From the NCBI RefSeq assembly GCF_041260155.1, contig NW_027248279.1, forward strand, positions 1,927,264 to 1,991,263: a DNA stretch of 64,000 nucleotides. Reading direction: 5' to 3'. The stretch comes from Ptychodera flava. Lineage: Eukaryota; Hemichordata; Enteropneusta; Ptychoderidae. Under the pieces are notes generated by a model, which ran no database searches, was not told where the DNA came from, and saw only the letters and a list, made by a program, of their open reading frames with translations. This document shows positions 1-64,000 of this stretch, piece by piece; the first letter of the stretch is position 1, and each line of letters begins with the position of its first letter. The translations under genes were made by a program, and so were the position numbers.

Positions 1-54
1 AGCCTGTTGGAGCTTCTATTAAAAGCTCTCCAGTATATTGGTTGAATTTGATAT
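1..54 (-). CDS. Gene 1 exon: juxtamembrane extracellular module (partial)
   Basis: Starts after an acceptor AG at 55-56 and reads DIKFNQYTGELLIEAPTG before the window ends. Fifteen of 18 residues match the start of the gene 2 exon at 30460-30690, which fixes its identity. The rest of the exon lies outside the window. It is spliced in phase 1 to the 24-nt microexon. Confidence 0.85.
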
Positions 55-746
55 CTGTAAATGAAGGCATAAAATGATAAGTAATTTGATAGACAATATA
101 TACAGTTTCATATCGATGGCGCTATTTATAATTATAACAATTGTCATATATACACGTTAAATATTTTATTGTTAATGTTTTTTATCGATTCTGCCTTCTA
201 CATCAGTGGGAATCACGTAACAATGGTTAAAAAACAGTGCAACCACAAAATGACGGCATTAAAATAATAGACATGCGATATTCGGTTTTATTTGCGAAAA
301 CTTACAGATACATACATACTGAATGTATAGTTTTCACGACATTTGATTGGTTGGTTATTTTTTGTGCGTTACACAATTTGCATAAAGTGCATACGCCAGC
401 TGACCTGAGGGATTTATGGATATGGATATGACTTCAGCATCCATAACAGACTTCCTAATGTACTAGCGGACTAATTATCGATGTATATCGAGCACAAAAA
501 TCGGCAATAACTGTTGAATTGGTGACAGATGTTCGAATGTGACGTCATTTTACCTTAAAGGAGAAACAAGGACATACAGGTAACGTTCTAGGTCATTACC
601 ATAATAATAAGTTCTCATGAAGGTTTACCTTTTCCTGTTGGTGGCCGTGCCACTTTAATATATTGTCATGCAGTGCAAAGGTTTGTTTTGTGTTCGTAAT
701 AATGGTAGTGCAGTTAGCAATCAAGGCATTGATAAATAACACTTAC

Positions 747-770
747 CCTCATCCATAACAGGTGTTTTAG
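747..770 (-). CDS. Gene 1 microexon, 24 nt
   Basis: Eight codons between an AG acceptor (771-772) and a GTAAGT donor (741-746). It reads PKTPVMDE across phase 1 junctions and joins FN3 to the juxtamembrane module. The call rests on the matching gene 2 microexon (30978-31001, PRTPVENE): same length, phase and central TPV. It is too short for ordinary gene finders. Confidence 0.8.
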
Positions 771-1317
771 CTATAGAGATGATTAACAAAAAAGTCATTT
801 TTACATTATTATTAATAATAAACTGTATCCATACAATCGTAATCGTCAGATACATTTAAACAAATATAATCTGCATATTGACCGACCAGGCGAGAGTTAA
901 TAACATAATTATGCGTGAGCTTGGCAATCATGATTTAATCCTCATGCAGTCACCATATTGTATATCATGGTGAAAATACTTCATTGTTAAATGATGTGTC
1001 ATCAATCTTGAAGTTGTTTTTTCGCTGAAGATCTCTCTAAAGATTTTATACCAATTGCGAGGTCGTACACATTGTCTCTACTATAAGCCGCATCTATTCA
1101 ACATAGAGCGCCTGTCCCATATCACTATAATTGCCAGCCAGATATTCCGTAAGGAAAGAATATAGTCCTAGGTTTCCATTTATTGTATGTGGTGCTCAAC
1201 ATCTGAAGTGTTAGCCGCTTTATCGCTGTCTACGGATTGAACGGCATGTTGCATTGGTCGCGTGATTTGCTTAGAAATCTTCTCATCACACTGAAAAATA
1301 CTTTTAATTTTACTTAC

Positions 1318-1602
1318 GCAATGTTGAATTCACTGTTGGGGGATCACTGTGACTTTCACCAATGCTATTGAAACTAACAACGGTGATGTGGTATTCCGTC
1401 ATTGCCTGAAGTTCATGAATCGTATCTGATGTGTTTGTTGTCGGGTTTGTCCTCTTCAAAGCCCCTTTCATTGTGTCACTTTCCCGATATTCCAACTGGA
1501 ATTGTTGCGGTAATCCACCGTCGAAGCCAGGAACCCATTCCAACGTTAGGCTATGTTCAGTCTTATCCGTAACGATCACGCTATAGGCTGGGTATGGACT
1601 CC
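1318..1602 (-). CDS. Gene 1 exon: fibronectin type III domain
   Basis: Ninety-five residues, phase 1 at both ends, donor GTAAGT at 1312-1317. The FN3 signature is clear: a Trp in strand B (LTLEWVPGFDGG), then LEYRE, and the TEYHITVVSFNSIGES tail where the F-strand Tyr and the G-strand NSIGES pattern are typical. It is much more diverged from its gene 2 counterpart than the neighbouring Ig exons are. Confidence 0.88.
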
Positions 1603-2070
1603 CTGCATTTTGTTAATCGAACAAAAAACGTTAATTTAAAACTTATATCTGACAAAATATTCCTTCTAGTTTCGTGGAAGTAAACGATTTTGGCATGTCT
1701 GCATTCCTCCTGTTACCGTCATCAAATCCAAGTCTGTTTGTCAGCGATATTCCGATATTTTAGTTTTGTAAATCACTCAACATTTAAGTACATGTTATTC
1801 TCGTCTCATTGGTAAACTGCATTGGTAAAAACTATGCCAACTTAATATACGCATTAAATAGCGCATCATGTTATTGATGAAACAATTATACTGAAATAGT
1901 GTTGCCAGTCAATGATATCAAAAGCTTAAAATGACCGTGTTAGTAGAGCATACGGTGACTTGATTATTCAAATTTAACATAATTATGTTCTATGATATAG
2001 GGTACTATGATAAACATTAATATGATTGCTAATATAATTTAAAAAGAAAACGTGAATATCATTAGCTCAC

Positions 2071-2373
2071 TTTTCCCCCACAGATTTATAATCAAATTGA
2101 CACCATTTATGTCGTTGGAGGCTTGACATCGGTAATAACCAAGATCGGATTCGCTGACGTTGAAGATTGTAAGAACACCAGTTGTGATGGCATTGGTTGT
2201 GTTTTTTCTCACGAGAAACTTGCCAGTCGAATTGCTGATAGTTTCGTTATCGACGTCAAACCACGTGATTTCAACTTCCGGGTTGCTGTTGATTTCACAC
2301 AAGAGTTCCGCATCATCAGTTAAATTGACAGATTGTTGTTGATTTTCTTCCTCGTTCTCCACAAAAGGGGCAT
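2071..2373 (-). CDS. Gene 1 exon: Ig domain 6 (membrane-proximal)
   Basis: 101 residues, acceptor AG at 2374-2375, donor GTGAGC at 2065-2070. I-set-like Ig: strand B Cys in ELLCEINSNPEVEITWFD with its Trp, and the strand F motif SDLGYYRCQASN. Several NxS/T glycosylation sites (for example NETISNST). About 70 per cent identical to the gene 2 domain at 32608-32910. The signature DxGxYxC is complete, so the disulfide should form. Confidence 0.9.
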
Positions 2374-2537
2374 CTACATAGCATAATTAAAAGAACAATG
2401 TAATTCGTTATCTACTAAATGCTTACTCAAAATATTTCGACTTATTCTTTTTCACGCTCATCTTATAAAATGTTGATGTCCACCAGTCTTCGTAGATTGG
2501 CAGGCAAAATTGTACGAAGGACTGAAGAAGACATTAA

Positions 2538-3767
2538 AGTGGCACTTCCAATTGGTAACATTTTAAAAACACATTCTTTTAATGCCAACGGTCGATATTT
2601 GACGTGGTGACTGCGCGCGGATCGCGAGATATCGATAAAAACATGTCCTCAAAAAAGTAAAAGTTTGAATTCCGGTGGCCCACTTGAATTCAGCTTCCAA
2701 ACATCGAACGTTGGGCACTGGCGCCATTGTCACCTAAGCTAGAGGGCACATTTCTACGCTGACAATGTTGTACGCCATAGTATCACTCGCGACGATGATT
2801 GGTCATGTCCGTGGGAGAAAGCTGAGTCTTACTGACTTGGCAAGAAAAACAAAACAAAACGAAAAAGAAAGTTTGCCGATTCCACCAGAATTCGCATAGG
2901 TGACTAGTACAGCCGCTGGGAAATCTATTGGAAGCGCCTCGGAATTCTCACTCATTGATAATAGATGCATTGATGGTCTGTGACTCAATTCTGGTCGCAC
3001 AAAGATTAATCCTATCGACAGAAAAAATGTCTAAATATTTTGAGTAAATTTGACTTGAAAAAAAAACATTTCATCACGGAAACACCAAGGCGAATCGCGG
3101 TAGGTACACATAAGTATAAAACATCTATGCCTTGCTAAGAGTGCACTGCACGGATAGCCGACTCGATTCGACAATGCAATACAATACAGTGGCAATTGAC
3201 ATTGACAGGATTTCAACATTTTGAAACTGAATATGACAAAAACTACCTTGACGCGGTAGGAGATGATATCAGTGATATAAATCTGAACTCTACATTTTCT
3301 GCATATTCAAATGGGAAACATTTTTTACGAAACGGAACTTAGTTTCGGCCCACAGGCAGTCTCAGCATTGGCAGACGACAAAATGTAGTCATCACAGGCG
3401 GCTAATATTTTACACGTAAAAAATTGATATCTATGTGGTATTGTTAAAAATATAATACAAGTGATTGGATTATGACAACGACAAAAACTAAGGAGAAGTT
3501 TACAAAAAAACTTACCTGAGGTAAAGGCATAATGCTGTATATAACGTCTTCGCAGTGGGAGTTATATCAATTGCGTCGTTCGAACGACCCAATCAGCACA
3601 CCAACAAACCTTCGGGAGATTTCTTAAAACTTCGGGATGTGAAAAATACGCTCGGGAAATGACATGATTTTATCGATATCTCGCGATCCGCTCGCAGTCG
3701 CCACGTCAAATATCGACCGTTGGCATTAAAATGTGTTTTAAAAATGTTACCAAGTGGGGTTTCCACT
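2538..3767. mobile_element. 1.23-kb inverted-repeat element flanked by TTAA
   Basis: Lies in the gene 1 intron between Ig 5 and Ig 6. Its ends (about 2538-2660 and 3650-3767) are inverted copies of about 120 bp with high identity, sharing a GC-rich block around GGATCGCGAGATATCGATAA. TTAA stands directly outside each end (2534-2537 and 3768-3771). A TTAA duplication is known for piggyBac and Kolobok DNA transposons. No transposase is visible inside, so it is a non-autonomous element. The superfamily is inferred from the duplication only. Confidence 0.7.
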
Positions 3768-3821
3768 TTAAAGTGCTACAATCACCCGCTAATAATTAAA
3801 AGGGAAATAAAAGCGACTTAC

Positions 3822-4157
3822 ACTGCACGTCCAAGATAATGTTGTTTGATACAGCTCTATCGTTTTCCATCATGAATTCTTCATTGAAACATTCACATGT
3901 CAATCTCTGTCCATGATGTTGATACGTGAGATGTAAAGTTAAATCTTGTACAGCTATTTTACCATGATTTTCTCCTTGTGAGATAGAAATATCGCCTAAA
4001 CCTATTTCAATCTTATGTTCATCTTTAAACCATTCAATGATCGGTGTTGGGTTACCACTGCATGATGTACATGTAAGTACAAGGTCATCGCCCTCTACAA
4101 CCGGTGATGAATATCCAGTAAGACTTGTTGTACAGCCCTCTGGTTCTGAAGGTGGAA
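3822..4157 (-). CDS. Gene 1 exon: Ig domain 5
   Basis: 112 residues open in frame with no early Met. Acceptor AG at 4158-4159, donor GTAAGT at 3816-3821. Starts VPPSEPEGCTTSLTGYSSP and carries strand B Cys (LVLTCTSCSGNP), the Trp of IIEWFKDEHK and strand F Cys (RLTCECFNEE). Closely matches gene 2 33262-33597. Extra cysteines (TCTSCS, CECF) suggest a second disulfide within the domain. Confidence 0.88.
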
Positions 4158-4466
4158 CTGATATGCAAATATCTTTTATTGAGCTTCACTTGAAATAATT
4201 TTGCAAATGCGTACTTTGATCTCAAGTATTAAACTGTATAAACCGACAGATTTCAGAAAATGCACATTTCTTTGAACTTCACATACATGAAACAAGCCAT
4301 TGCAAATAATAATTCACTTTTAGTAAATAAACCGATTCGGATTTGATTGAAATACAAAATGTCCTTATATATTTAAAATACACAAAATTCTATCGCAACA
4401 ATATTAAGTATCGAAGAAGTATATTTCGTTAAGAGAAGCAGCTTTATAAATGAAAGTGGTACTTAC

Positions 4467-4790
4467 AATATACGGAAGTGGTTACGGAAACAGTTAAGTC
4501 CTTATCTGAATATCCAATTCTCGTAGTTTTACAAGAAAACTCATTCTCATTATGAGATGCAAGAACATCAAAATGTAAACCTCCTTCCGTAACTTTTCCA
4601 TGAAAACTGCCATCTCTGACATCTTCCTCTTGAATCTCTTCGTGATCATCGTCAGTTATCAGTTGGTCATTTTTGTACCAGCTGATAGTAGAGACAGGAT
4701 TACTGGAGTCTGTTACACACGATAACTCTAACCTGTCTCCTTTCCTAGCTGTGTCTGTGTATCCACTCAACGATACAGAGAGAGGTGCAA
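4467..4790 (-). CDS. Gene 1 exon: Ig domain 4
   Basis: 108 residues, acceptor AG at 4791-4792, donor GTAAGT at 4461-4466, phase 1 both sides. Ig signature: ELSCVTDSSNP, STISWYKNDQ, and NEFSCKTTRIG. It is one of the most conserved domains between the two paralogues, differing at roughly one residue in eight. Gene 2 has an extra Cys where this copy has Gly (TTRIG). Confidence 0.9.
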
Positions 4791-5174
4791 CTGCAAAATG
4801 AAATGAAAATGTAAACTTTTAAACAGGAAAGGTGAATGACACATTTGTTAAATTCCAATGTAAGAATCATCAATTTTTTACTCTGCCTGTTTTGGGTGCG
4901 AAGAAAAAGTTTTTGAGTCGTTATTTATATCTAATATTAAAAAGTAATCGCAGAACATGCAATCGTTTAAAAATCGCCTACATACCAATGAACTCTTACC
5001 TTTGTCGCTAAAGCGACCAATATTCTTTCAAATAGAGCTCAATTTTCCTACAATCGTACAGTTTTTGAGAAACATGCGGACATTTAATATATTTTTGAAA
5101 CGGATTAAAAAATCAACTCATAGATAAAAATTATAATCCGTTCGCGAAAAAATGTTATAGAGTATGCAACATAC

Positions 5175-5471
5175 AGTGTACAATGAGATGTGCCGTTCTA
5201 CATTCCAGTGTGTTTTCCCTGATATCGTTGAAAGCATGATATTCAAAAAACACTTGATTATCGCCTCGACTCAGATCCCATGAATATTCATTGATCGCTG
5301 TCTCGTCTTCATCGTAATCATTAGTTTCATGAAGAATAGCCGCGTCTGTTCCATTAATCCATTGCAATGTTGCAAGGGGATTTCCATCAGATTCACAGGT
5401 AAGAGTAAAATAGTCATCTTCGTCGAATTGGTCTCCCGCTGTGTTACTGCAGATTTGCCAAGTAGGAGAAT
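5175..5471 (-). CDS. Gene 1 exon: Ig domain 3, strand F Cys replaced
   Basis: 99 residues, acceptor AG at 5472-5473, donor GTATGT at 5169-5174. Strand B Cys is present (TLTCESDGNP) with the Trp in TLQWINGTD, but the strand F position reads VFFEYHAFN where gene 2 has VFFECHAFN. The single Cys-to-Tyr change removes one half of the core disulfide, while the frame and other residues are kept. The nearby LEC could only substitute with a shifted pairing. Confidence 0.88.
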
Positions 5472-6453
5472 CTGCAAAATTTAATACAATATAAAAATAC
5501 ATGCGGGATGTACTGTGCATCAGCTACTCATCAGATCGGGTAAACTCTCATTGTCTGTGCAAGTATACTTTAACTTTCACTTTAAATACTCAGAGTACAT
5601 CCGGAACAAAAATTGCAACCCTACAGAGCAATTTACATATTTATCATATACCCATGCCCATATTGCTACATCCTAGTGATGTTCAACGTAAAATATCAGC
5701 CGTGATATTTCACGGTAAACGTCGAGATATGCACGATGAACGTCATCAGTTTTAGAGTTTTCCCGAACTACATTAGCAGTTTGTTGGTAAACAACGTAAA
5801 AAACAAAATGGCTGCCGCTCCCCGCCTGCGAAGCGATGTCGCCGACGTAAAAACTTGAAGGGCTTCGAGGAACACGGGTATTTCTGGTTGCAAAATACGG
5901 AAATATCACGTTGAGTCTTGAAATGTTTTCCCATGGTATTTTTTGGTCAAGTTCAAACATTCTGCCTTTCGCACGGCGCCGGCACTGTGCACGGTCTCCA
6001 CCGAACAGATAGTGAGCGCGTGGCGTGACAGCGATGTGGCGCGCGCGACGACTGTTGACATGACAACTCTAAGGGTAAACTAACAAAATGGCGTCCCTCT
6101 CCGCGCGAGCTCCGTGCCATACGACGATCGAAATCAGGATAGATTTAAAGCTGAGCAGTTTTTGATCGGTTACAGTTGTAATAGCATATTGCACCTTAAA
6201 ATGTTCCTTCTGTATGACGCTTTTTGTATCCTGGTGTCTTTCTTCTTGGGTTTCATTGAGATATGGACGACTTGCAGCGATGTTGCGCGTGATGTTGACA
6301 TCTTCATCGTATACTTTATGAATGAAGCCTGTTCACATAAACATTCTGATATTTATGCGCAAGGCGTAATAAAGTAAAGCCTCAAAATTAAAGGTTTTTC
6401 GTTCTATTAGTAAAAATTCCCTAAAATTATGGTCATGGGTATATGATAAATCG

Positions 6454-6603
6454 GTTATTACCAAATATCGCCTGTTCCTTGTGTCATATCAGCATTCGTG
6501 TCATTTGTGCTGCGTCAGACACTCAACTTCGTCTCGTGTCTGACGCAGCACAAATGACACTCATGCTGATACGACACAGGAACAGGCGATATTGGGTAAT
6601 AAC
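6454..6603. repeat. 150-bp hairpin element in gene 1 intron
   Basis: Two arms of about 68 bp pair nearly perfectly around a 13-bp loop; the outer ends read GTTATTACC and GGGTAATAAC. The arms include TGTGCTGCGTCAGACAC. It ends about 60 bp from the donor of the Ig 2 exon. This looks like a small foldback or MITE-type insertion; no coding sequence. Confidence 0.75.
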
Positions 6604-6662
6604 CTCTAATTATATTTCAGCAAGTAGGGATTGACCCGGTGAATGGATTGAAGTGCACCTAC

Positions 6663-6974
6663 ATTTTACATCAAGTATCTCGGTACAGCTCGGATTTTCT
6701 TCGGTCGCATCGTGATTCCCTTTACAATCATACATTTTTCCATTGTCATAAGGTGTTAATATCCAACAAGATACGGTTTCAGTCACAACGTCATTATCCT
6801 CTGTAGTAGAGGTACATTCAGGTAACGGTTCACTATTGTTGTACCATTCCAAGTGTGGTGGGGGATTACCGCCAGTAGCTTTACAGGTCAATTCTACAAA
6901 ATCCCCTTCTGCGATGTATCTTTCGTTGTTCTCTACGTGTACCTCACATAGAGGCCATCCAGTTTGTGGTTCGT
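6663..6974 (-). CDS. Gene 1 exon: Ig domain 2
   Basis: 104 residues, acceptor AG at 6975-6976, donor GTAGGT at 6657-6662. Begins DEPQTGWPLCEVHV and contains ELTCKATGGNPPPHLEWYNN (strand B Cys and Trp) and KMYDCKGNHD (strand F Cys). Additional cysteines at LPECTS, VSCW and NPSCTE imply extra disulfides. Matches gene 2 35178-35492. Confidence 0.9.
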
Positions 6975-8103
6975 CTGTTTGGTGGAAAATGAAAAAATAT
7001 CATATCAAAACTGAGATCCTTCATTTCTCAAGGAATTTACTCTCTGAAGAGCACTACATTCTGTAGTGGAAGTATCTGCCAAGCTTAAATATGCAATTAT
7101 TTGAAAACCCGCCGCGAGATTTTACCCAGTCTCTTCTGAGGTTATATATCAAAAGTTATATTCCCTGACTGGTAGATGGTTTTCAGAGTAGGGGAAGACA
7201 GCTTAGCGGTAAAACTAACTGGCCAATATTTCAAAAGGTATAAAATATTAGCATAGTAGCACCCGGATGAATATGCCACGTAATAAACAAATTTATTGTA
7301 TCAGCCAGGAAAACATTCATCGGCGTCACTCGGCATGCTGAACATATTTATGCACTGTCACATTCATATGCATGTGTGACAAAATTGATCAAAATTGATT
7401 TATTTTCTGTTTCCTTCTGACTTAATATTCCCTAGTGTAACCGTACATATTTTATTCCCGTCGACATTATTTCATAATATATGGTACAATTGTTTCATGG
7501 AATAGGTGCGTTTTATAGTCAATGCGTGTTCTGATGTTCTTCTGAAGGGGAGATGTCGAGAAACGTTATACAAATATAGCTACTTCTTAATTCCGTGACA
7601 ATGAAGACAGATTGTAATCTCTTCAGTTCCTTCCAATATCCTGTGTTTACGTATAGTGTGTGTGTATGCGTATACTCAGAGCGCATCGCTCACCACTGGA
7701 TCTGGTCGTCACTTATCCACCCACTGATACATTATATTATTGTAGCAGTAGTTCATCTTAGCTGTAGTAATAAAGTTTGAAGAAATACAGTCGACGCCTC
7801 TGTCTCCATCACTCAAAAGATCCTGCTTCGTAAACAATCCCACACATTGTTTTGTTCACGACATGGTACAGAAACTGGTACAGAAACTGGTATGTATTTG
7901 TGCACCAAACTCTAGACATGTTGTGTTGGAAATTGTTATAGACTCCGTAAATGGTTTTCCGACTTGAATACTTATTCGATTGGAATATTTATAAAAGTTT
8001 AATAATAATCTAATCAACGTAGTCAAATGCAATGCATTATTTACTGATTTGGTTTGTGTTAACATTGGAAACCAATTATACAATAAAGCAGTCGAATACT
8101 CAC

Positions 8104-8385
8104 AGTACACATCGATAAAGACGGCAGTTGCATCGAACCCTTTCTGGTTTGTAGCAGTGCAGTTGTAATAGTCGCGTTCGTGCTTGGTAATGCTGAGAAT
8201 TGTCAATTCACTTCCATCTTCGTTCATTTGGTATTTGTTTCTGTCAGACAATTCTACACCATTCTGTGTCCAGTCGTACGTTGGTGAAGGTAAACCATCT
8301 GCTGTACACATCAATAGTACATCACTGCCTTCAATAATCGGTAATTCATCGATCGAAATCACTATGTCAATCGGCGCAAAAGGGA
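8104..8385 (-). CDS. Gene 1 exon: Ig domain 1 (I-set)
   Basis: 94 residues between an acceptor AG at 8386-8387 and donor GTGAGT just below 8104. Textbook I-set: VLLMCTADGLPSPTYDW, then LTILSITKHERDYYNCTATN, with an NCT glycosylation site at the strand F Cys. About 85 per cent identical to gene 2 36323-36604. It splices from the V-like Ig exon. Confidence 0.92.
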
Positions 8386-8454
8386 CTGAAATAAAACAAG
8401 TAGACGGGGTTTGTGTAATTATGTTAAAAATACCCCGCAAACACGCCTAAAAGG

Positions 8455-10375
8455 AAATCACTGAGATTCGGGTCCAACTTTTGAAGTATGGCTTTGAACC
8501 TAGATAAAAGAAAAATATTGACAATTTCTTACCAATCATTTAAATCTTACCCTGAGTCGCTGAATGAGTATGCACTTAGCTTGAAAAATTAAGTGATCAA
8601 TGAAGCTGGAAAAATAACACAAAAAAACTTGCCGTTGAAGTTAATTGCAAGTTTACCTTTCACTTTACTGTCAGAGACAATCTTACTCAGCGTAAACTTT
8701 CTGAATATTGCTATAAATTGTGGCACAATAATGTCACAATCATCAAAAAATAAAATTCAACGCATCTTGGATTGTATTACTGTTATGTATCCATAATCGT
8801 CCTTACTGGTACTCATCCATTTTCTAACATTTTAAAGTTTTCCGAGGATCTACGCATTAGCGTTCTTGGATCCAGTAAATATCACACAATGCAACTCCAT
8901 TTAAACCAAAAAAATAGTGGCGTCACTGGTCAGAGTTATTTAGGATACGTTTTTTAATATTTATGAATTTAGTAAAACGACAAGTTGAGACAGTAGTTCT
9001 TATTCTAAGAGGTGTTGTGGCTTTAAAATTCAAAACAAGCTTTCAATCTTGGTGAGCCTAAAAAGTTCCGTTCGATGGCACCTAGTCTAGCAGGCTACAA
9101 CACTGTCGTCACCATTCTCTGCCGGTGTCAAGTCGCCAATCCCGATCCTGGTCATTAATATTTACGTCGTACGGATATTGATACTGTGACTCGTATCAAG
9201 TCGGTACATACCTACAAACATTAGTTATTTGACATAAACTCGGTTTTGTTATCGACTTTCGACGATACGTCCACGGCGCTTTACATAAGAGTACAGGCTC
9301 CAGATGACATCTGTCGTCTTCACTACATTCTGAAATTTGTCAGTATGTTGAATAACTTGATGTTTTTCGCCTTCTCAAAGTTCATACATACTTATTTTCT
9401 GAACTTCCATTGTTGCTTTTAGGTTTATCGCAAGGCACGACGTCAACATTGAGCCGTACGACAGGAGCCGCGACGTTACTAAGCTAATCGGTCGATGGCA
9501 CCTCATTCGACGGGAATATTTAAAGCTTTAGCGACCAGAAATTCGTTTGGCATGTATTCCATGTTTTCATGTTGGAATGTATCGCATCGCGCATTTCTGT
9601 AATTATCATAGGAGTAAGGTATCGATCGCGACAAATCGGTATGTACGCACATGAATAAAATGGTAGAATATGGGATTTTATCAGTCCTATTCTACTTCAC
9701 ACTGCGTGGTTGCAAACCGGGCCGATTCGTGAATTGTTTTACGCCCTTATCATCTTGCCATTACTTGACTAGCATCATTTAGATATCACATAGGCATACA
9801 GTCCTAGGAAGGGGTTTTATATAGCGAATTATAGCGTTGAAAGATTTCAGCTCTTTTATTTAAACACTCGTCACAGAAATAAAAACTCGTCACAGAAATA
9901 GACGTAGCACAAACCGACTGCCAGTGTCCCGTATATGATGTATTCTTCAATAATTTCACATATTTCATGTGCCTTAAAAGTTGTTTGCTAAAACTGAACA
10001 CAAACGAAAATGAACATTCTTTTGGTAAAATATTATTGTTACAGGGTGAGAGACATACAACATCATACCTAAGATATAATAATTTCAAGCTATTCGCATC
10101 ATTAGTACCGCTCCATGCAAAGACAATACATATAATACAATCAAAATTAATCTCAAACCGTTGACGTGTTCGCTATTATGGCATGTTGAACTCTCAAGCT
10201 GGAGTTCGAAATTTGCACGAGCTCAAAAATGTGACGCAGGGTACACATCGTCTTGACGATAATATAAACTTCGGCTGAAGCCAGTCAGATTGCCGGATTC
10301 CAGCTAAGCACATTATTATCAGAGATGAATATTATCATAACAACTTATGCAATATGTGAAAAAGAGACAGTTTAC
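8455..10375. other. Gene 1 intron 2, with stretches matched in the gene 2 upstream region
   Basis: No exon seen. Parts of this intron reappear upstream of gene 2: 8460-8660 matches 36660-36875, 8700-8930 matches 42600-42860, about 9040-9200 resembles 54770-54920, and 9390-9490 resembles 57010-57125. In gene 2 these blocks are separated by mobile elements, showing that the duplication included noncoding DNA and was later stretched. Confidence 0.6.
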
Positions 10376-10723
10376 CTAAGACATATAAATTCAGTCTTTC
10401 TTGCTCGCTAATACCCTCCATAGCAACAATACATCTATACTCCCCTTCATGTAGAGTTTCAGCTTTATCGATGACCAAGTTAATTCCGTCGGTGCTATAA
10501 TAATCTTCATAGTTTAACCAATACACTGCTGAATCTGTAATTTGTACTATGGTGGTACATCTTACACCATCTCTGCTTATACACCATTGCAAGAAATCAA
10601 TGTTACATGATTCGTCTGCAAAGTATTCACATTCCAGCATTTCTGCTTCACCTTCAATAACCTCTACAGTGTTCCTGGGCATCTCTACTCTTAGGTAACA
10701 CGTTAGTACGGACGATGGAAGTC
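10376..10723 (-). CDS. Gene 1 exon: N-terminal V-like Ig domain
   Basis: 116 residues, acceptor AG at 10724-10725, donor GTAAAC at 10370-10375. Starts GLPSSVLTCYLRVEMPR. Strand B Cys in EAEMLECEYFADESC, a core Trp in FLQWCISRDG, and the strand F motif LHEGEYRCIVAMEG. Extra cysteines (DESC, QWC, VRC) suggest additional disulfides. No counterpart was found for gene 2 in the window, so this is the N-terminal domain specific to the visible part of gene 1. Confidence 0.88.
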
Positions 10724-11087
10724 CTGATGTGAATAATAAAAATGAATTAATGAATCTGTAATTCATTCGATATACCGGGCAATAATTAAATCTGGCAAAC
10801 AATCGGTTAGGTTTACGTGTTTTGGTGGTTACACTGTTTTTAAAGTTATTTTGGATAAAATTACGGTTGACGAAGTAAATCAAATGCAGGATATTTGAGT
10901 TCCACTAAAATAAAATAGGGATGTCTTAATATTTGTTCGGAAACTGTAACTTTTCACATTTTTCTGTATTTTATATTGATGCCTGAATAACACTTCCTTG
11001 GTCAATTTACCTAATCGTTCAAATAGTTTGCCAAAAAGTAATTCACAAATTGATTGCTGGAGGCTGTTTAGTACGGACATACGCGCA

Positions 11088-11671
11088 TACACATACATAC
11101 ATACATACATACATACATACATACATACATACTAGTTGCGATATCGCAGCAGCGCTTGTGGCGTCTATCGATCGCGCTCGGGTCAAGGGTCATCGCCACA
11201 GAACCGCTGCGAGTCACCAAATAGGATTTTTGGTAGTTAACTACGCAACCGATTGGTGTCGGTGATTTAGCACACGATATGATGAAATGTATGTCTTTGA
11301 ATAAACAAACGTTTAACCATTTTATCACTGACTATTTGTGACCCACTCTCTACTCCTGCTGGCTACCCTGACGATAAGAACATGTACTTTCAACCATTTT
11401 TTCGTAAGCCGTCGACGATTTATGCGCACTATTTGCCCTTCCACGTGAAACGTAGTGAGTACTTTGGAGGTCAAAAGTTCAAATTCGAGCTGAAACAGTT
11501 GGCGGCTCACGAAAAGCCTGTTGAAAATACATGTTGTCACAGTCAAGATAGCAGGAGTAGGAGATGTGTCGTATATAGTCAGTGATAAAATAGGTACAAG
11601 CTAGTTTATTCAAACATTAACCTATTTCATTATTTTGTGAGCTAAATCAGCGTCACCGATCGGTGTCGTAG

Positions 11672-11708
<37 letters not shown>

Positions 11709-11895
11709 ACTATTAGGTGGCTCGAAGCTGTTCTTTGGTGATGACCCTTGAGCCGAGTGCGATCGATAGACGCAACTAGTATGTATGTATGTATGTATGT
11801 ATGTATCGATAGACGCCACAAGCACCACAGCTAACATACATACATACATACATACATACATACATACATACATACATACATACATACATACATCT
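11088..11895. repeat. Large imperfect palindrome bordered by CATA microsatellites
   Basis: Lies in gene 1 intron 1. Arms of roughly 270-300 bp (about 11092-11395 and 11517-11805) are inverted copies of each other, sharing TTTTATCACTGACTAT and GATCGATAGACGC-like blocks. CATA/TATG tracts mark the left end (11090-11131) and right side (11779-11810, 11836-11893). An AAC tract at 11675-11708 interrupts the right arm. The centre (11400-11515) is unique. It is probably a foldback transposon relic. Confidence 0.65.
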
Positions 11896-12204
11896 GCGTT
11901 TGGCTAGTTAATTTGAGAGTTCACTCCTTGTCAAATGATTTTACAACACCACGTCACGTTCATTTATCATTAAAAGGGCTTTGAAGTTCGAAGAGGTTAC
12001 TTTGTATTTCGTTTGCATGACAAACATTGATATTTCAGTATTTGCTTTAGGCGTGTGTTGTCACCACTGAAAGTTCAATCACTCTTAGCTACAAGCAGAC
12101 GATACGTAAAGACGCTTTCGATCTGATCAAACTTTTGCACCGATAACTAATGCCTATCCCCAAAGCCACAAAGCGCCGAGGACCATAATAGAGAAAATAC
12201 TCAC

Positions 12205-12256
12205 CGGTTACGCTGATTAAAATTGTTAATACGATTGATGTTTTGATGCAAGTCAT
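12205..12256 (-). CDS. Gene 1 first coding exon: signal peptide
   Basis: Reads MTCIKTSIVLTILISVTG with donor GTGAGT at 12199-12204. A short basic N-region, a hydrophobic core (SIVLTILISV) and small residues before the junction fit a signal peptide; phase 1 fits the V-like Ig exon. The Met at 12256 was chosen because AAAATGA gives a good start context. An in-frame Met at 12316 would add 20 residues and is less signal-like. Confidence 0.6.
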
Positions 12257-12316
12257 TTTCAGAAGAATGTGAATGGCGTCCGCAATAGACAAGCAGATAC
12301 TATTCAGTTGAAACAC

Positions 12317-13590
12317 TCACGCCACTGAACGTGGGGGCGCTACTATTATGCATAAATGTGTAAATGGAACCTTTGAAGTTGATAACGAACACTGGGAACA
12401 GTAAAATGGAACGAACAAGGCAGGGAGACAAAGCATTTAAAAAGTAAAAAGAGACAGTGTAATGTACAGAGACACAGGCAAAGAGATATGTTGAGACATC
12501 GATACTAAAAGGTAGACAAATATTGGAAGCATAGAAACAGAGACAATAGTACAGAGAGCTGAAAGTAAAAGGAGGGCCGACGCTCTGATGTGAAAATCGT
12601 TGGTGCTTGTGATGATGTGATCCTTTCCCTGACGGCGTCATTTTTAGTAGAAAGGGCGTAACAAAACGAGTATCATAATGCAAGCTGGACTTTGATATTT
12701 TATTTATATTTTACATAATAAATGATTCACGTGGGGGTATATCACGAAAATAGAAATGAGGGAAAGAATTTCATATGCATGCCTATTCAATAAGTTGAGA
12801 AAATGACTATCATACATCTGCCATGGAGAAAAATAAAATTTTGCGTGTGCTAAAAGGCCTTACGGCACGGAACGCCAGTTGGGTAACCTTTACGTGTTAC
12901 AGGCGCCCAGCCCTTGCGGTTGTATATGCGCATTAGCTGCTGAAAGGTGTCAAGAACCCATTGGACTAGTGCCAGAAATTGTCAAGCATTGTGTACGTGT
13001 ATAGTGCACTCACTGTCTAGAATCGCGTCCAAAATGGCTTCCCTACTTGTAATAGTATGAAAAATAATGACAATGCACGAACACGGTCAAAAGTCGGACA
13101 GTTTGATGCCCCAGTCACGAATGTAAGATCGATAACAATAAGGTTATCTCGAAAATACAGACAAGGATTCACTCTGACATTGGCGACACGCATCGGCCAA
13201 CGCGAAGTGGGGGCGATACGCAATGCCAATGTCATCACGCATCCTTTGCAATATCTTCGAAATAACTTTAGGCTTATGATATTTTTATATAATTATTGAA
13301 GAAAGCCGGCCTTTGAATTTGTATTTAGTTGAGTTCCCCTCACCTGAGCGTTTAGGACGCCTACAAACATCATCCAAACAACAAAAATGCCTTCACAAGC
13401 ATTATTAATTCTGCTTCTAATACAAAAAAATCATTGTTGAGTAAATTATTTAAAGGAATGCTATAAATTACACCACTGGCTGTATTGCTGTGTAAGAATG
13501 AATTCTTTCTTTCTGGCAATGAGGGCGCACGATGACAACATTTTCGGTAGTGGTGGCACTCTGACATGCGGATAAGAGAATCTAAATTTT
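12317..13590. other. Intergenic region upstream of gene 1; nothing clear
   Basis: The promoter of gene 1 should be here, but I see no reliable TATA box or initiator. Short reading frames on both strands show no recognisable domain. No strong repeats are visible. Confidence 0.4.
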
Positions 13591-13597
13591 ACTATAA

Positions 13598-13680
13598 CCC
13601 AAACGGGATTCGAACCCCCACACACTCACGGCAACATCGCCTAGCTGATAGGCTTCACACAAAACCAGTCGGCCACTGCT
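13598..13680 (-). ncRNA. tRNA-Ser-like sequence or tRNA-derived SINE head
   Basis: On the minus strand the stretch opens GCAGTGGCCGACTGG, matching the start of tRNA-Ser with an A box, and has a perfect B box GGTTCGAATCCC (13605-13616). The acceptor stem does not close, so it is not a functional tRNA. It is followed by a 19-bp direct repeat (CCAAAAGAGTTGGTCACAG near 13688 and 13727). A SINE with a tRNA-derived promoter is the simplest reading. Confidence 0.55.
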
Positions 13681-14379
13681 TCCAACCCAAAAGAGTTGGT
13701 CACAGTAACCGACTTAGATGTTGTTCCAAAAGAGTTGGTCACAGGATAAGAGAATTAAAACTACGCAAGAATACGAGTGTGCGTGAATACGTGAATTCAT
13801 AAAATAACAAGTTTCAAAGGAGACTGCCATTCCAATACTAAATACATTAGTATCGAATACCTAAAACCGTTTCAGTGTCTCCTCTAACTTTGGAACATAA
13901 ATTATCAGTTCTGATACGGCCTAGGTCTACCGCCTCAGGGCACAGGTCGTGTCAAACCTTCCCCTTCTCTCTGTGTATACTACATGGCACCTCCATGCAC
14001 CTGTGCCTGCGGGAAATCACCTTCATTTTGCTGTACATTATGACTGATTGAATCTGTCACCCCCAAGGGCATAGGATTAGATTTCTCATGAGTTGGGGAT
14101 ATTTTGTCTCACATGAGCCGCAGTTAGTTTATTAACATCCTGCCTGAACCTGATAATCCTACATGTATATCGTTTAACAGTTTTATGTCTTCATTTTACG
14201 AGGTAACGCCTTCAAGATGTATTTTTTTCAAAGCAACACATTGCTCACTGTTAACACTCTACTTCAGCTTGCCCTTAAAGAGCTATGTCAGCATCCTGCA
14301 AACTGCAACGATAAAACGCGGAAAAGAGGCAGCAAAAATAAATACGAACTCACTCAGCTGACCATTGACCTTTCAAACA

Positions 14380-16742
<2,363 letters not shown>

Positions 16743-16779
16743 TTTATCGTTCTTAAAGGCCTCCGGCCCATATTACAGA

Positions 16780-19700
16780 TTTCAATTGGAAAATACAATG
16801 GACAGTAAGAAAGTGAGAGTACAGTCAATATCTACGTCTACAGGCATTCATTTCTCAGCTTTGTTGCCTTGCACACAAATAATGCCATTTTAAAAATTAC
16901 CATACCGTTTGAAGATGACAAAAGTGAGTAAAATTTTTGATTTGTTGGGAATGTATATGACCACCTGGGTAAATATCTGCAACGTAAGTTCTGATACAGA
17001 GGGCAAACACAAATAAAATGATATTCATCCTCAATCTCGGAGGATCCACAAACTCTACAAATTTTTTCTTCATATTCAAGACCCTTCGCCCGCCCTTCCT
17101 TGACTTCCAACCCTAAACAACACATTCTCAGGGAAGCAAGAGCTTTCTTAAGTTTAAAGTCCATATCTGATCTTATGTAATTTTCTGTATGAAACTGAGT
17201 CTTAAAATTACAATACAAACGAAGTTTGTTTTTACTGCAAATATCCGAGAACCACTCCTGTTTATACATATCTATTGCTCTTGTCATAAAAAAAATTAAG
17301 AAAAAGGTTGAAATCACCAGGGCCCTGCCAAAGCCAAACTTCCCAAAGCCATGTTCATACAGAAGATGTTTGACATGAGTTGCCCAGGACACTTTGTTGT
17401 TTTTATCGAGTGTTACAGCAAGATCATAGGCATGTTTTGTTATTCTGTTCCCTGGCATTGACAAAAGCTTAAACCAATATGAAAGGACTTTTTATAGGTG
17501 AAAACTGGTAGTCTCCCACAATCCCCTAGAATACAGGCATTAGGGGTAGACGACTTGACACCCAAAAATGTTTTAAAATACTTGAGTTGCACTCTTTCAG
17601 CAAAGTGATACATATCATAACCCCATAATTCTGCTCCGTATGTCAAACTGGCAATATCATTGTATCAAAAAGCTTGCAATATTCATTAAAAGGTAAGGTA
17701 CCAGTATTTCTAATCATACGAAAAATACATCCCATTGCTTTTCTGGCTTGGTCTGCTAGCGTGCCAACGGCTTTACTCCAAACATTTCTACTTGATAACA
17801 TTAAGCCTAGATATTTGTAGTAACTGACAATAGTGATTTTTTGTCTATTTAGAAACCAATTTTCATTTTTTTAACTACCCCTCCTCGTCGGAAAACAATA
17901 ATGTGTGTCTTATTCATATTTACAGAAAGTTTCCATTTCTGACAGAAAGATTCCAATACTCTAATAAGTCTTTGTAAGCCAATTGGGGTATCACTAAAAA
18001 TGGCAACATCATCGGCGTATAAAAGAGCAAACAAATCATACAATTCTTGTGTAAGTTGAATACCACCATATCCTGAACTCATCAACATAGCATTTAACTC
18101 ATTAATAAAAAAGAGCGAGAACAAAAAAGGGCTTAACATACAGCCTTGCCGTACTCCGACCGAGCAATGAAAGAAATCGGTTACTCCTTGATTAGCCTTT
18201 ACACAAGATTTAACTTCATTATACATAGATTTTAAAATGTTGTACATTTTGCCCCCTACTCCCTCTACACAGAGTCTATATAACAAAAGGTGATGATTTA
18301 CAGAGTCAAAGGCTTTACTGAAATCCACAAATAAACAGTAGAAACGGCCCTTTCGTTTAGTTAGGTATTTCTGTATCATGACATGCAGAATAAAAAACAT
18401 TATCAACAGTACTAAATCCACGTCTAAATCCTGCCTGACACTCAGTAATAGAACCTTTCATGTCAGCCCACCTGACCAATCTCTGGTTCAAAATATAAGT
18501 AAAGATTTTTGCCAAGCAGTTTAATAGAGTAATACCTCTGAAATTGTTTGGATCTTGAACACTACCTTTCTTGTGAAGTGGTACGATAATCCCTTTGCTC
18601 CATTCACTTGGAAACACACCGGAGTCAAAAATAACATTCGACATGAAATCCAGTAGAGGAATTATACTGACTTTTGCATTTTGATAAAACTCATTTGGGA
18701 TACCATCTGGGCCTGGGGATTTGTTACTTTTCAAATTATCAAGTGCCAGTTTAATTTCTGTAATAGTAATTTTCCCATTAAGTATATCGTCAAAGATATT
18801 ATCTTCTCCTGGTACTTGGTCTACATTTGCTAAAAAGTCTTCCACTGTAATATCAAACATAGTTCTATCACACTGAGGATTATGCAGTGATTTAAAATGA
18901 TTTATCCAATCTAGAGGCGAAATATTCGGTGCTCGCTTTTGCAGCCCCTATAAAACGTTTGACTTGTTTCCAAATGTTACCCTGACCAATGTTCCTACAA
19001 AAATCATTTCTGAACTCATCTTTGTTAACTCTACAAATGGTTTTAAAATGTGACTTCCGTTCCTAATAAACATTTAAACTTTCCCTGTCATTTGAATTTC
19101 GAAAATGCCTAAGCGCTTTGTACATTTCTGTCTTTGCCGATTCACAATCTTTGTTGAACCATTTGGGTTGCCGGCTTCTACAGTCACTCCTCTTTTTCAA
19201 TGTTACCTTGGTGTAATCTGCCGCAGCCCAGTATAACAAGTCATAAATGTCAGCAACTAACTTATTTACATTATTTACATTACCTCTATTTTGTTCAACC
19301 AAATGCTTTACACGCTCTTCACCTTCCCTTGATGATATCTTTGCGTCGAAAACACCCGTTTTTTCATTATCCTATTTTACATATGTATACTTCTCAAACT
19401 CAATAGCGCTAAATTGCAGCGTTTTTTCTGCATGACATAACCCTTTAATTTTCAAGGTAAAAATCAAGGGAAAGTGATCGGAATCACTCTTTTCTTCAAC
19501 ACTGAAATAAACAATATCATCAAAAATCGTCGTGGACGCAATAACATAATCTACAACACTTGTCCCTCTGTTTGCAATGCAAGTAAATTCACCTTTATGG
19601 TCATTTCCACATCTTTCATTGAGAAATGAATAGAGTGATCCCGACACAATTCTAATAGTCTTCTACCAAATGAGTTAATAACCGAATCTTTTGAATGTCG
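16780..19700 (-). mobile_element. Non-LTR retrotransposon (LINE), 5'-truncated, frame-broken
   Basis: Minus strand. The tail of an APE-type endonuclease (SVVDYVIAS, SDHFPLIF) lies at 19372-19690. A reverse transcriptase follows at 18860-17849 with SPGPDGIPNEFYQ, FVDFSKAFDSVNH, GVRQGCMLSPFLF and the catalytic LLYADDVAIF. The C-terminal part has a zinc-knuckle-like CRVCGSSEIEDEYHFICVC (about 17061-17005). The endonuclease N-terminus is missing, and the reading frame shifts inside RT (near 18390) and several times after it, so it is dead. Clade uncertain; the C-terminal Cys-His region and FLGVKSSTPN motif are found in I/Jockey-type lineages. Confidence 0.88.
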
Positions 19701-19849
19701 TATCTCCTAGGGAAATTTAGTCGTCTTCAAAATTCCAACATTTAAGCATATCTCATTTAGTTTATGCATAAGGGAAGCAAGCCAGACACTGGTTCAGGGA
19801 TTAGGCAAAATAACCTATGCCGTGATTACACAACGACTATCCCAAGTGG

Positions 19850-20250
19850 AATTGTTGCTTGTGTTATCTGAATAACAATTTTTTGTAAAAATTGCCTTTA
19901 TACACCTTAGCCATAAATTATTCATTAATAAAAAAACTGATTTTAGTTTAGAGGGTGTGGGTAGGTGATGTTATTTGTATCTTACCTACTGGCCATCGAC
20001 GCATACCATCGTGAAATATAACAAATTGATTTATTTCAAGGTAAAATGCAGATGCCTGTTTGAATAACATGAACACGCAGACAAGAGCTAAATGTATTTA
20101 TTCAGAAAATCGGAAGTACGAAACTGGAAAAGCTAAAGTAAGAATAAACAAATCATACATTGGCAGCGATACATCATATCTGCACTTCCACAATTATACA
20201 ACAAAGTCAAAATAACCATTTCAGAGATTTCTCAGCTCCAACAGGCGAAA
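19850..20250. repeat. Duplicated noncoding block, copy 2
   Basis: Counterpart of 15640-16130, same orientation, diverged by small indels and substitutions. No coding sequence. Confidence 0.6.
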
Positions 20251-20841
20251 GAAAAGTTCTAAAGCGACGAATACCAAAATTATATAACTGTGTATAGGAT
20301 GGCGAGTTCAAAAACAACTAAGTGTGTAATGGCACACTTTATTGTTTCTAGCATTAAAATTAAATGTACAAATATGACAAATACAGAGATACAAGACTAA
20401 GAGCTTAACATTAAAATTGGTTACCTTTTACTTACTATTCCATCACCACACACGTGTCTATATTTTCCTAACGTTCGAAACATTCAACAGATTTACGATA
20501 AACAATCTGAATTTAGGAAGTTGTTTCATTTCTCAAAATAAATCACTTAGACGTATAATCCACCTGCGTCATTGTACACTAACGTAAACATAAAAAACAA
20601 TGACTTTTGGGCTTTTCATCGGATTGTTAAGTTCAGCTTTATCTTATGTGAACTCTGTATATAAGGAATACTTGCATACACGAAAAATACTTATTTTAAC
20701 CCGTGTATGTTATTGTCACTGCATCACTTCTTTACTCAAAATCCTTCATAATGTAGATCATACACTAATCCCCTGCCTAACTTTACATTCTTTACTTATG
20801 CTGTGTGATACGATGAAAGATAAAAATCTTCAATAACTTGT

Positions 20842-20847
20842 TTTATT
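20842..20847 (-). terminator. Possible polyadenylation signal of gene 2
   Basis: AATAAA on the minus strand, about 650 bp after the stop codon of gene 2 and before the next repeat block. It is the plausible signal in this interval, but six bases in AT-rich DNA are weak evidence. Confidence 0.3.
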
Positions 20848-21494
20848 TGCTTTTTTCTAATTTGCTTAATGGGCAGTTACATTTATATGTAACAAGCAAC
20901 AGAATGTATTTGATATCACTCTTTTTGTTCGTAACTACAACTGTTATAAAAACTATCGATCTAATTTTCATGTTGGTCATGTGAAATATTCTATCGATTG
21001 TGGTATGATAAAACTGTAGAGGGCGAGTTTAAAGCAAGAAAATGCAAGAAAAAATGTTGGACAAAGGGAGGACAAAGGAGGATAATGCAGATCAAAACCT
21101 GAATGTAGCATGATTAGTGTCTATGAAAATGAAGAGAACAACTTTAAAATTGGCACAAATTAGATGGAAAATCAGCGTCCCCATGTTGAAAGGTAAACAA
21201 CATTATCAGTAGGTCTATTTGGGAGAGAGAGACGGAGAGAGACAGAGACAGAGACAGAGAGAGCGAAAACAGCTTCAATATCATATGTGCACTGATAAAT
21301 AAGGAAAAAAATACGACTTGCGCTGTCACAGTACAGCAGTGGTCAAGTTGGATATTATAGCGATGACATCACTGTCATTTAATTGGTCAAGTCTGACACC
21401 GACGTGCAACGTTTTCATGTGCAACCCTTTAGAAGAAATCGTCAAATCGTCAGGTTCTTCTCGGTATGAAAAGAAACACCACAGTATTCCTTGT

Positions 21495-21615
21495 TTACGT
21501 CAATCTTTGTATACCGGCAGTCGACGTGTCGCTTGTTTCAAGGAGTTCCACCAAGTCATAAAATGTTGGACGACAAGAAGGGTCTTCCTGCCAACACTTT
21601 TGCATAATCGAATAC
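21495..21615 (-). CDS. Gene 2 last coding exon: kinase C-lobe end and stop
   Basis: Forty residues after an AG at 21616-21617, phase 2 start, TAA at 21495-21497. Reads YSIMQKCWQEDPSCRPTF, the conserved subdomain XI of tyrosine kinases with the CW and the invariant Arg (CRPTF), then DLVELLE and a short 13-residue tail. There is no long C-terminal tail with phosphotyrosine motifs, so such signalling sites are limited to the juxtamembrane region. Confidence 0.93.
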
Positions 21616-22183
21616 CTGATAGTATTAAGAAACAAGACAAATTATAAAATAACATGAAATATACTGAATCTACTGAACTTTTACATACATTTTATCAACA
21701 TTCTGTTACCAAACTAGGGTATGAGATAACGCTAAGCGTGGATTTGTAGGCTCGTATTTTTTTCGAAGGGGGTAGAAAAAGATGGACGTGGCAAGTACCT
21801 ATAACTGCACACACTCAAACCATTCGATACACATACCGTACTGTATAATTATTGACAGCTCATGAATATTTTAAGTTTATCATGTTAGATCTTTTCTTCT
21901 CTGTAATGAACGAAAAACAGGAAGTTTATGTTACATCCACACCATTTTGACTACGTGTCAACCATTGCGTCAAAAGTTTCTTTTAAATTGATAATATACA
22001 TTGATTCAATATTTTCTAATCCCTGGGGTTTTTATTTCAAATTAATAGACTTTAATTTATATTGTCCCCTACTCAATATATAATGGTAAGGTCTCCGTAA
22101 ATCATCATAAAAATAGAAAACGGTAAAATGTTGAAAATGTAGTTTCCTTCAAATGCTTTATTCAAGTATAATGTAATACTTAC

Positions 22184-22280
22184 ACGTCTTCAGGACACTT
22201 ATTTGGCATGGGTAGTCTGTATCCCTGTTGAACATTCGACACAACGTCTTTCAAATTCATGCCTCGATACGGGTTTATAC
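22184..22280 (-). CDS. Gene 2 exon: kinase subdomain X
   Basis: Begins phase 1 after AG at 22281-22282, ends phase 2 at GTAAGT (22178-22183). INPYRGMNLKDVV followed by GYRLPMPNKCPEDV matches the tyrosine-kinase consensus after subdomain IX (NPYxGM, GYRLPxPxxCP). No change from the family pattern here. Confidence 0.93.
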
Positions 22281-22467
22281 CTTGAACATAAAATTATTCA
22301 ACGTCACATCAGTATGCATATTTTATCCGTCTTTCAGAAAAATCAAAATTGACAGATAAAGCCAGGTATTATATTGTTTATGTCCGCACAGTCAGTTATC
22401 TATCTGAGATACTTAGGTTGACATAGAACTAAACAGAGATTAGGACAAATATACAAAACTACTACTT

Positions 22468-22474
<7 letters not shown>

Positions 22475-22565
<91 letters not shown>

Positions 22566-22830
22566 TTGAGTTGTGTGTGTTTGTGTGTGTGTGTGTGTTT
22601 CAATGATGAGGGGAGTATAAGGGCATGATTGATATTATTTTAAGCTAAAGAGGTGGTGTTCTGGCAACCTGTGCAAGAACACCGTGCACCCCTCCACGAC
22701 GAGGGGGACTGTATGGTGGCACACTTAAACATTTGAAATTTTAGCTAAAAAGGCGGCGTTTATGCAAGCTGTGCCAGACTCCCCGTGCCACACCCCTACT
22801 TGGGGGAACTGCATAGGAGACACATAGGGC
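22475..22830. repeat. TA/GT tract and two-unit GC-rich repeat
   Basis: A TA tract (about 22475-22562) runs into GT repeats, followed by two diverged units of roughly 100 bp (about 22638-22735 and 22740-22830) sharing TTTAGCTAAAxAGGxGGxGTT and a GTGCACCCCTCC-like block. In the intron between kinase exons. Confidence 0.6.
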
Positions 22831-23029
22831 CTTCCTCATACACTAACAATGTTGAGGGACTTAATACTTAAAATTAAAGCTTATATAATGGGCAAAGTAT
22901 ACATAGTCCAGATGTGAGTGTCTCTGTATTACTTAAACAGATAGATATGCAGATTAACATATAAGCATATAGATAGATAAGTGGGTAGAATGATTGGCAG
23001 GTAACTGATAAAAGTATAAATTTCTTTAC

Positions 23030-23141
23030 CAAAGCTGAATATTTCCCATAGCAATATTCCATAAGACCAAACATCTGTCGCCGATGTGTACAAGCACTCG
23101 TCAATCGATTCCAAGGCCATCCACCTAATTGGTAAAGTACC
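23030..23141 (-). CDS. Gene 2 exon: activation segment end, subdomains VIII-IX
   Basis: Phase 0 start after AG at 23142-23143, donor GTAAAG at 23024-23029. [13 protein letters not shown], then [27 protein letters not shown] is diagnostic for tyrosine kinases. The usual APE (or APES) reads ALES, so the Pro is replaced by Leu. The structural Asp and Trp of DVWSYG are kept, as expected if the fold is maintained. Confidence 0.94.
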
Positions 23142-23271
23142 CTATGAGATAAAAGAGTCTGTGTTTTAATGTGGACCCTGTGTATCGCACAAAGTCAGTG
23201 TCGAAAGAAGAAGGGTTATGTTTTATCATGTCTACTAAACGATTTACTAGTGTATTCTATGTCCATATTAC

Positions 23272-23394
23272 CTTATTCATCCGTTCATAAGTTTCCTGAT
23301 CCATGACGGCGGTCGAAAATCCAAGTTCTGATATCTTGCAGGTTTTTTGTCCATCTACCATGACGACTCGCGCGGATAATTGCCTGTGGACACA
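23272..23394 (-). CDS. Gene 2 exon: degenerate catalytic loop and DFG region
   Basis: Forty-one codons, phase 0 on both sides: acceptor AG at 23395-23396, donor GTAATA at 23266-23271. Reads CVHRQLSARVVMVDG, then KISELGFSTAV. Aligned with the tyrosine-kinase consensus VHRDLAARNVLV and KISDFGLS, the catalytic Asp is Gln, the metal-binding Asn is Val, and DFG is ELG. HR, the second AR and the KIS are retained. The activation segment has one Tyr (ETYERMNK). The start was set by phase: only this acceptor keeps the frame with the preceding exon and restores VHR. Confidence 0.93.
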
Positions 23395-23674
23395 CTATTG
23401 TATTGAAATAACGATAGTCAGGATTGGGATACCATTTATGATGGGATAAAGTCAAAATTTGCGTTGCATACATAACACTTGAACACATATTATTACACTT
23501 TTAGGTTTTGTTTTGTCTGTGTTTAATGATGTGTGTTGGTTTTCTTTTATTTGTCATTATTATTTCATTGTTGGTGTACAGAGCACTGAGACGAAGTGTA
23601 GTGCGCGCTTTAAGAAATAAATAATAATTATAATAATTTTATATTCTATGAAAAAACAAATCGGCAACAGTTAC

Positions 23675-23823
23675 CTGCATTTCCGCAAGAAAACACATTC
23701 CCTTTGCACAGTCCAGTGAAAACAACAAAAGTTCTCTCATTTCAGTAGCCTCACGGTCTAACTTCTTGAGATACGACTTTAAGTTCCCATAATGACAGTA
23801 TTCCTGAACAAAACGAAGGGGGA
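23675..23823 (-). CDS. Gene 2 exon: kinase hinge and helix E
   Basis: Phase 1 start after AG at 23824-23825, phase 0 end at GTAACT (23669-23674). PLRFVQEYCHYGNLKSYLKK is the hinge and alpha-D region (EYCxxGNLxxYL as in receptor tyrosine kinases). LFSLDCAKGMCFLAEMQ is helix E. There is no kinase insert, unlike PDGFR/VEGFR types. Confidence 0.93.
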
Positions 23824-23864
23824 CTGGAAATGAAGAAAAATGATGAGTTACGATAAAAAGAGTA

Positions 23865-24118
23865 TGAAAGTCCGTGAGGGACATTTTTTGTGAGGAAAAA
23901 AATATTATCTCGTGCGCACGAGATACTATCTTGTGCGCACGTGAAAGTATCTGGTGCCCACCAGATACTTTCTCGTGGCCACGAGATAGTTTCTCGTGCG
24001 CACGAGATACTATCTGGTGCGCACCAGATACTTTCACGTGCGCACAAGATTGTATCTCGTGCGCGCGAGATAATATTTTTTTCCTCACAAAAATGTCCCT
24101 TATGGGCTTTCATAAAAG
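23865..24118. repeat. Palindromic minisatellite within a larger palindrome
   Basis: About eight tandem units of roughly 20-30 bp, each itself palindromic around a GTGCGCAC core (ATCTCGTGCGCACGAGAT and variants such as ATCTGGTGCGCACCAGAT). Outside the array are inverted arms: AGGGACATTTTTTGTGAGG (23877 onward) and its complement ending near 24102, extending to TATGAAAGTCC on one side and GGGCTTTCATA on the other. It lies about 40 bp upstream of the acceptor of a gene 2 kinase exon. Confidence 0.85.
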
Positions 24119-24504
24119 AGAGATGTAGCGCGGTTCATTTTACAAATATTCTTATATCTCCAATTATTATTGAGCAATTATAATTATTGTTGTTATGTTA
24201 ATAAACAGCAATAGCACAGAGAATAATTTTAATTACATTGTCTTTCAAAAAAAACGTTTGTTTCTTGTTTGCGTTGTGCTATCTCTCAAAGTAATTTAAC
24301 ACATTGATGTAGGAGTAAGCGGAGAGATAATCATTATTCGCATTTTTTATTTAACCCTAACAATTGATCACAGACTTGATGGTGGTAACTTCAGCGGTTG
24401 ATCATCCTCAATTCTAATAGAAAGTTATAACGGCTTCTATATAAAACTGATTAATATGGTATAGAATAGCGCTGTTCCGTCAAGCACATATCAATTTAAC
24501 TCAC

Positions 24505-24600
24505 CTTCCGTAGTTAATTCTTTAAGACAAGAAACGATATTTTCATTATCAGTTAAACTTCTCATGAATTCTGCTTCTTTCCACAGGGCCTGCTTTCCCT
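24505..24600 (-). CDS. Gene 2 exon: kinase alpha-C helix
   Basis: Thirty-two codons, phase 1 both sides, acceptor AG at 24601-24602, donor GTGAGT at 24499-24504. EGKQALWKEAEFMRSLTDNE followed by NIVSCL fits subdomains III-IV; the alpha-C Glu of KEAEFM is retained. The upstream AG was chosen over one nearer the Trp codon because it alone preserves the frame. Confidence 0.9.
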
Positions 24601-24943
24601 CTACGTCTGATGTTTACACATACAGTACATGTAGTACAGAAAACCAAAAACAAAAAGATAATAATAAATATTATTCGTGTATATTCATAGTGGTGATAAG
24701 CATATTTAAGTATCAGATTGTCTCTCTTTATCACTCCTTTCTAAAACAATTTTTCCTTCAATTCCCTCATTCCCTGTCGTCCCTTATCTCTATGTATCAC
24801 TGTAACTCTGTGTCTGCCACTCCGTCGTTGCAGGCTTCTGTCCGTCTAACTCTATTGGTAACCTTTCTTCTCTGTTTGCCTAAAAGTTTACTTTTTTGAT
24901 TCTGCTGTTTGTGCACGTCTGATTGTATCTTTTTCTCCATGTT

Positions 24944-24979
24944 TGTCTGTCTGTCTGTCTATTAGTCTGTCGGTCGGCG

Positions 24980-25042
<63 letters not shown>
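24944..25042. repeat. CTGT and CT microsatellite
   Basis: Interrupted CTGT repeats run into a CT tract. In a gene 2 intron; no coding content. Confidence 0.95.
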
Positions 25043-25557
25043 ATATCATGGTACTTCCTGTTGATCGGAAGTTTCTATAGGACGCATTATGATGCCTTAA
25101 ACAAAATTACATTAATATCAGCTATTAATATTGTATTGTTGTTGAACAAACGGCACCACTAGAATATGGATACGATAGGAGCGGTCGATTGCAGATAATG
25201 ATAAGCACTTTTTCGGCATCGACCCCATACTATAATTGGAAGGAAATGCTGTCAAAAAGTTATGATGCGGCAGACCCAATCATTTGTTCTTTTGATTAAT
25301 GCATCTGTTTGCAGAATATTTTAAAAACCTCGTACTGCGTGTATCCGCGCCAGCCTGATGTTATAGTTTATAAACGGATAAGCAACTGCCAAAATTACTG
25401 ACAGGCTTATTCTTCACTTTTAAATGGTATTAACATTTCAAGTCTCAGTACCATCATTATGTTATAATGTGTCGAAAGAAAAGAATTGTTCGCTTGAAAA
25501 TTAAAGTAAATGTAAACTCATAGTACCATGAGAAATATAATTTATTTTTCAACATAC

Positions 25558-25720
25558 CGTTTGGATCTTTCAACATCTTGACGCTGACGGTCAATGCCCT
25601 CTGTGACGACACTGTTAGTCTTGCTTTCACAAGTTTGGTGAATACGCCATCGATTATCGTATCACCGAACACGAGATCACTGGAAGCAGGTGGCGATTTT
25701 AAATCACATTCTGCATAGAG
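25558..25720 (-). CDS. Gene 2 exon: kinase N-lobe with degenerate glycine loop
   Basis: Phase 0 start after AG at 25721-25722, phase 1 end at GTATGT (25552-25557). Begins LYAECDLKSPPASSDLVFGD. The loop reads IIDGVFTKLVKARL where the consensus is LGxGxFGxVxxA, so the first and third glycines are Ile and Thr. The beta-3 Lys is present in TVSVKMLKD. ATP binding may be weakened but cannot be excluded. Confidence 0.9.
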
Positions 25721-25738
25721 CTGTAATGGCTAGAGTAT

Positions 25739-26820
25739 TGACACAGTTTCCCTTTTTAATGAATGCATTTGAAAACCATTACTACATTGGGAAATATGGG
25801 AATTTCAAAAATGTTGCTCAGTAACTCAACGATTACATCTTAGCCTTATACAATAGCAAATGCACGCTTTGTGTTCCTGAAATTTTACTACTTGAAACTT
25901 CGGCGCCTTCAGAAAAGGTTCTATATTTTCATATGCAGGAGCTTACAATACCATAGTATATATTACAATTCTGTATAAAAAAGACAACCTAACAGTTGCT
26001 AGGATTAGCAGTTTAACTGAATGACCTGTTTGTCTATAATCAAGCTAGAATAGGCATTAGTCTCGCCTGACCGACTTCGAACATGTGTTTTACATAACAC
26101 CGCTAAAATTAGGTGCTATTTGTCACCTCAGAAAATGTCGGTATTTTGACGATCTGTGAGGATTTTGAAATTAGAATGTAATTTCTGCGGAGACAAGTCT
26201 GTACAAAATATTAAATATAATATAAGAAATACCATCCGCTACAACAGTAAATGTATCTTCGATACCTCCTCTATATATGTGTCATGAAAATAATGTATGT
26301 CTGGAAAGTTAGAGCGAGTGATGAGATTGTTTAATAAGTTCATTCCATGAGAAACAATGGATCGAGAAAATATATCATAGGCAGAAGGCTTGGTCACTAA
26401 AAACAACATTCGGTCACTTCTTTGAACTATCGTATCACGTGATGACCAAACGTAGTGTTCCCGTTGCAGATACGTTCGTTAAGGCAAACATCATTCTTAG
26501 TCAGATTATATTGTAGGGAGATTTTTTATATTTATTTTTTACGTACACAAACAAGCTTTTAAGGTATCTCACATAAGTACCAATCATCGTTGATATGTAG
26601 GTTTTAAATAGTTTGAAACAATGTAGAAGTCTCAAGCCACATCTTAGCAATTACAGAGTTATTCAATTGAGAAAATATAATAATTATACCAAGGGAAACA
26701 AAAATGTATATGAACAGTTATCGTGACTAGATAAAGTGTTCCTTCCAGGAAATTTGTTAAACTGAAAGGGAGAGTAAATATTTGTTAATCCTGCACACAG
26801 AAAGGTCAATTGTATAAGGT
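25739..26820. other. Gene 2 intron; nothing found
   Basis: AT-rich sequence without recognisable coding or repeat structure. Confidence 0.5.
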
Positions 26821-26853
26821 CACTGAACGGCAAAAAGAAATGTTGTTTCGTAC

Positions 26854-26894
26854 CTCATTAGTCGTCTCGATATCATCATTAGACTCGAGCATTC
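26854..26894 (-). CDS. Gene 2 41-nt exon, juxtamembrane
   Basis: Reads MLESNDDIETTNE after completing a Gly codon; phase 1 in, phase 0 out, acceptor AG at 26895-26896, donor GTACGA at 26848-26853. It connects two firmly identified exons and is needed to convert phase 1 to phase 0. Acidic and unstructured; no motif seen. Confidence 0.75.
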
Positions 26895-27066
26895 CTGCAT
26901 CAAAGAGAGAAGGTAAATATAATAGCATAGTAAAATATAGTAAAATTTAGGAACTAAACTACTCATACAACTTGAATGGGTATTTGTCATAAAATACATT
27001 TGACCGATAAAGTAAGCTGAGTTGTGGCTCTCAGTATCGCTCTGAGTGCGGTCATCAGACAACTGA

Positions 27067-27147
<81 letters not shown>
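27067..27147. repeat. AT microsatellite
   Basis: About 80 bp of uninterrupted AT dinucleotides in a gene 2 intron. Confidence 0.95.
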
Positions 27148-27150
<3 letters not shown>

Positions 27151-27251
27151 AGATTACTTCAAGTACAAAGTAATGAAATCTATTACTTAAGTTTCATGCA
27201 TCTTGCAATCCTCAGATAGAGTGAAAGGATTACTAGCTCGACACTCTTACA

Positions 27252-27446
<195 letters not shown>

Positions 27447-27447
27447 C

Positions 27448-27513
27448 CTTGATTTCTGTTGGTGAAAACAAGTCCCATGTACTCAGTCTTGGTTTGCCGT
27501 AATTCAGCATATG
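27448..27513 (-). CDS. Gene 2 exon: two YxxL motifs (ITAM-like)
   Basis: Twenty-two codons, phase 1 both sides, so inclusion or skipping keeps the frame. Acceptor AG at 27514-27515 (GGGAG), donor GTAATA at 27442-27447. Reads [22 protein letters not shown] and YMGL separated by six residues, matching the ITAM consensus YxxL/I-x(6-8)-YxxL/I. The alternative acceptor five bases earlier (CCAG) gives another open frame but cannot join phase 1 to the downstream exon. It sits between the transmembrane helix and the pseudokinase domain. Confidence 0.78.
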
Positions 27514-28169
27514 CTCCCCTGGAAAGACATTGAATTAATTGAATTATTTTTGACAGAACATAGGCTTTACGAATGTAATCAAAACTGGCAATGGTCTCTT
27601 TGAACGCTTATAGACGTGAAGAGTTGAGGGTGATGGAACTATGAAATGCTGATACTTTGAAAAAGTAAGCGCGTCAGGTTTTTAACTCTTCTTATTTGGA
27701 GCATTTTGATTTCTTCCTGGTTTTATGTGTGATTTCGACAATAAGTAGATGGTATAAACATATCCTAGTGATTTTTCCTATCACTACATTGATTCTTTGA
27801 AATTTCATTCGAACATTTATAAAAAATTAAAACAGAGTTTTTCAAGTACATGAAAAAAATACTCAACTCATTATCTACGCCGTTGCCTGTTTTCGAAGAG
27901 AAAGAACACTTAAATCAATAACAATATATGCTACACCATCTATGTACATTAAAAACGTTTTGAACAATACACGACCATTTATTTAGATATAGTTGCGAGT
28001 TGGCAATTATGAGAATGTTTTCATTTTAAATTCAAACTTAACTGAGCAACGAATTTTCATAATGGCTGTTGCACACTTAATGAGTCCATGAAAGGTGCTG
28101 TGTGTTTTTTGTATGCAAACTCAGCGAGTTGTCCACTCCTTGTTATTACAGCCAATCGTACATCCTTAC

Positions 28170-28238
28170 CAGGCTTATCCTTTGGCGTAACAATATCCAT
28201 ATAGTCGTCAAAAGCGACAGTTTTGGGATTTCCGTAAA
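28170..28238 (-). CDS. Gene 2 exon: juxtamembrane with YMDI motif
   Basis: Twenty-three codons, phase 1 both sides, acceptor AG at 28239-28240, donor GTAAGG at 28164-28169. Reads VYGNPKTVAFDDYMDIVTPK. VYGNP has a YxN pattern as in Grb2-SH2 ligands. YMDI is a YxxI motif eight residues before the YAEL of the next exon. An alternative AG five bases earlier gives a frame without sense. Confidence 0.78.
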
Positions 28239-28625
28239 CTGGTCTGGGTTAAAAAGAGGAGGACATAAAATGAGTTGTAAACATTGCTTTCGATTGTTGA
28301 TAAAAATCGAGGACGCAAAATGTAAAACAAATAAGAAAAAAACGTCTGTACTTTACCCAACGTTATCTTCCGTGTCTGTAAGAACAATAAGAGACTTACA
28401 GTTACGAACCAGTATGTCGACTTACACAATTTAAATATTCCTTTACATCTGTTTGGTGTACGTTTTAATGGCATTAACAAGTATGCAAATAAACTAACTC
28501 AATATGAAGATATTTCATCCAATATATTGGACTATTAAGAGCCAAACATCAAAACCAAATACTCAGTTACATCATGTATCATCATAATATTATTGTCAAG
28601 ATAACATTCCACTGATATACCCTAC

Positions 28626-28745
28626 CTTTTGAATTTCGTCTCCGTACATATACAAATATGCCAACGCAGAGAGCAGCTAACAGGACAACAGTCGTCAGAG
28701 ATATACCAATTATGGCACCAGTGTTCGATTTCCCTTTCACGTGAA
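28626..28745 (-). CDS. Gene 2 exon: transmembrane helix
   Basis: Forty residues, phase 1 both sides, acceptor AG at 28746-28747, donor GTAGGG at 28620-28625. FHVKGKSNTG, then a hydrophobic helix (IIGISLTTVVLLAALCVGIF), then the stop-transfer RRRNSK. This fixes the topology as single-pass type I. Confidence 0.93.
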
Positions 28746-29099
28746 CTATGTAAGAATGATAATGCCACAAGTAGGTTTTATAAATTAATTGTGGGAAGGA
28801 CTTCTATTATATTTTTAACATTTCACATAATCCTGTTTGCTTTCTTATGGTCACACTGGAGAAGTTGCGAAGATTATACTGTCGTTCCATGCATTGAATG
28901 CACGTTGTCACTCAGGCTGATCATCCGGAGCACCAATGCACTCAGCTACTATTGACACTCTTACGACTGGAAAGAGAGCATTATGCAACTTAAAAAGCAC
29001 AGAGTATGATATTGACAAATATGACAAAATCCGCAGTCTTCAATGCAAAAAGATGCATGTCTCCAGTACCTAAGTAACTGTTAAGCTTCATGTCATTCA

Positions 29100-30440
29100 T
29101 TTTTAGCTCACGTGTTCACACGTGGGCTAATGTCATAGCGATGTATGTCTGTCTGTCCATGTGTGTGTATGTTAGTGTGTGTGTGTGTGTCTGTCTGTCT
29201 GTCTGTTTACACGATAACTCAAAAACGCCTGAACAGATTCAAGTCAGATTTGGTACACATGTACCATATGCTACTTGCAAGAACTGATAGACTTTGGTTA
29301 GTGTGGCTTGCATATTAATGAAATTATGCAATATCATTTTTTCCGTACAATTGTTTTCCCTATGGAGACGGTAATGATAGTGTAGACATATGTCAAGAAA
29401 TACTGCACAAAATTTCATGAAACTTTTTAGATGACAATCTCAGAACATACGATGATACTGTGAGTGTCATGTCAATTATCTGCTCATTTGCATATTTAAT
29501 GAACTTTCGTTATCAGTGAAATAACTCTGAAATTAATGCACCAAAGTTGATGATACGTGCAACAAATATTGAATTCATATACATATCTAATTATACTTAG
29601 AATCATTGGGCAGTGTAAAGTTAATAAATAGCTTATTTACAGTTTTTATGAAGTTTTGTAATAAGTCATATAACTCCGATATAACTGCGCCAAATGTGAT
29701 GAATTCTGCTGAAGATACTGATTTGTCTAATATCTCACTGTGGTGTACAGCATTTAGTATTGTGAGTTAATTAAAGGTTCATATGCATATTTAATGAACT
29801 TTGTAATTAGGTATATAACTCTGAAATTACGGCACCCAAGTCTGTGAAATTGGGTACAGATATTGTTTTGATAAATATCTAATTGTACTGAGAAGCATTT
29901 GGCAGTGTCAAGTTAACAAATAGGTCATTTGCATATTTTATGAAGTTTTGTAATTAGTGATATAACTCCAAAATAACTGCACCAAATGAGATGAAATCTG
30001 CTGCAGATAATGATCCGGCAGATATCTAATCGTGGTGTAAAGCATTTAGTTGTGCGAAGTTAATAAAGGGTACATTTGCTTTTAATCAACTTTGTAATTA
30101 GTGGTATTACTCCGAAATTACAGCATTAAATTTGATGAAACTTGCTGATCTGATAAATATGTAACTGTACTGAGAAGAAATGAGCAGTGTCAAGTTAATA
30201 ATAGCTCATTTGCATATTTTATGAAGTTTTATAATTAGTCACATAACTCCGAAATAACTGCATCAAATGTGGTGAAAACTGCTGCATATACTGATCCGAC
30301 AGATATCTGACTGTGTTGTAAAGAATTTAGAGGTGTGAAGTTAGTTAAGGGTTCATTTGCATATTCAATGAACTTTTTAATTAGGCATATAACTCTGTAA
30401 TAAGTGCACCAAATATGATGAAATCTGCTGCACGCACGGA
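29100..30440 (+). mobile_element. Tandem-repeat element with hairpin and CTGT tract (Helentron/DINE-like)
   Basis: Starts with a hairpin (GCTCACGTGTTCACACGTGGGC, of which about 10-bp arms pair), then GT/CTGT microsatellite (29160-29208), then AACTCAAAAACGCCTGAAC, then about seven diverged tandem units of roughly 147 bp (anchors ATAACTCxGAAAT at 29521, 29669, 29814, 29962, 30243, 30388). The array stops about 20 bp from a gene 2 exon. Microsatellite plus central tandem repeats of about 150 bp plus hairpin is the known layout of DINE-1/Helentron-derived elements; the family is inferred. Confidence 0.6.
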
Positions 30441-30459
30441 CATATGAATAATTACTTAC

Positions 30460-30690
30460 ATTCAGTTTCGTAGGGATCACCACAGTCTGTGTAGTCATCG
30501 TTACAGAAGTATATTCTTAACAAAGCGGAACCCTCGATTGTATATGTCACACTGTCATCACAAGTTCCGTTTGCAGTGTGGAATGTAAGAGTTATCCATT
30601 TATCATCACTCTTCCTCTTGTCTATTTTGATACACGAACCAACTGGTGCAATTATCAAGAGCTCGCCGGTATACTGGTTGAATGTAATAT
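30460..30690 (-). CDS. Gene 2 exon: cysteine-bearing juxtamembrane ectodomain
   Basis: Seventy-seven codons, phase 1 both sides, acceptor AG at 30691-30692, donor GTAAGT at 30454-30459. Starts DITFNQYTGELLIIAPVG; has four cysteines (GSC, GTC, YFC, TDC), a KWITLTFHT strand pattern and a YTIEG. I do not recognise a family. Its predicted beta-rich pattern, conservation in gene 1 and place between FN3 and membrane suggest a small disulfide-bonded module. Confidence 0.82.
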
Positions 30691-30977
30691 CTAAACCGGA
30701 AACAAACGAAAGAAACAATATTTGGTAATAATAATAGAACAATATTAACAGGGTATTTTGTCTTGGAGCTTATCCGTTGTTTAAAAACAGTCATCTTAAT
30801 CTTTTTAGTATTCTACATTTTTTCCCATGAAAGCCTATGTAAAATATATACTAGTGTCCACATGTTCAATCTATAGAAAATGAAAATCATTGTAAAAGTT
30901 TAAAATTGATGCCAAGTTCGTTATATGCAACCATTTGTCAACTTAATGCAACTATATATATAATAAGTAAAGCCTAC

Positions 30978-31001
30978 CTTCGTTCTCAACAGGTGTTCTA
31001 G
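30978..31001 (-). CDS. Gene 2 microexon, 24 nt
   Basis: PRTPVENE with phase 1 junctions, acceptor AG at 31002-31003, donor GTAGGC at 30972-30977. The Gly/Asp codon across its 3' junction completes DITF of the next exon. A matching microexon occurs in gene 1. Confidence 0.8.
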
Positions 31002-31091
31002 CTGCAAGCAAAATCGTTAGAGAACTTAAAAGTTAGTATCAAAAACGATTTCTATATGAAAACATAATGCTTTCTTTCATCCAAGTATATA

Positions 31092-31365
31092 TCATATTAA
31101 ACACGACTTGCCCGTTACGCAGTGTTCCTCTGTGAAAAACGTATCATCATGTATATTGATATCGAAAGGACCTCGAGCAGTATTTTGTGAACTTGGTTCA
31201 CAAAAGCTTTGTACATCTGCTGTTGTGTCGAGTCCTTTCGAATTGCGTCTGCCTAATGAAATTTTCAGTTTCGGTGATTTTTTGATATCGCAAAATATTT
31301 TTCCAAATAAAGCTACGAAAGAGTTTTTAATTGATTTTCTTGATAACACACTTTTTGTTGTTTAA
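31092..31365. other. Overlapping open frames on both strands in an intron
   Basis: About 85 codons stay open on each strand (plus: PVTQCSSVKNVSSC and later ATKEFLIDFLDN; minus: SIKNSFVALFGKIFC). Neither has flanking splice sites that fit gene 2 nor a domain I recognise. A transposon fragment or a missed small gene is possible; chance is also possible. Confidence 0.25.
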
Positions 31366-31597
31366 CATAAAATATATAGCTTATTTAAAGTTTTCCATGT
31401 GAAAGTTTGACCTTAATTTTAAAAATTTTAGTCACAATACATATAATATATTATGATACTAACTTGATTGACTATTGTTTTGTTGATTTGTTCATAAACA
31501 ACTGATTTTTGTCAGACGTATCTTTTACATTATGAAAACAAATATTCATTTTTATATGTATAAATGCGTATGCATAGACACCAAAGTATACACCTAC

Positions 31598-31906
31598 GTA
31601 AAGTGGAATCACCGATAGGATTGCTTCTTGTACAACCGATCTCATTACTACTGACAACAATGATTAAATATGACGTCATCGGAGTTAGGTCAGTAATTGT
31701 ATCATAAGTTTTCGTGGTCACATTTGTTGTCTCTCCTAACGGGTCACAATTATCAGGAAGTACAGACATTGCCGCCATATTTTGTTGGATATATTCCAAG
31801 TGGAAGACCTGCTTACTACCACCATCATTGCCTGCTGTCCATTGCACAGTCAAATTTGCTTCTCGTCTGTCAATAACTTCTAATTCTGTCGCTGGGTCAG
31901 GAAAAC
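31598..31906 (-). CDS. Gene 2 exon: fibronectin type III domain
   Basis: 103 residues, phase 1 both sides, acceptor AG at 31907-31908, donor GTAGGT at 31592-31597. FN3 features: NLTVQWTAGNDGG (strand B Trp), FHLEYIQ, TDLTPMTSYLIIVVSSNEIG. Only about 30 per cent identical to gene 1's FN3 although flanking exons are far closer. Two cysteines (DNC, IGC) may form an extra disulfide. Confidence 0.88.
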
Positions 31907-32528
31907 CTGTGAATACCAATTGTGTTTCAAACTATCGATCAATATTTCATAGGATTACTATTTCTGTTACCCATGCAGAGTCGAAAAAGCCCCGACCTCT
32001 GATGGCAATATGCTAGAAATATCTCCTTTCATGAAGAACTAGTTGATTAATTCAGATATTTAGTAAACAATATGTGTATGAGAAATAGTTTTACAATTTC
32101 ATCTCTACAGCGTTGTTCATGCTTCAGGAGTTGCTGGACTCGCTCGGTGGACGTTCTGCGTACGTGTCAGCTGAAATTTAGCATTTGGCGATATAGTGAA
32201 GCAATTTATTTACCACATATGCTTAGAATGTTACAAAAAAAAGGAAAAACTCATAAATCAGGATGATCGCTATTTTGCGCTCATAAACATTGCGATATTT
32301 ATCGACCATGCCTTATGATTTTACTCTTAACGATTTCCCTAAACATGCATGAGCATAATGCTTGGCATTTCTCAAAAATCTCATTAGATAATCGATATCG
32401 ATCGAACCAACACTTCTTTCTGCTTCAAAACATTCCAACTTCGATAAGCAGATCATCATTAGTTTCGTCAAGTTTGAAAGTATACCTTTTAATACTAAAA
32501 GGCGCCATGATGTTAACATCGTGGGCGA

Positions 32529-32531
<3 letters not shown>

Positions 32532-32605
<74 letters not shown>

Positions 32606-32607
32606 AC
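32532..32607. repeat. CT/GA microsatellite touching a donor site
   Basis: About 70 bp of CT on the plus strand; on the gene strand GTGAGG is followed at once by GA repeats. It belongs to the donor of the Ig 6 exon. Purine-rich tracts can act as splicing enhancers; the effect is not known. Confidence 0.95.
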
Positions 32608-32910
32608 CTTTTGTAGAAAGATGTATTGTAAAGTTTACTTCATTTATGACGTTGATGGCATGACACCGGTAATCACCAAGATCGGATTCGCTGACATTAA
32701 AGATTGTAAGAACACCAGTAGTGATGGTATCCGCTGTGGTTTTACGCACGAGAAACTTGCCAGTCCCATTGCAGATCGTTTCGTTATTGTTGTCAAACCA
32801 TGTAATTTCGACGTCCGGGTTGCTGTTGATTTCACAGAGGAGATCCGCGTTCTCAGTTAAAATGACTACGATGCGTTGATTTTTTTCTTTGTTCTTCACA
32901 AAGGGAGCAT
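32608..32910 (-). CDS. Gene 2 exon: Ig domain 6
   Basis: 101 residues, acceptor AG at 32911-32912, donor GTGAGG at 32602-32607. DLLCEINSNPDVEITWFD and SDLGDYRCHAIN give the Ig disulfide and Trp. Relative to gene 1 it has an extra Cys in NETICNGTG, unpaired within the domain. Confidence 0.92.
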
Positions 32911-33261
32911 CTGTGGTGCATATTGAAAGTAAATGTAAAAATACCTTATAATACTTCATTTTTATCGGTTATCGAATATTAAGTAGAGAGAGACAATATC
33001 ATTGGTTCTTATCAATATTTTAAGCTTTTGTTTCATCCCTAAAAGTTCACCAAAGTCATTGTTTCACAGCATAATGATAAATTTTGAATGCGAATACTGC
33101 TAATATTGTCGTTCTCTTTCCTTCGACGATTTTATCAAGTCTAAAGTCCTCAGTACTGTGACTGTTGATACGTCGAATGTATTGAAAAGTTACACATTGT
33201 TTGTGAAATTTATTCATAGAATTGCACTGAAATAATATCTCACTAATTAACATAAACTTAC

Positions 33262-33597
33262 AATGTACGTCAAGAATAAGTTCGTTTGATATTACTCTAT
33301 CATTTTCCATTCTAAATTCCTCATTGAAAGATTCACATCTCACTCTCTGTCCATGATGTTGATAGGTGAGATGTAAAGTTAAATCTTGTACTGTTATTTC
33401 ACCGTGATACACCCCTGGTGAGTTAGAAATGTCACCTAAGCCGGTTTCAATCTTATGTTCGTCTTCAAACCATTCAATGATCGGTGTTGGGTTACCACTG
33501 CATGATGTACATGTAAGTACAAGGTCATCGCCCTCTACAACCGGTGCTGAATATCCAGTAAGACTTGTAGTGCAGCCATCTGGTTCTGAAGGCGGAA
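33262..33597 (-). CDS. Gene 2 exon: Ig domain 5
   Basis: 112 residues, acceptor AG at 33598-33599, donor GTAAGT at 33256-33261. VPPSEPDGCTTSLTGYSAP at the start, LVLTCTSCSGNP, IIEWFEDEHK and RVRCESFNEE. High nucleotide identity to 3822-4157. Confidence 0.92.
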
Positions 33598-33899
33598 CTG
33601 ATAAGCAGATATTGTCTATGACAAGTCAGTGTCACTGGAAATCGTTTTGCAAATGCGTACATTTACATCATCTGATAAAGTCTACTTCAAATAATTAAAT
33701 GTTAAAAACTAACAAATGGAAAAACAAAACATCCCGATAGTATAAATAAAAGTGATAACTACAGTATACGAAAGCAATTACGGAGACTGTGAAGTCTTTT
33801 TTTAACTGACTATTTGATGCGAAAACATGTTCAGTACTAGATTAATCTATTAATTCAAAGAGAAAAACGTGTTATGCATATATTTTAAACTATACCTAC

Positions 33900-34223
33900 A
33901 ATATACATTGACAGTTACGGAATCGGCTGAGTCCTCATCTGAATAACAAATTCTTGTAGTTTTACAAGAAAACTCATTTTTATTATGAGATGCTAGAACA
34001 TCAAAATGTAAACCTCCTTCCGTAACATTTCCATGAAAACTGCCATCTCTGACATCTTCGTCTTGAATCTCTTCGTGATCATCGTCAGTTATCAGTTGGT
34101 CATTTTTGTACCAGCTGATAGTAGAGGCAGGATTACTGGAGTCTGTTACACACGATAACTCTAACCTGTCTCCTTTCCTAGCTGTGTCTGTGTATCCAGT
34201 CAACCATACAGAGAGAGGTGCAA
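33900..34223 (-). CDS. Gene 2 exon: Ig domain 4
   Basis: 108 residues, acceptor AG at 34224-34225, donor GTAGGT at 33894-33899. ELSCVTDSSNP, STISWYKNDQ, NEFSCKTTRIC. The last Cys replaces a Gly of gene 1 and may be free for intermolecular bonding. Otherwise nearly the same as gene 1. Confidence 0.92.
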
Positions 34224-34629
34224 CTGTAAAATTGATATGAAAAAAATATTAACTTCCGAAGAGGCAAAAGAGAAATGAAACATTTTTTTAATCACAGTAT
34301 AAAATTCATGACTGTTCTACCTATTTCGGCCTCGATTAATACATTTTAAACACTATCCGCATTATTCAACAAGACGTAGTCGCAAAACAAGATATCATTT
34401 TATATCCGTCGACTTTCCAATCCAACCTTCCTTTCGTAGCTGAAGCGTTCCGTATTCATCATCAAATAAGTTCTCAACTCTTCCGTTATTTTGATAAGTT
34501 ACAAGGAACATTTACAATAAAATATAAAGTTCATAGTAGTTGTCTTTTGACAATGAAAAATCAAATCAATACGAAAACAAACTTAATAATCTGTTCAAAG
34601 AAAATGATGTAATGCAATATGCAACATAC

Positions 34630-34926
34630 AATGTACAGTGAGTTGTGACGTTGTACATTCCAGTGCGTTTTTCCTGATTTCGTTGAAGGCATGACATTCA
34701 AAAAACACTTGATTATCGCCTCGAGTCAGTTTCCATGAATATTCATTGATTGCTGTCTCGTCGTTGTCGTAATAATAAGTTTCACGAAGAATAGTCAAAT
34801 CTGTGCCGTTAATCCACTGCAATGTTGCCAGAGGATTTCCATCTGATACACAGGTAATTGTAAAGTCAACATCTTCTTCGAAATGGTCTCCTTCAGTGTG
34901 ACTACAGGTTTGCCAAGTGGGGGAAT
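34630..34926 (-). CDS. Gene 2 exon: Ig domain 3
   Basis: 99 residues, acceptor AG at 34927-34928, donor GTATGT at 34624-34629. TITCVSDGNP, TLQWINGTD and VFFECHAFN; the core disulfide is intact here, unlike in gene 1. Confidence 0.92.
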
Positions 34927-35177
34927 CTGCAAAATTGGAAAAAAAAGCATGCAGAATGTATGTATTTCAAGTTAATAATACCTTACAATGTTAACACTCA
35001 AAAGTCTGTGTATGTAAGAGTATTCCTAGAACAAAATGTGAAGTAGGTAGCAAAATGTATTTCGGCAAGGTTATTTTGCCAATTTTAATGACTTCCTAAG
35101 GGCAAATGAAGAGTTTAGTAATTTTCTACCTATGGATTCTTTACAGGTTACTCTTTATTCTATGAAATTTTACCTAC

Positions 35178-35492
35178 ATTTAACATCAAACTCTTCATTA
35201 AAACAGTTTGGAGTTTCTTCGGTAACATCGTGTTTTCCTTTACACTCATACATTTTTCCATTGTCATAAGGTGTTAATGTCCAACAAGACACGGTTTCAG
35301 TCACATCGCCATTATCATCTGTAGTAGAGGTACATTCAGGTAAAGCTTCACTATTGTTGTACCATTCCAAGTGTGGTGGGGGATTACCGCCAGTAGCTTT
35401 ACAGGTCAGTTCTGCAAAATCTCCTTCTGCGATGTAGTTTTCGTTGGTCTCCACGTGTACCTCACATAGAGGCCATCCAGTTTGTGGCTCGT
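35178..35492 (-). CDS. Gene 2 exon: Ig domain 2
   Basis: 105 residues, acceptor AG at 35493-35494, donor GTAGGT at 35172-35177. DEPQTGWPLCEVHV, ELTCKATGGNPPPHLEWYNN, KMYECKGKHD. Extra cysteines as in gene 1. Confidence 0.92.
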
Positions 35493-36322
35493 CTGTTTGA
35501 TGGAAAGCGAAACAAAAATATAGTCAATATATAGAAAACTGAAATTTCTTCTGTGTCTGTGAAATACAATACGCTCCATATTGGAAGTATCTGCCTTGCT
35601 TGAAATATGAAATTATTGGAAAAGACTACCGCTAGGTTTTCCGGTTTGTTTTGAAGTTATATATCTAAACGAATACACTTATAACAAGTTGACGATTTCA
35701 GGGGTCGGGGAAGAAAGCTTGCCGGGAAGACCTTTGTCATGTGTCAAAAGCTTTCAATCATTACACAGCGGCACGCTATAGCATATGTCGTGTAATAAAC
35801 ACATCTCTCTTATCAGTCCGGACAAAATCCTTCAGCTTTACTCGGCATGCTTAAGCTATTCATGCTCAGTCACATTCATATGCATATGTACAAGTTTGAC
35901 AAAACTTACTAAATTGATTCATTTTCTGTTTTCTCCAACTTGATATTCCCTGGTATAGCCGTACACTTTATTCCTGTCGACAACGTTTTGTAATATACAA
36001 CCTATATATGATACATTTGCTACATGGACCACGATGCGTTTTATGTTCAATGCGCGTTAAGGGGTGTTCTTCCGAAACGGGAATTTGTTCACAACATTGC
36101 ACAGAAACCAGCGTGTATTTTGCTCTAAACACTGAACATGCAGTGTTTGAAATAGTTACACACTCAGTCAGTTCTTGCCAGACTCAAACAGCTGTTGATG
36201 GGAATATTAAGAATCATGAAAAAAACACTTCTCGCCAACGTGATCAAATGCAATGCAGCTTTGTTTTATGGTTTTTGTTGACATTGAAAATAAACTGTGC
36301 GATAAAGCAATTGAATACCTAC

Positions 36323-36604
36323 AATAGACATCGATAAAGACTCCCGTTGCATCGGTTCCTTTCTCGTTTGTAGCGGTGCAGTTGTAGTACTCGCGTTCGT
36401 GTTTGGTGATGCTGAGAATTGTCAATTCACTTCCATCTTCGTTAATTTGGTATTTGTTTCTGTCAGACAATTCTACACCATTCTGTGTCCAGTCGTACGT
36501 TGGTGTAGGTACACCATCTGCTGTACACTTCAGTAGTACGTCGTTTCCTTCGATAGTGGGTAATTCACCAACCGAGATGTCTGTGTTGAGTGGCGCATAA
36601 GGAT
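36323..36604 (-). CDS. Gene 2 exon: Ig domain 1 (first visible)
   Basis: 94 residues, acceptor AG at 36605-36606, donor GTAGGT at 36317-36322. VLLKCTADGVPTPTYDW and LTILSITKHEREYYNCTATN. It begins in phase 1, so at least one more coding exon must lie upstream. That exon was not found within the next 16 kb apart from the candidate at 52778-53042. Confidence 0.92.
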
Positions 36605-37599
36605 CTGAAATGAAATAAATAGACGGCGACGAAGTTGCTGTGTTTATATTAACCCACAAACTCGCCTTTAAAGAGGTCGGTGTGGTTTCGACTCCAACTT
36701 TTGAAACAAGTCTTTTACACTCTTATGAAACAAAAAAAAAAATTGTAATGTTGACAAATTCTAAGCACGATTTGACTACTGAATCTTATCATAAACCCTT
36801 AGAATGTAAATCGACTGGCAAAATGTCATAATCAATAATCATGAAGCTTGGAAAATTTCCACAAATACTTGTCGCTGTACTGCGGCATTTGTAATACGAC
36901 GCATTTTGTAACAACTTACGCAAAATGTAATAAGGGTATCAGCATTTTGTATTACAATGGTCTACGCATTTGTAACAAGGGTATCAGCATTTGTAATAAA
37001 TTATTGTTTACGCGATTTGTAATAAGGGTATCATCGTTTTGTAATAAAACGCGTTTTGTAACATTATTTAACGCATTTTGTAATAAGTATAAACATCCGC
37101 TGATATTGTATGTATTTCAAAATGCTTTGTGGTTTCTGAATACGTAAAAATGTGATAGCATATAATGATATCGAGATTATATCTCACTACCGGTGCTAGG
37201 TTATCATATTAACGCCATATAAGGGGGTCTGAGTTGACAGTCAAAATGCAATTGAAGACAGAATGAGATTATGCGATTTATAATTGAGAAAACAAACTGA
37301 GAAAGTTTTAATAGGTTTTACATACAGTACTGTACTTTGAAAAGACAATATACTGCAGACCTTTCTGCATTTTTTTCTTCAATATTACTGTTGGTGGATG
37401 AAAAGAGGAAGGCTTGGAGATGACATGCAGAGCTCAGAATATGATAAAAGACAGCGACATCATCAACATTGACAGTGTTGTGTACTACGACCTAATTTTA
37501 TTATACTAATGATGTACATGCCACAAAACCAACCTTATCCAGAATGGTTCCCTTCTGACATTTAGAAGGTTTCGGTCTGATTTTAGGGCGTTGCTACAG

Positions 37600-38500
37600 A
37601 AAGAGAAGCAATATGTGAAAATCATTGTAAATTTAGAATACTGGGGGCTATTTTGAATATTTAATGAGGTCATGTGACCAGTATTTGCATATTTTGGGGC
37701 AATTGTAATACTACAATTCCAAAAATATCTTGTAATTGTGGACAAAATTTGATAAATTCAATAGTCAGATGTTATAAAATAGGATACCTTGACCTGTCTG
37801 ACCCCTATTCAAGGGCGCTGTGTGTAATTCTTCACTTGTGAGTGAAAACAAGGAAATTTGTGCAAGTTTTATCAAATCTGTGTAAAGTTTATCATAATAT
37901 ATAAAGTTTACATCAAAGTCCATGGTCATGGGACTATAAATAGTGATTAAGCATTGGGATATGATACAATATCGATTATCTTTTACTGGAAAATTGGAAA
38001 ACATGTAAAAATAATGATAAATTTATATTGTTGGCGGCCATTTTGAATACCTAATCAGGTCACATGACCATTATTAGCATATTTTGGGACAAGTGTGTCG
38101 TTGTCATTCAAAATATGCATACTTACTGTGGGAAATATTTCATAATATTAGTCGCTGGATGTTATGTTACATTATGCTTTGACCGACCTAACACTTATGC
38201 AGAGCCTTTGTTTACATTACACTTAGCAGGTCAAAATGATACAAAATATCAGTGTTTTTTCAAAATTTTTGTCACAATTTAATTTCAGTCCATGCTGACG
38301 TGATAAAAACAGGTTTGGTGATGAAAAATGATGAATAAATGAGGAATTCCTAGGGAAATAAAGAAATATATTGAAAAAATACAATATTTTATATATTGGT
38401 GGCCATTTTGAATACTTAATGAGGTCACGTGACCATAATTTGCATATTTTTGGGACAAGTATTTTATGGTGATTCAAAAATTATAATGGTATGGTGGACA
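37600..38500. repeat. Three diverged tandem units of about 380 bp
   Basis: Anchored by GAGGTCAxxTGACCA followed by TTTGCATATTTTGGGACAA at about 37665, 38055 and 38418. Internal to element A; noncoding. Confidence 0.7.
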
Positions 38501-39097
38501 GTCTTTGTTAATTTAAGAAGTCACACGTCATGCTAGATGGTACTTCCAAATGTCAACTCCACCCCAGGGCCTTGGGGTGCAATGGTTTAAAGTTGAAAAT
38601 AACGTACGAAAGGTTGCAGTATTCTAGTAACTTCTATACGTATGATATGTGATTCTCTAAAGTTGATTGTCGATAATTTACGGTAATAAGATGGGAGGGG
38701 CACGTTAATATATCAATGCTGACAGCTGATATTTATCAAAATATACTGAAATAAACACTGACGTGAAGCAGTCAATTAAAATACTGAATAGTAATTTATT
38801 TTAATCATCCCATAAACCAGGACAAAATAAAGCTCTATCGACAGACCAGCCACTTTTCCTTGTATGTAAAAGGTGACAATTCATATCTACTGAGCCATGG
38901 TTTTGTTTTCATAGATCTATTTCTTTCCCATTGTGTTCCTCGTTTGAATCTACGCTATCGCCCTATGGTAAAATTTGTCAAGCCAACGAGCTAGGATAGG
39001 CTGCCCTGCGATACTAAGATTAAGCTAAATTTGATTCGCGATCCTACTGGTTATACCTGCCATCTGCCATTATCATTAAATGATAACAGCCATAGAA

Positions 39098-39463
<366 letters not shown>

Positions 39464-39849
39464 TCAACAGGTCAGATATACTTCCGCTTTAGTAGCTAAA
39501 CAAGTCATCGTTGATGACACAGTCCCCGCTTGTCCATTTTGTTATAATCTTTGGTGTCTAGGTAGCTGTGGTCTACGTAGCTGTGGAATGACATTGATGC
39601 GGGGTGCATCAGGCCTGTGACTTGCATAATAAAGTAATCTGAGGAACGGTCAATAAAATTGACCCTCTCTGCCGGCAATGACCATTGAAGGAACTTTTGA
39701 TTATATCACACATAACGATGCCCTCACTGCCGCTAGTGTCATGACGGCACATACTATACACATGGTTGGTGGAATTTTAGAAATGGTATGGGATCGGGTA
39801 TGCTGTTGTAATTAGCCATTTCGGATCATATAATGAAACAAATTAATGT

Positions 39850-40812
39850 GCACAAGAATGCAGCCATATCACGTTTAAACAAAATCAATCCATCAAAGGA
39901 CAGTGACCTATGTTTATGTTTCAAAGACATAAAAAAATCACACCAAAATTGAAATCAAATGGCTGTCTATTGACCATATGGATCATAGCACAAAATTAGT
40001 AGACATGCATATGTATGCCATAGTACTTTATCTTTGTACCAAGTCTCAACAACATTGGATAAGGAATATTTGCATATGATTAAGCCTCAAAAACATGAAG
40101 AAATCCAAAAATGACCATCTGGCAGCGATATTGGGAAAAAATGGCAACCATATTGGAACATGTCACGAAGTACATTGACATGTACATGTATGCTATAGTG
40201 CTTTGCCTTTGTGCCATGTTTGAACAAAATCGGTTCAAGAATGTTTGAGTTATGGTTCAAAGACATGAAAAAATCGCAACAAAATAGCCGCCTCACGCCC
40301 ATATTGGATCGTATCGCAATATAATGCGACATGCATATGTAGGCTATAGTGTTATGCCTTTGTGCCAAGTTTGAACAGAATCGGTTCAAGGATGTTTGAG
40401 TTAATTGTTCAAAGACATGAAAAATCGCAAACAAATAAGTGGCCGTCTCACGCCCATTTTGGATCGAATCGCGATATAATTCTACATGCATATGTAGGCC
40501 ATAGTGTTATGCCTTTGTGCCAAGTTTGAATAGAATCGGTTCAAGGATGTTTGAGTTATTCTTCAAAGACATGAAAAATCGCAAAAATATGGCCACCTTG
40601 CGGCCATATTGAATCGTATCGCAAAATAAATCGATAGGCATCTGTAAGTCATAGTGCTATGCCTTTGTACTTGTGCCAAGTTTGAACAAAATTGGTTCAG
40701 CAGTGTCTGAGAAACGGCTGCGAACGAACGGACGGATGGACGCACGGACGGACGGACGGACGGACGGGACCCAATCTATAAGTCCCCGCCGGTCTTCGTC
40801 CGCGGGGACTAA
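39850..40812 (-). mobile_element. Second Helentron/DINE-like tandem-repeat element
   Basis: About five diverged units of roughly 150 bp (anchors TGCCAAGTTTGAACAGAATCG near 40213, 40361, 40517, 40675) followed by a GGAC tract (40730-40768) and a hairpin AGTCCCCGC...GCGGGGACT (40783-40810). Read on the minus strand the order is hairpin, microsatellite, AACTCAAACATCCTTGAACC, tandem units, the same as at 29100-30440. Nested in element A. Confidence 0.6.
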
Positions 40813-41428
40813 CAAGTCAAATCACTAAAACATCAGATTATTCTGACTATTTAGTTTAGTTTAGTTTAGTTTAGTTTTAATTTTGTTTACTTTAGATTAC
40901 TTCAGTATAGTTAAGGTTATTACGAAAATAACGCAAAGAATGTATAACGACACATAGATTTAGTCATTAGCGCGCGTTAAGCGCGTCGGGCGATGCGTTG
41001 CACTAATGTCTGAATGCTTACTCTGCGGTATTTTCGTAATAATTATTATTATATTACCATGCCCTGCCCGTCGCATTTTGATTGGTCGAGCTAAACCACG
41101 TGACTGACCAATAAATACACAGTAATGGTTTGATTACATGCCCGTGAATATGAATAATAAGATTAACGACTCAAAGTATCGTAACTTTACAGCTCAAACG
41201 TAATTCATAATCAATCACAAAATAAAATGGAGCACTTGTAGGTCAAGTTAAGATACTTTTTTCTGAAAACAACTCCGGCTTTGCCAATTTTTGACAGCGC
41301 GCGCGACAGTGCGTCGCGTATTGCTCATTTTCTGGGGCCCAGTTGTCGTTCGCTCCTGAAATTTTCGGAAATTTTGACGGTTTCCTTGCGTTCGATGATA
41401 ATATAATGGAAATAACAGACTCCGATCT

Positions 41429-41550
41429 GACCATTAACGTTTATTTGTGGGCGTGGGCTCGAGGAAAGCCAAATTAACGGGCTCGGCAAGCCTCGCCCGT
41501 TAATTTTTGGCTTTCCTCTCGCCCTTGCCCACAAATAAACGTTAATGGTC
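41429..41550. repeat. 122-bp inverted repeat
   Basis: Arms of about 55 bp, starting GACCATTAACGTTTATTTGT, pair with few mismatches; weaker pairing extends outward to about 41395 and 41575. Within element A. Confidence 0.8.
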
Positions 41551-43000
41551 AGCGCGTCGCCCGTTATTTCTATATCATACATCTCCTTTTTATCAAGAAT
41601 ATATGCACCCGTAGTTTCCGATGCATTATTCCATACACTTTAAAGGCATATTCTGGTAAGCGCCATCTTTGTTTACATCGCGCGCTCATCCAACATCCGA
41701 TGTACGAGCCGAGCAGCGATGTCGTGCCAGATTTGTACAGTGCCGTCTTGGTGAACTTTCGTTATTACCTCATAATATTTTTCACCTGCAAACAGTCGTA
41801 ATGCATTAACTTCTGTTTCTTTTTTCTGAAGTTATTTTCAAAGTACAGTATGGAGTTTCAGTATGGAGCCATTCAATGATGCAATGTTTATCATCAAATA
41901 TGAAAGTAAAGGGGTTACTGCATGCCCGTTACGTGCCCGTTTTTACGGAAGCTCGATTCTATTGTTTGCGAAGGCAGATGTATAATAATTTATTTCATGT
42001 TATTATATTTTATTTTATCTGAGTATCTACCTGTTGATTGCTGGTTGTCTGCAATACATGTACATCAGAAAGAATGTCGTTATCCTCTATTTAATAAATC
42101 AACTGACTGTGTATACCAATTATTCTCTCAAGTATATGATAATAAACTAGTCATTGCCTAGTAGTTACCTGCCTCAATGATCAGTTGGTAAAGTACTGAT
42201 TGACAGCTATCGAAAATTAAGTCATTCTAATTTGAAATAGAAGTCAGGAAGCGATCAATATTTGTATTTACTTAACGAGTAAACACACACTTTGTAATAC
42301 CATTCCAAAGTCAATAAAATATATGTTAATGCTTTAAAACTGGGAAAAGTTTTTTAAATTATTACAAAATGCGTTAACTGTTATTACAAAGTGCGAATTA
42401 TTACAAAATGCTGATACCCTTGTTACAAAACGCGTAGACTGGTTTATTACAAAATACTGCAGACGTTATTACAAAATGCGTCAGTTATTACAAAATGCTG
42501 ATACCCCTTATTACATTTTGCGTAAGTTATTACAAAACACGTCAGTATTACAAAATGCCGCAGCACAGTCGCTGAAGTTAAATAAAGTTCACAGATTTCG
42601 GAGACAATTGAAATTAACTAACTGAAAATTGCTTTACATTACTGCACAACAATATCATATTACTCAGCAATAACATTTCACGCCTCTTAGTTTTCATTAC
42701 TGTCATGTTTCCATAATTCTTCCTTTAATGTTAGTCATCGATTTTCTAACATTTCAACGTTTTTGTTTTTTGGGTTTTTTTTTTTGGGGGGGGGGAATTA
42801 TTGTCCTCGGACGCGAGAAATATCACACAATTCAGTTCCATTTGAAGATAAACAATAGTGACGCCACAAAATACAACTACAGGATCAACAACTTTGTGGA
42901 ACTAGTTTACAAATTAAAAATCAGCGAAAGAACTTTAACGTTTCCTGAAAGAAATCTGCGTACTACCATCCTGTTCTTAAAGGTATACATTCACCTGTAA

Positions 43001-44164
43001 TCTAAATATGCCCATATATGGACAAAGGGGAGTTCGTTTGCATTCAAAATGTCCATATGAGGACGCTGTTTTTTGAAAAAGTGGCCACCTGCGTAAAATC
43101 TTTGCTTTGTTAGATTTTCTCTTTCCATAGAAACTATGGAAAAATTGGAAACAGGTGAAAGTATACCTTTAATATACATATATACCATCGAGAACGGTAG
43201 AATTTATGCGTGCGCTAACAAAGCCGTACGGAACATCCATTGCGCAACATTTACCGTTATTTGGGCGACACCAACTTCTGCGGCTGCATCCACGCGTTCA
43301 CTGTTGAACGGTTTCAAGTGAACAATTGGATGATTTTCAGAAATGTCTCACTCTCTCTACGTGCAATACAAAAACTATCCAGAAGTGCGTCCAAGAAAGA
43401 TTCGTGATATCGGAAGAAAAATTGTTAACATTGCCCTAAACGGTTATGACAGCTTTTCCACACACAGATTAAGACGTGTTGGGTATGGCCATTTTTACCC
43501 ATATCGGCCATACCCAACACGTCTATTAAAAGTCATGTTTACTTTTCTTGTTTAAGCACTCACTTTATCGAATGAAAATCTTGGGAATGGCCATTACAAC
43601 AGGTTGACAACCCCACTTGTGGGCAGTGAATTAAGATTACTCAATGCTCTTTGTAAGACAGTTACGATTCTGAATAATGCATGACAAATTTGTTGGTTTC
43701 ACTAATTTTCCTACAATTACAACACTAACGTTCATAGAACAGTGAAAACTATGTAGGCCTTGCAAAGCCGTGTGTAATGACATTCGAAACACAGTTAACA
43801 TGCAATGACCAAGATATTTCTCAATGCCTGCAGTATAGCATGGAGGTACTAGCTCCGTTCCTGGCTCCATGACTAACCATGGCGGTAGAAGAGAATGTTT
43901 TTACCTCCCTCTACTGACGCACGCGTGACATAAAGTAATGTAAAGCCATGGAGGTTAGTATTGAAGTAATTTTTCTGTCACGGTATCAATTGACACACGA
44001 TTCTAAGCTTATTAGCCCTACGGCCGCTTTGGTCAAGGGTGCTCGGCTATGACTACGCCGTAGCCGTATTATAGCCCTGCCACGCAGAGCGGAGTAGTCT
44101 ATGTGTAGAAGCCAAAGAGGCCCTTCTTTTATTGTACATGTTGTCTTTGGTCTTTGCAAACTTT
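43001..44164. other. Noncoding, one perfect hairpin
   Basis: No gene seen. A hairpin with perfect 19-bp arms (AGACGTGTTGGGTATGGCC, 43472-43490 and 43506-43524) is the only structure. Its loop also contains pairing bases. Confidence 0.6.
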
Positions 44165-44169
44165 GCTGC

Positions 44170-45921
44170 TGTAACCTCCACAAATGAAATAATCTCCACA
44201 AATGTAATATCAACCACAATTGTAATAAAATACACCCATAAATCAACCATAAATGTAATAAAAACACCAACCACAAATGTAATAAATGGTAACCATAAAT
44301 GTAATAAAAAAACACCCATAAATGTAATACTTATCAACCATAAATGTAATAAATCTATTTTTGTCGTTGCAATTGAGGAATTAGCCCTTAAATATTGATC
44401 TATGTAATAAGGAAAGCAACTCCACACATTATTCATATCTTGATTGTTTGCGTTTTAGTGTGTTTGTACGTATATTTGAAAGTGTATTTTACGTTTCACT
44501 GTTTTGTGTATAGAACTGTTTGGCCACGGCGAGACACAGCTGTAATATGAATGTCAGTGCAGTCTCTACTCCAGCATGAGAGTGGGAAAGACTGTATAAC
44601 ACTACGATCCTTTAACGCCGTTTTTTCGAAAATTGCCGTACTTTCTTAATCAATTGCCTCAAATTCGTCTTCAGTGGATAAATTGTGTGGAATAATCGAT
44701 AGATTGTCTGTATTCCTATGTTGTCCCACTTGAAGTTTGTTCCTTCACTAGGGATGCCAGGATGTCTAATTTTGTTCTACTGTGTTCAAGGTATTGTTCG
44801 TATTGTTTTTTTACTAGATTGAAATATATGTTCTCGTCACCATGTTTTGTGTCGTAAGTTTCTGTTATAAGGTTTTATATTTCTCTGTTATTTGTTCTGA
44901 GTCATCTGCCATAAACTTTGTGTGGTATCACTGGTTGACGAGTTATTTTGACGCTTCCTTATTATGTAATTATCAGTGTCTAGAACTGCTGTTCCACTTC
45001 CATTATCTAACGGTTTGATCAGTACCTCGCCGTTTTCTGATAGCGTTCTCAAAGTATTCTATTCTGTGTTTCGGAAAGAAAACCAGTTTCAGGAAAGTAT
45101 GCAATAACATTACACTAGTCTTATTAAAGTTATTATTTACTCAGGGCATTGATAAACAAATGATCACATATGCAAGTTCAAGTTTTAAATATATGTGGCA
45201 ATTATGGCAATATTCATGATATTGTTTTCAATACAGTGAAAACTGTATGTATGTGTATAATTCTCAAGCGATGTATGATTGAACATATTCCGGCTGTTTA
45301 TCTCAATGGAGTTAAACTGCGATTTGTTGAAAAGAAAAAAACACCTCGGCTATCTGTTGACAAATACCTTCAGTGACAATTCTGATATCGATCGTCAGAG
45401 GAGATCTTTTTATATCTCTGCTAACATGCTTTTGAGAAAATTTTCTATGTGTTCTCAGAGTGTTAAATGTAAACTATTTAAATCATATTGCTATCAATTG
45501 TATGGTGGTAACTTATGGGTCAGCTATAATAAAAGCGCCCTGAAACAATTGGAAGTTGCTTACAATAATGCTGGTCGCATACTTCTACGATATGACAGAC
45601 GCAGCAGTGCTAGTACTATGTTTGTATATAATAGGATTGACACTTTTGATGCTTTGCTTAGAAAGCAAATCAATAGTTTGATGACAAGGGTCTCTATGAG
45701 TGAGAACTTAATTATACGTAAGGTGTATGATGTTGTGTACTTCACTTCTGACTTGAGGGAAAGATGGATAAATTCAGTCTTCTAATCTTTGTTCAGAATT
45801 ATGTCTTCATGGTCTAACCCATAAATGAATATTTCTTGATGTAACCTTTTTTGTATCATTCTTTTTTCCCAATCCTGTAACCATTTATATATATGGACAT
45901 GCTCATTGTCCGAAATAAAGA

Positions 45922-45966
<45 letters not shown>

Positions 45967-46133
45967 TACATTTGTGGTTGATTTTTATTACATTTATGGT
46001 TAATTTGTTTATTACATTTGTGGTTGCGGTTGTTACATTTATGGTTGACTATTTTATTGCATTTGTGGTTGATTTTATTACAATTGTGGTTGATATTACA
46101 TTTATGGAGATAATTACATTTGTGGAGGTTACA
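44170..46133. mobile_element. 2-kb element with inverted ends of ACAAATGTAATA units (element B)
   Basis: Ends TGTAACCTCCACAAATG and its inverse, with GCTGC directly repeated outside (44165-44169 and 46134-46138). The inverted ends, about 190 bp, are arrays of CCACAAATGTAATA and CCATAAATGTAATA. This is the same design as element A: TGT...ACA ends, 5-bp duplication, terminal arrays containing TGTAATAA. No transposase; a LINE fragment lies inside. Confidence 0.75.
45160..45965 (+). mobile_element. LINE 3' fragment with AAT tail
   Basis: Only the region after the RT catalytic domain remains: DIDRQRRSFYISANMLLRKF, VKCKLFKSYCYQLYGGNLW, LLRKQINSLMTR, open to 45785. It ends in an AAT microsatellite (45926-45965), typical of a LINE tail. 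Heavily 5'-truncated and contained in element B. A one-base frame change appears near 45370, where the upstream frame ends. Confidence 0.75.
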
Positions 46134-46139
46134 GCTGCC

Positions 46140-46865
46140 ACCAAAGTCTGTGTATGGTGATTTGTGTTCGTCCACAGTGTTTCCTTCTATTGTGGTACAG
46201 GGTAACATAGTGAACGGGACGGTACACAAAGGTCCACACAGCATCGTACCTATGGTGAATCAGAAAAACATGAGTTTTTTCTCTACTTGGAGAGATTGAA
46301 TGAATACAATTAACACCTAGTTGCAGCTTGTGGCAACATTTTAGAGAACACGAATGGACCCAAAATCATTATCCCTGGTATTAACTAGCTATGTAGGCAC
46401 AGACCTTGTCCGTGATCACGATCCCTCCACAAAACCATGCCGTGATGTAGGGGACATAATAGTTGTTTTACTCCATGGATCCACTATGTGTATTGGTGGG
46501 ACACCATGGAATTTAGTTTTCTTTTTCGGCCCAACCATGTGTGTTGCAAATTTGATTGTATTTTTATCTTTGAACTGATATGACCGTCACCAACTTGAAC
46601 AATTTGATGTCGATTTGTTGCACTTCTAGCCCCGCCCCCATCCCCGACGGCTTCTCTCTATTCTCGTCGCGGAACATCCGGGTATTTAGCGTGGCGATTG
46701 AGTCATTTGTTACCTTGAACGATAACGATTATTGAACCTGATTTGATGTCTATTGCGTCACATCATAGTGAAAACATATGACCAAGGTTCAGATTTTTCG
46801 ACTGCTATACGGTATAATACATTGAAGGTTAAATGTAGATGAAGTACAGTTCTAATCACGGTCCC
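46140..46865. other. Nothing clear
   Basis: No supported gene or repeat between elements B and C. A 74-codon open frame at 46354-46578 has no recognisable features. Confidence 0.4.
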
Positions 46866-46867
46866 TA

Positions 46868-49481
46868 CATTGTAAAAATAGCGGACGCCAGGCGCGTCTT
46901 TACGCGTTCAAAATGTATATTTCGGTGTTCAAATGTGAACGGCTAGTGTTAACACTAGTGTTCATATTATAAACAATGATGTTCTAAAACTGAACTCGAT
47001 GTGTTAACAGCCATCTCCTTCAAGTGTTCATAAACTCAGCATTACAGAAATTTTAAAATACTGTAAAACGATTAACAATCTTTAATGTTTTTCACTTTAC
47101 TGTGGCTATATTAAATTTACTACTGCTTCGATGTCTTGCAAACGTACACGGATTTTGATGTAACGAATTTCCCACTTAGTGAAAAATATCTTCGGTCTAA
47201 AATTGCTGGGGGCACGTGTTTTTCTAAAAAAGGAAGCATACAAAATAGTTTTACACGTTTATTACGGGTCGAAATTTTGAACGTTTTAATTTTAACATCT
47301 ACGTGCAAGAGGCGTTCTACTCCTAAACACTTGGTGTTCAAGTTTGGTGTTTTTCTTATCCCGTCATGCATCAAAACTGAAGTTGCGACATTTTTCTTGT
47401 AAACGCACGCTGAAGTCGTGATCGTGCGGAAGCAAGACCAGAAAGGGTAAGTTTTATCTCCAAAATAATAAAATATGTTGAATTTTGAAGCATCTGTATT
47501 ATTACCCTTTAAAATTATCTGTATAGTACTTTGGAATAGCTAAAATACGTGAAGAATCTTTTTTTTCTTTCAGTGGCTGGTAGACCATACACTAGTTGTG
47601 AATCAGCAGTGTTTTGGGCCATGGCGTATCGATCGCACTTGGGTCATAGGTCATCACCGCTGAACTATAGCGATGACCCTTGACCCAAGCGCGATCGATA
47701 TACCACATTACTTCTGCGTAATCACTGCTAACACATCACAATCGCATGTAAATTCAAAACATTAGTTAAACATCGCAGAGTGTACACTTTATTGTTTCAG
47801 CATATGAGAGTTGGCTTTTCTTTTACTTTTCATCATGACAAGAAGAAGCCAATATTTTGTAACATAATCGAAAAGACTAGCACCGTACACCAAAGTCACC
47901 CATTTTCCTTGACCTAAAAGGCCACCTTGTCTTTCATTTGAAGTCTCATGTCGCCATATTACCTATTGTTGCATTATTTTCAGGATGTGAAAAGTTGGAT
48001 TAACGTGAAATCGAAGAGTTGTTACAGAAGCTGATGGTACAGAAATTGAAGAAGATGAGTGTATAGGTATCTGTCTGAAAACAAGCTTGAGAACCTAACT
48101 TCATCTCTAATGTTGATTAACTTTCGAGGGTCAGTAACTGAATTTTGATAAGTTTCTGTATTTTTTCTGAATTTAGCTGAGCTTTGGTAGAACGCTATTA
48201 TCAACTAAATGTTACTGGAGAATGAGCTTTCAAATACGGGAAGGCTTGCTTATCAGATGCAGGGATGGAATGAACAATTAAAGCAGAAAGGGACAGAAAA
48301 TTCACAGTGAAAAATGTACACTCTGAATTTCTGAATATTTTCTGAAGTTTTTACTCTGAATTTTCTGTCGTTTTCGGCTTCAAATTTTCATTCCACCGTT
48401 GCATCTGATGAAGGAGACTTCACGTCTTTGAAAACATGCTCCAGTAACAGTTAGTTGATCATAGCCTGCTACCAAATCTTAGATTATTTTGTATTATAGA
48501 TCAACACGTCTTTTGTTCTCAATTTGTTACTGCTTTTATCTTTGATTTTAACGACGCAGTGCTTATATCATAGGTAAATGTATGGCATCGTCCTCAAATT
48601 TTTACATACCAAGCTTTTCTTCAAGACATCCAGTACGATTCCTTTAATATCTGGAGTACAGGTTTCCAGGGCTTATCCTATCATATATGTACAATATAAG
48701 GTATGGTGAAATACGCAAATTTGTATTTTTGAGACATAAAAGACATTTTAGACATTTTTAAGACATGAGGAATTATCAGAATGAGATATATTCAAGTAAG
48801 CCAATCTTTCAGCTTTTTCAGAACAGATGTTTTTGTACAGGTGTGCACATATGACGTAATCCAAAATATTTAAGTAAAACCTGTTTTGTCATTACTTTGT
48901 CATATTGTTTGAAACGATCTACAGTGTTTATGTGGATTTTCTTTTGTTTATGTTTGATAGGAAGGTGTTAACACCTTTTGGTGTTCCGTCTGACAACTTT
49001 ACGAAGTGGCCATGCTCATTTGACCTATTTACACTAAATGTATTTTACGCAAGGAATATTTGTGTGTTTTTAAATAAAATAATTTAACTGAATATCAGTG
49101 GTCTGATTTGTTATTTCCAGGCTTGAAACCCCCTGAACGCGCAAAATTAAAGGCGTTCAACAAGTGCATATCATGTGTTTTAACACATTATTGTTGAACG
49201 GCGTCCACGCGTTCAAAAAGTGTTACAGCCCTTTGAACGCGTAAATGCGTTCAATTTTTTGAACACGTTTCATGTGCAACGTGTGTTCTGATATGGAACA
49301 GCATGGTGTTCAATATAATGTCTGATGAACACACGGATCTACACACGGGTGTTCAAAAATTGAACATTGGTTGAACACATAGTGTTAAATTTCTGAACGT
49401 CTAGACGCGTTCAAATAGTGTTACAAAAAGGCGTTTAATTGGTGTTTCTAATTCTATCCTTGAACACTTAACTTTACAGTG
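46868..49481. mobile_element. 2.6-kb TA-flanked element with GTGTTCA subterminal repeats (element C)
   Basis: Ends CATTGTAAAAA and, inverted, CACTGTAAAGTT, each next to TA (46866-46867 and 49482-49483). Both ends carry many copies of GTGTTCA, TGAACAC and CGCGTTCAA (46895-47040 and 49135-49470). TA duplication and CAxTGTAAA ends suggest a Tc1/mariner-type non-autonomous element. A hairpin (about 47622-47705) inside shares TCGATCGC and GGGTCAAGGGTCATC with the palindrome at 11.1-11.8 kb. Confidence 0.6.
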
Positions 49482-50433
49482 TACACAAAGCCGTGGTTCT
49501 AATGTATGGCACACAATTTCTGTATTTTTTGCTGTCTTGTAGCGTATAATCTTAACCTTATGTTAGAACCCACTGACAAGGCATCTCAAACGAAACTTCG
49601 TAGTAGTGTAACAGATTTTGTGAAGGGACTGTGAACTACTATAGGCAACATGATGTCTGACCAGTTCAAGGGTCTAGGAGTCATTACCAATGCTTGGAAC
49701 CCCATTTTATTCAATCATATAGTATTACGCGCTTCGTGAAAGGTGTCAAAACATAGGGTTGATCTTACATTTGTAGACAAACATCGAGAACAGTAGTATT
49801 ATGCATGTGTTATATATCCCAAAAAGACCAGTTTCTGTGTGGGGAAAAGTTGGAATGTCAATACTCGAAATATTTGGTCCGCAAGTCACGAACGTAAGTT
49901 TAAAAGGTCACTACGAAATTGCCGCAGGGGAAGCAGTCAGACATCGGCGTTGCTTTGCGGCATTTTCGCAATAAACTAATGGATATAATTGTTGTCAAAC
50001 TTCTTGTCGTACTGAGTTGTTTAATAACTACTTTTATCACATACATAGACCCAGTTATCCCTATAGTATGACGTCACACTATAGGTATATGACTACGATG
50101 AATCCATATTCCACATGTGGTAGATATGGGACCCGGACTACTTTTAAAACGTAAACAAAAATCAGCTGTTCAGAACTTATTTTCAAAACCCTGAAATGCA
50201 AAAGTGGGAGGGTAATGAAACATAAGGAAATATGGAGTATTAAAATACATGTGTAGAATACAAAATACCGTCGATACAAGAATTTTTATGAATTTGTGTT
50301 TCCTCGTCGTTGATTTCGATTGAAACGTTTGATTTGTACACCGCTGACATTTTAATACGGTATGCTATCGGCATTTTGTGTTGTCTACCTCGTCAAAATT
50401 GCCCTTCTCGATGTCCATCAAACAACATAATAA

Positions 50434-52747
50434 GGGACTGGACACAAATTACAGGGGGTGGGCCGGTGTTTTTTAGGGGTGGGTCGCCATTTTTCGCGCA
50501 AGCATTTTTGAAGGGTCATAAAATTTTGTGCAAGCCTATGGGGGAGGGTCACCTTTTTTCATGCATCAAAGCTGAAATTGCATGTGCACGTTATGGAATA
50601 CTGAAAAAAGAAAAAATACCTCCTGGCACTTTCATTTTCTGCCATTACCATTTTCGGGTGCCCTTCGGGCGCAAATTTCAGGTATAATAAACAATGTATT
50701 GATGATCCAAGCAGCCACATTGATTTAAGTTGTCATGATTTCTACTTATTCAACACTATTGTGCATAACTGTCCCCTATAATAACTCTTTCAATAACAAT
50801 TTGGGAGATTACTTATTTGACATCATTCTCGCATTGACAATACATTGGGTATAGGTCGGTGTCAAACGTTCATGTCGCTGTATGTACATTTTTTTAACTT
50901 TTTTGAGGACATTGACAGAATACAAACTGTTCAGAATAGTGCATAGTGTCATCAATAACAACTGGAAGCTTCAGGTTGAACAACTTTTCAATAACAATTT
51001 AGGATCAGATAACCTATGAGTTATTTGTAGTTTCCTCATAGCCTACAATGTATAGTGAATCAACATTTTGGTGAAATTCAAAAATCAAATTTCCTGCACA
51101 ACCATTGACTTGAAATCACTCTAGTCTAATCATGAATATTAATACTAATGATTAGGTGTGCATAAATGCACAGGTTTACCAAGTTTTGTATTGGAAAAAA
51201 ATATTCATAGTTTCATCATAGACTGCCATGTATAGTGAATGGACATTTCAGTGAAATTCCAAAATCAAATTTCTTGCACACCCATTGACTTGAAACTACT
51301 CTAGTCTAATCATGAACATTAATACCAATAATCAAGTGTACATAAATGCACAGATTTTCCTATTTTTGTATTGGAAAAAAATTATTCATAGTTTCATCAT
51401 AGACTGCCATGTATAGTGAATCGACATTTAAGTGATATGCCAAAATCAAATTCTTGCACAACCATTGACTTGAAACCACTCTAGTCTATCATGAACATTA
51501 GTACCAATAATTCAGTGTACAAAAATGCACAGATTTACCTATTTTTGTATTGGAAAAAAAATATTCATAGGGTTTCACCATAGACTGCCATGTATAGTGA
51601 ATCAACATTTCGGTGAAATTCAAAAATAAATTTCTCACACACACATGGACTTGTAACCACTCTCGTCTAATCAAGAACATAAATATCAATAATCAAGCAT
51701 ACATAAATACACAGATTTGCCAAGTTTGTATTGAAAAAAATTATTCATAGTTTCTTCATAGACTACAATGTATAAGAATGGATCCACATTTCATGCGAAA
51801 TTCCAAAAACAAAGTTATTGTACACAGATGCACGTGTTACCACCCTCTTCTAATCAAGCACAATTATGTCAATTATTCAGGGTCATATATACACAAATAG
51901 TGCATATTTTTAATTCTGAAAATTGTTTTTTACAGTTTTGTCATAGACTCCCATGTATAGTGGATCAACATTTTATGCGAAATTCCAAAAACAAAGTTAT
52001 TGTACACAGATGCACATTTTACTACCCTGTTCTAATCAAGCACAATTATGTCAAGTATTGAGGGTCCATACATGCACAAATAGTGCAAATTTTTAATTCT
52101 GAAAATTTTTTGACAGTGTTGTCATAGACTCCCATGTATAGTTTTGTCATAGACTCCCATGTATAGTGGATCAACATTTTGACAGAAATTCCAAAATCAA
52201 ATATCTTGTTCACATGCGCACTTGTAAACAACCCATGCTAATCAAGTATATCTATACCAGTTATTAAACATCTGTATATGAACAGATATAGCTAGTTTTA
52301 TAATGGAAAATACACGTTCGTAGTTTTCTTATAGTCAACTACGTTACATGTATAGTGAATCAACATTATCGATAAAATCTAAAAATTGCATTTTTTGTAC
52401 AGGCATGCACTTTTTACCTGCCACTTCAAGCAAAGTACATTTACATGAATTATCACACACATATGATTTGATATTTCTCTGACAACGCGTTATATCGGCC
52501 ACATTTTGCCTTCCTTTCGGGAGGCGACTTAAAAAGTATAGCAAGTCAGAAGGGGGTCTTTAACACATTGTGGGTTTTTTGGGGGGTATTGAGTAACAGG
52601 GGAGGGTCACTTATTTTCATGCACGGATAAGGGGGAGGGTCACTAATTTTTGTGCATGAACTTTTGAAGGGTCACTATTTTTTACACAGCGGTTTTTCGA
52701 AAAACACCGGCCCACCCCCCCCCCCCCTGTAATTTATGTCCAGTCCC
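50434..52747. mobile_element. PIF/Harbinger-like non-autonomous element, copy 1
   Basis: Inverted ends GGGACTGGACACAAATTACA with TAA outside both (50431-50433, 52748-52750); a C/G-rich run follows each end. Subterminal blocks contain GGGTCA repeats. The middle has about six diverged units of about 180 bp (CATAGACTGCCATGTATAGTG near 51040, 51220, 51400, 51580). TWA duplications and GG-starting ends are known for PIF/Harbinger. No transposase. Confidence 0.7.
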
Positions 52748-52777
52748 TAAGCATAGCCGATAACCCAAGACACGTAC

Positions 52778-53042
52778 CAATAATCCCTACAGCAGTAAGA
52801 ATGTTTTCTGAAGCAACATTGACGGGTTTCAAGTTCAACATAACGATCAATGCTGCCGCGGCAGTCAACCAGTCGAGCCCCCGGGGCGAGCCGATGAAGC
52901 GAAGAGCGTACATCATTTCTGACACCAATGACGATACTCCGGACTTGAGACTCATCAGAAGAAACGCTATTTTATTTTTCAAGAGCGACGAGTTCACAAG
53001 GTTATCAGTGCATTTAAAGGTGCAAGCTATTGTTTTGTCCAT
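52778..53042 (-). CDS. Candidate first coding exon, membrane-targeted; unassigned
   Basis: Open from Met (53042, or internal Met at 52955) to a GTACGT donor (52772-52777), ending in phase 1. MSLKSGVSSLVSEMMYALRF, then a hydrophobic stretch WLTAAAALIVMLNL, then KPVNVASENILTAVG. It could be a long signal peptide or an anchor. Codon use is less AT-rich than surrounding DNA. The donor phase matches the first visible Ig exon of gene 2, so it may be its 5' exon; it may also belong to another gene or be chance. Gene 1 has nothing similar. Confidence 0.35.
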
Positions 53043-53049
53043 GCATATT

Positions 53050-55100
53050 GTGCATCACGTTTCCTGTATTGTACCTTGCAAGCTTGTTGTTGAACTTCCG
53101 TCGTCTCGCGTCAGAGCTAAGAAAGACTCGTTGCTTGTATGTAGTCTTACCGATTGAGTCTGATACTGTTCTTCATTATATTTAAACAAGCTCATTTTAT
53201 TCCTAAAATATTAAACATACAATTGACAATTTCGTAAAACGTAATAATTGTTAATTTGGAAATTTCATAAAAACTTTACAAAGTAGATTCTTTGAATGAT
53301 ATTTGAATATTGACAAAAATAACCCGTTCTCGCCAGCCGCGGCTGAGTGTCGCGACGTCCCTCTTGTCGTCCAATAATTTTATGAATGAATTTTCACTAA
53401 AATTGATGTTATAGTAAGTACCAAATGTATACCTTGCATTAAAAATCCATAGTCTTTCCTATTTCCGCTTGATTCGCACAGAAAAAGCCCTACGAGAGAC
53501 GCTAATTATCCATAGTTAACCTCGACGTGTACAGCTGAGCGCAGTCAAGTCAGCTGTGACCCAGCGACGACCGCATAACACAAGCGTATGAATTCTTGTA
53601 AAATACTCCCTCTCCTTATTTCCCACTAATTATCATTCCTGAAAGGTTTATTCACGGAAAACTGGGTCTATGCATGTGATAAATATATAATCCCCCCGTA
53701 TTCCTCACTCGTGTGTCTGCGTCGCGGACTCGTGATTCCCCGTGTAGCGGCCGTATCCCCCCTCGCCTACGGCTCGAAGGGATACGGCCGCTACACGGGG
53801 AATCACATGAACTGGCCAGAATATCAACCTGTGTGACGTAGAACAGGACGGATAAGAAATCCGAATTACCCCTGTTGTGCAGGCGTCGCGACACAGACAT
53901 ATTTGTTGTGATCGATTCCGTGCTAGCTCTCACGACATTTTTTACAAAAAGTTGACCCCATAAATCCAGTGATGGAAACATAAAAGGCATATTGGCCAAA
54001 TAAATTTCGAGTCGCTAAAACAATAGCTTTTCCCGAGAATAGAATGAAGATATAGCCGATCATTCTATTTTAATGGCTCAGTAACGTAGCCGCTCCAGTC
54101 GAGTCGTATAGGCTCAATGTGGACGTCGTACCTGGCGATCCCGGTTGGCGATAAACCCGAAATTTACACCTCAACGTAAGTTCAACTGAATAAATGCGTA
54201 CAGTATAATCTTCGGGAAAGCGACATAGGAGGCACAAGCATAAAGTCATTTGACTAACAATGATAAATTTCCTTCATCGTACAAAAATTCCGTAAATTCT
54301 CGCTTCGAAGTTGTAAGGCACCGTGAAATGCACAAGCATAATTTGACGTTTATAAACAGAAAAAAAAAATTCAGGAGATTATACATTTATCACATAGACA
54401 GGCTTCTTACCTTTCTTTAGATATTGGAAGATCTATATTGTTGATGCAGACTACAGTATGATCGTTGTCGCGATCTGTGTTTTATTTCCTGGGACTGCTT
54501 TCGTTGACTGAAGAGAACGGTCCATTTTCAGGAGATACGCAAGTGATATACCGGGTACTTTCATTCATAAAACTGTTTGAGTTTACATTTTGATGCTAAT
54601 GCCGTCTTTACAATCTTGAGAATCATTCCTATTACATCACTCTGTTCTGATGGCATTGATGTTACAAAGCGTTGTCGCCTTACAGCTACAGTCAAGTATA
54701 TCTTCAAACATATTTATAAAGGAAATACAACGACAAGATCGAGAGGTGTTTTTTTTTATTTCAAGGAGGTGATGTTACTTTCAAAAGTTCTTGGTGAGCT
54801 CGGACAATTCCGTTCCCAGATACCCTGGCCACGGTCTTAATCTTTTTTAATTCGTCGACTTGAATCCCGATCCCTGTCGTCAATATTTACATCATACGAA
54901 CTTGAATGTTTGCAGTGACAAAGTGACCCCAGCAACCTTTTAAACGGAAATTCGGTGATGTGTGTTGACAGCTGACTGCTGACGTCTTCGGGGATTCCAA
55001 TAAATAATTTACGGACTTTTTAATGTGATAAATGGTAATTATCTTTTTTCGTCGAATGACTTGATCTGTTGTCCCTTCTATATAACTTTCCGGGAGATCA
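53050..55100. other. Noncoding with a perfect 28-bp-arm hairpin
   Basis: Hairpin arms at 53732-53759 and 53779-53806 (GTGATTCCCCGTGTAGCGGC and on) are perfect complements. About 54075-54160 carries, on the minus strand, a motif also found at 9424-9490 and 57056-57120. 54770-54920 resembles the gene 1 intron at 9040-9200. No gene seen. Confidence 0.5.
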
Positions 55101-55103
55101 TAA

Positions 55104-57002
55104 GGGACTGGACACAAATTACAGGGGGGGGGAAGGGTTGGGCCGTGTTTTTTGGGGTGGGTCGCCATTTTTCGCGCAAGCATTTTTGAAGGGTCATAAA
55201 ATTTTGTGTATGCCTATGGGGAGGGTCACATTTTTTATGCACCAAAGCTGAACTTGCATGTGCACGTATTAAAGAATATGGAATACTGAAAAAAGAAAAA
55301 ATACCTCCTGGCACTTCCATTTTCTGCCATTTCCATTTTCGGCGCGCACTTCGGGAGCAATTTTAAGGGTATAATAAACAATGTATTGATGATCCAAGCA
55401 GCCACATTGATTAAGTTGTCATGATTTCTACTTATCCAACTCCTCTATTGTGCATAACTGTCCCCTATTATGACTCTTTCAATAACAATTTGGGAGATCA
55501 CTTATTTGATATCATTCTCCCATTGGCAATACATTAGGTATAGGTCGGTGTCAAATGTTCATGTCGCTGTATGTACATTTTTTTATTTTTTGAGGACATT
55601 GACAGAATACAAACTATTCAGAATAGTGCAAAATGTCATAAATAACAACTGGAAGCCTCAGGTCGAACAACTTTTGAATAACAATTTAGGATAGTTTCCT
55701 CATAGCCTACAACGTATAGTGAATCAACATTTCGATGAAATTCCAAAATCAAATTTTTTGCCCAACCATGGACTTGAAACCACTCTAGTATAATCATTAA
55801 CACTAATACTAATAATGAGGTGTACATAAATGCACAGATTTACTTAGTTTTGTATTGGAAAAAAATATTCATAGTTTTGTCATAGACTGCTATGCATAGT
55901 GAATCGACATTTCAGTGAAATTCCAAAATCTAATTTATTGCACAACCATGGACTTGAAACCACTCTGGTCTAATCATGAACATTAATACTAATAATTACA
56001 TAAATGCACAGATTTACTTAGTTTTGTATTGGAAAAAAATATTCATAGTTTTGTCATAGACTGCTATGCATGCATAGTGAATCGACATTTCAGTGAAATT
56101 CAAAAACATAATTTATTGCACAACCATGGACTTGAAACCACTCTGGTCTAATCATTAACATTAATACTAATAATTAAGTGTACATTAATGCACAGATTTA
56201 CTAAGCTTTGTATTGAAAAAAATATTCATAGTTTTGTCATAGACTGCCATAGTGATTCAACATTTCAGTGATATGCCAAAATGAAATTTCTTGCACAACC
56301 ATAGACTTGAAACCACTCTAGTCTAATCATGAACATTTATACCAATAATCGAGTGTACATAAATAGACAGATTTACCAAGTTTTGTATTTTAAAACAATT
56401 ATTCTTACTTTTGTCATAGACTACAATGTATGATGGATGAACTTTTTATGCGAAATTCCAAAAACAAAGTTCTTGTACACAGATGCACGTGTTACCACCC
56501 TCTTCTAATCAAGTACAATTATGTCAATTATTCAGGGTCCATATATGCACAAAAAGTGCATATTATTAATTGTGAAAGAATTTTTTACAGTTTTGTCATA
56601 GACTCCCATGTATAGTGAATCAACATTATCGATGAAATCTAAAAATTACATTGTTTGTACACGCATGCACTTTTTACCTGCCACTTCAAGCAAAGTACAT
56701 TTACATGAATTATCACACACATATGATTTGAAATTTTTTGGACAAAGCGTTATATCAGCCACATTTTGCCTTCCTTTTGGGAGGGGGATTTCAAAAGTAT
56801 AGCAAGTCAGAAGGGGGTCTTGAACACATTGTGGGTTTGTTGGGGGGTATTGAGTAACAGGGAAGGGTCATTTATTTTCATGCACGGATAAGGGGGAGGG
56901 TCACTAATTTTTGTGCATGAACTTTTGAAGGGTCACTATTTTTGATGCAGCGGTGTTTCGAAAAAAACACTGCCCCCCCCCCTGTAATTTGTGTCCAGTC
57001 CC
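55104..57002. mobile_element. PIF/Harbinger-like non-autonomous element, copy 2
   Basis: Same ends and TAA flanks (55101-55103, 57003-57005) and same orientation as the copy at 50434, with fewer internal 180-bp units. The gene 1 intron near 9390-9410 appears to be the unoccupied counterpart. The copies are clearly similar, suggesting fairly recent spread. Confidence 0.72.
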
Positions 57003-57200
57003 TAAGTACTTATTTATACAGTCGAACTTACGTTATGGTGTGGTTTTCAGGTATACAGCGGGTATCGGACCCGGATGTCCATATTGAGCCGTACAACCAG
57101 AACCGCAACGTTACTGAGCTAACGGAACACCATCCGATTCTTCATATGATCTTTTCAGTGTGTTTGAGAACCTGATTTTGAATATATCATTATCGATGAC

Positions 57201-57205
<5 letters not shown>

Positions 57206-57243
<38 letters not shown>
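57206..57243. repeat. TA microsatellite
   Basis: Short TA tract directly before the Penelope-like element, consistent with insertion into TA-rich DNA. Confidence 0.9.
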
Positions 57244-57244
<1 letters not shown>

Positions 57245-59530
57245 ATGGAATGCTGGAGAATTGATTTTACAATTTCCTCTCTACAACTTTGTTTCGTGAG
57301 TCACGAGACTCATTCATCAGGAGACTAGACTGGAGTGAATCTACATGGGCTAACATCGTTGGTTACACAGGTGGTGGAATTTTGGTTGAGATTGACAGTT
57401 GTTGCATAACAATATATTGCTGCTGCTATGAATATTCATGTTTACGGAGAGGACTGATTTACTTCGATGGATATACCGGGAGTACTAGAACGAAATCAAA
57501 CTACTGATCGCCGCCGACAAAACCACGAACTTCTACAAGATAGATCCCTCAACGTACAACGATCTGTTAGAACAAAACATAACCAAATCCTACAAAAAAG
57601 CCCACCACGCCACTACCCAAGCCATCCATATAGAGAACAAGCGCATCGCATCGAAACTAGACATCGACGACAGGATAGACATAACAGCCAACAAAGACGC
57701 ATTTATTACGCTAAAAGACCACAAACCGAACTTTGCAAACAAACCGACCTGCAGATTGATCAACCCCACCAAATCCGAAATAGGCAAAATCAGCAAAGAG
57801 ATCCTCGACCGAATAAACATGAAAATCACTGCAGCAACCAAAATAAAACCAATGGAAAAACACCTCAGCTGTATTTGAATGGTTCAAGCTTATCAAAAAC
57901 AAGGAAAAATACAACTTCATCTGCTTCGACATCGAAGAATTCTATCCATCCATCAGCAAAGACCTCCTTAACAAAGCGCTTGACTTCGCCTCTACCTACG
58001 ACAAGATCACCACCGATGAACGAAACATCATCATCCACGCCAAAAACGCCCTCCTGATACATAAACAACAATCATGGCAGAAGAAAAACACTAAAGCATT
58101 TGACGTAACTATGGGCAGTTTTGACGGTGCAGAAACATGCGAATTGGTAGGCAGCTTCCTTCTTTCCCAGCTACAGACTAAATTCGGCAACAACATAGGA
58201 CTTTACAGAGACGACGGACTAGCCATTTCAGACGCCAACCCGAGAAAAACAGAAAACATCAAAAAAGAAATCTGCCGCATCTTCAAAAACAACGGGCTGA
58301 AAATCACAATCGAAGCTAACAAACAGTTATCAACTTCCTCGATGTCACATTCAACTTCGCCGCAAATACATATCAACCCTACACGAAGCCTAATACCACA
58401 CTCCAGTACGTTCACCGTGAAAGCAACCACCCTATTAGCACTATAAGGAACATACCAGCCGGAATCAACAACCGCCTCTCCACCCTATCACCCGCCCAAG
58501 CCTCCTTCAACCAATCTCCCCCCGCCATATCAAAAAGCACTTGACGAGAGTGGATACCAATACACTCTACGATACGAACCGACAACCACAAACAAAAGAA
58601 GAAACAGGGAAAGAAACAACATCATCTGGTACAACCCACCATTCAGCAAAAATGTAAGCACCAACATCGGACAGAGATTCCTTTCCTTAGTAGACAAATG
58701 TTTACCGGTAAATCACAAGCTCAGAAAAATATTCAACAGAAACACCATAAAGATCAGCTACAGCACCATGAACAACACGAAACAGATCATCGACAGCCAC
58801 AACAAACGCATTTTGAGGCCACAAAGCAACAACAATACCACTGAGACCAATAACAGCAAGACATGCAACTGCCGGCAAAAAGACACATGCCCACTCGACG
58901 GTAACTGCCTTCAAGCCTCCATCGTCTACCAAGCCACAGTCACACGTTCAGACAACAACACCTCCGAAACGTACGTTGGGCTTACAGAGAACAACTTCAA
59001 GACAAGATACAGAAACCACATCACATCATTCCGACATGTACGCTCCAGAAACTCCACCGAACTCAGTAAACACATTTGGACGCTAAAGGACAACAATATC
59101 ACGCACACTATCTCATGGAAGGTCCTAGCCAAAGCCAAGCCATATGACAGTACTAACAAGCGGTGCAACCTTTGTTTAACAGAAAAATTTATTATCATCC
59201 GCCATCCAGAATGTTCCACACTCAATAAAAGAAATGAACTTGTGTCATTATGCCGTCACAGAAGCAAGACATTGTTATGCAATAACTAGTAACTCCCGGT
59301 ATATCAATCGAAGTAAATCAGTCCTCTCCGTAAACATGAATATCATAGCAGCAGCAATATATTGTTATACAACAACTGTCAATCTCAACCAAAATTCCAC
59401 CACCTCTGTAACCAGCGATGTTAGCCCATGTAGATTCACTCCAGTCTAGTCTCCTGATGAGTGAGTCTCGTGACTCAAGAAACAACGTTGTAGAGATGAA
59501 ATTGTAAAATCAATACTCCAGCATCCCTTA
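57243..59530 (+). mobile_element. Penelope-like retroelement with inverted end repeats
   Basis: Plus strand. RT region about 57500-58550 with [49 protein letters not shown] and the catalytic LYRDDGLAI; then WYNPPFSKNVSTNIG and RKIFNRNTIKISYS. A GIY-YIG endonuclease follows (58860-59210: CNCRQKDTCPLDG, TYVGLTENNFKTRYRNHITS, CNLCLTEK). This RT plus GIY-YIG order is diagnostic for Penelope-like elements. It is flanked by inverted repeats of about 240 bp (57243-57482 and 59292-59530). The RT frame is broken in a few places, so it is not intact; the endonuclease frame is open for 173 codons. Confidence 0.88.
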
Positions 59531-59539
59531 TATATCTCG

Positions 59540-60400
59540 CTCTACATTTGTATTGAGCACTTTGTAACGGACAAATCGAACCGCATACTTTGCGTGTGTA
59601 TATATATATATTATATCCAAACGTATTTATTATACCTCAAACACAACGTTTCGCTCTAAATTTAGAGCTTCTTCGGTGTTTCCTACAATAAAAAGTACGA
59701 ACATGAAAATAACAATGGTTGAATTGCGTAGGAAAACGAGCAACGTAGAGTTATAAGTCTGTGAAAATCTGGAAATGTACATGAATGACAGGAGAGAGAC
59801 TAAAAAATACAATGGTTGAATTGTATAGGAAAACGAGCAATGTGTATATATATTATATATAACACGCCACATGCTCATTCCGTGTCACGATTCGCCAGAA
59901 TACGTCACGTGACGAGAAAATACATACGTCTAGACCCCACCTGATTGACAAAAGTGACGTCAGAGGGTATTTTTTAAAAAGCTATTTTTCTAGGGAATAG
60001 TTCTGACCAAATTTGGAAAAGTGCCCGTCATATGACCGTAATGTCGTCTGCAGCTTTGCAACAATGGCGGGTGCCTAGAACGCCATGTGCGTCAGGGATA
60101 GGTGACCACTCATTATCTCAAACAGATTTTCCAACATTGTCCAACATTCCAACAGCGTAGGAACTTGGACAGCTCATCGACGGAAAATATTAAAGTGCAA
60201 CTGAGGATGTCGCTGGGTATGCTTAGAACATTTTTTATATAAAAGTGGTACCATGTACAACTGAAACCGCTTTGAAAACATCGCCCAGGAAACTTGTCAC
60301 AATGGATTGTGGCGGTACAAAATATCAAAACACATTAAAAACTGTATAAGAATACAACATGAGCATGGGGTATATTATAAAACACCTATAGCCTGGTCTT
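59540..60400. other. Noncoding; nothing clear
   Basis: AT-rich, with short TA tracts near 59602 and 59846 and a duplicated GTATAGGAAAACGAGCAA-like phrase (59728 and 59822). No gene seen. Confidence 0.4.
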
Positions 60401-60405
60401 TATTC

Positions 60406-60549
60406 GGGCTATAGTGCGCGTCTATTACCCCTCGTGGCCGTGGGTAACCAGAAACACATCTCTATACCCCAGGGCCTACGGCCTCGGGGAATAGCGATGT
60501 GTTTCTGGTAACACACGGCCCTTCGGGATAATAGACGGGCGTATAGCCC
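60406..60549. repeat. 144-bp GC-rich hairpin
   Basis: Arms of about 65 bp pair with some mismatches (GGGCTAT...CCAGAAACACATC against GATGTGTTTCTGG...ATAGCCC), loop around GGGCCTACGGCC. Adjacent to an AT tract at 60571-60667. Confidence 0.8.
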
Positions 60550-60567
60550 TCATAACCAGGCAACAGG

Positions 60568-60756
<189 letters not shown>

Positions 60757-61144
60757 GCGTTTGTTTAACAGTGCAGATTTGTCAGCATTGATAATGTGCA
60801 GCTTTTCTGATATACAAAGACCTACATCGTTTGCTTATTCTAGAGTAGTTCGATGCTTGTCAATAATTGACCACAAAGACTTGGTTTTTACTTTTTAAGC
60901 TCCATACAATATTTGACAACTCCATATTGTTTTTGTATCTTTCATTACGGACCGATTGCATGTGGTTAGTGTAGCGCGTCTTGAAGGTGTTATCAGTGAG
61001 GACGATGTAAACCTTCTCTGCGTTGCCCTCCATTGATACTTTGGCCTTGTACATAACGCCTTTGACTTGGCAGTTACCCTTCAAGGGGCATGCCGACTTG
61101 ACCCGCATTTACAATCAGCTGGTTGATTTCCGGTGACTACCCTT

Positions 61145-61160
61145 TTATTATGCGATTTGT

Positions 61161-61207
<47 letters not shown>

Positions 61208-63090
61208 TTCATTCTGACATCCAACAGGCATAGCCCAATAACTGGATGCAAACAGAGAAAAACTAAAACATGAAAAAGACAAATTACAACATGCAGAAAC
61301 TAATTAAAAAAGGCACTAAACAAGTAACTACAGAGACTGACAAACATCAAAAACTCTCGGTAGTAAAATGACTATCAGCAAGAGATAATAAAACAGATGA
61401 CACTTGTGTTTTAAAAGCACTAAGACTGGTAAACAAATCAATATCAAAACGATAGACACTATTTAAAAGTGACATTGCCCGAGACGAAAAACAAAATTTA
61501 GACAGGTTAACGCGGTGATTTGGAATCCGGAAAAGGTCAGAAGACCTGAGACGCCTTGGGGGCACAAAGAAAGTGAAGGAGCTATTAATATCTGGACAAT
61601 CGGTAATGAAATTGACACACTTGTGAATAAAATAAAGATCTAAAACTTGACGACGAATAAAAAGAGGCGAAAGTTTAAAATAAGAACATAATGTAAAATA
61701 ATTATCAACATTGTACTCCATACCCTCCTTAAAGCAAGGAAATTTAATAAATTTCTTCTGAACTCGTTCAATTTTGTCAATGTACGACTTCTGGTGTGGA
61801 GACCATACTACTGAACAATACTCAAGGATACTCCTAACAAGTGCAATGTAAATACTTTGATGGCAGTGGTATTAGTGAAGTCGCAGCAAGTCCGTTTAAT
61901 AAAACCGACCAATTGATGTGCTCTTTTGATTGTGCAATTGATGTGATGTACAAAGCTTAGATTTTTGAAGAAATAAACACCAAGATCCTTGATGACATCA
62001 ACACGTGTGATTGATTGCTTATAAAGCTTATAATTGGAATGAACTGGAATACGCTTGTTGGAGAATGAAATAACAAAACATTTTTTAAGATTTAGTTTAA
62101 CTTTCCATGCTTTGCACCAATTACCAACAAGAGAGATATCTGATTACAATAGTCTGCAATCTGATTCAGTTTTGATGATCCGAGAAAATTTCGAATCATC
62201 GGCATACAGAAACATGGTCGAATGATGGATAGACATGGGCAGGTCATTGATATATAAAATAAATAAAAGCGGACCCAGTAGTGAGCCTTGAGGAACACCA
62301 GAGGGAACACACATCTCCGCAGACTCGTGCCCACCGATGACAACCCTTTGTCTCCTACCCTCTAGGTACGAATAAAACCAAGAGAGTAGGTTTCCATGTA
62401 TGCCGTAATAATTTAATTTCAGAACCAAAAGCTGATGATTAACTGAATCGAAAGCTTTTGAAAAATCGGTGTAAATGGTATCTACTTGAAGACCAGTGGA
62501 AACAGCCTCAGTAATAAACTTGTTGTATGACAGAAGATTAGTGGCTGTTGATCTGCGCGGAAGAAACCCATGCTGAGAATCGTGAATTGTACTTTTAACG
62601 TGATTGTAAATATACGTATGAACTAAACCCTCAAAAATCTTGCTAAAAAGTTGCAAAAGAGATATAGGTCTATAGTTTGTGACATCGTTTCTAGCACAAG
62701 ACTTAAAAATCGGAACAACATTCGCGATTTTAAAGGCAGACGGAAAATAGCCAGCACTGAGAGACTTATTAAAAATAATGCAGAGCGGGACACTTAACTC
62801 ATCTGTGCACTGTAATAAAATTGTGGGCGGAATTTTGTCTGGGCCGCATGCCTTACTACAATCGACTGTCTTCAGAGCCCTAGAAACTTCGTCAACTGTA
62901 AAGTGCAAATTACTAAAAGTGTCATTTTTGAAAACCTGACAGGATGGGACATCGGTAAGATCAGAATCTGCACAATATGTGCTCAAAAAATAACAACGCA
63001 ATATATCCGTGATATCATCGATGGTCGAACCTTGAGAATCGTTGTAGCTTAAAGTTGAGGGAAAGAAGAACATTTATGCCATATTCTTCA
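61145..63090 (-). mobile_element. Jockey/CR1-type LINE, 5'-truncated
   Basis: Minus strand. RT in one 309-codon frame (62144-63073): ACGPDKIPPTILLQ, FKIANVVPIFK, NYRPISLLQLFSKIFE, IYTDFSKAFDSVNH, GVPQGSLLGPLLFILYINDL, MFLYADDSKF. The frame breaks just after the YADD box, at about 62143. C-terminal remnants continue at 61721-61347 (RRQVLDLYFIHKCVNF). A TAAA tail (61157-61209 as TTTA on plus) marks the 3' end. The endonuclease is missing. It sits between two pieces of a Penelope-like element. Confidence 0.88.
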
Positions 63091-63102
63091 TAAAGCTATA
63101 AC

Positions 63103-63293
63103 TCAACTCACTTTAATTGTGTTTCTGCTGAAGATCTTGTTAAGTTTAGACCCCTTTGGAAAGTGTTTATCAACAAGAAGAAATTTCTTGCCGATATTAG
63201 TTTCCACGTTCCTGCTGAAAGGGGAGTTGAACCACGTGATGTGACGTTTCCTGTTAATATCAGCAAAATCGAGCACGGTGATTTCCCACGAGG

Positions 63294-63367
<74 letters not shown>

Positions 63368-63480
63368 GTAATATGTGTGTGCGCTCGTGTACCAAATGCA
63401 ACATGTCAAGATCAACTAATTAATCAATCAATCAACAAGGGAGAAGGAATGACAGGAATTTAACATCACGTGGTTCAACC
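63103..63480 (-). mobile_element. Penelope-like fragment: upstream piece
   Basis: Minus strand: [20 protein letters not shown], then [20 protein letters not shown], the segment that precedes the CxC/GIY-YIG region in Penelope-like elements. Homologous to WYNPPFSKNVSTNIG at 57-59.5 kb. It stops at the LINE boundary. A GT tract (63296-63365) interrupts its 5' side. Confidence 0.75.
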
Positions 63481-64000
63481 ACTTTTGTTGTAAACACTTA
63501 GAAAGAAACATCAGCAACAGATATGTCTTCAATTTTTTATGAACCTTTTACAAATTGATCTAAAATTAACAAGGTCTTTAAGTTGAACCCAAAAGTATAC
63601 CTATCTTTATAAACACTACTTGAACGCGCTCGGGTAGAAATGAAAGTATGTTGTTTACATCAAGCCTGAAATCGGAAATTTGATGAAAAAATAAAGGTGA
63701 TGACAACTACCAACAATCGACTTTTGACGGCCATCTACCTTAAGGAGCAAAGTGCCGAAAACATGAGTGAAGAAAACAGTATATTGTCGATGCTGTAGGC
63801 AGATGATTAGTGGCACAATGACATGTAAATATGATTTTTTTCAAAATTTGGGACAAAATGTAACATTTCTACCTAAACGTACAGCGAGCTGTAGTTGAAG
63901 GTTGCAAGGTCACAAAACTAGGAAGTGCAGGCATGAAATAAAATTTACTGGTACGAAAAAAATAATGTATATAAAATAGAAATAGTTACATGTAGGAAAT
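63481..64000. other. Nothing clear to the window end
   Basis: AT-rich sequence with no recognised coding or repeat structure. Confidence 0.4.

Follow-up and report, generated by a model that had tools for sequence, protein, structure and literature searches.

In the acorn worm Ptychodera flava (Ptychoderidae), a 64,000-nucleotide stretch of DNA analysed here as a whole (the window) contains a receptor gene that we read, with moderate confidence, as encoding a pseudokinase receptor with a phosphotyrosine-docking juxtamembrane (JM) part. The gene, called gene 2 below, belongs to an ambulacrarian family of Ig/FN3/Cys-domain receptors that has several hemichordate members. The new part is the recurring pair of tyrosines with the spacing of an ITAM, and not the layout of a dead kinase with Ig domains.

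Architecture of gene 2

Gene 2 lies on the minus strand (36604-21495), and its 21 exons join into a reading frame that stays open up to the stop codon, giving 1202 uninterrupted residues if the GAG acceptor of exon JM3 is taken. In order, the gene encodes six Ig domains, an FN3 domain, a 24-nt linker, a membrane-proximal Cys domain (EC-x), a transmembrane (TM) segment, four JM exons and seven kinase exons, as follows.

36604-36323, 35492-35178 and 34926-34630, minus strand: first three of the six Ig exons; open, phase 1, consensus splice sites
34223-33900, 33597-33262 and 32910-32608, minus strand: last three Ig exons; open, phase 1, consensus splice sites
32608-36604, minus strand: whole Ig ectodomain; five stretches match Pfam Ig_3 and five match I-set
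31598-31906, minus strand: FN3 exon; Pfam fn3, E=7.4e-06
30978-31001, minus strand: 24-nt linker exon; phase 1 to phase 1, consensus sites
30460-30690, minus strand: EC-x; similar to P0122 and to Glandiceps and starfish receptors
28626-28745, minus strand: transmembrane exon; hydrophobic run, then RRR
28357-28375, minus strand: JM1, predicted 19-nt exon (DTEDNVG); consensus sites, phase fits JM2
28170-28243, minus strand: JM2, with VYGNP (28239-28225) and YMDI (28203-28192)
27448-27518, minus strand: JM3, with YAEL (27511-27500) and YMGL (27481-27470); acceptor at 27518 or 27513
26854-26894, minus strand: JM4 (GMLESNDDIETTNE)
25720-25558, 24606-24505, 23823-23675 and 23394-23272, minus strand: pseudokinase exons 1-4; phases fit throughout
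23141-23030, 22280-22184 and 21615-21495, minus strand: pseudokinase exons 5-7; phases fit throughout
21495-25720, minus strand: all seven pseudokinase exons; HRQLSARV and SELG in 23394-23272

Six Ig domains could be assembled in gene 2, fewer than the 'seven or more' of an earlier note on this DNA. No signal-peptide exon, 5′ exon or start codon was identified for gene 2 in the window, nor was a counterpart of the first exon of gene 1, its paralogue, found within it. Gene 2 itself was absent among the proteins listed from the protein searches. The EC-x of gene 2 (30690-30460) by itself matches no Pfam family; compared by shuffling with five others, it gave p values of 0.001-0.13, and the domain was alike across the hemichordate and starfish receptors P0122, P0124, P0127, P0006 and P0030 (15 pairwise p values of 0.001-0.42).

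The window also holds other elements. An intron that separates two of the kinase exons contains, at 23902-24076, seven register-shifted matches of a palindromic unit (CTCGTGCGCACGAG type) at 21-nt spacing, which lie within 102-nt inverted arms (23885-24093); this array is perhaps a MITE-like element. Retroelement reverse-transcriptase fragments at 17849-18947 (minus strand), 57847-58446 (plus strand) and 62144-63073 (minus strand) match Pfam RVT_1, two of four ORFs being under the curated Pfam cut-off.

Kinase domain

An earlier, slightly shorter model of gene 2 matched Pfam PK_Tyr_Ser-Thr with E=1.9e-66. Among the best 60 of 1099 matches of its kinase, one EGFR entry came first (its two repeats summed), followed by CSF1R, KIT, PDGFRA, FLT3, FGFR3 and RET chains. 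We aligned the motifs of gene 2 with those of 25 other kinases. The glycine loop reads IIDGVFTKL, and the β3 Lys (VSVK) and the αC Glu are kept; HRQLSARV stands in place of HRDLAARN, and SELG in place of xDFG, that is, HRD is changed to HRQ, Asn to Val and DFG to ELG. Judged from its sequence, gene 2 is a receptor tyrosine pseudokinase, a transmembrane receptor that lacks the catalytic Asp, the Asn and the Asp of DFG. The earlier note had described a receptor that cannot phosphorylate itself, and the loss of the kinase motifs (HRQLSARV, SELG) fits this description.

In a tree of 26 hand-chosen kinases, from which P0187 was excluded as it lacks a kinase start, gene 2 forms one clade (support 100/98) with P0004 of Glandiceps, the kinase motifs of which read LRMLSART and SEFS. 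Four other Glandiceps proteins, P0124, P0126, P0127 and P0183, combine HRYLAAKH or HRYLAAEH with SQFG, and these make up another clade (100/100); the sequence of P0133 shows an HRY/QFG pseudokinase. The six hemichordate pseudokinase rows of a second, 24-row tree, from which P0227 and P0194 were excluded, group with support of 53/85 only, and catalysis may have been lost in hemichordates once or several times. In the first tree, three long rows were trimmed to their last 300 residues. The catalytic motifs are intact in four starfish relatives, and Glandiceps P0005 reads HSDLAARN with DFG, so that its catalytic Asp, Asn and DFG are present. Another Ig receptor kinase of P. flava, the FGFR4-like P0184, has HGDLAARN and NFG, and is possibly a further pseudokinase.

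Tyrosine motifs and splicing of the juxtamembrane part

The motifs follow one another on the minus strand as VYGN (28239-28228), YMDI (28203-28192), YAEL (27511-27500) and YMGL (27481-27470), with the pseudokinase downstream, just where the earlier note had placed them. YAEL-x6-YMGL lies within the single exon JM3 and meets the ITAM consensus, YxxL/I-x6-8-YxxL/I. The available text of PMC12058738 gives x6-8 as the consensus spacing, and that of PMC9731471 a wider spacing of x6-12 that is also in use. When the 94-residue JM of the GAG-site model was shuffled 20,000 times, a strict pair (x6-8) appeared in 0.5% of the shuffles and two pairs in 0.005%; the ITAM-spaced pair in the JM of gene 2 is more than chance. 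In a structure model of P0004 (mean pLDDT 69.6, the kinase part mostly low) the JM is predicted to be disordered, with pLDDT below 50 over residues 753-818.

Once JM1, which the earlier note lacks, is included, all junctions fit in phase with consensus sites, except that of JM2 to JM3. The YMDI exon then begins at a consensus acceptor, CCCAG/ACC (the slash marks the splice point), at 28243, five bases before the start that the end coordinate of the earlier note had implied. As to JM3, its consensus acceptor CAG/GGG (27518) scores 5.6 and breaks the frame from JM2, and its in-frame acceptor GAG/CATATG (27513) has the lowest score, -4.6, where the 20 other acceptors range from 0.2 to 12.5 (each site scored without itself). 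In 20 of the 21 acceptors of gene 2 the AG is preceded by C, T or A, the GAG at JM3 being the exception. Both of the tyrosine intervals had been offered as ITAM spacings: YAEL-x6-YMGL, contained in one exon, stands, while the very poor in-frame GAG acceptor makes YMDI-x8-YAEL doubtful, and the triple tyrosine array, which rests on that splice site, is unlikely.

Four outcomes can be written for this junction. Use of the GAG site gives two strict pairs that overlap. With a micro-exon such as the one below, only YAEL-x6-YMGL would be kept, YMDI being 22 residues off (counted by hand).

27850-27886, minus strand: possible micro-exon (GNGVDNELSIFFM) that would mend the JM2-JM3 phase; acceptor 8.1, donor 3.7

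Skipping of JM3 joins JM2 to JM4 in frame with consensus sites and loses both pairs, and joining JM2 directly to CAG/GGG leads to a premature stop ahead of the kinase. The micro-exon at 27886-27850 is not significant, because equally good candidates occur in 21% of 600 stretches of 651 nt drawn at random from the window; it may nonetheless account for the break in phase.

We compared both frames of JM3 with relatives. In the YAEL frame an 11-residue block resembles YEGLIFNSSNQ of P0004 (p=0.013, against p=0.21 for the other frame). Five other relatives gave p values of 0.07-0.76; P0127 was weak (p=0.07), and the similarity to P0124, P0126, P0005 and P0184 was not significant. The match in P0004, a predicted protein, suggests that a relative uses this exon as coding sequence. 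The frame set by the consensus acceptor was rejected as the main reading of JM3, as it runs into a stop before the kinase and has no significant similarity to six relatives.

Recurrence of the tyrosine pair

We searched for the pair in 243 proteins (242 fetched ones and gene 2), 183 of which have a kinase start, 170 of those with a TM segment. One of the protein searches drew on the best 120 of 2764 matches, so lower-ranked hemichordate relatives may be missing. YxxL/I-x(6-12)-YxxL/I was present in the JM of seven of nine hemichordate proteins and in none of the 161 others, none of which is named as hemichordate and some of which come from metagenome or transcriptome sources. Counted by JM clusters at 60% identity, the pair was found in 5/7 hemichordate clusters versus 0/13 others; the Glandiceps proteins are not independent (P0127, P0133 and P0183 make up one JM cluster, and all derive from contigs of the same length), and the 161 others, mostly vertebrate CSF1R-like and ROS proteins in only 13 clusters, are no broad sample.

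The pair reads YMVL-x8-YTGL in P0005, YAAL-x9-YMKL in P0124, YTDL-x10-YMKL in P0126, and YADL-x8-YMKL in P0127, P0133 and P0183. The consensus pair is absent in P0004, the nearest Glandiceps relative of gene 2 (YVDV-x13-YEGL), where YEGL stands at the place of the YMGL of gene 2, and in P. flava P0184 (YQEI-x15-YQEL), both spacings being counted by hand. On conservation of the tyrosines and their spacing in related species, which the earlier note had proposed as a check, the outcome was thus divided, negative in P0004 and positive for recurrence in the more distant Glandiceps relatives. The pair of gene 2 cannot be aligned to one position with those of the HRY group of Glandiceps; counted back from the kinase by hand, the Glandiceps YMKL corresponds to YAEC of gene 2. 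Since the pairs do not line up, and gene 2 and P0004, which alone are closely related, do not share the consensus, the recurrence could reflect a repeated gain of nearby sites and not a single conserved ITAM. In starfish, JM pairs of YxxL/I/V lie 19 apart in P0006 and 14 apart in P0094. These distances suggest that the short spacing arose in hemichordates, and the JM tyrosines are probably old in the family, predating that spacing. The pair is no consequence of kinase death, because P0005, with HSDLAARN and DFG, also bears it.

Paralogues and selection

A second receptor gene of the family occupies the low end of the window.

1-10727, minus strand: gene 1, paralogue of gene 2; cut within EC-x by the low end of the window, past which its cytoplasmic part lies
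10727-10377, minus strand: gene 1's own first exon; judged Ig-like by inspection, without a Pfam match at 0.001

The P. flava 'nephrin-like' protein P0121 aligns to the exons of gene 1 in seven pieces, three with 100% identity and four with 87-99%, overrunning exon ends, a match that identifies the window as P. flava DNA. Between gene 2 and gene 1, the Ig exons are 72-88% identical each and the FN3 exon 47%. The dN/dS of the two ectodomains was 0.33, a total that includes the counts of the FN3 exon, though the dS of that exon on its own is saturated. Both genes thus look maintained, which speaks against a pseudogene. The public P. flava models P0121 (gene 1) and P0122 (a third paralogue) end at the FN3 domain or shortly past the TM segment, without kinase exons, if such exist. 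A Glandiceps talaboti protein, P0125 (nephrin-like isoform X3), has an ectodomain close to those of P0124 and P0127 and a tyrosine-rich tail in place of the kinase domain, perhaps through tail exchange within the family.

Proposed mechanism and rival explanations

We propose that the nephrin-like ectodomain would be clustered by a ligand or by cell contact, and that the JM tyrosines would be phosphorylated in trans by a kinase of the Src family or by a partner receptor that is active. Doubly phosphorylated YAEL-x6-YMGL would then recruit a tandem-SH2 effector, for which Syk is the first candidate, though a tentative one. Grb2 binds pYxN, and VYGN may be a docking site for it. The pseudokinase itself may act as a partner-binding or regulatory scaffold.

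The YxxL/I sites might instead be ordinary JM tyrosines of receptor tyrosine kinases or YxxΦ endocytic signals, with the ITAM spacing irrelevant to tandem-SH2 binding. YMDI, YAEL and YMGL all fit the YxxΦ sorting consensus; catalytically intact starfish receptors carry JM YxxL/I/V sites (P0094, P0006; 14 and 19 apart), and P0005, with catalytic Asp, Asn and DFG in place, has the pair itself. However, pairs 6-12 apart occur within the set only in hemichordates (five of seven clusters, and 0 of the 161 others), and a strict pair is seen in just one of 200 shuffled JMs, so that we hold this explanation possible but unlikely. We give similarly limited credence to the view that JM3 is skipped, or shifts the frame, and that the mature receptor is without the ITAM-like pair. 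The JM2-JM4 junction is in frame with consensus sites, JM2 joined to CAG/GGG yields a premature stop, and the GAG acceptor scores under all 20 others; yet the JM3 block is matched by YEGLIFNSSNQ in P0004 (p=0.013), and a micro-exon could mend the phase, though such candidates are common. That gene 2 is a decaying pseudogene, as its lost catalytic residues, one problematic junction and lack of an identified 5′ exon or start codon might indicate, is very improbable, given 21 joined exons without a stop, the ectodomain dN/dS of 0.33, and similar catalytic losses in P0004, from another hemichordate family.

The preferred reading remains a pseudokinase receptor with a docking JM. Going beyond it, we offer as speculation, and doubtful as such, that hemichordate Ig receptor kinases turned into ITAM immunoreceptors, in which catalysis was lost and JM tyrosines were re-spaced for a tandem-SH2 kinase, making them candidate upstream receptors of invertebrate Syk/CARD/Bcl10. 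In the available text of a survey (PMC5978004), vertebrate-like Syk is found only in invertebrates having CARD-CC/Bcl10, hemichordates are among the phyla with Bcl10, and the occurrence of Syk with CARD-CC/Bcl10 is taken to imply anciently conserved ITAM-containing upstream receptors. A hemichordate family with ITAM-spaced tyrosines would offer concrete candidates for such receptors upstream of Syk. The family of gene 2 may also present a case of a receptor kinase changing into an immune-style docking receptor.

Comparison with known systems

The ectodomain of gene 2 (multi-Ig and FN3) is nephrin-like, many nephrin-named proteins from several phyla being among the 62 ectodomain matches listed. 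Nephrin has a non-kinase cytoplasmic tail; gene 2 differs in having a pseudokinase after the TM segment. The ITAM-bearing Ig receptors FcγRIIA and G6f-like signal through an ITAM (PMC9731471 and PMC3528668), as gene 2 might. Their ITAM sits in the receptor's own tail, and neither is known to have a kinase-like domain.

The earlier note had seen a new signalling layout in a dead kinase with an ITAM-like tail and seven or more outer Ig domains; the joining of a dead kinase to many Ig domains is by itself not new, as PTK7 combines a pseudokinase with seven of them. In the text available of PMC13259870, eight human receptor tyrosine pseudokinases are counted, including PTK7 with its seven Ig domains, and the word ITAM is absent from that main text. 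PTK7 (CCK4) and gene 2 are alike in having many Ig domains, one TM segment and a catalytically dead tyrosine-kinase domain, but the seven Ig domains of PTK7 go with HKD and ALG (PMC13259870, same text), whereas gene 2 has six Ig domains found, FN3, the Cys domain, HRQ and ELG. Among the literature matches listed, no hemichordate ITAM receptor or receptor pseudokinase was recognized by title or start of abstract, which is no proof of absence. The main text of PMC11175523, which describes the P. flava assembly, contains neither 'tyrosine kinase' nor 'immunoglobulin'.

The starfish Ig/FN3 receptor kinases P0006, P0036 and P0030 share with gene 2 the FN3 domain, the Cys domain (P0006 and P0030), the TM segment, the kinase and JM YxxL/I sites, but differ in their intact HRDLAARN and DFG, and the sites of P0006 are 19 apart. 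P0004 of Glandiceps talaboti (Spengelidae; LOC144440221) has the Ig/FN3 layout, lies in the same clade and is a pseudokinase like gene 2, but has no consensus ITAM pair. The Glandiceps group (LOC144439911, LOC144439912, LOC144440250 and FGFR2-like entries; P0126, P0124, P0127, P0183 and P0133) matches gene 2 as Ig/FN3 receptors with a pseudokinase and an ITAM-spaced JM pair (x8 to x10); in contrast to gene 2, the pair stands directly before the kinase, and the kinases form a separate clade.
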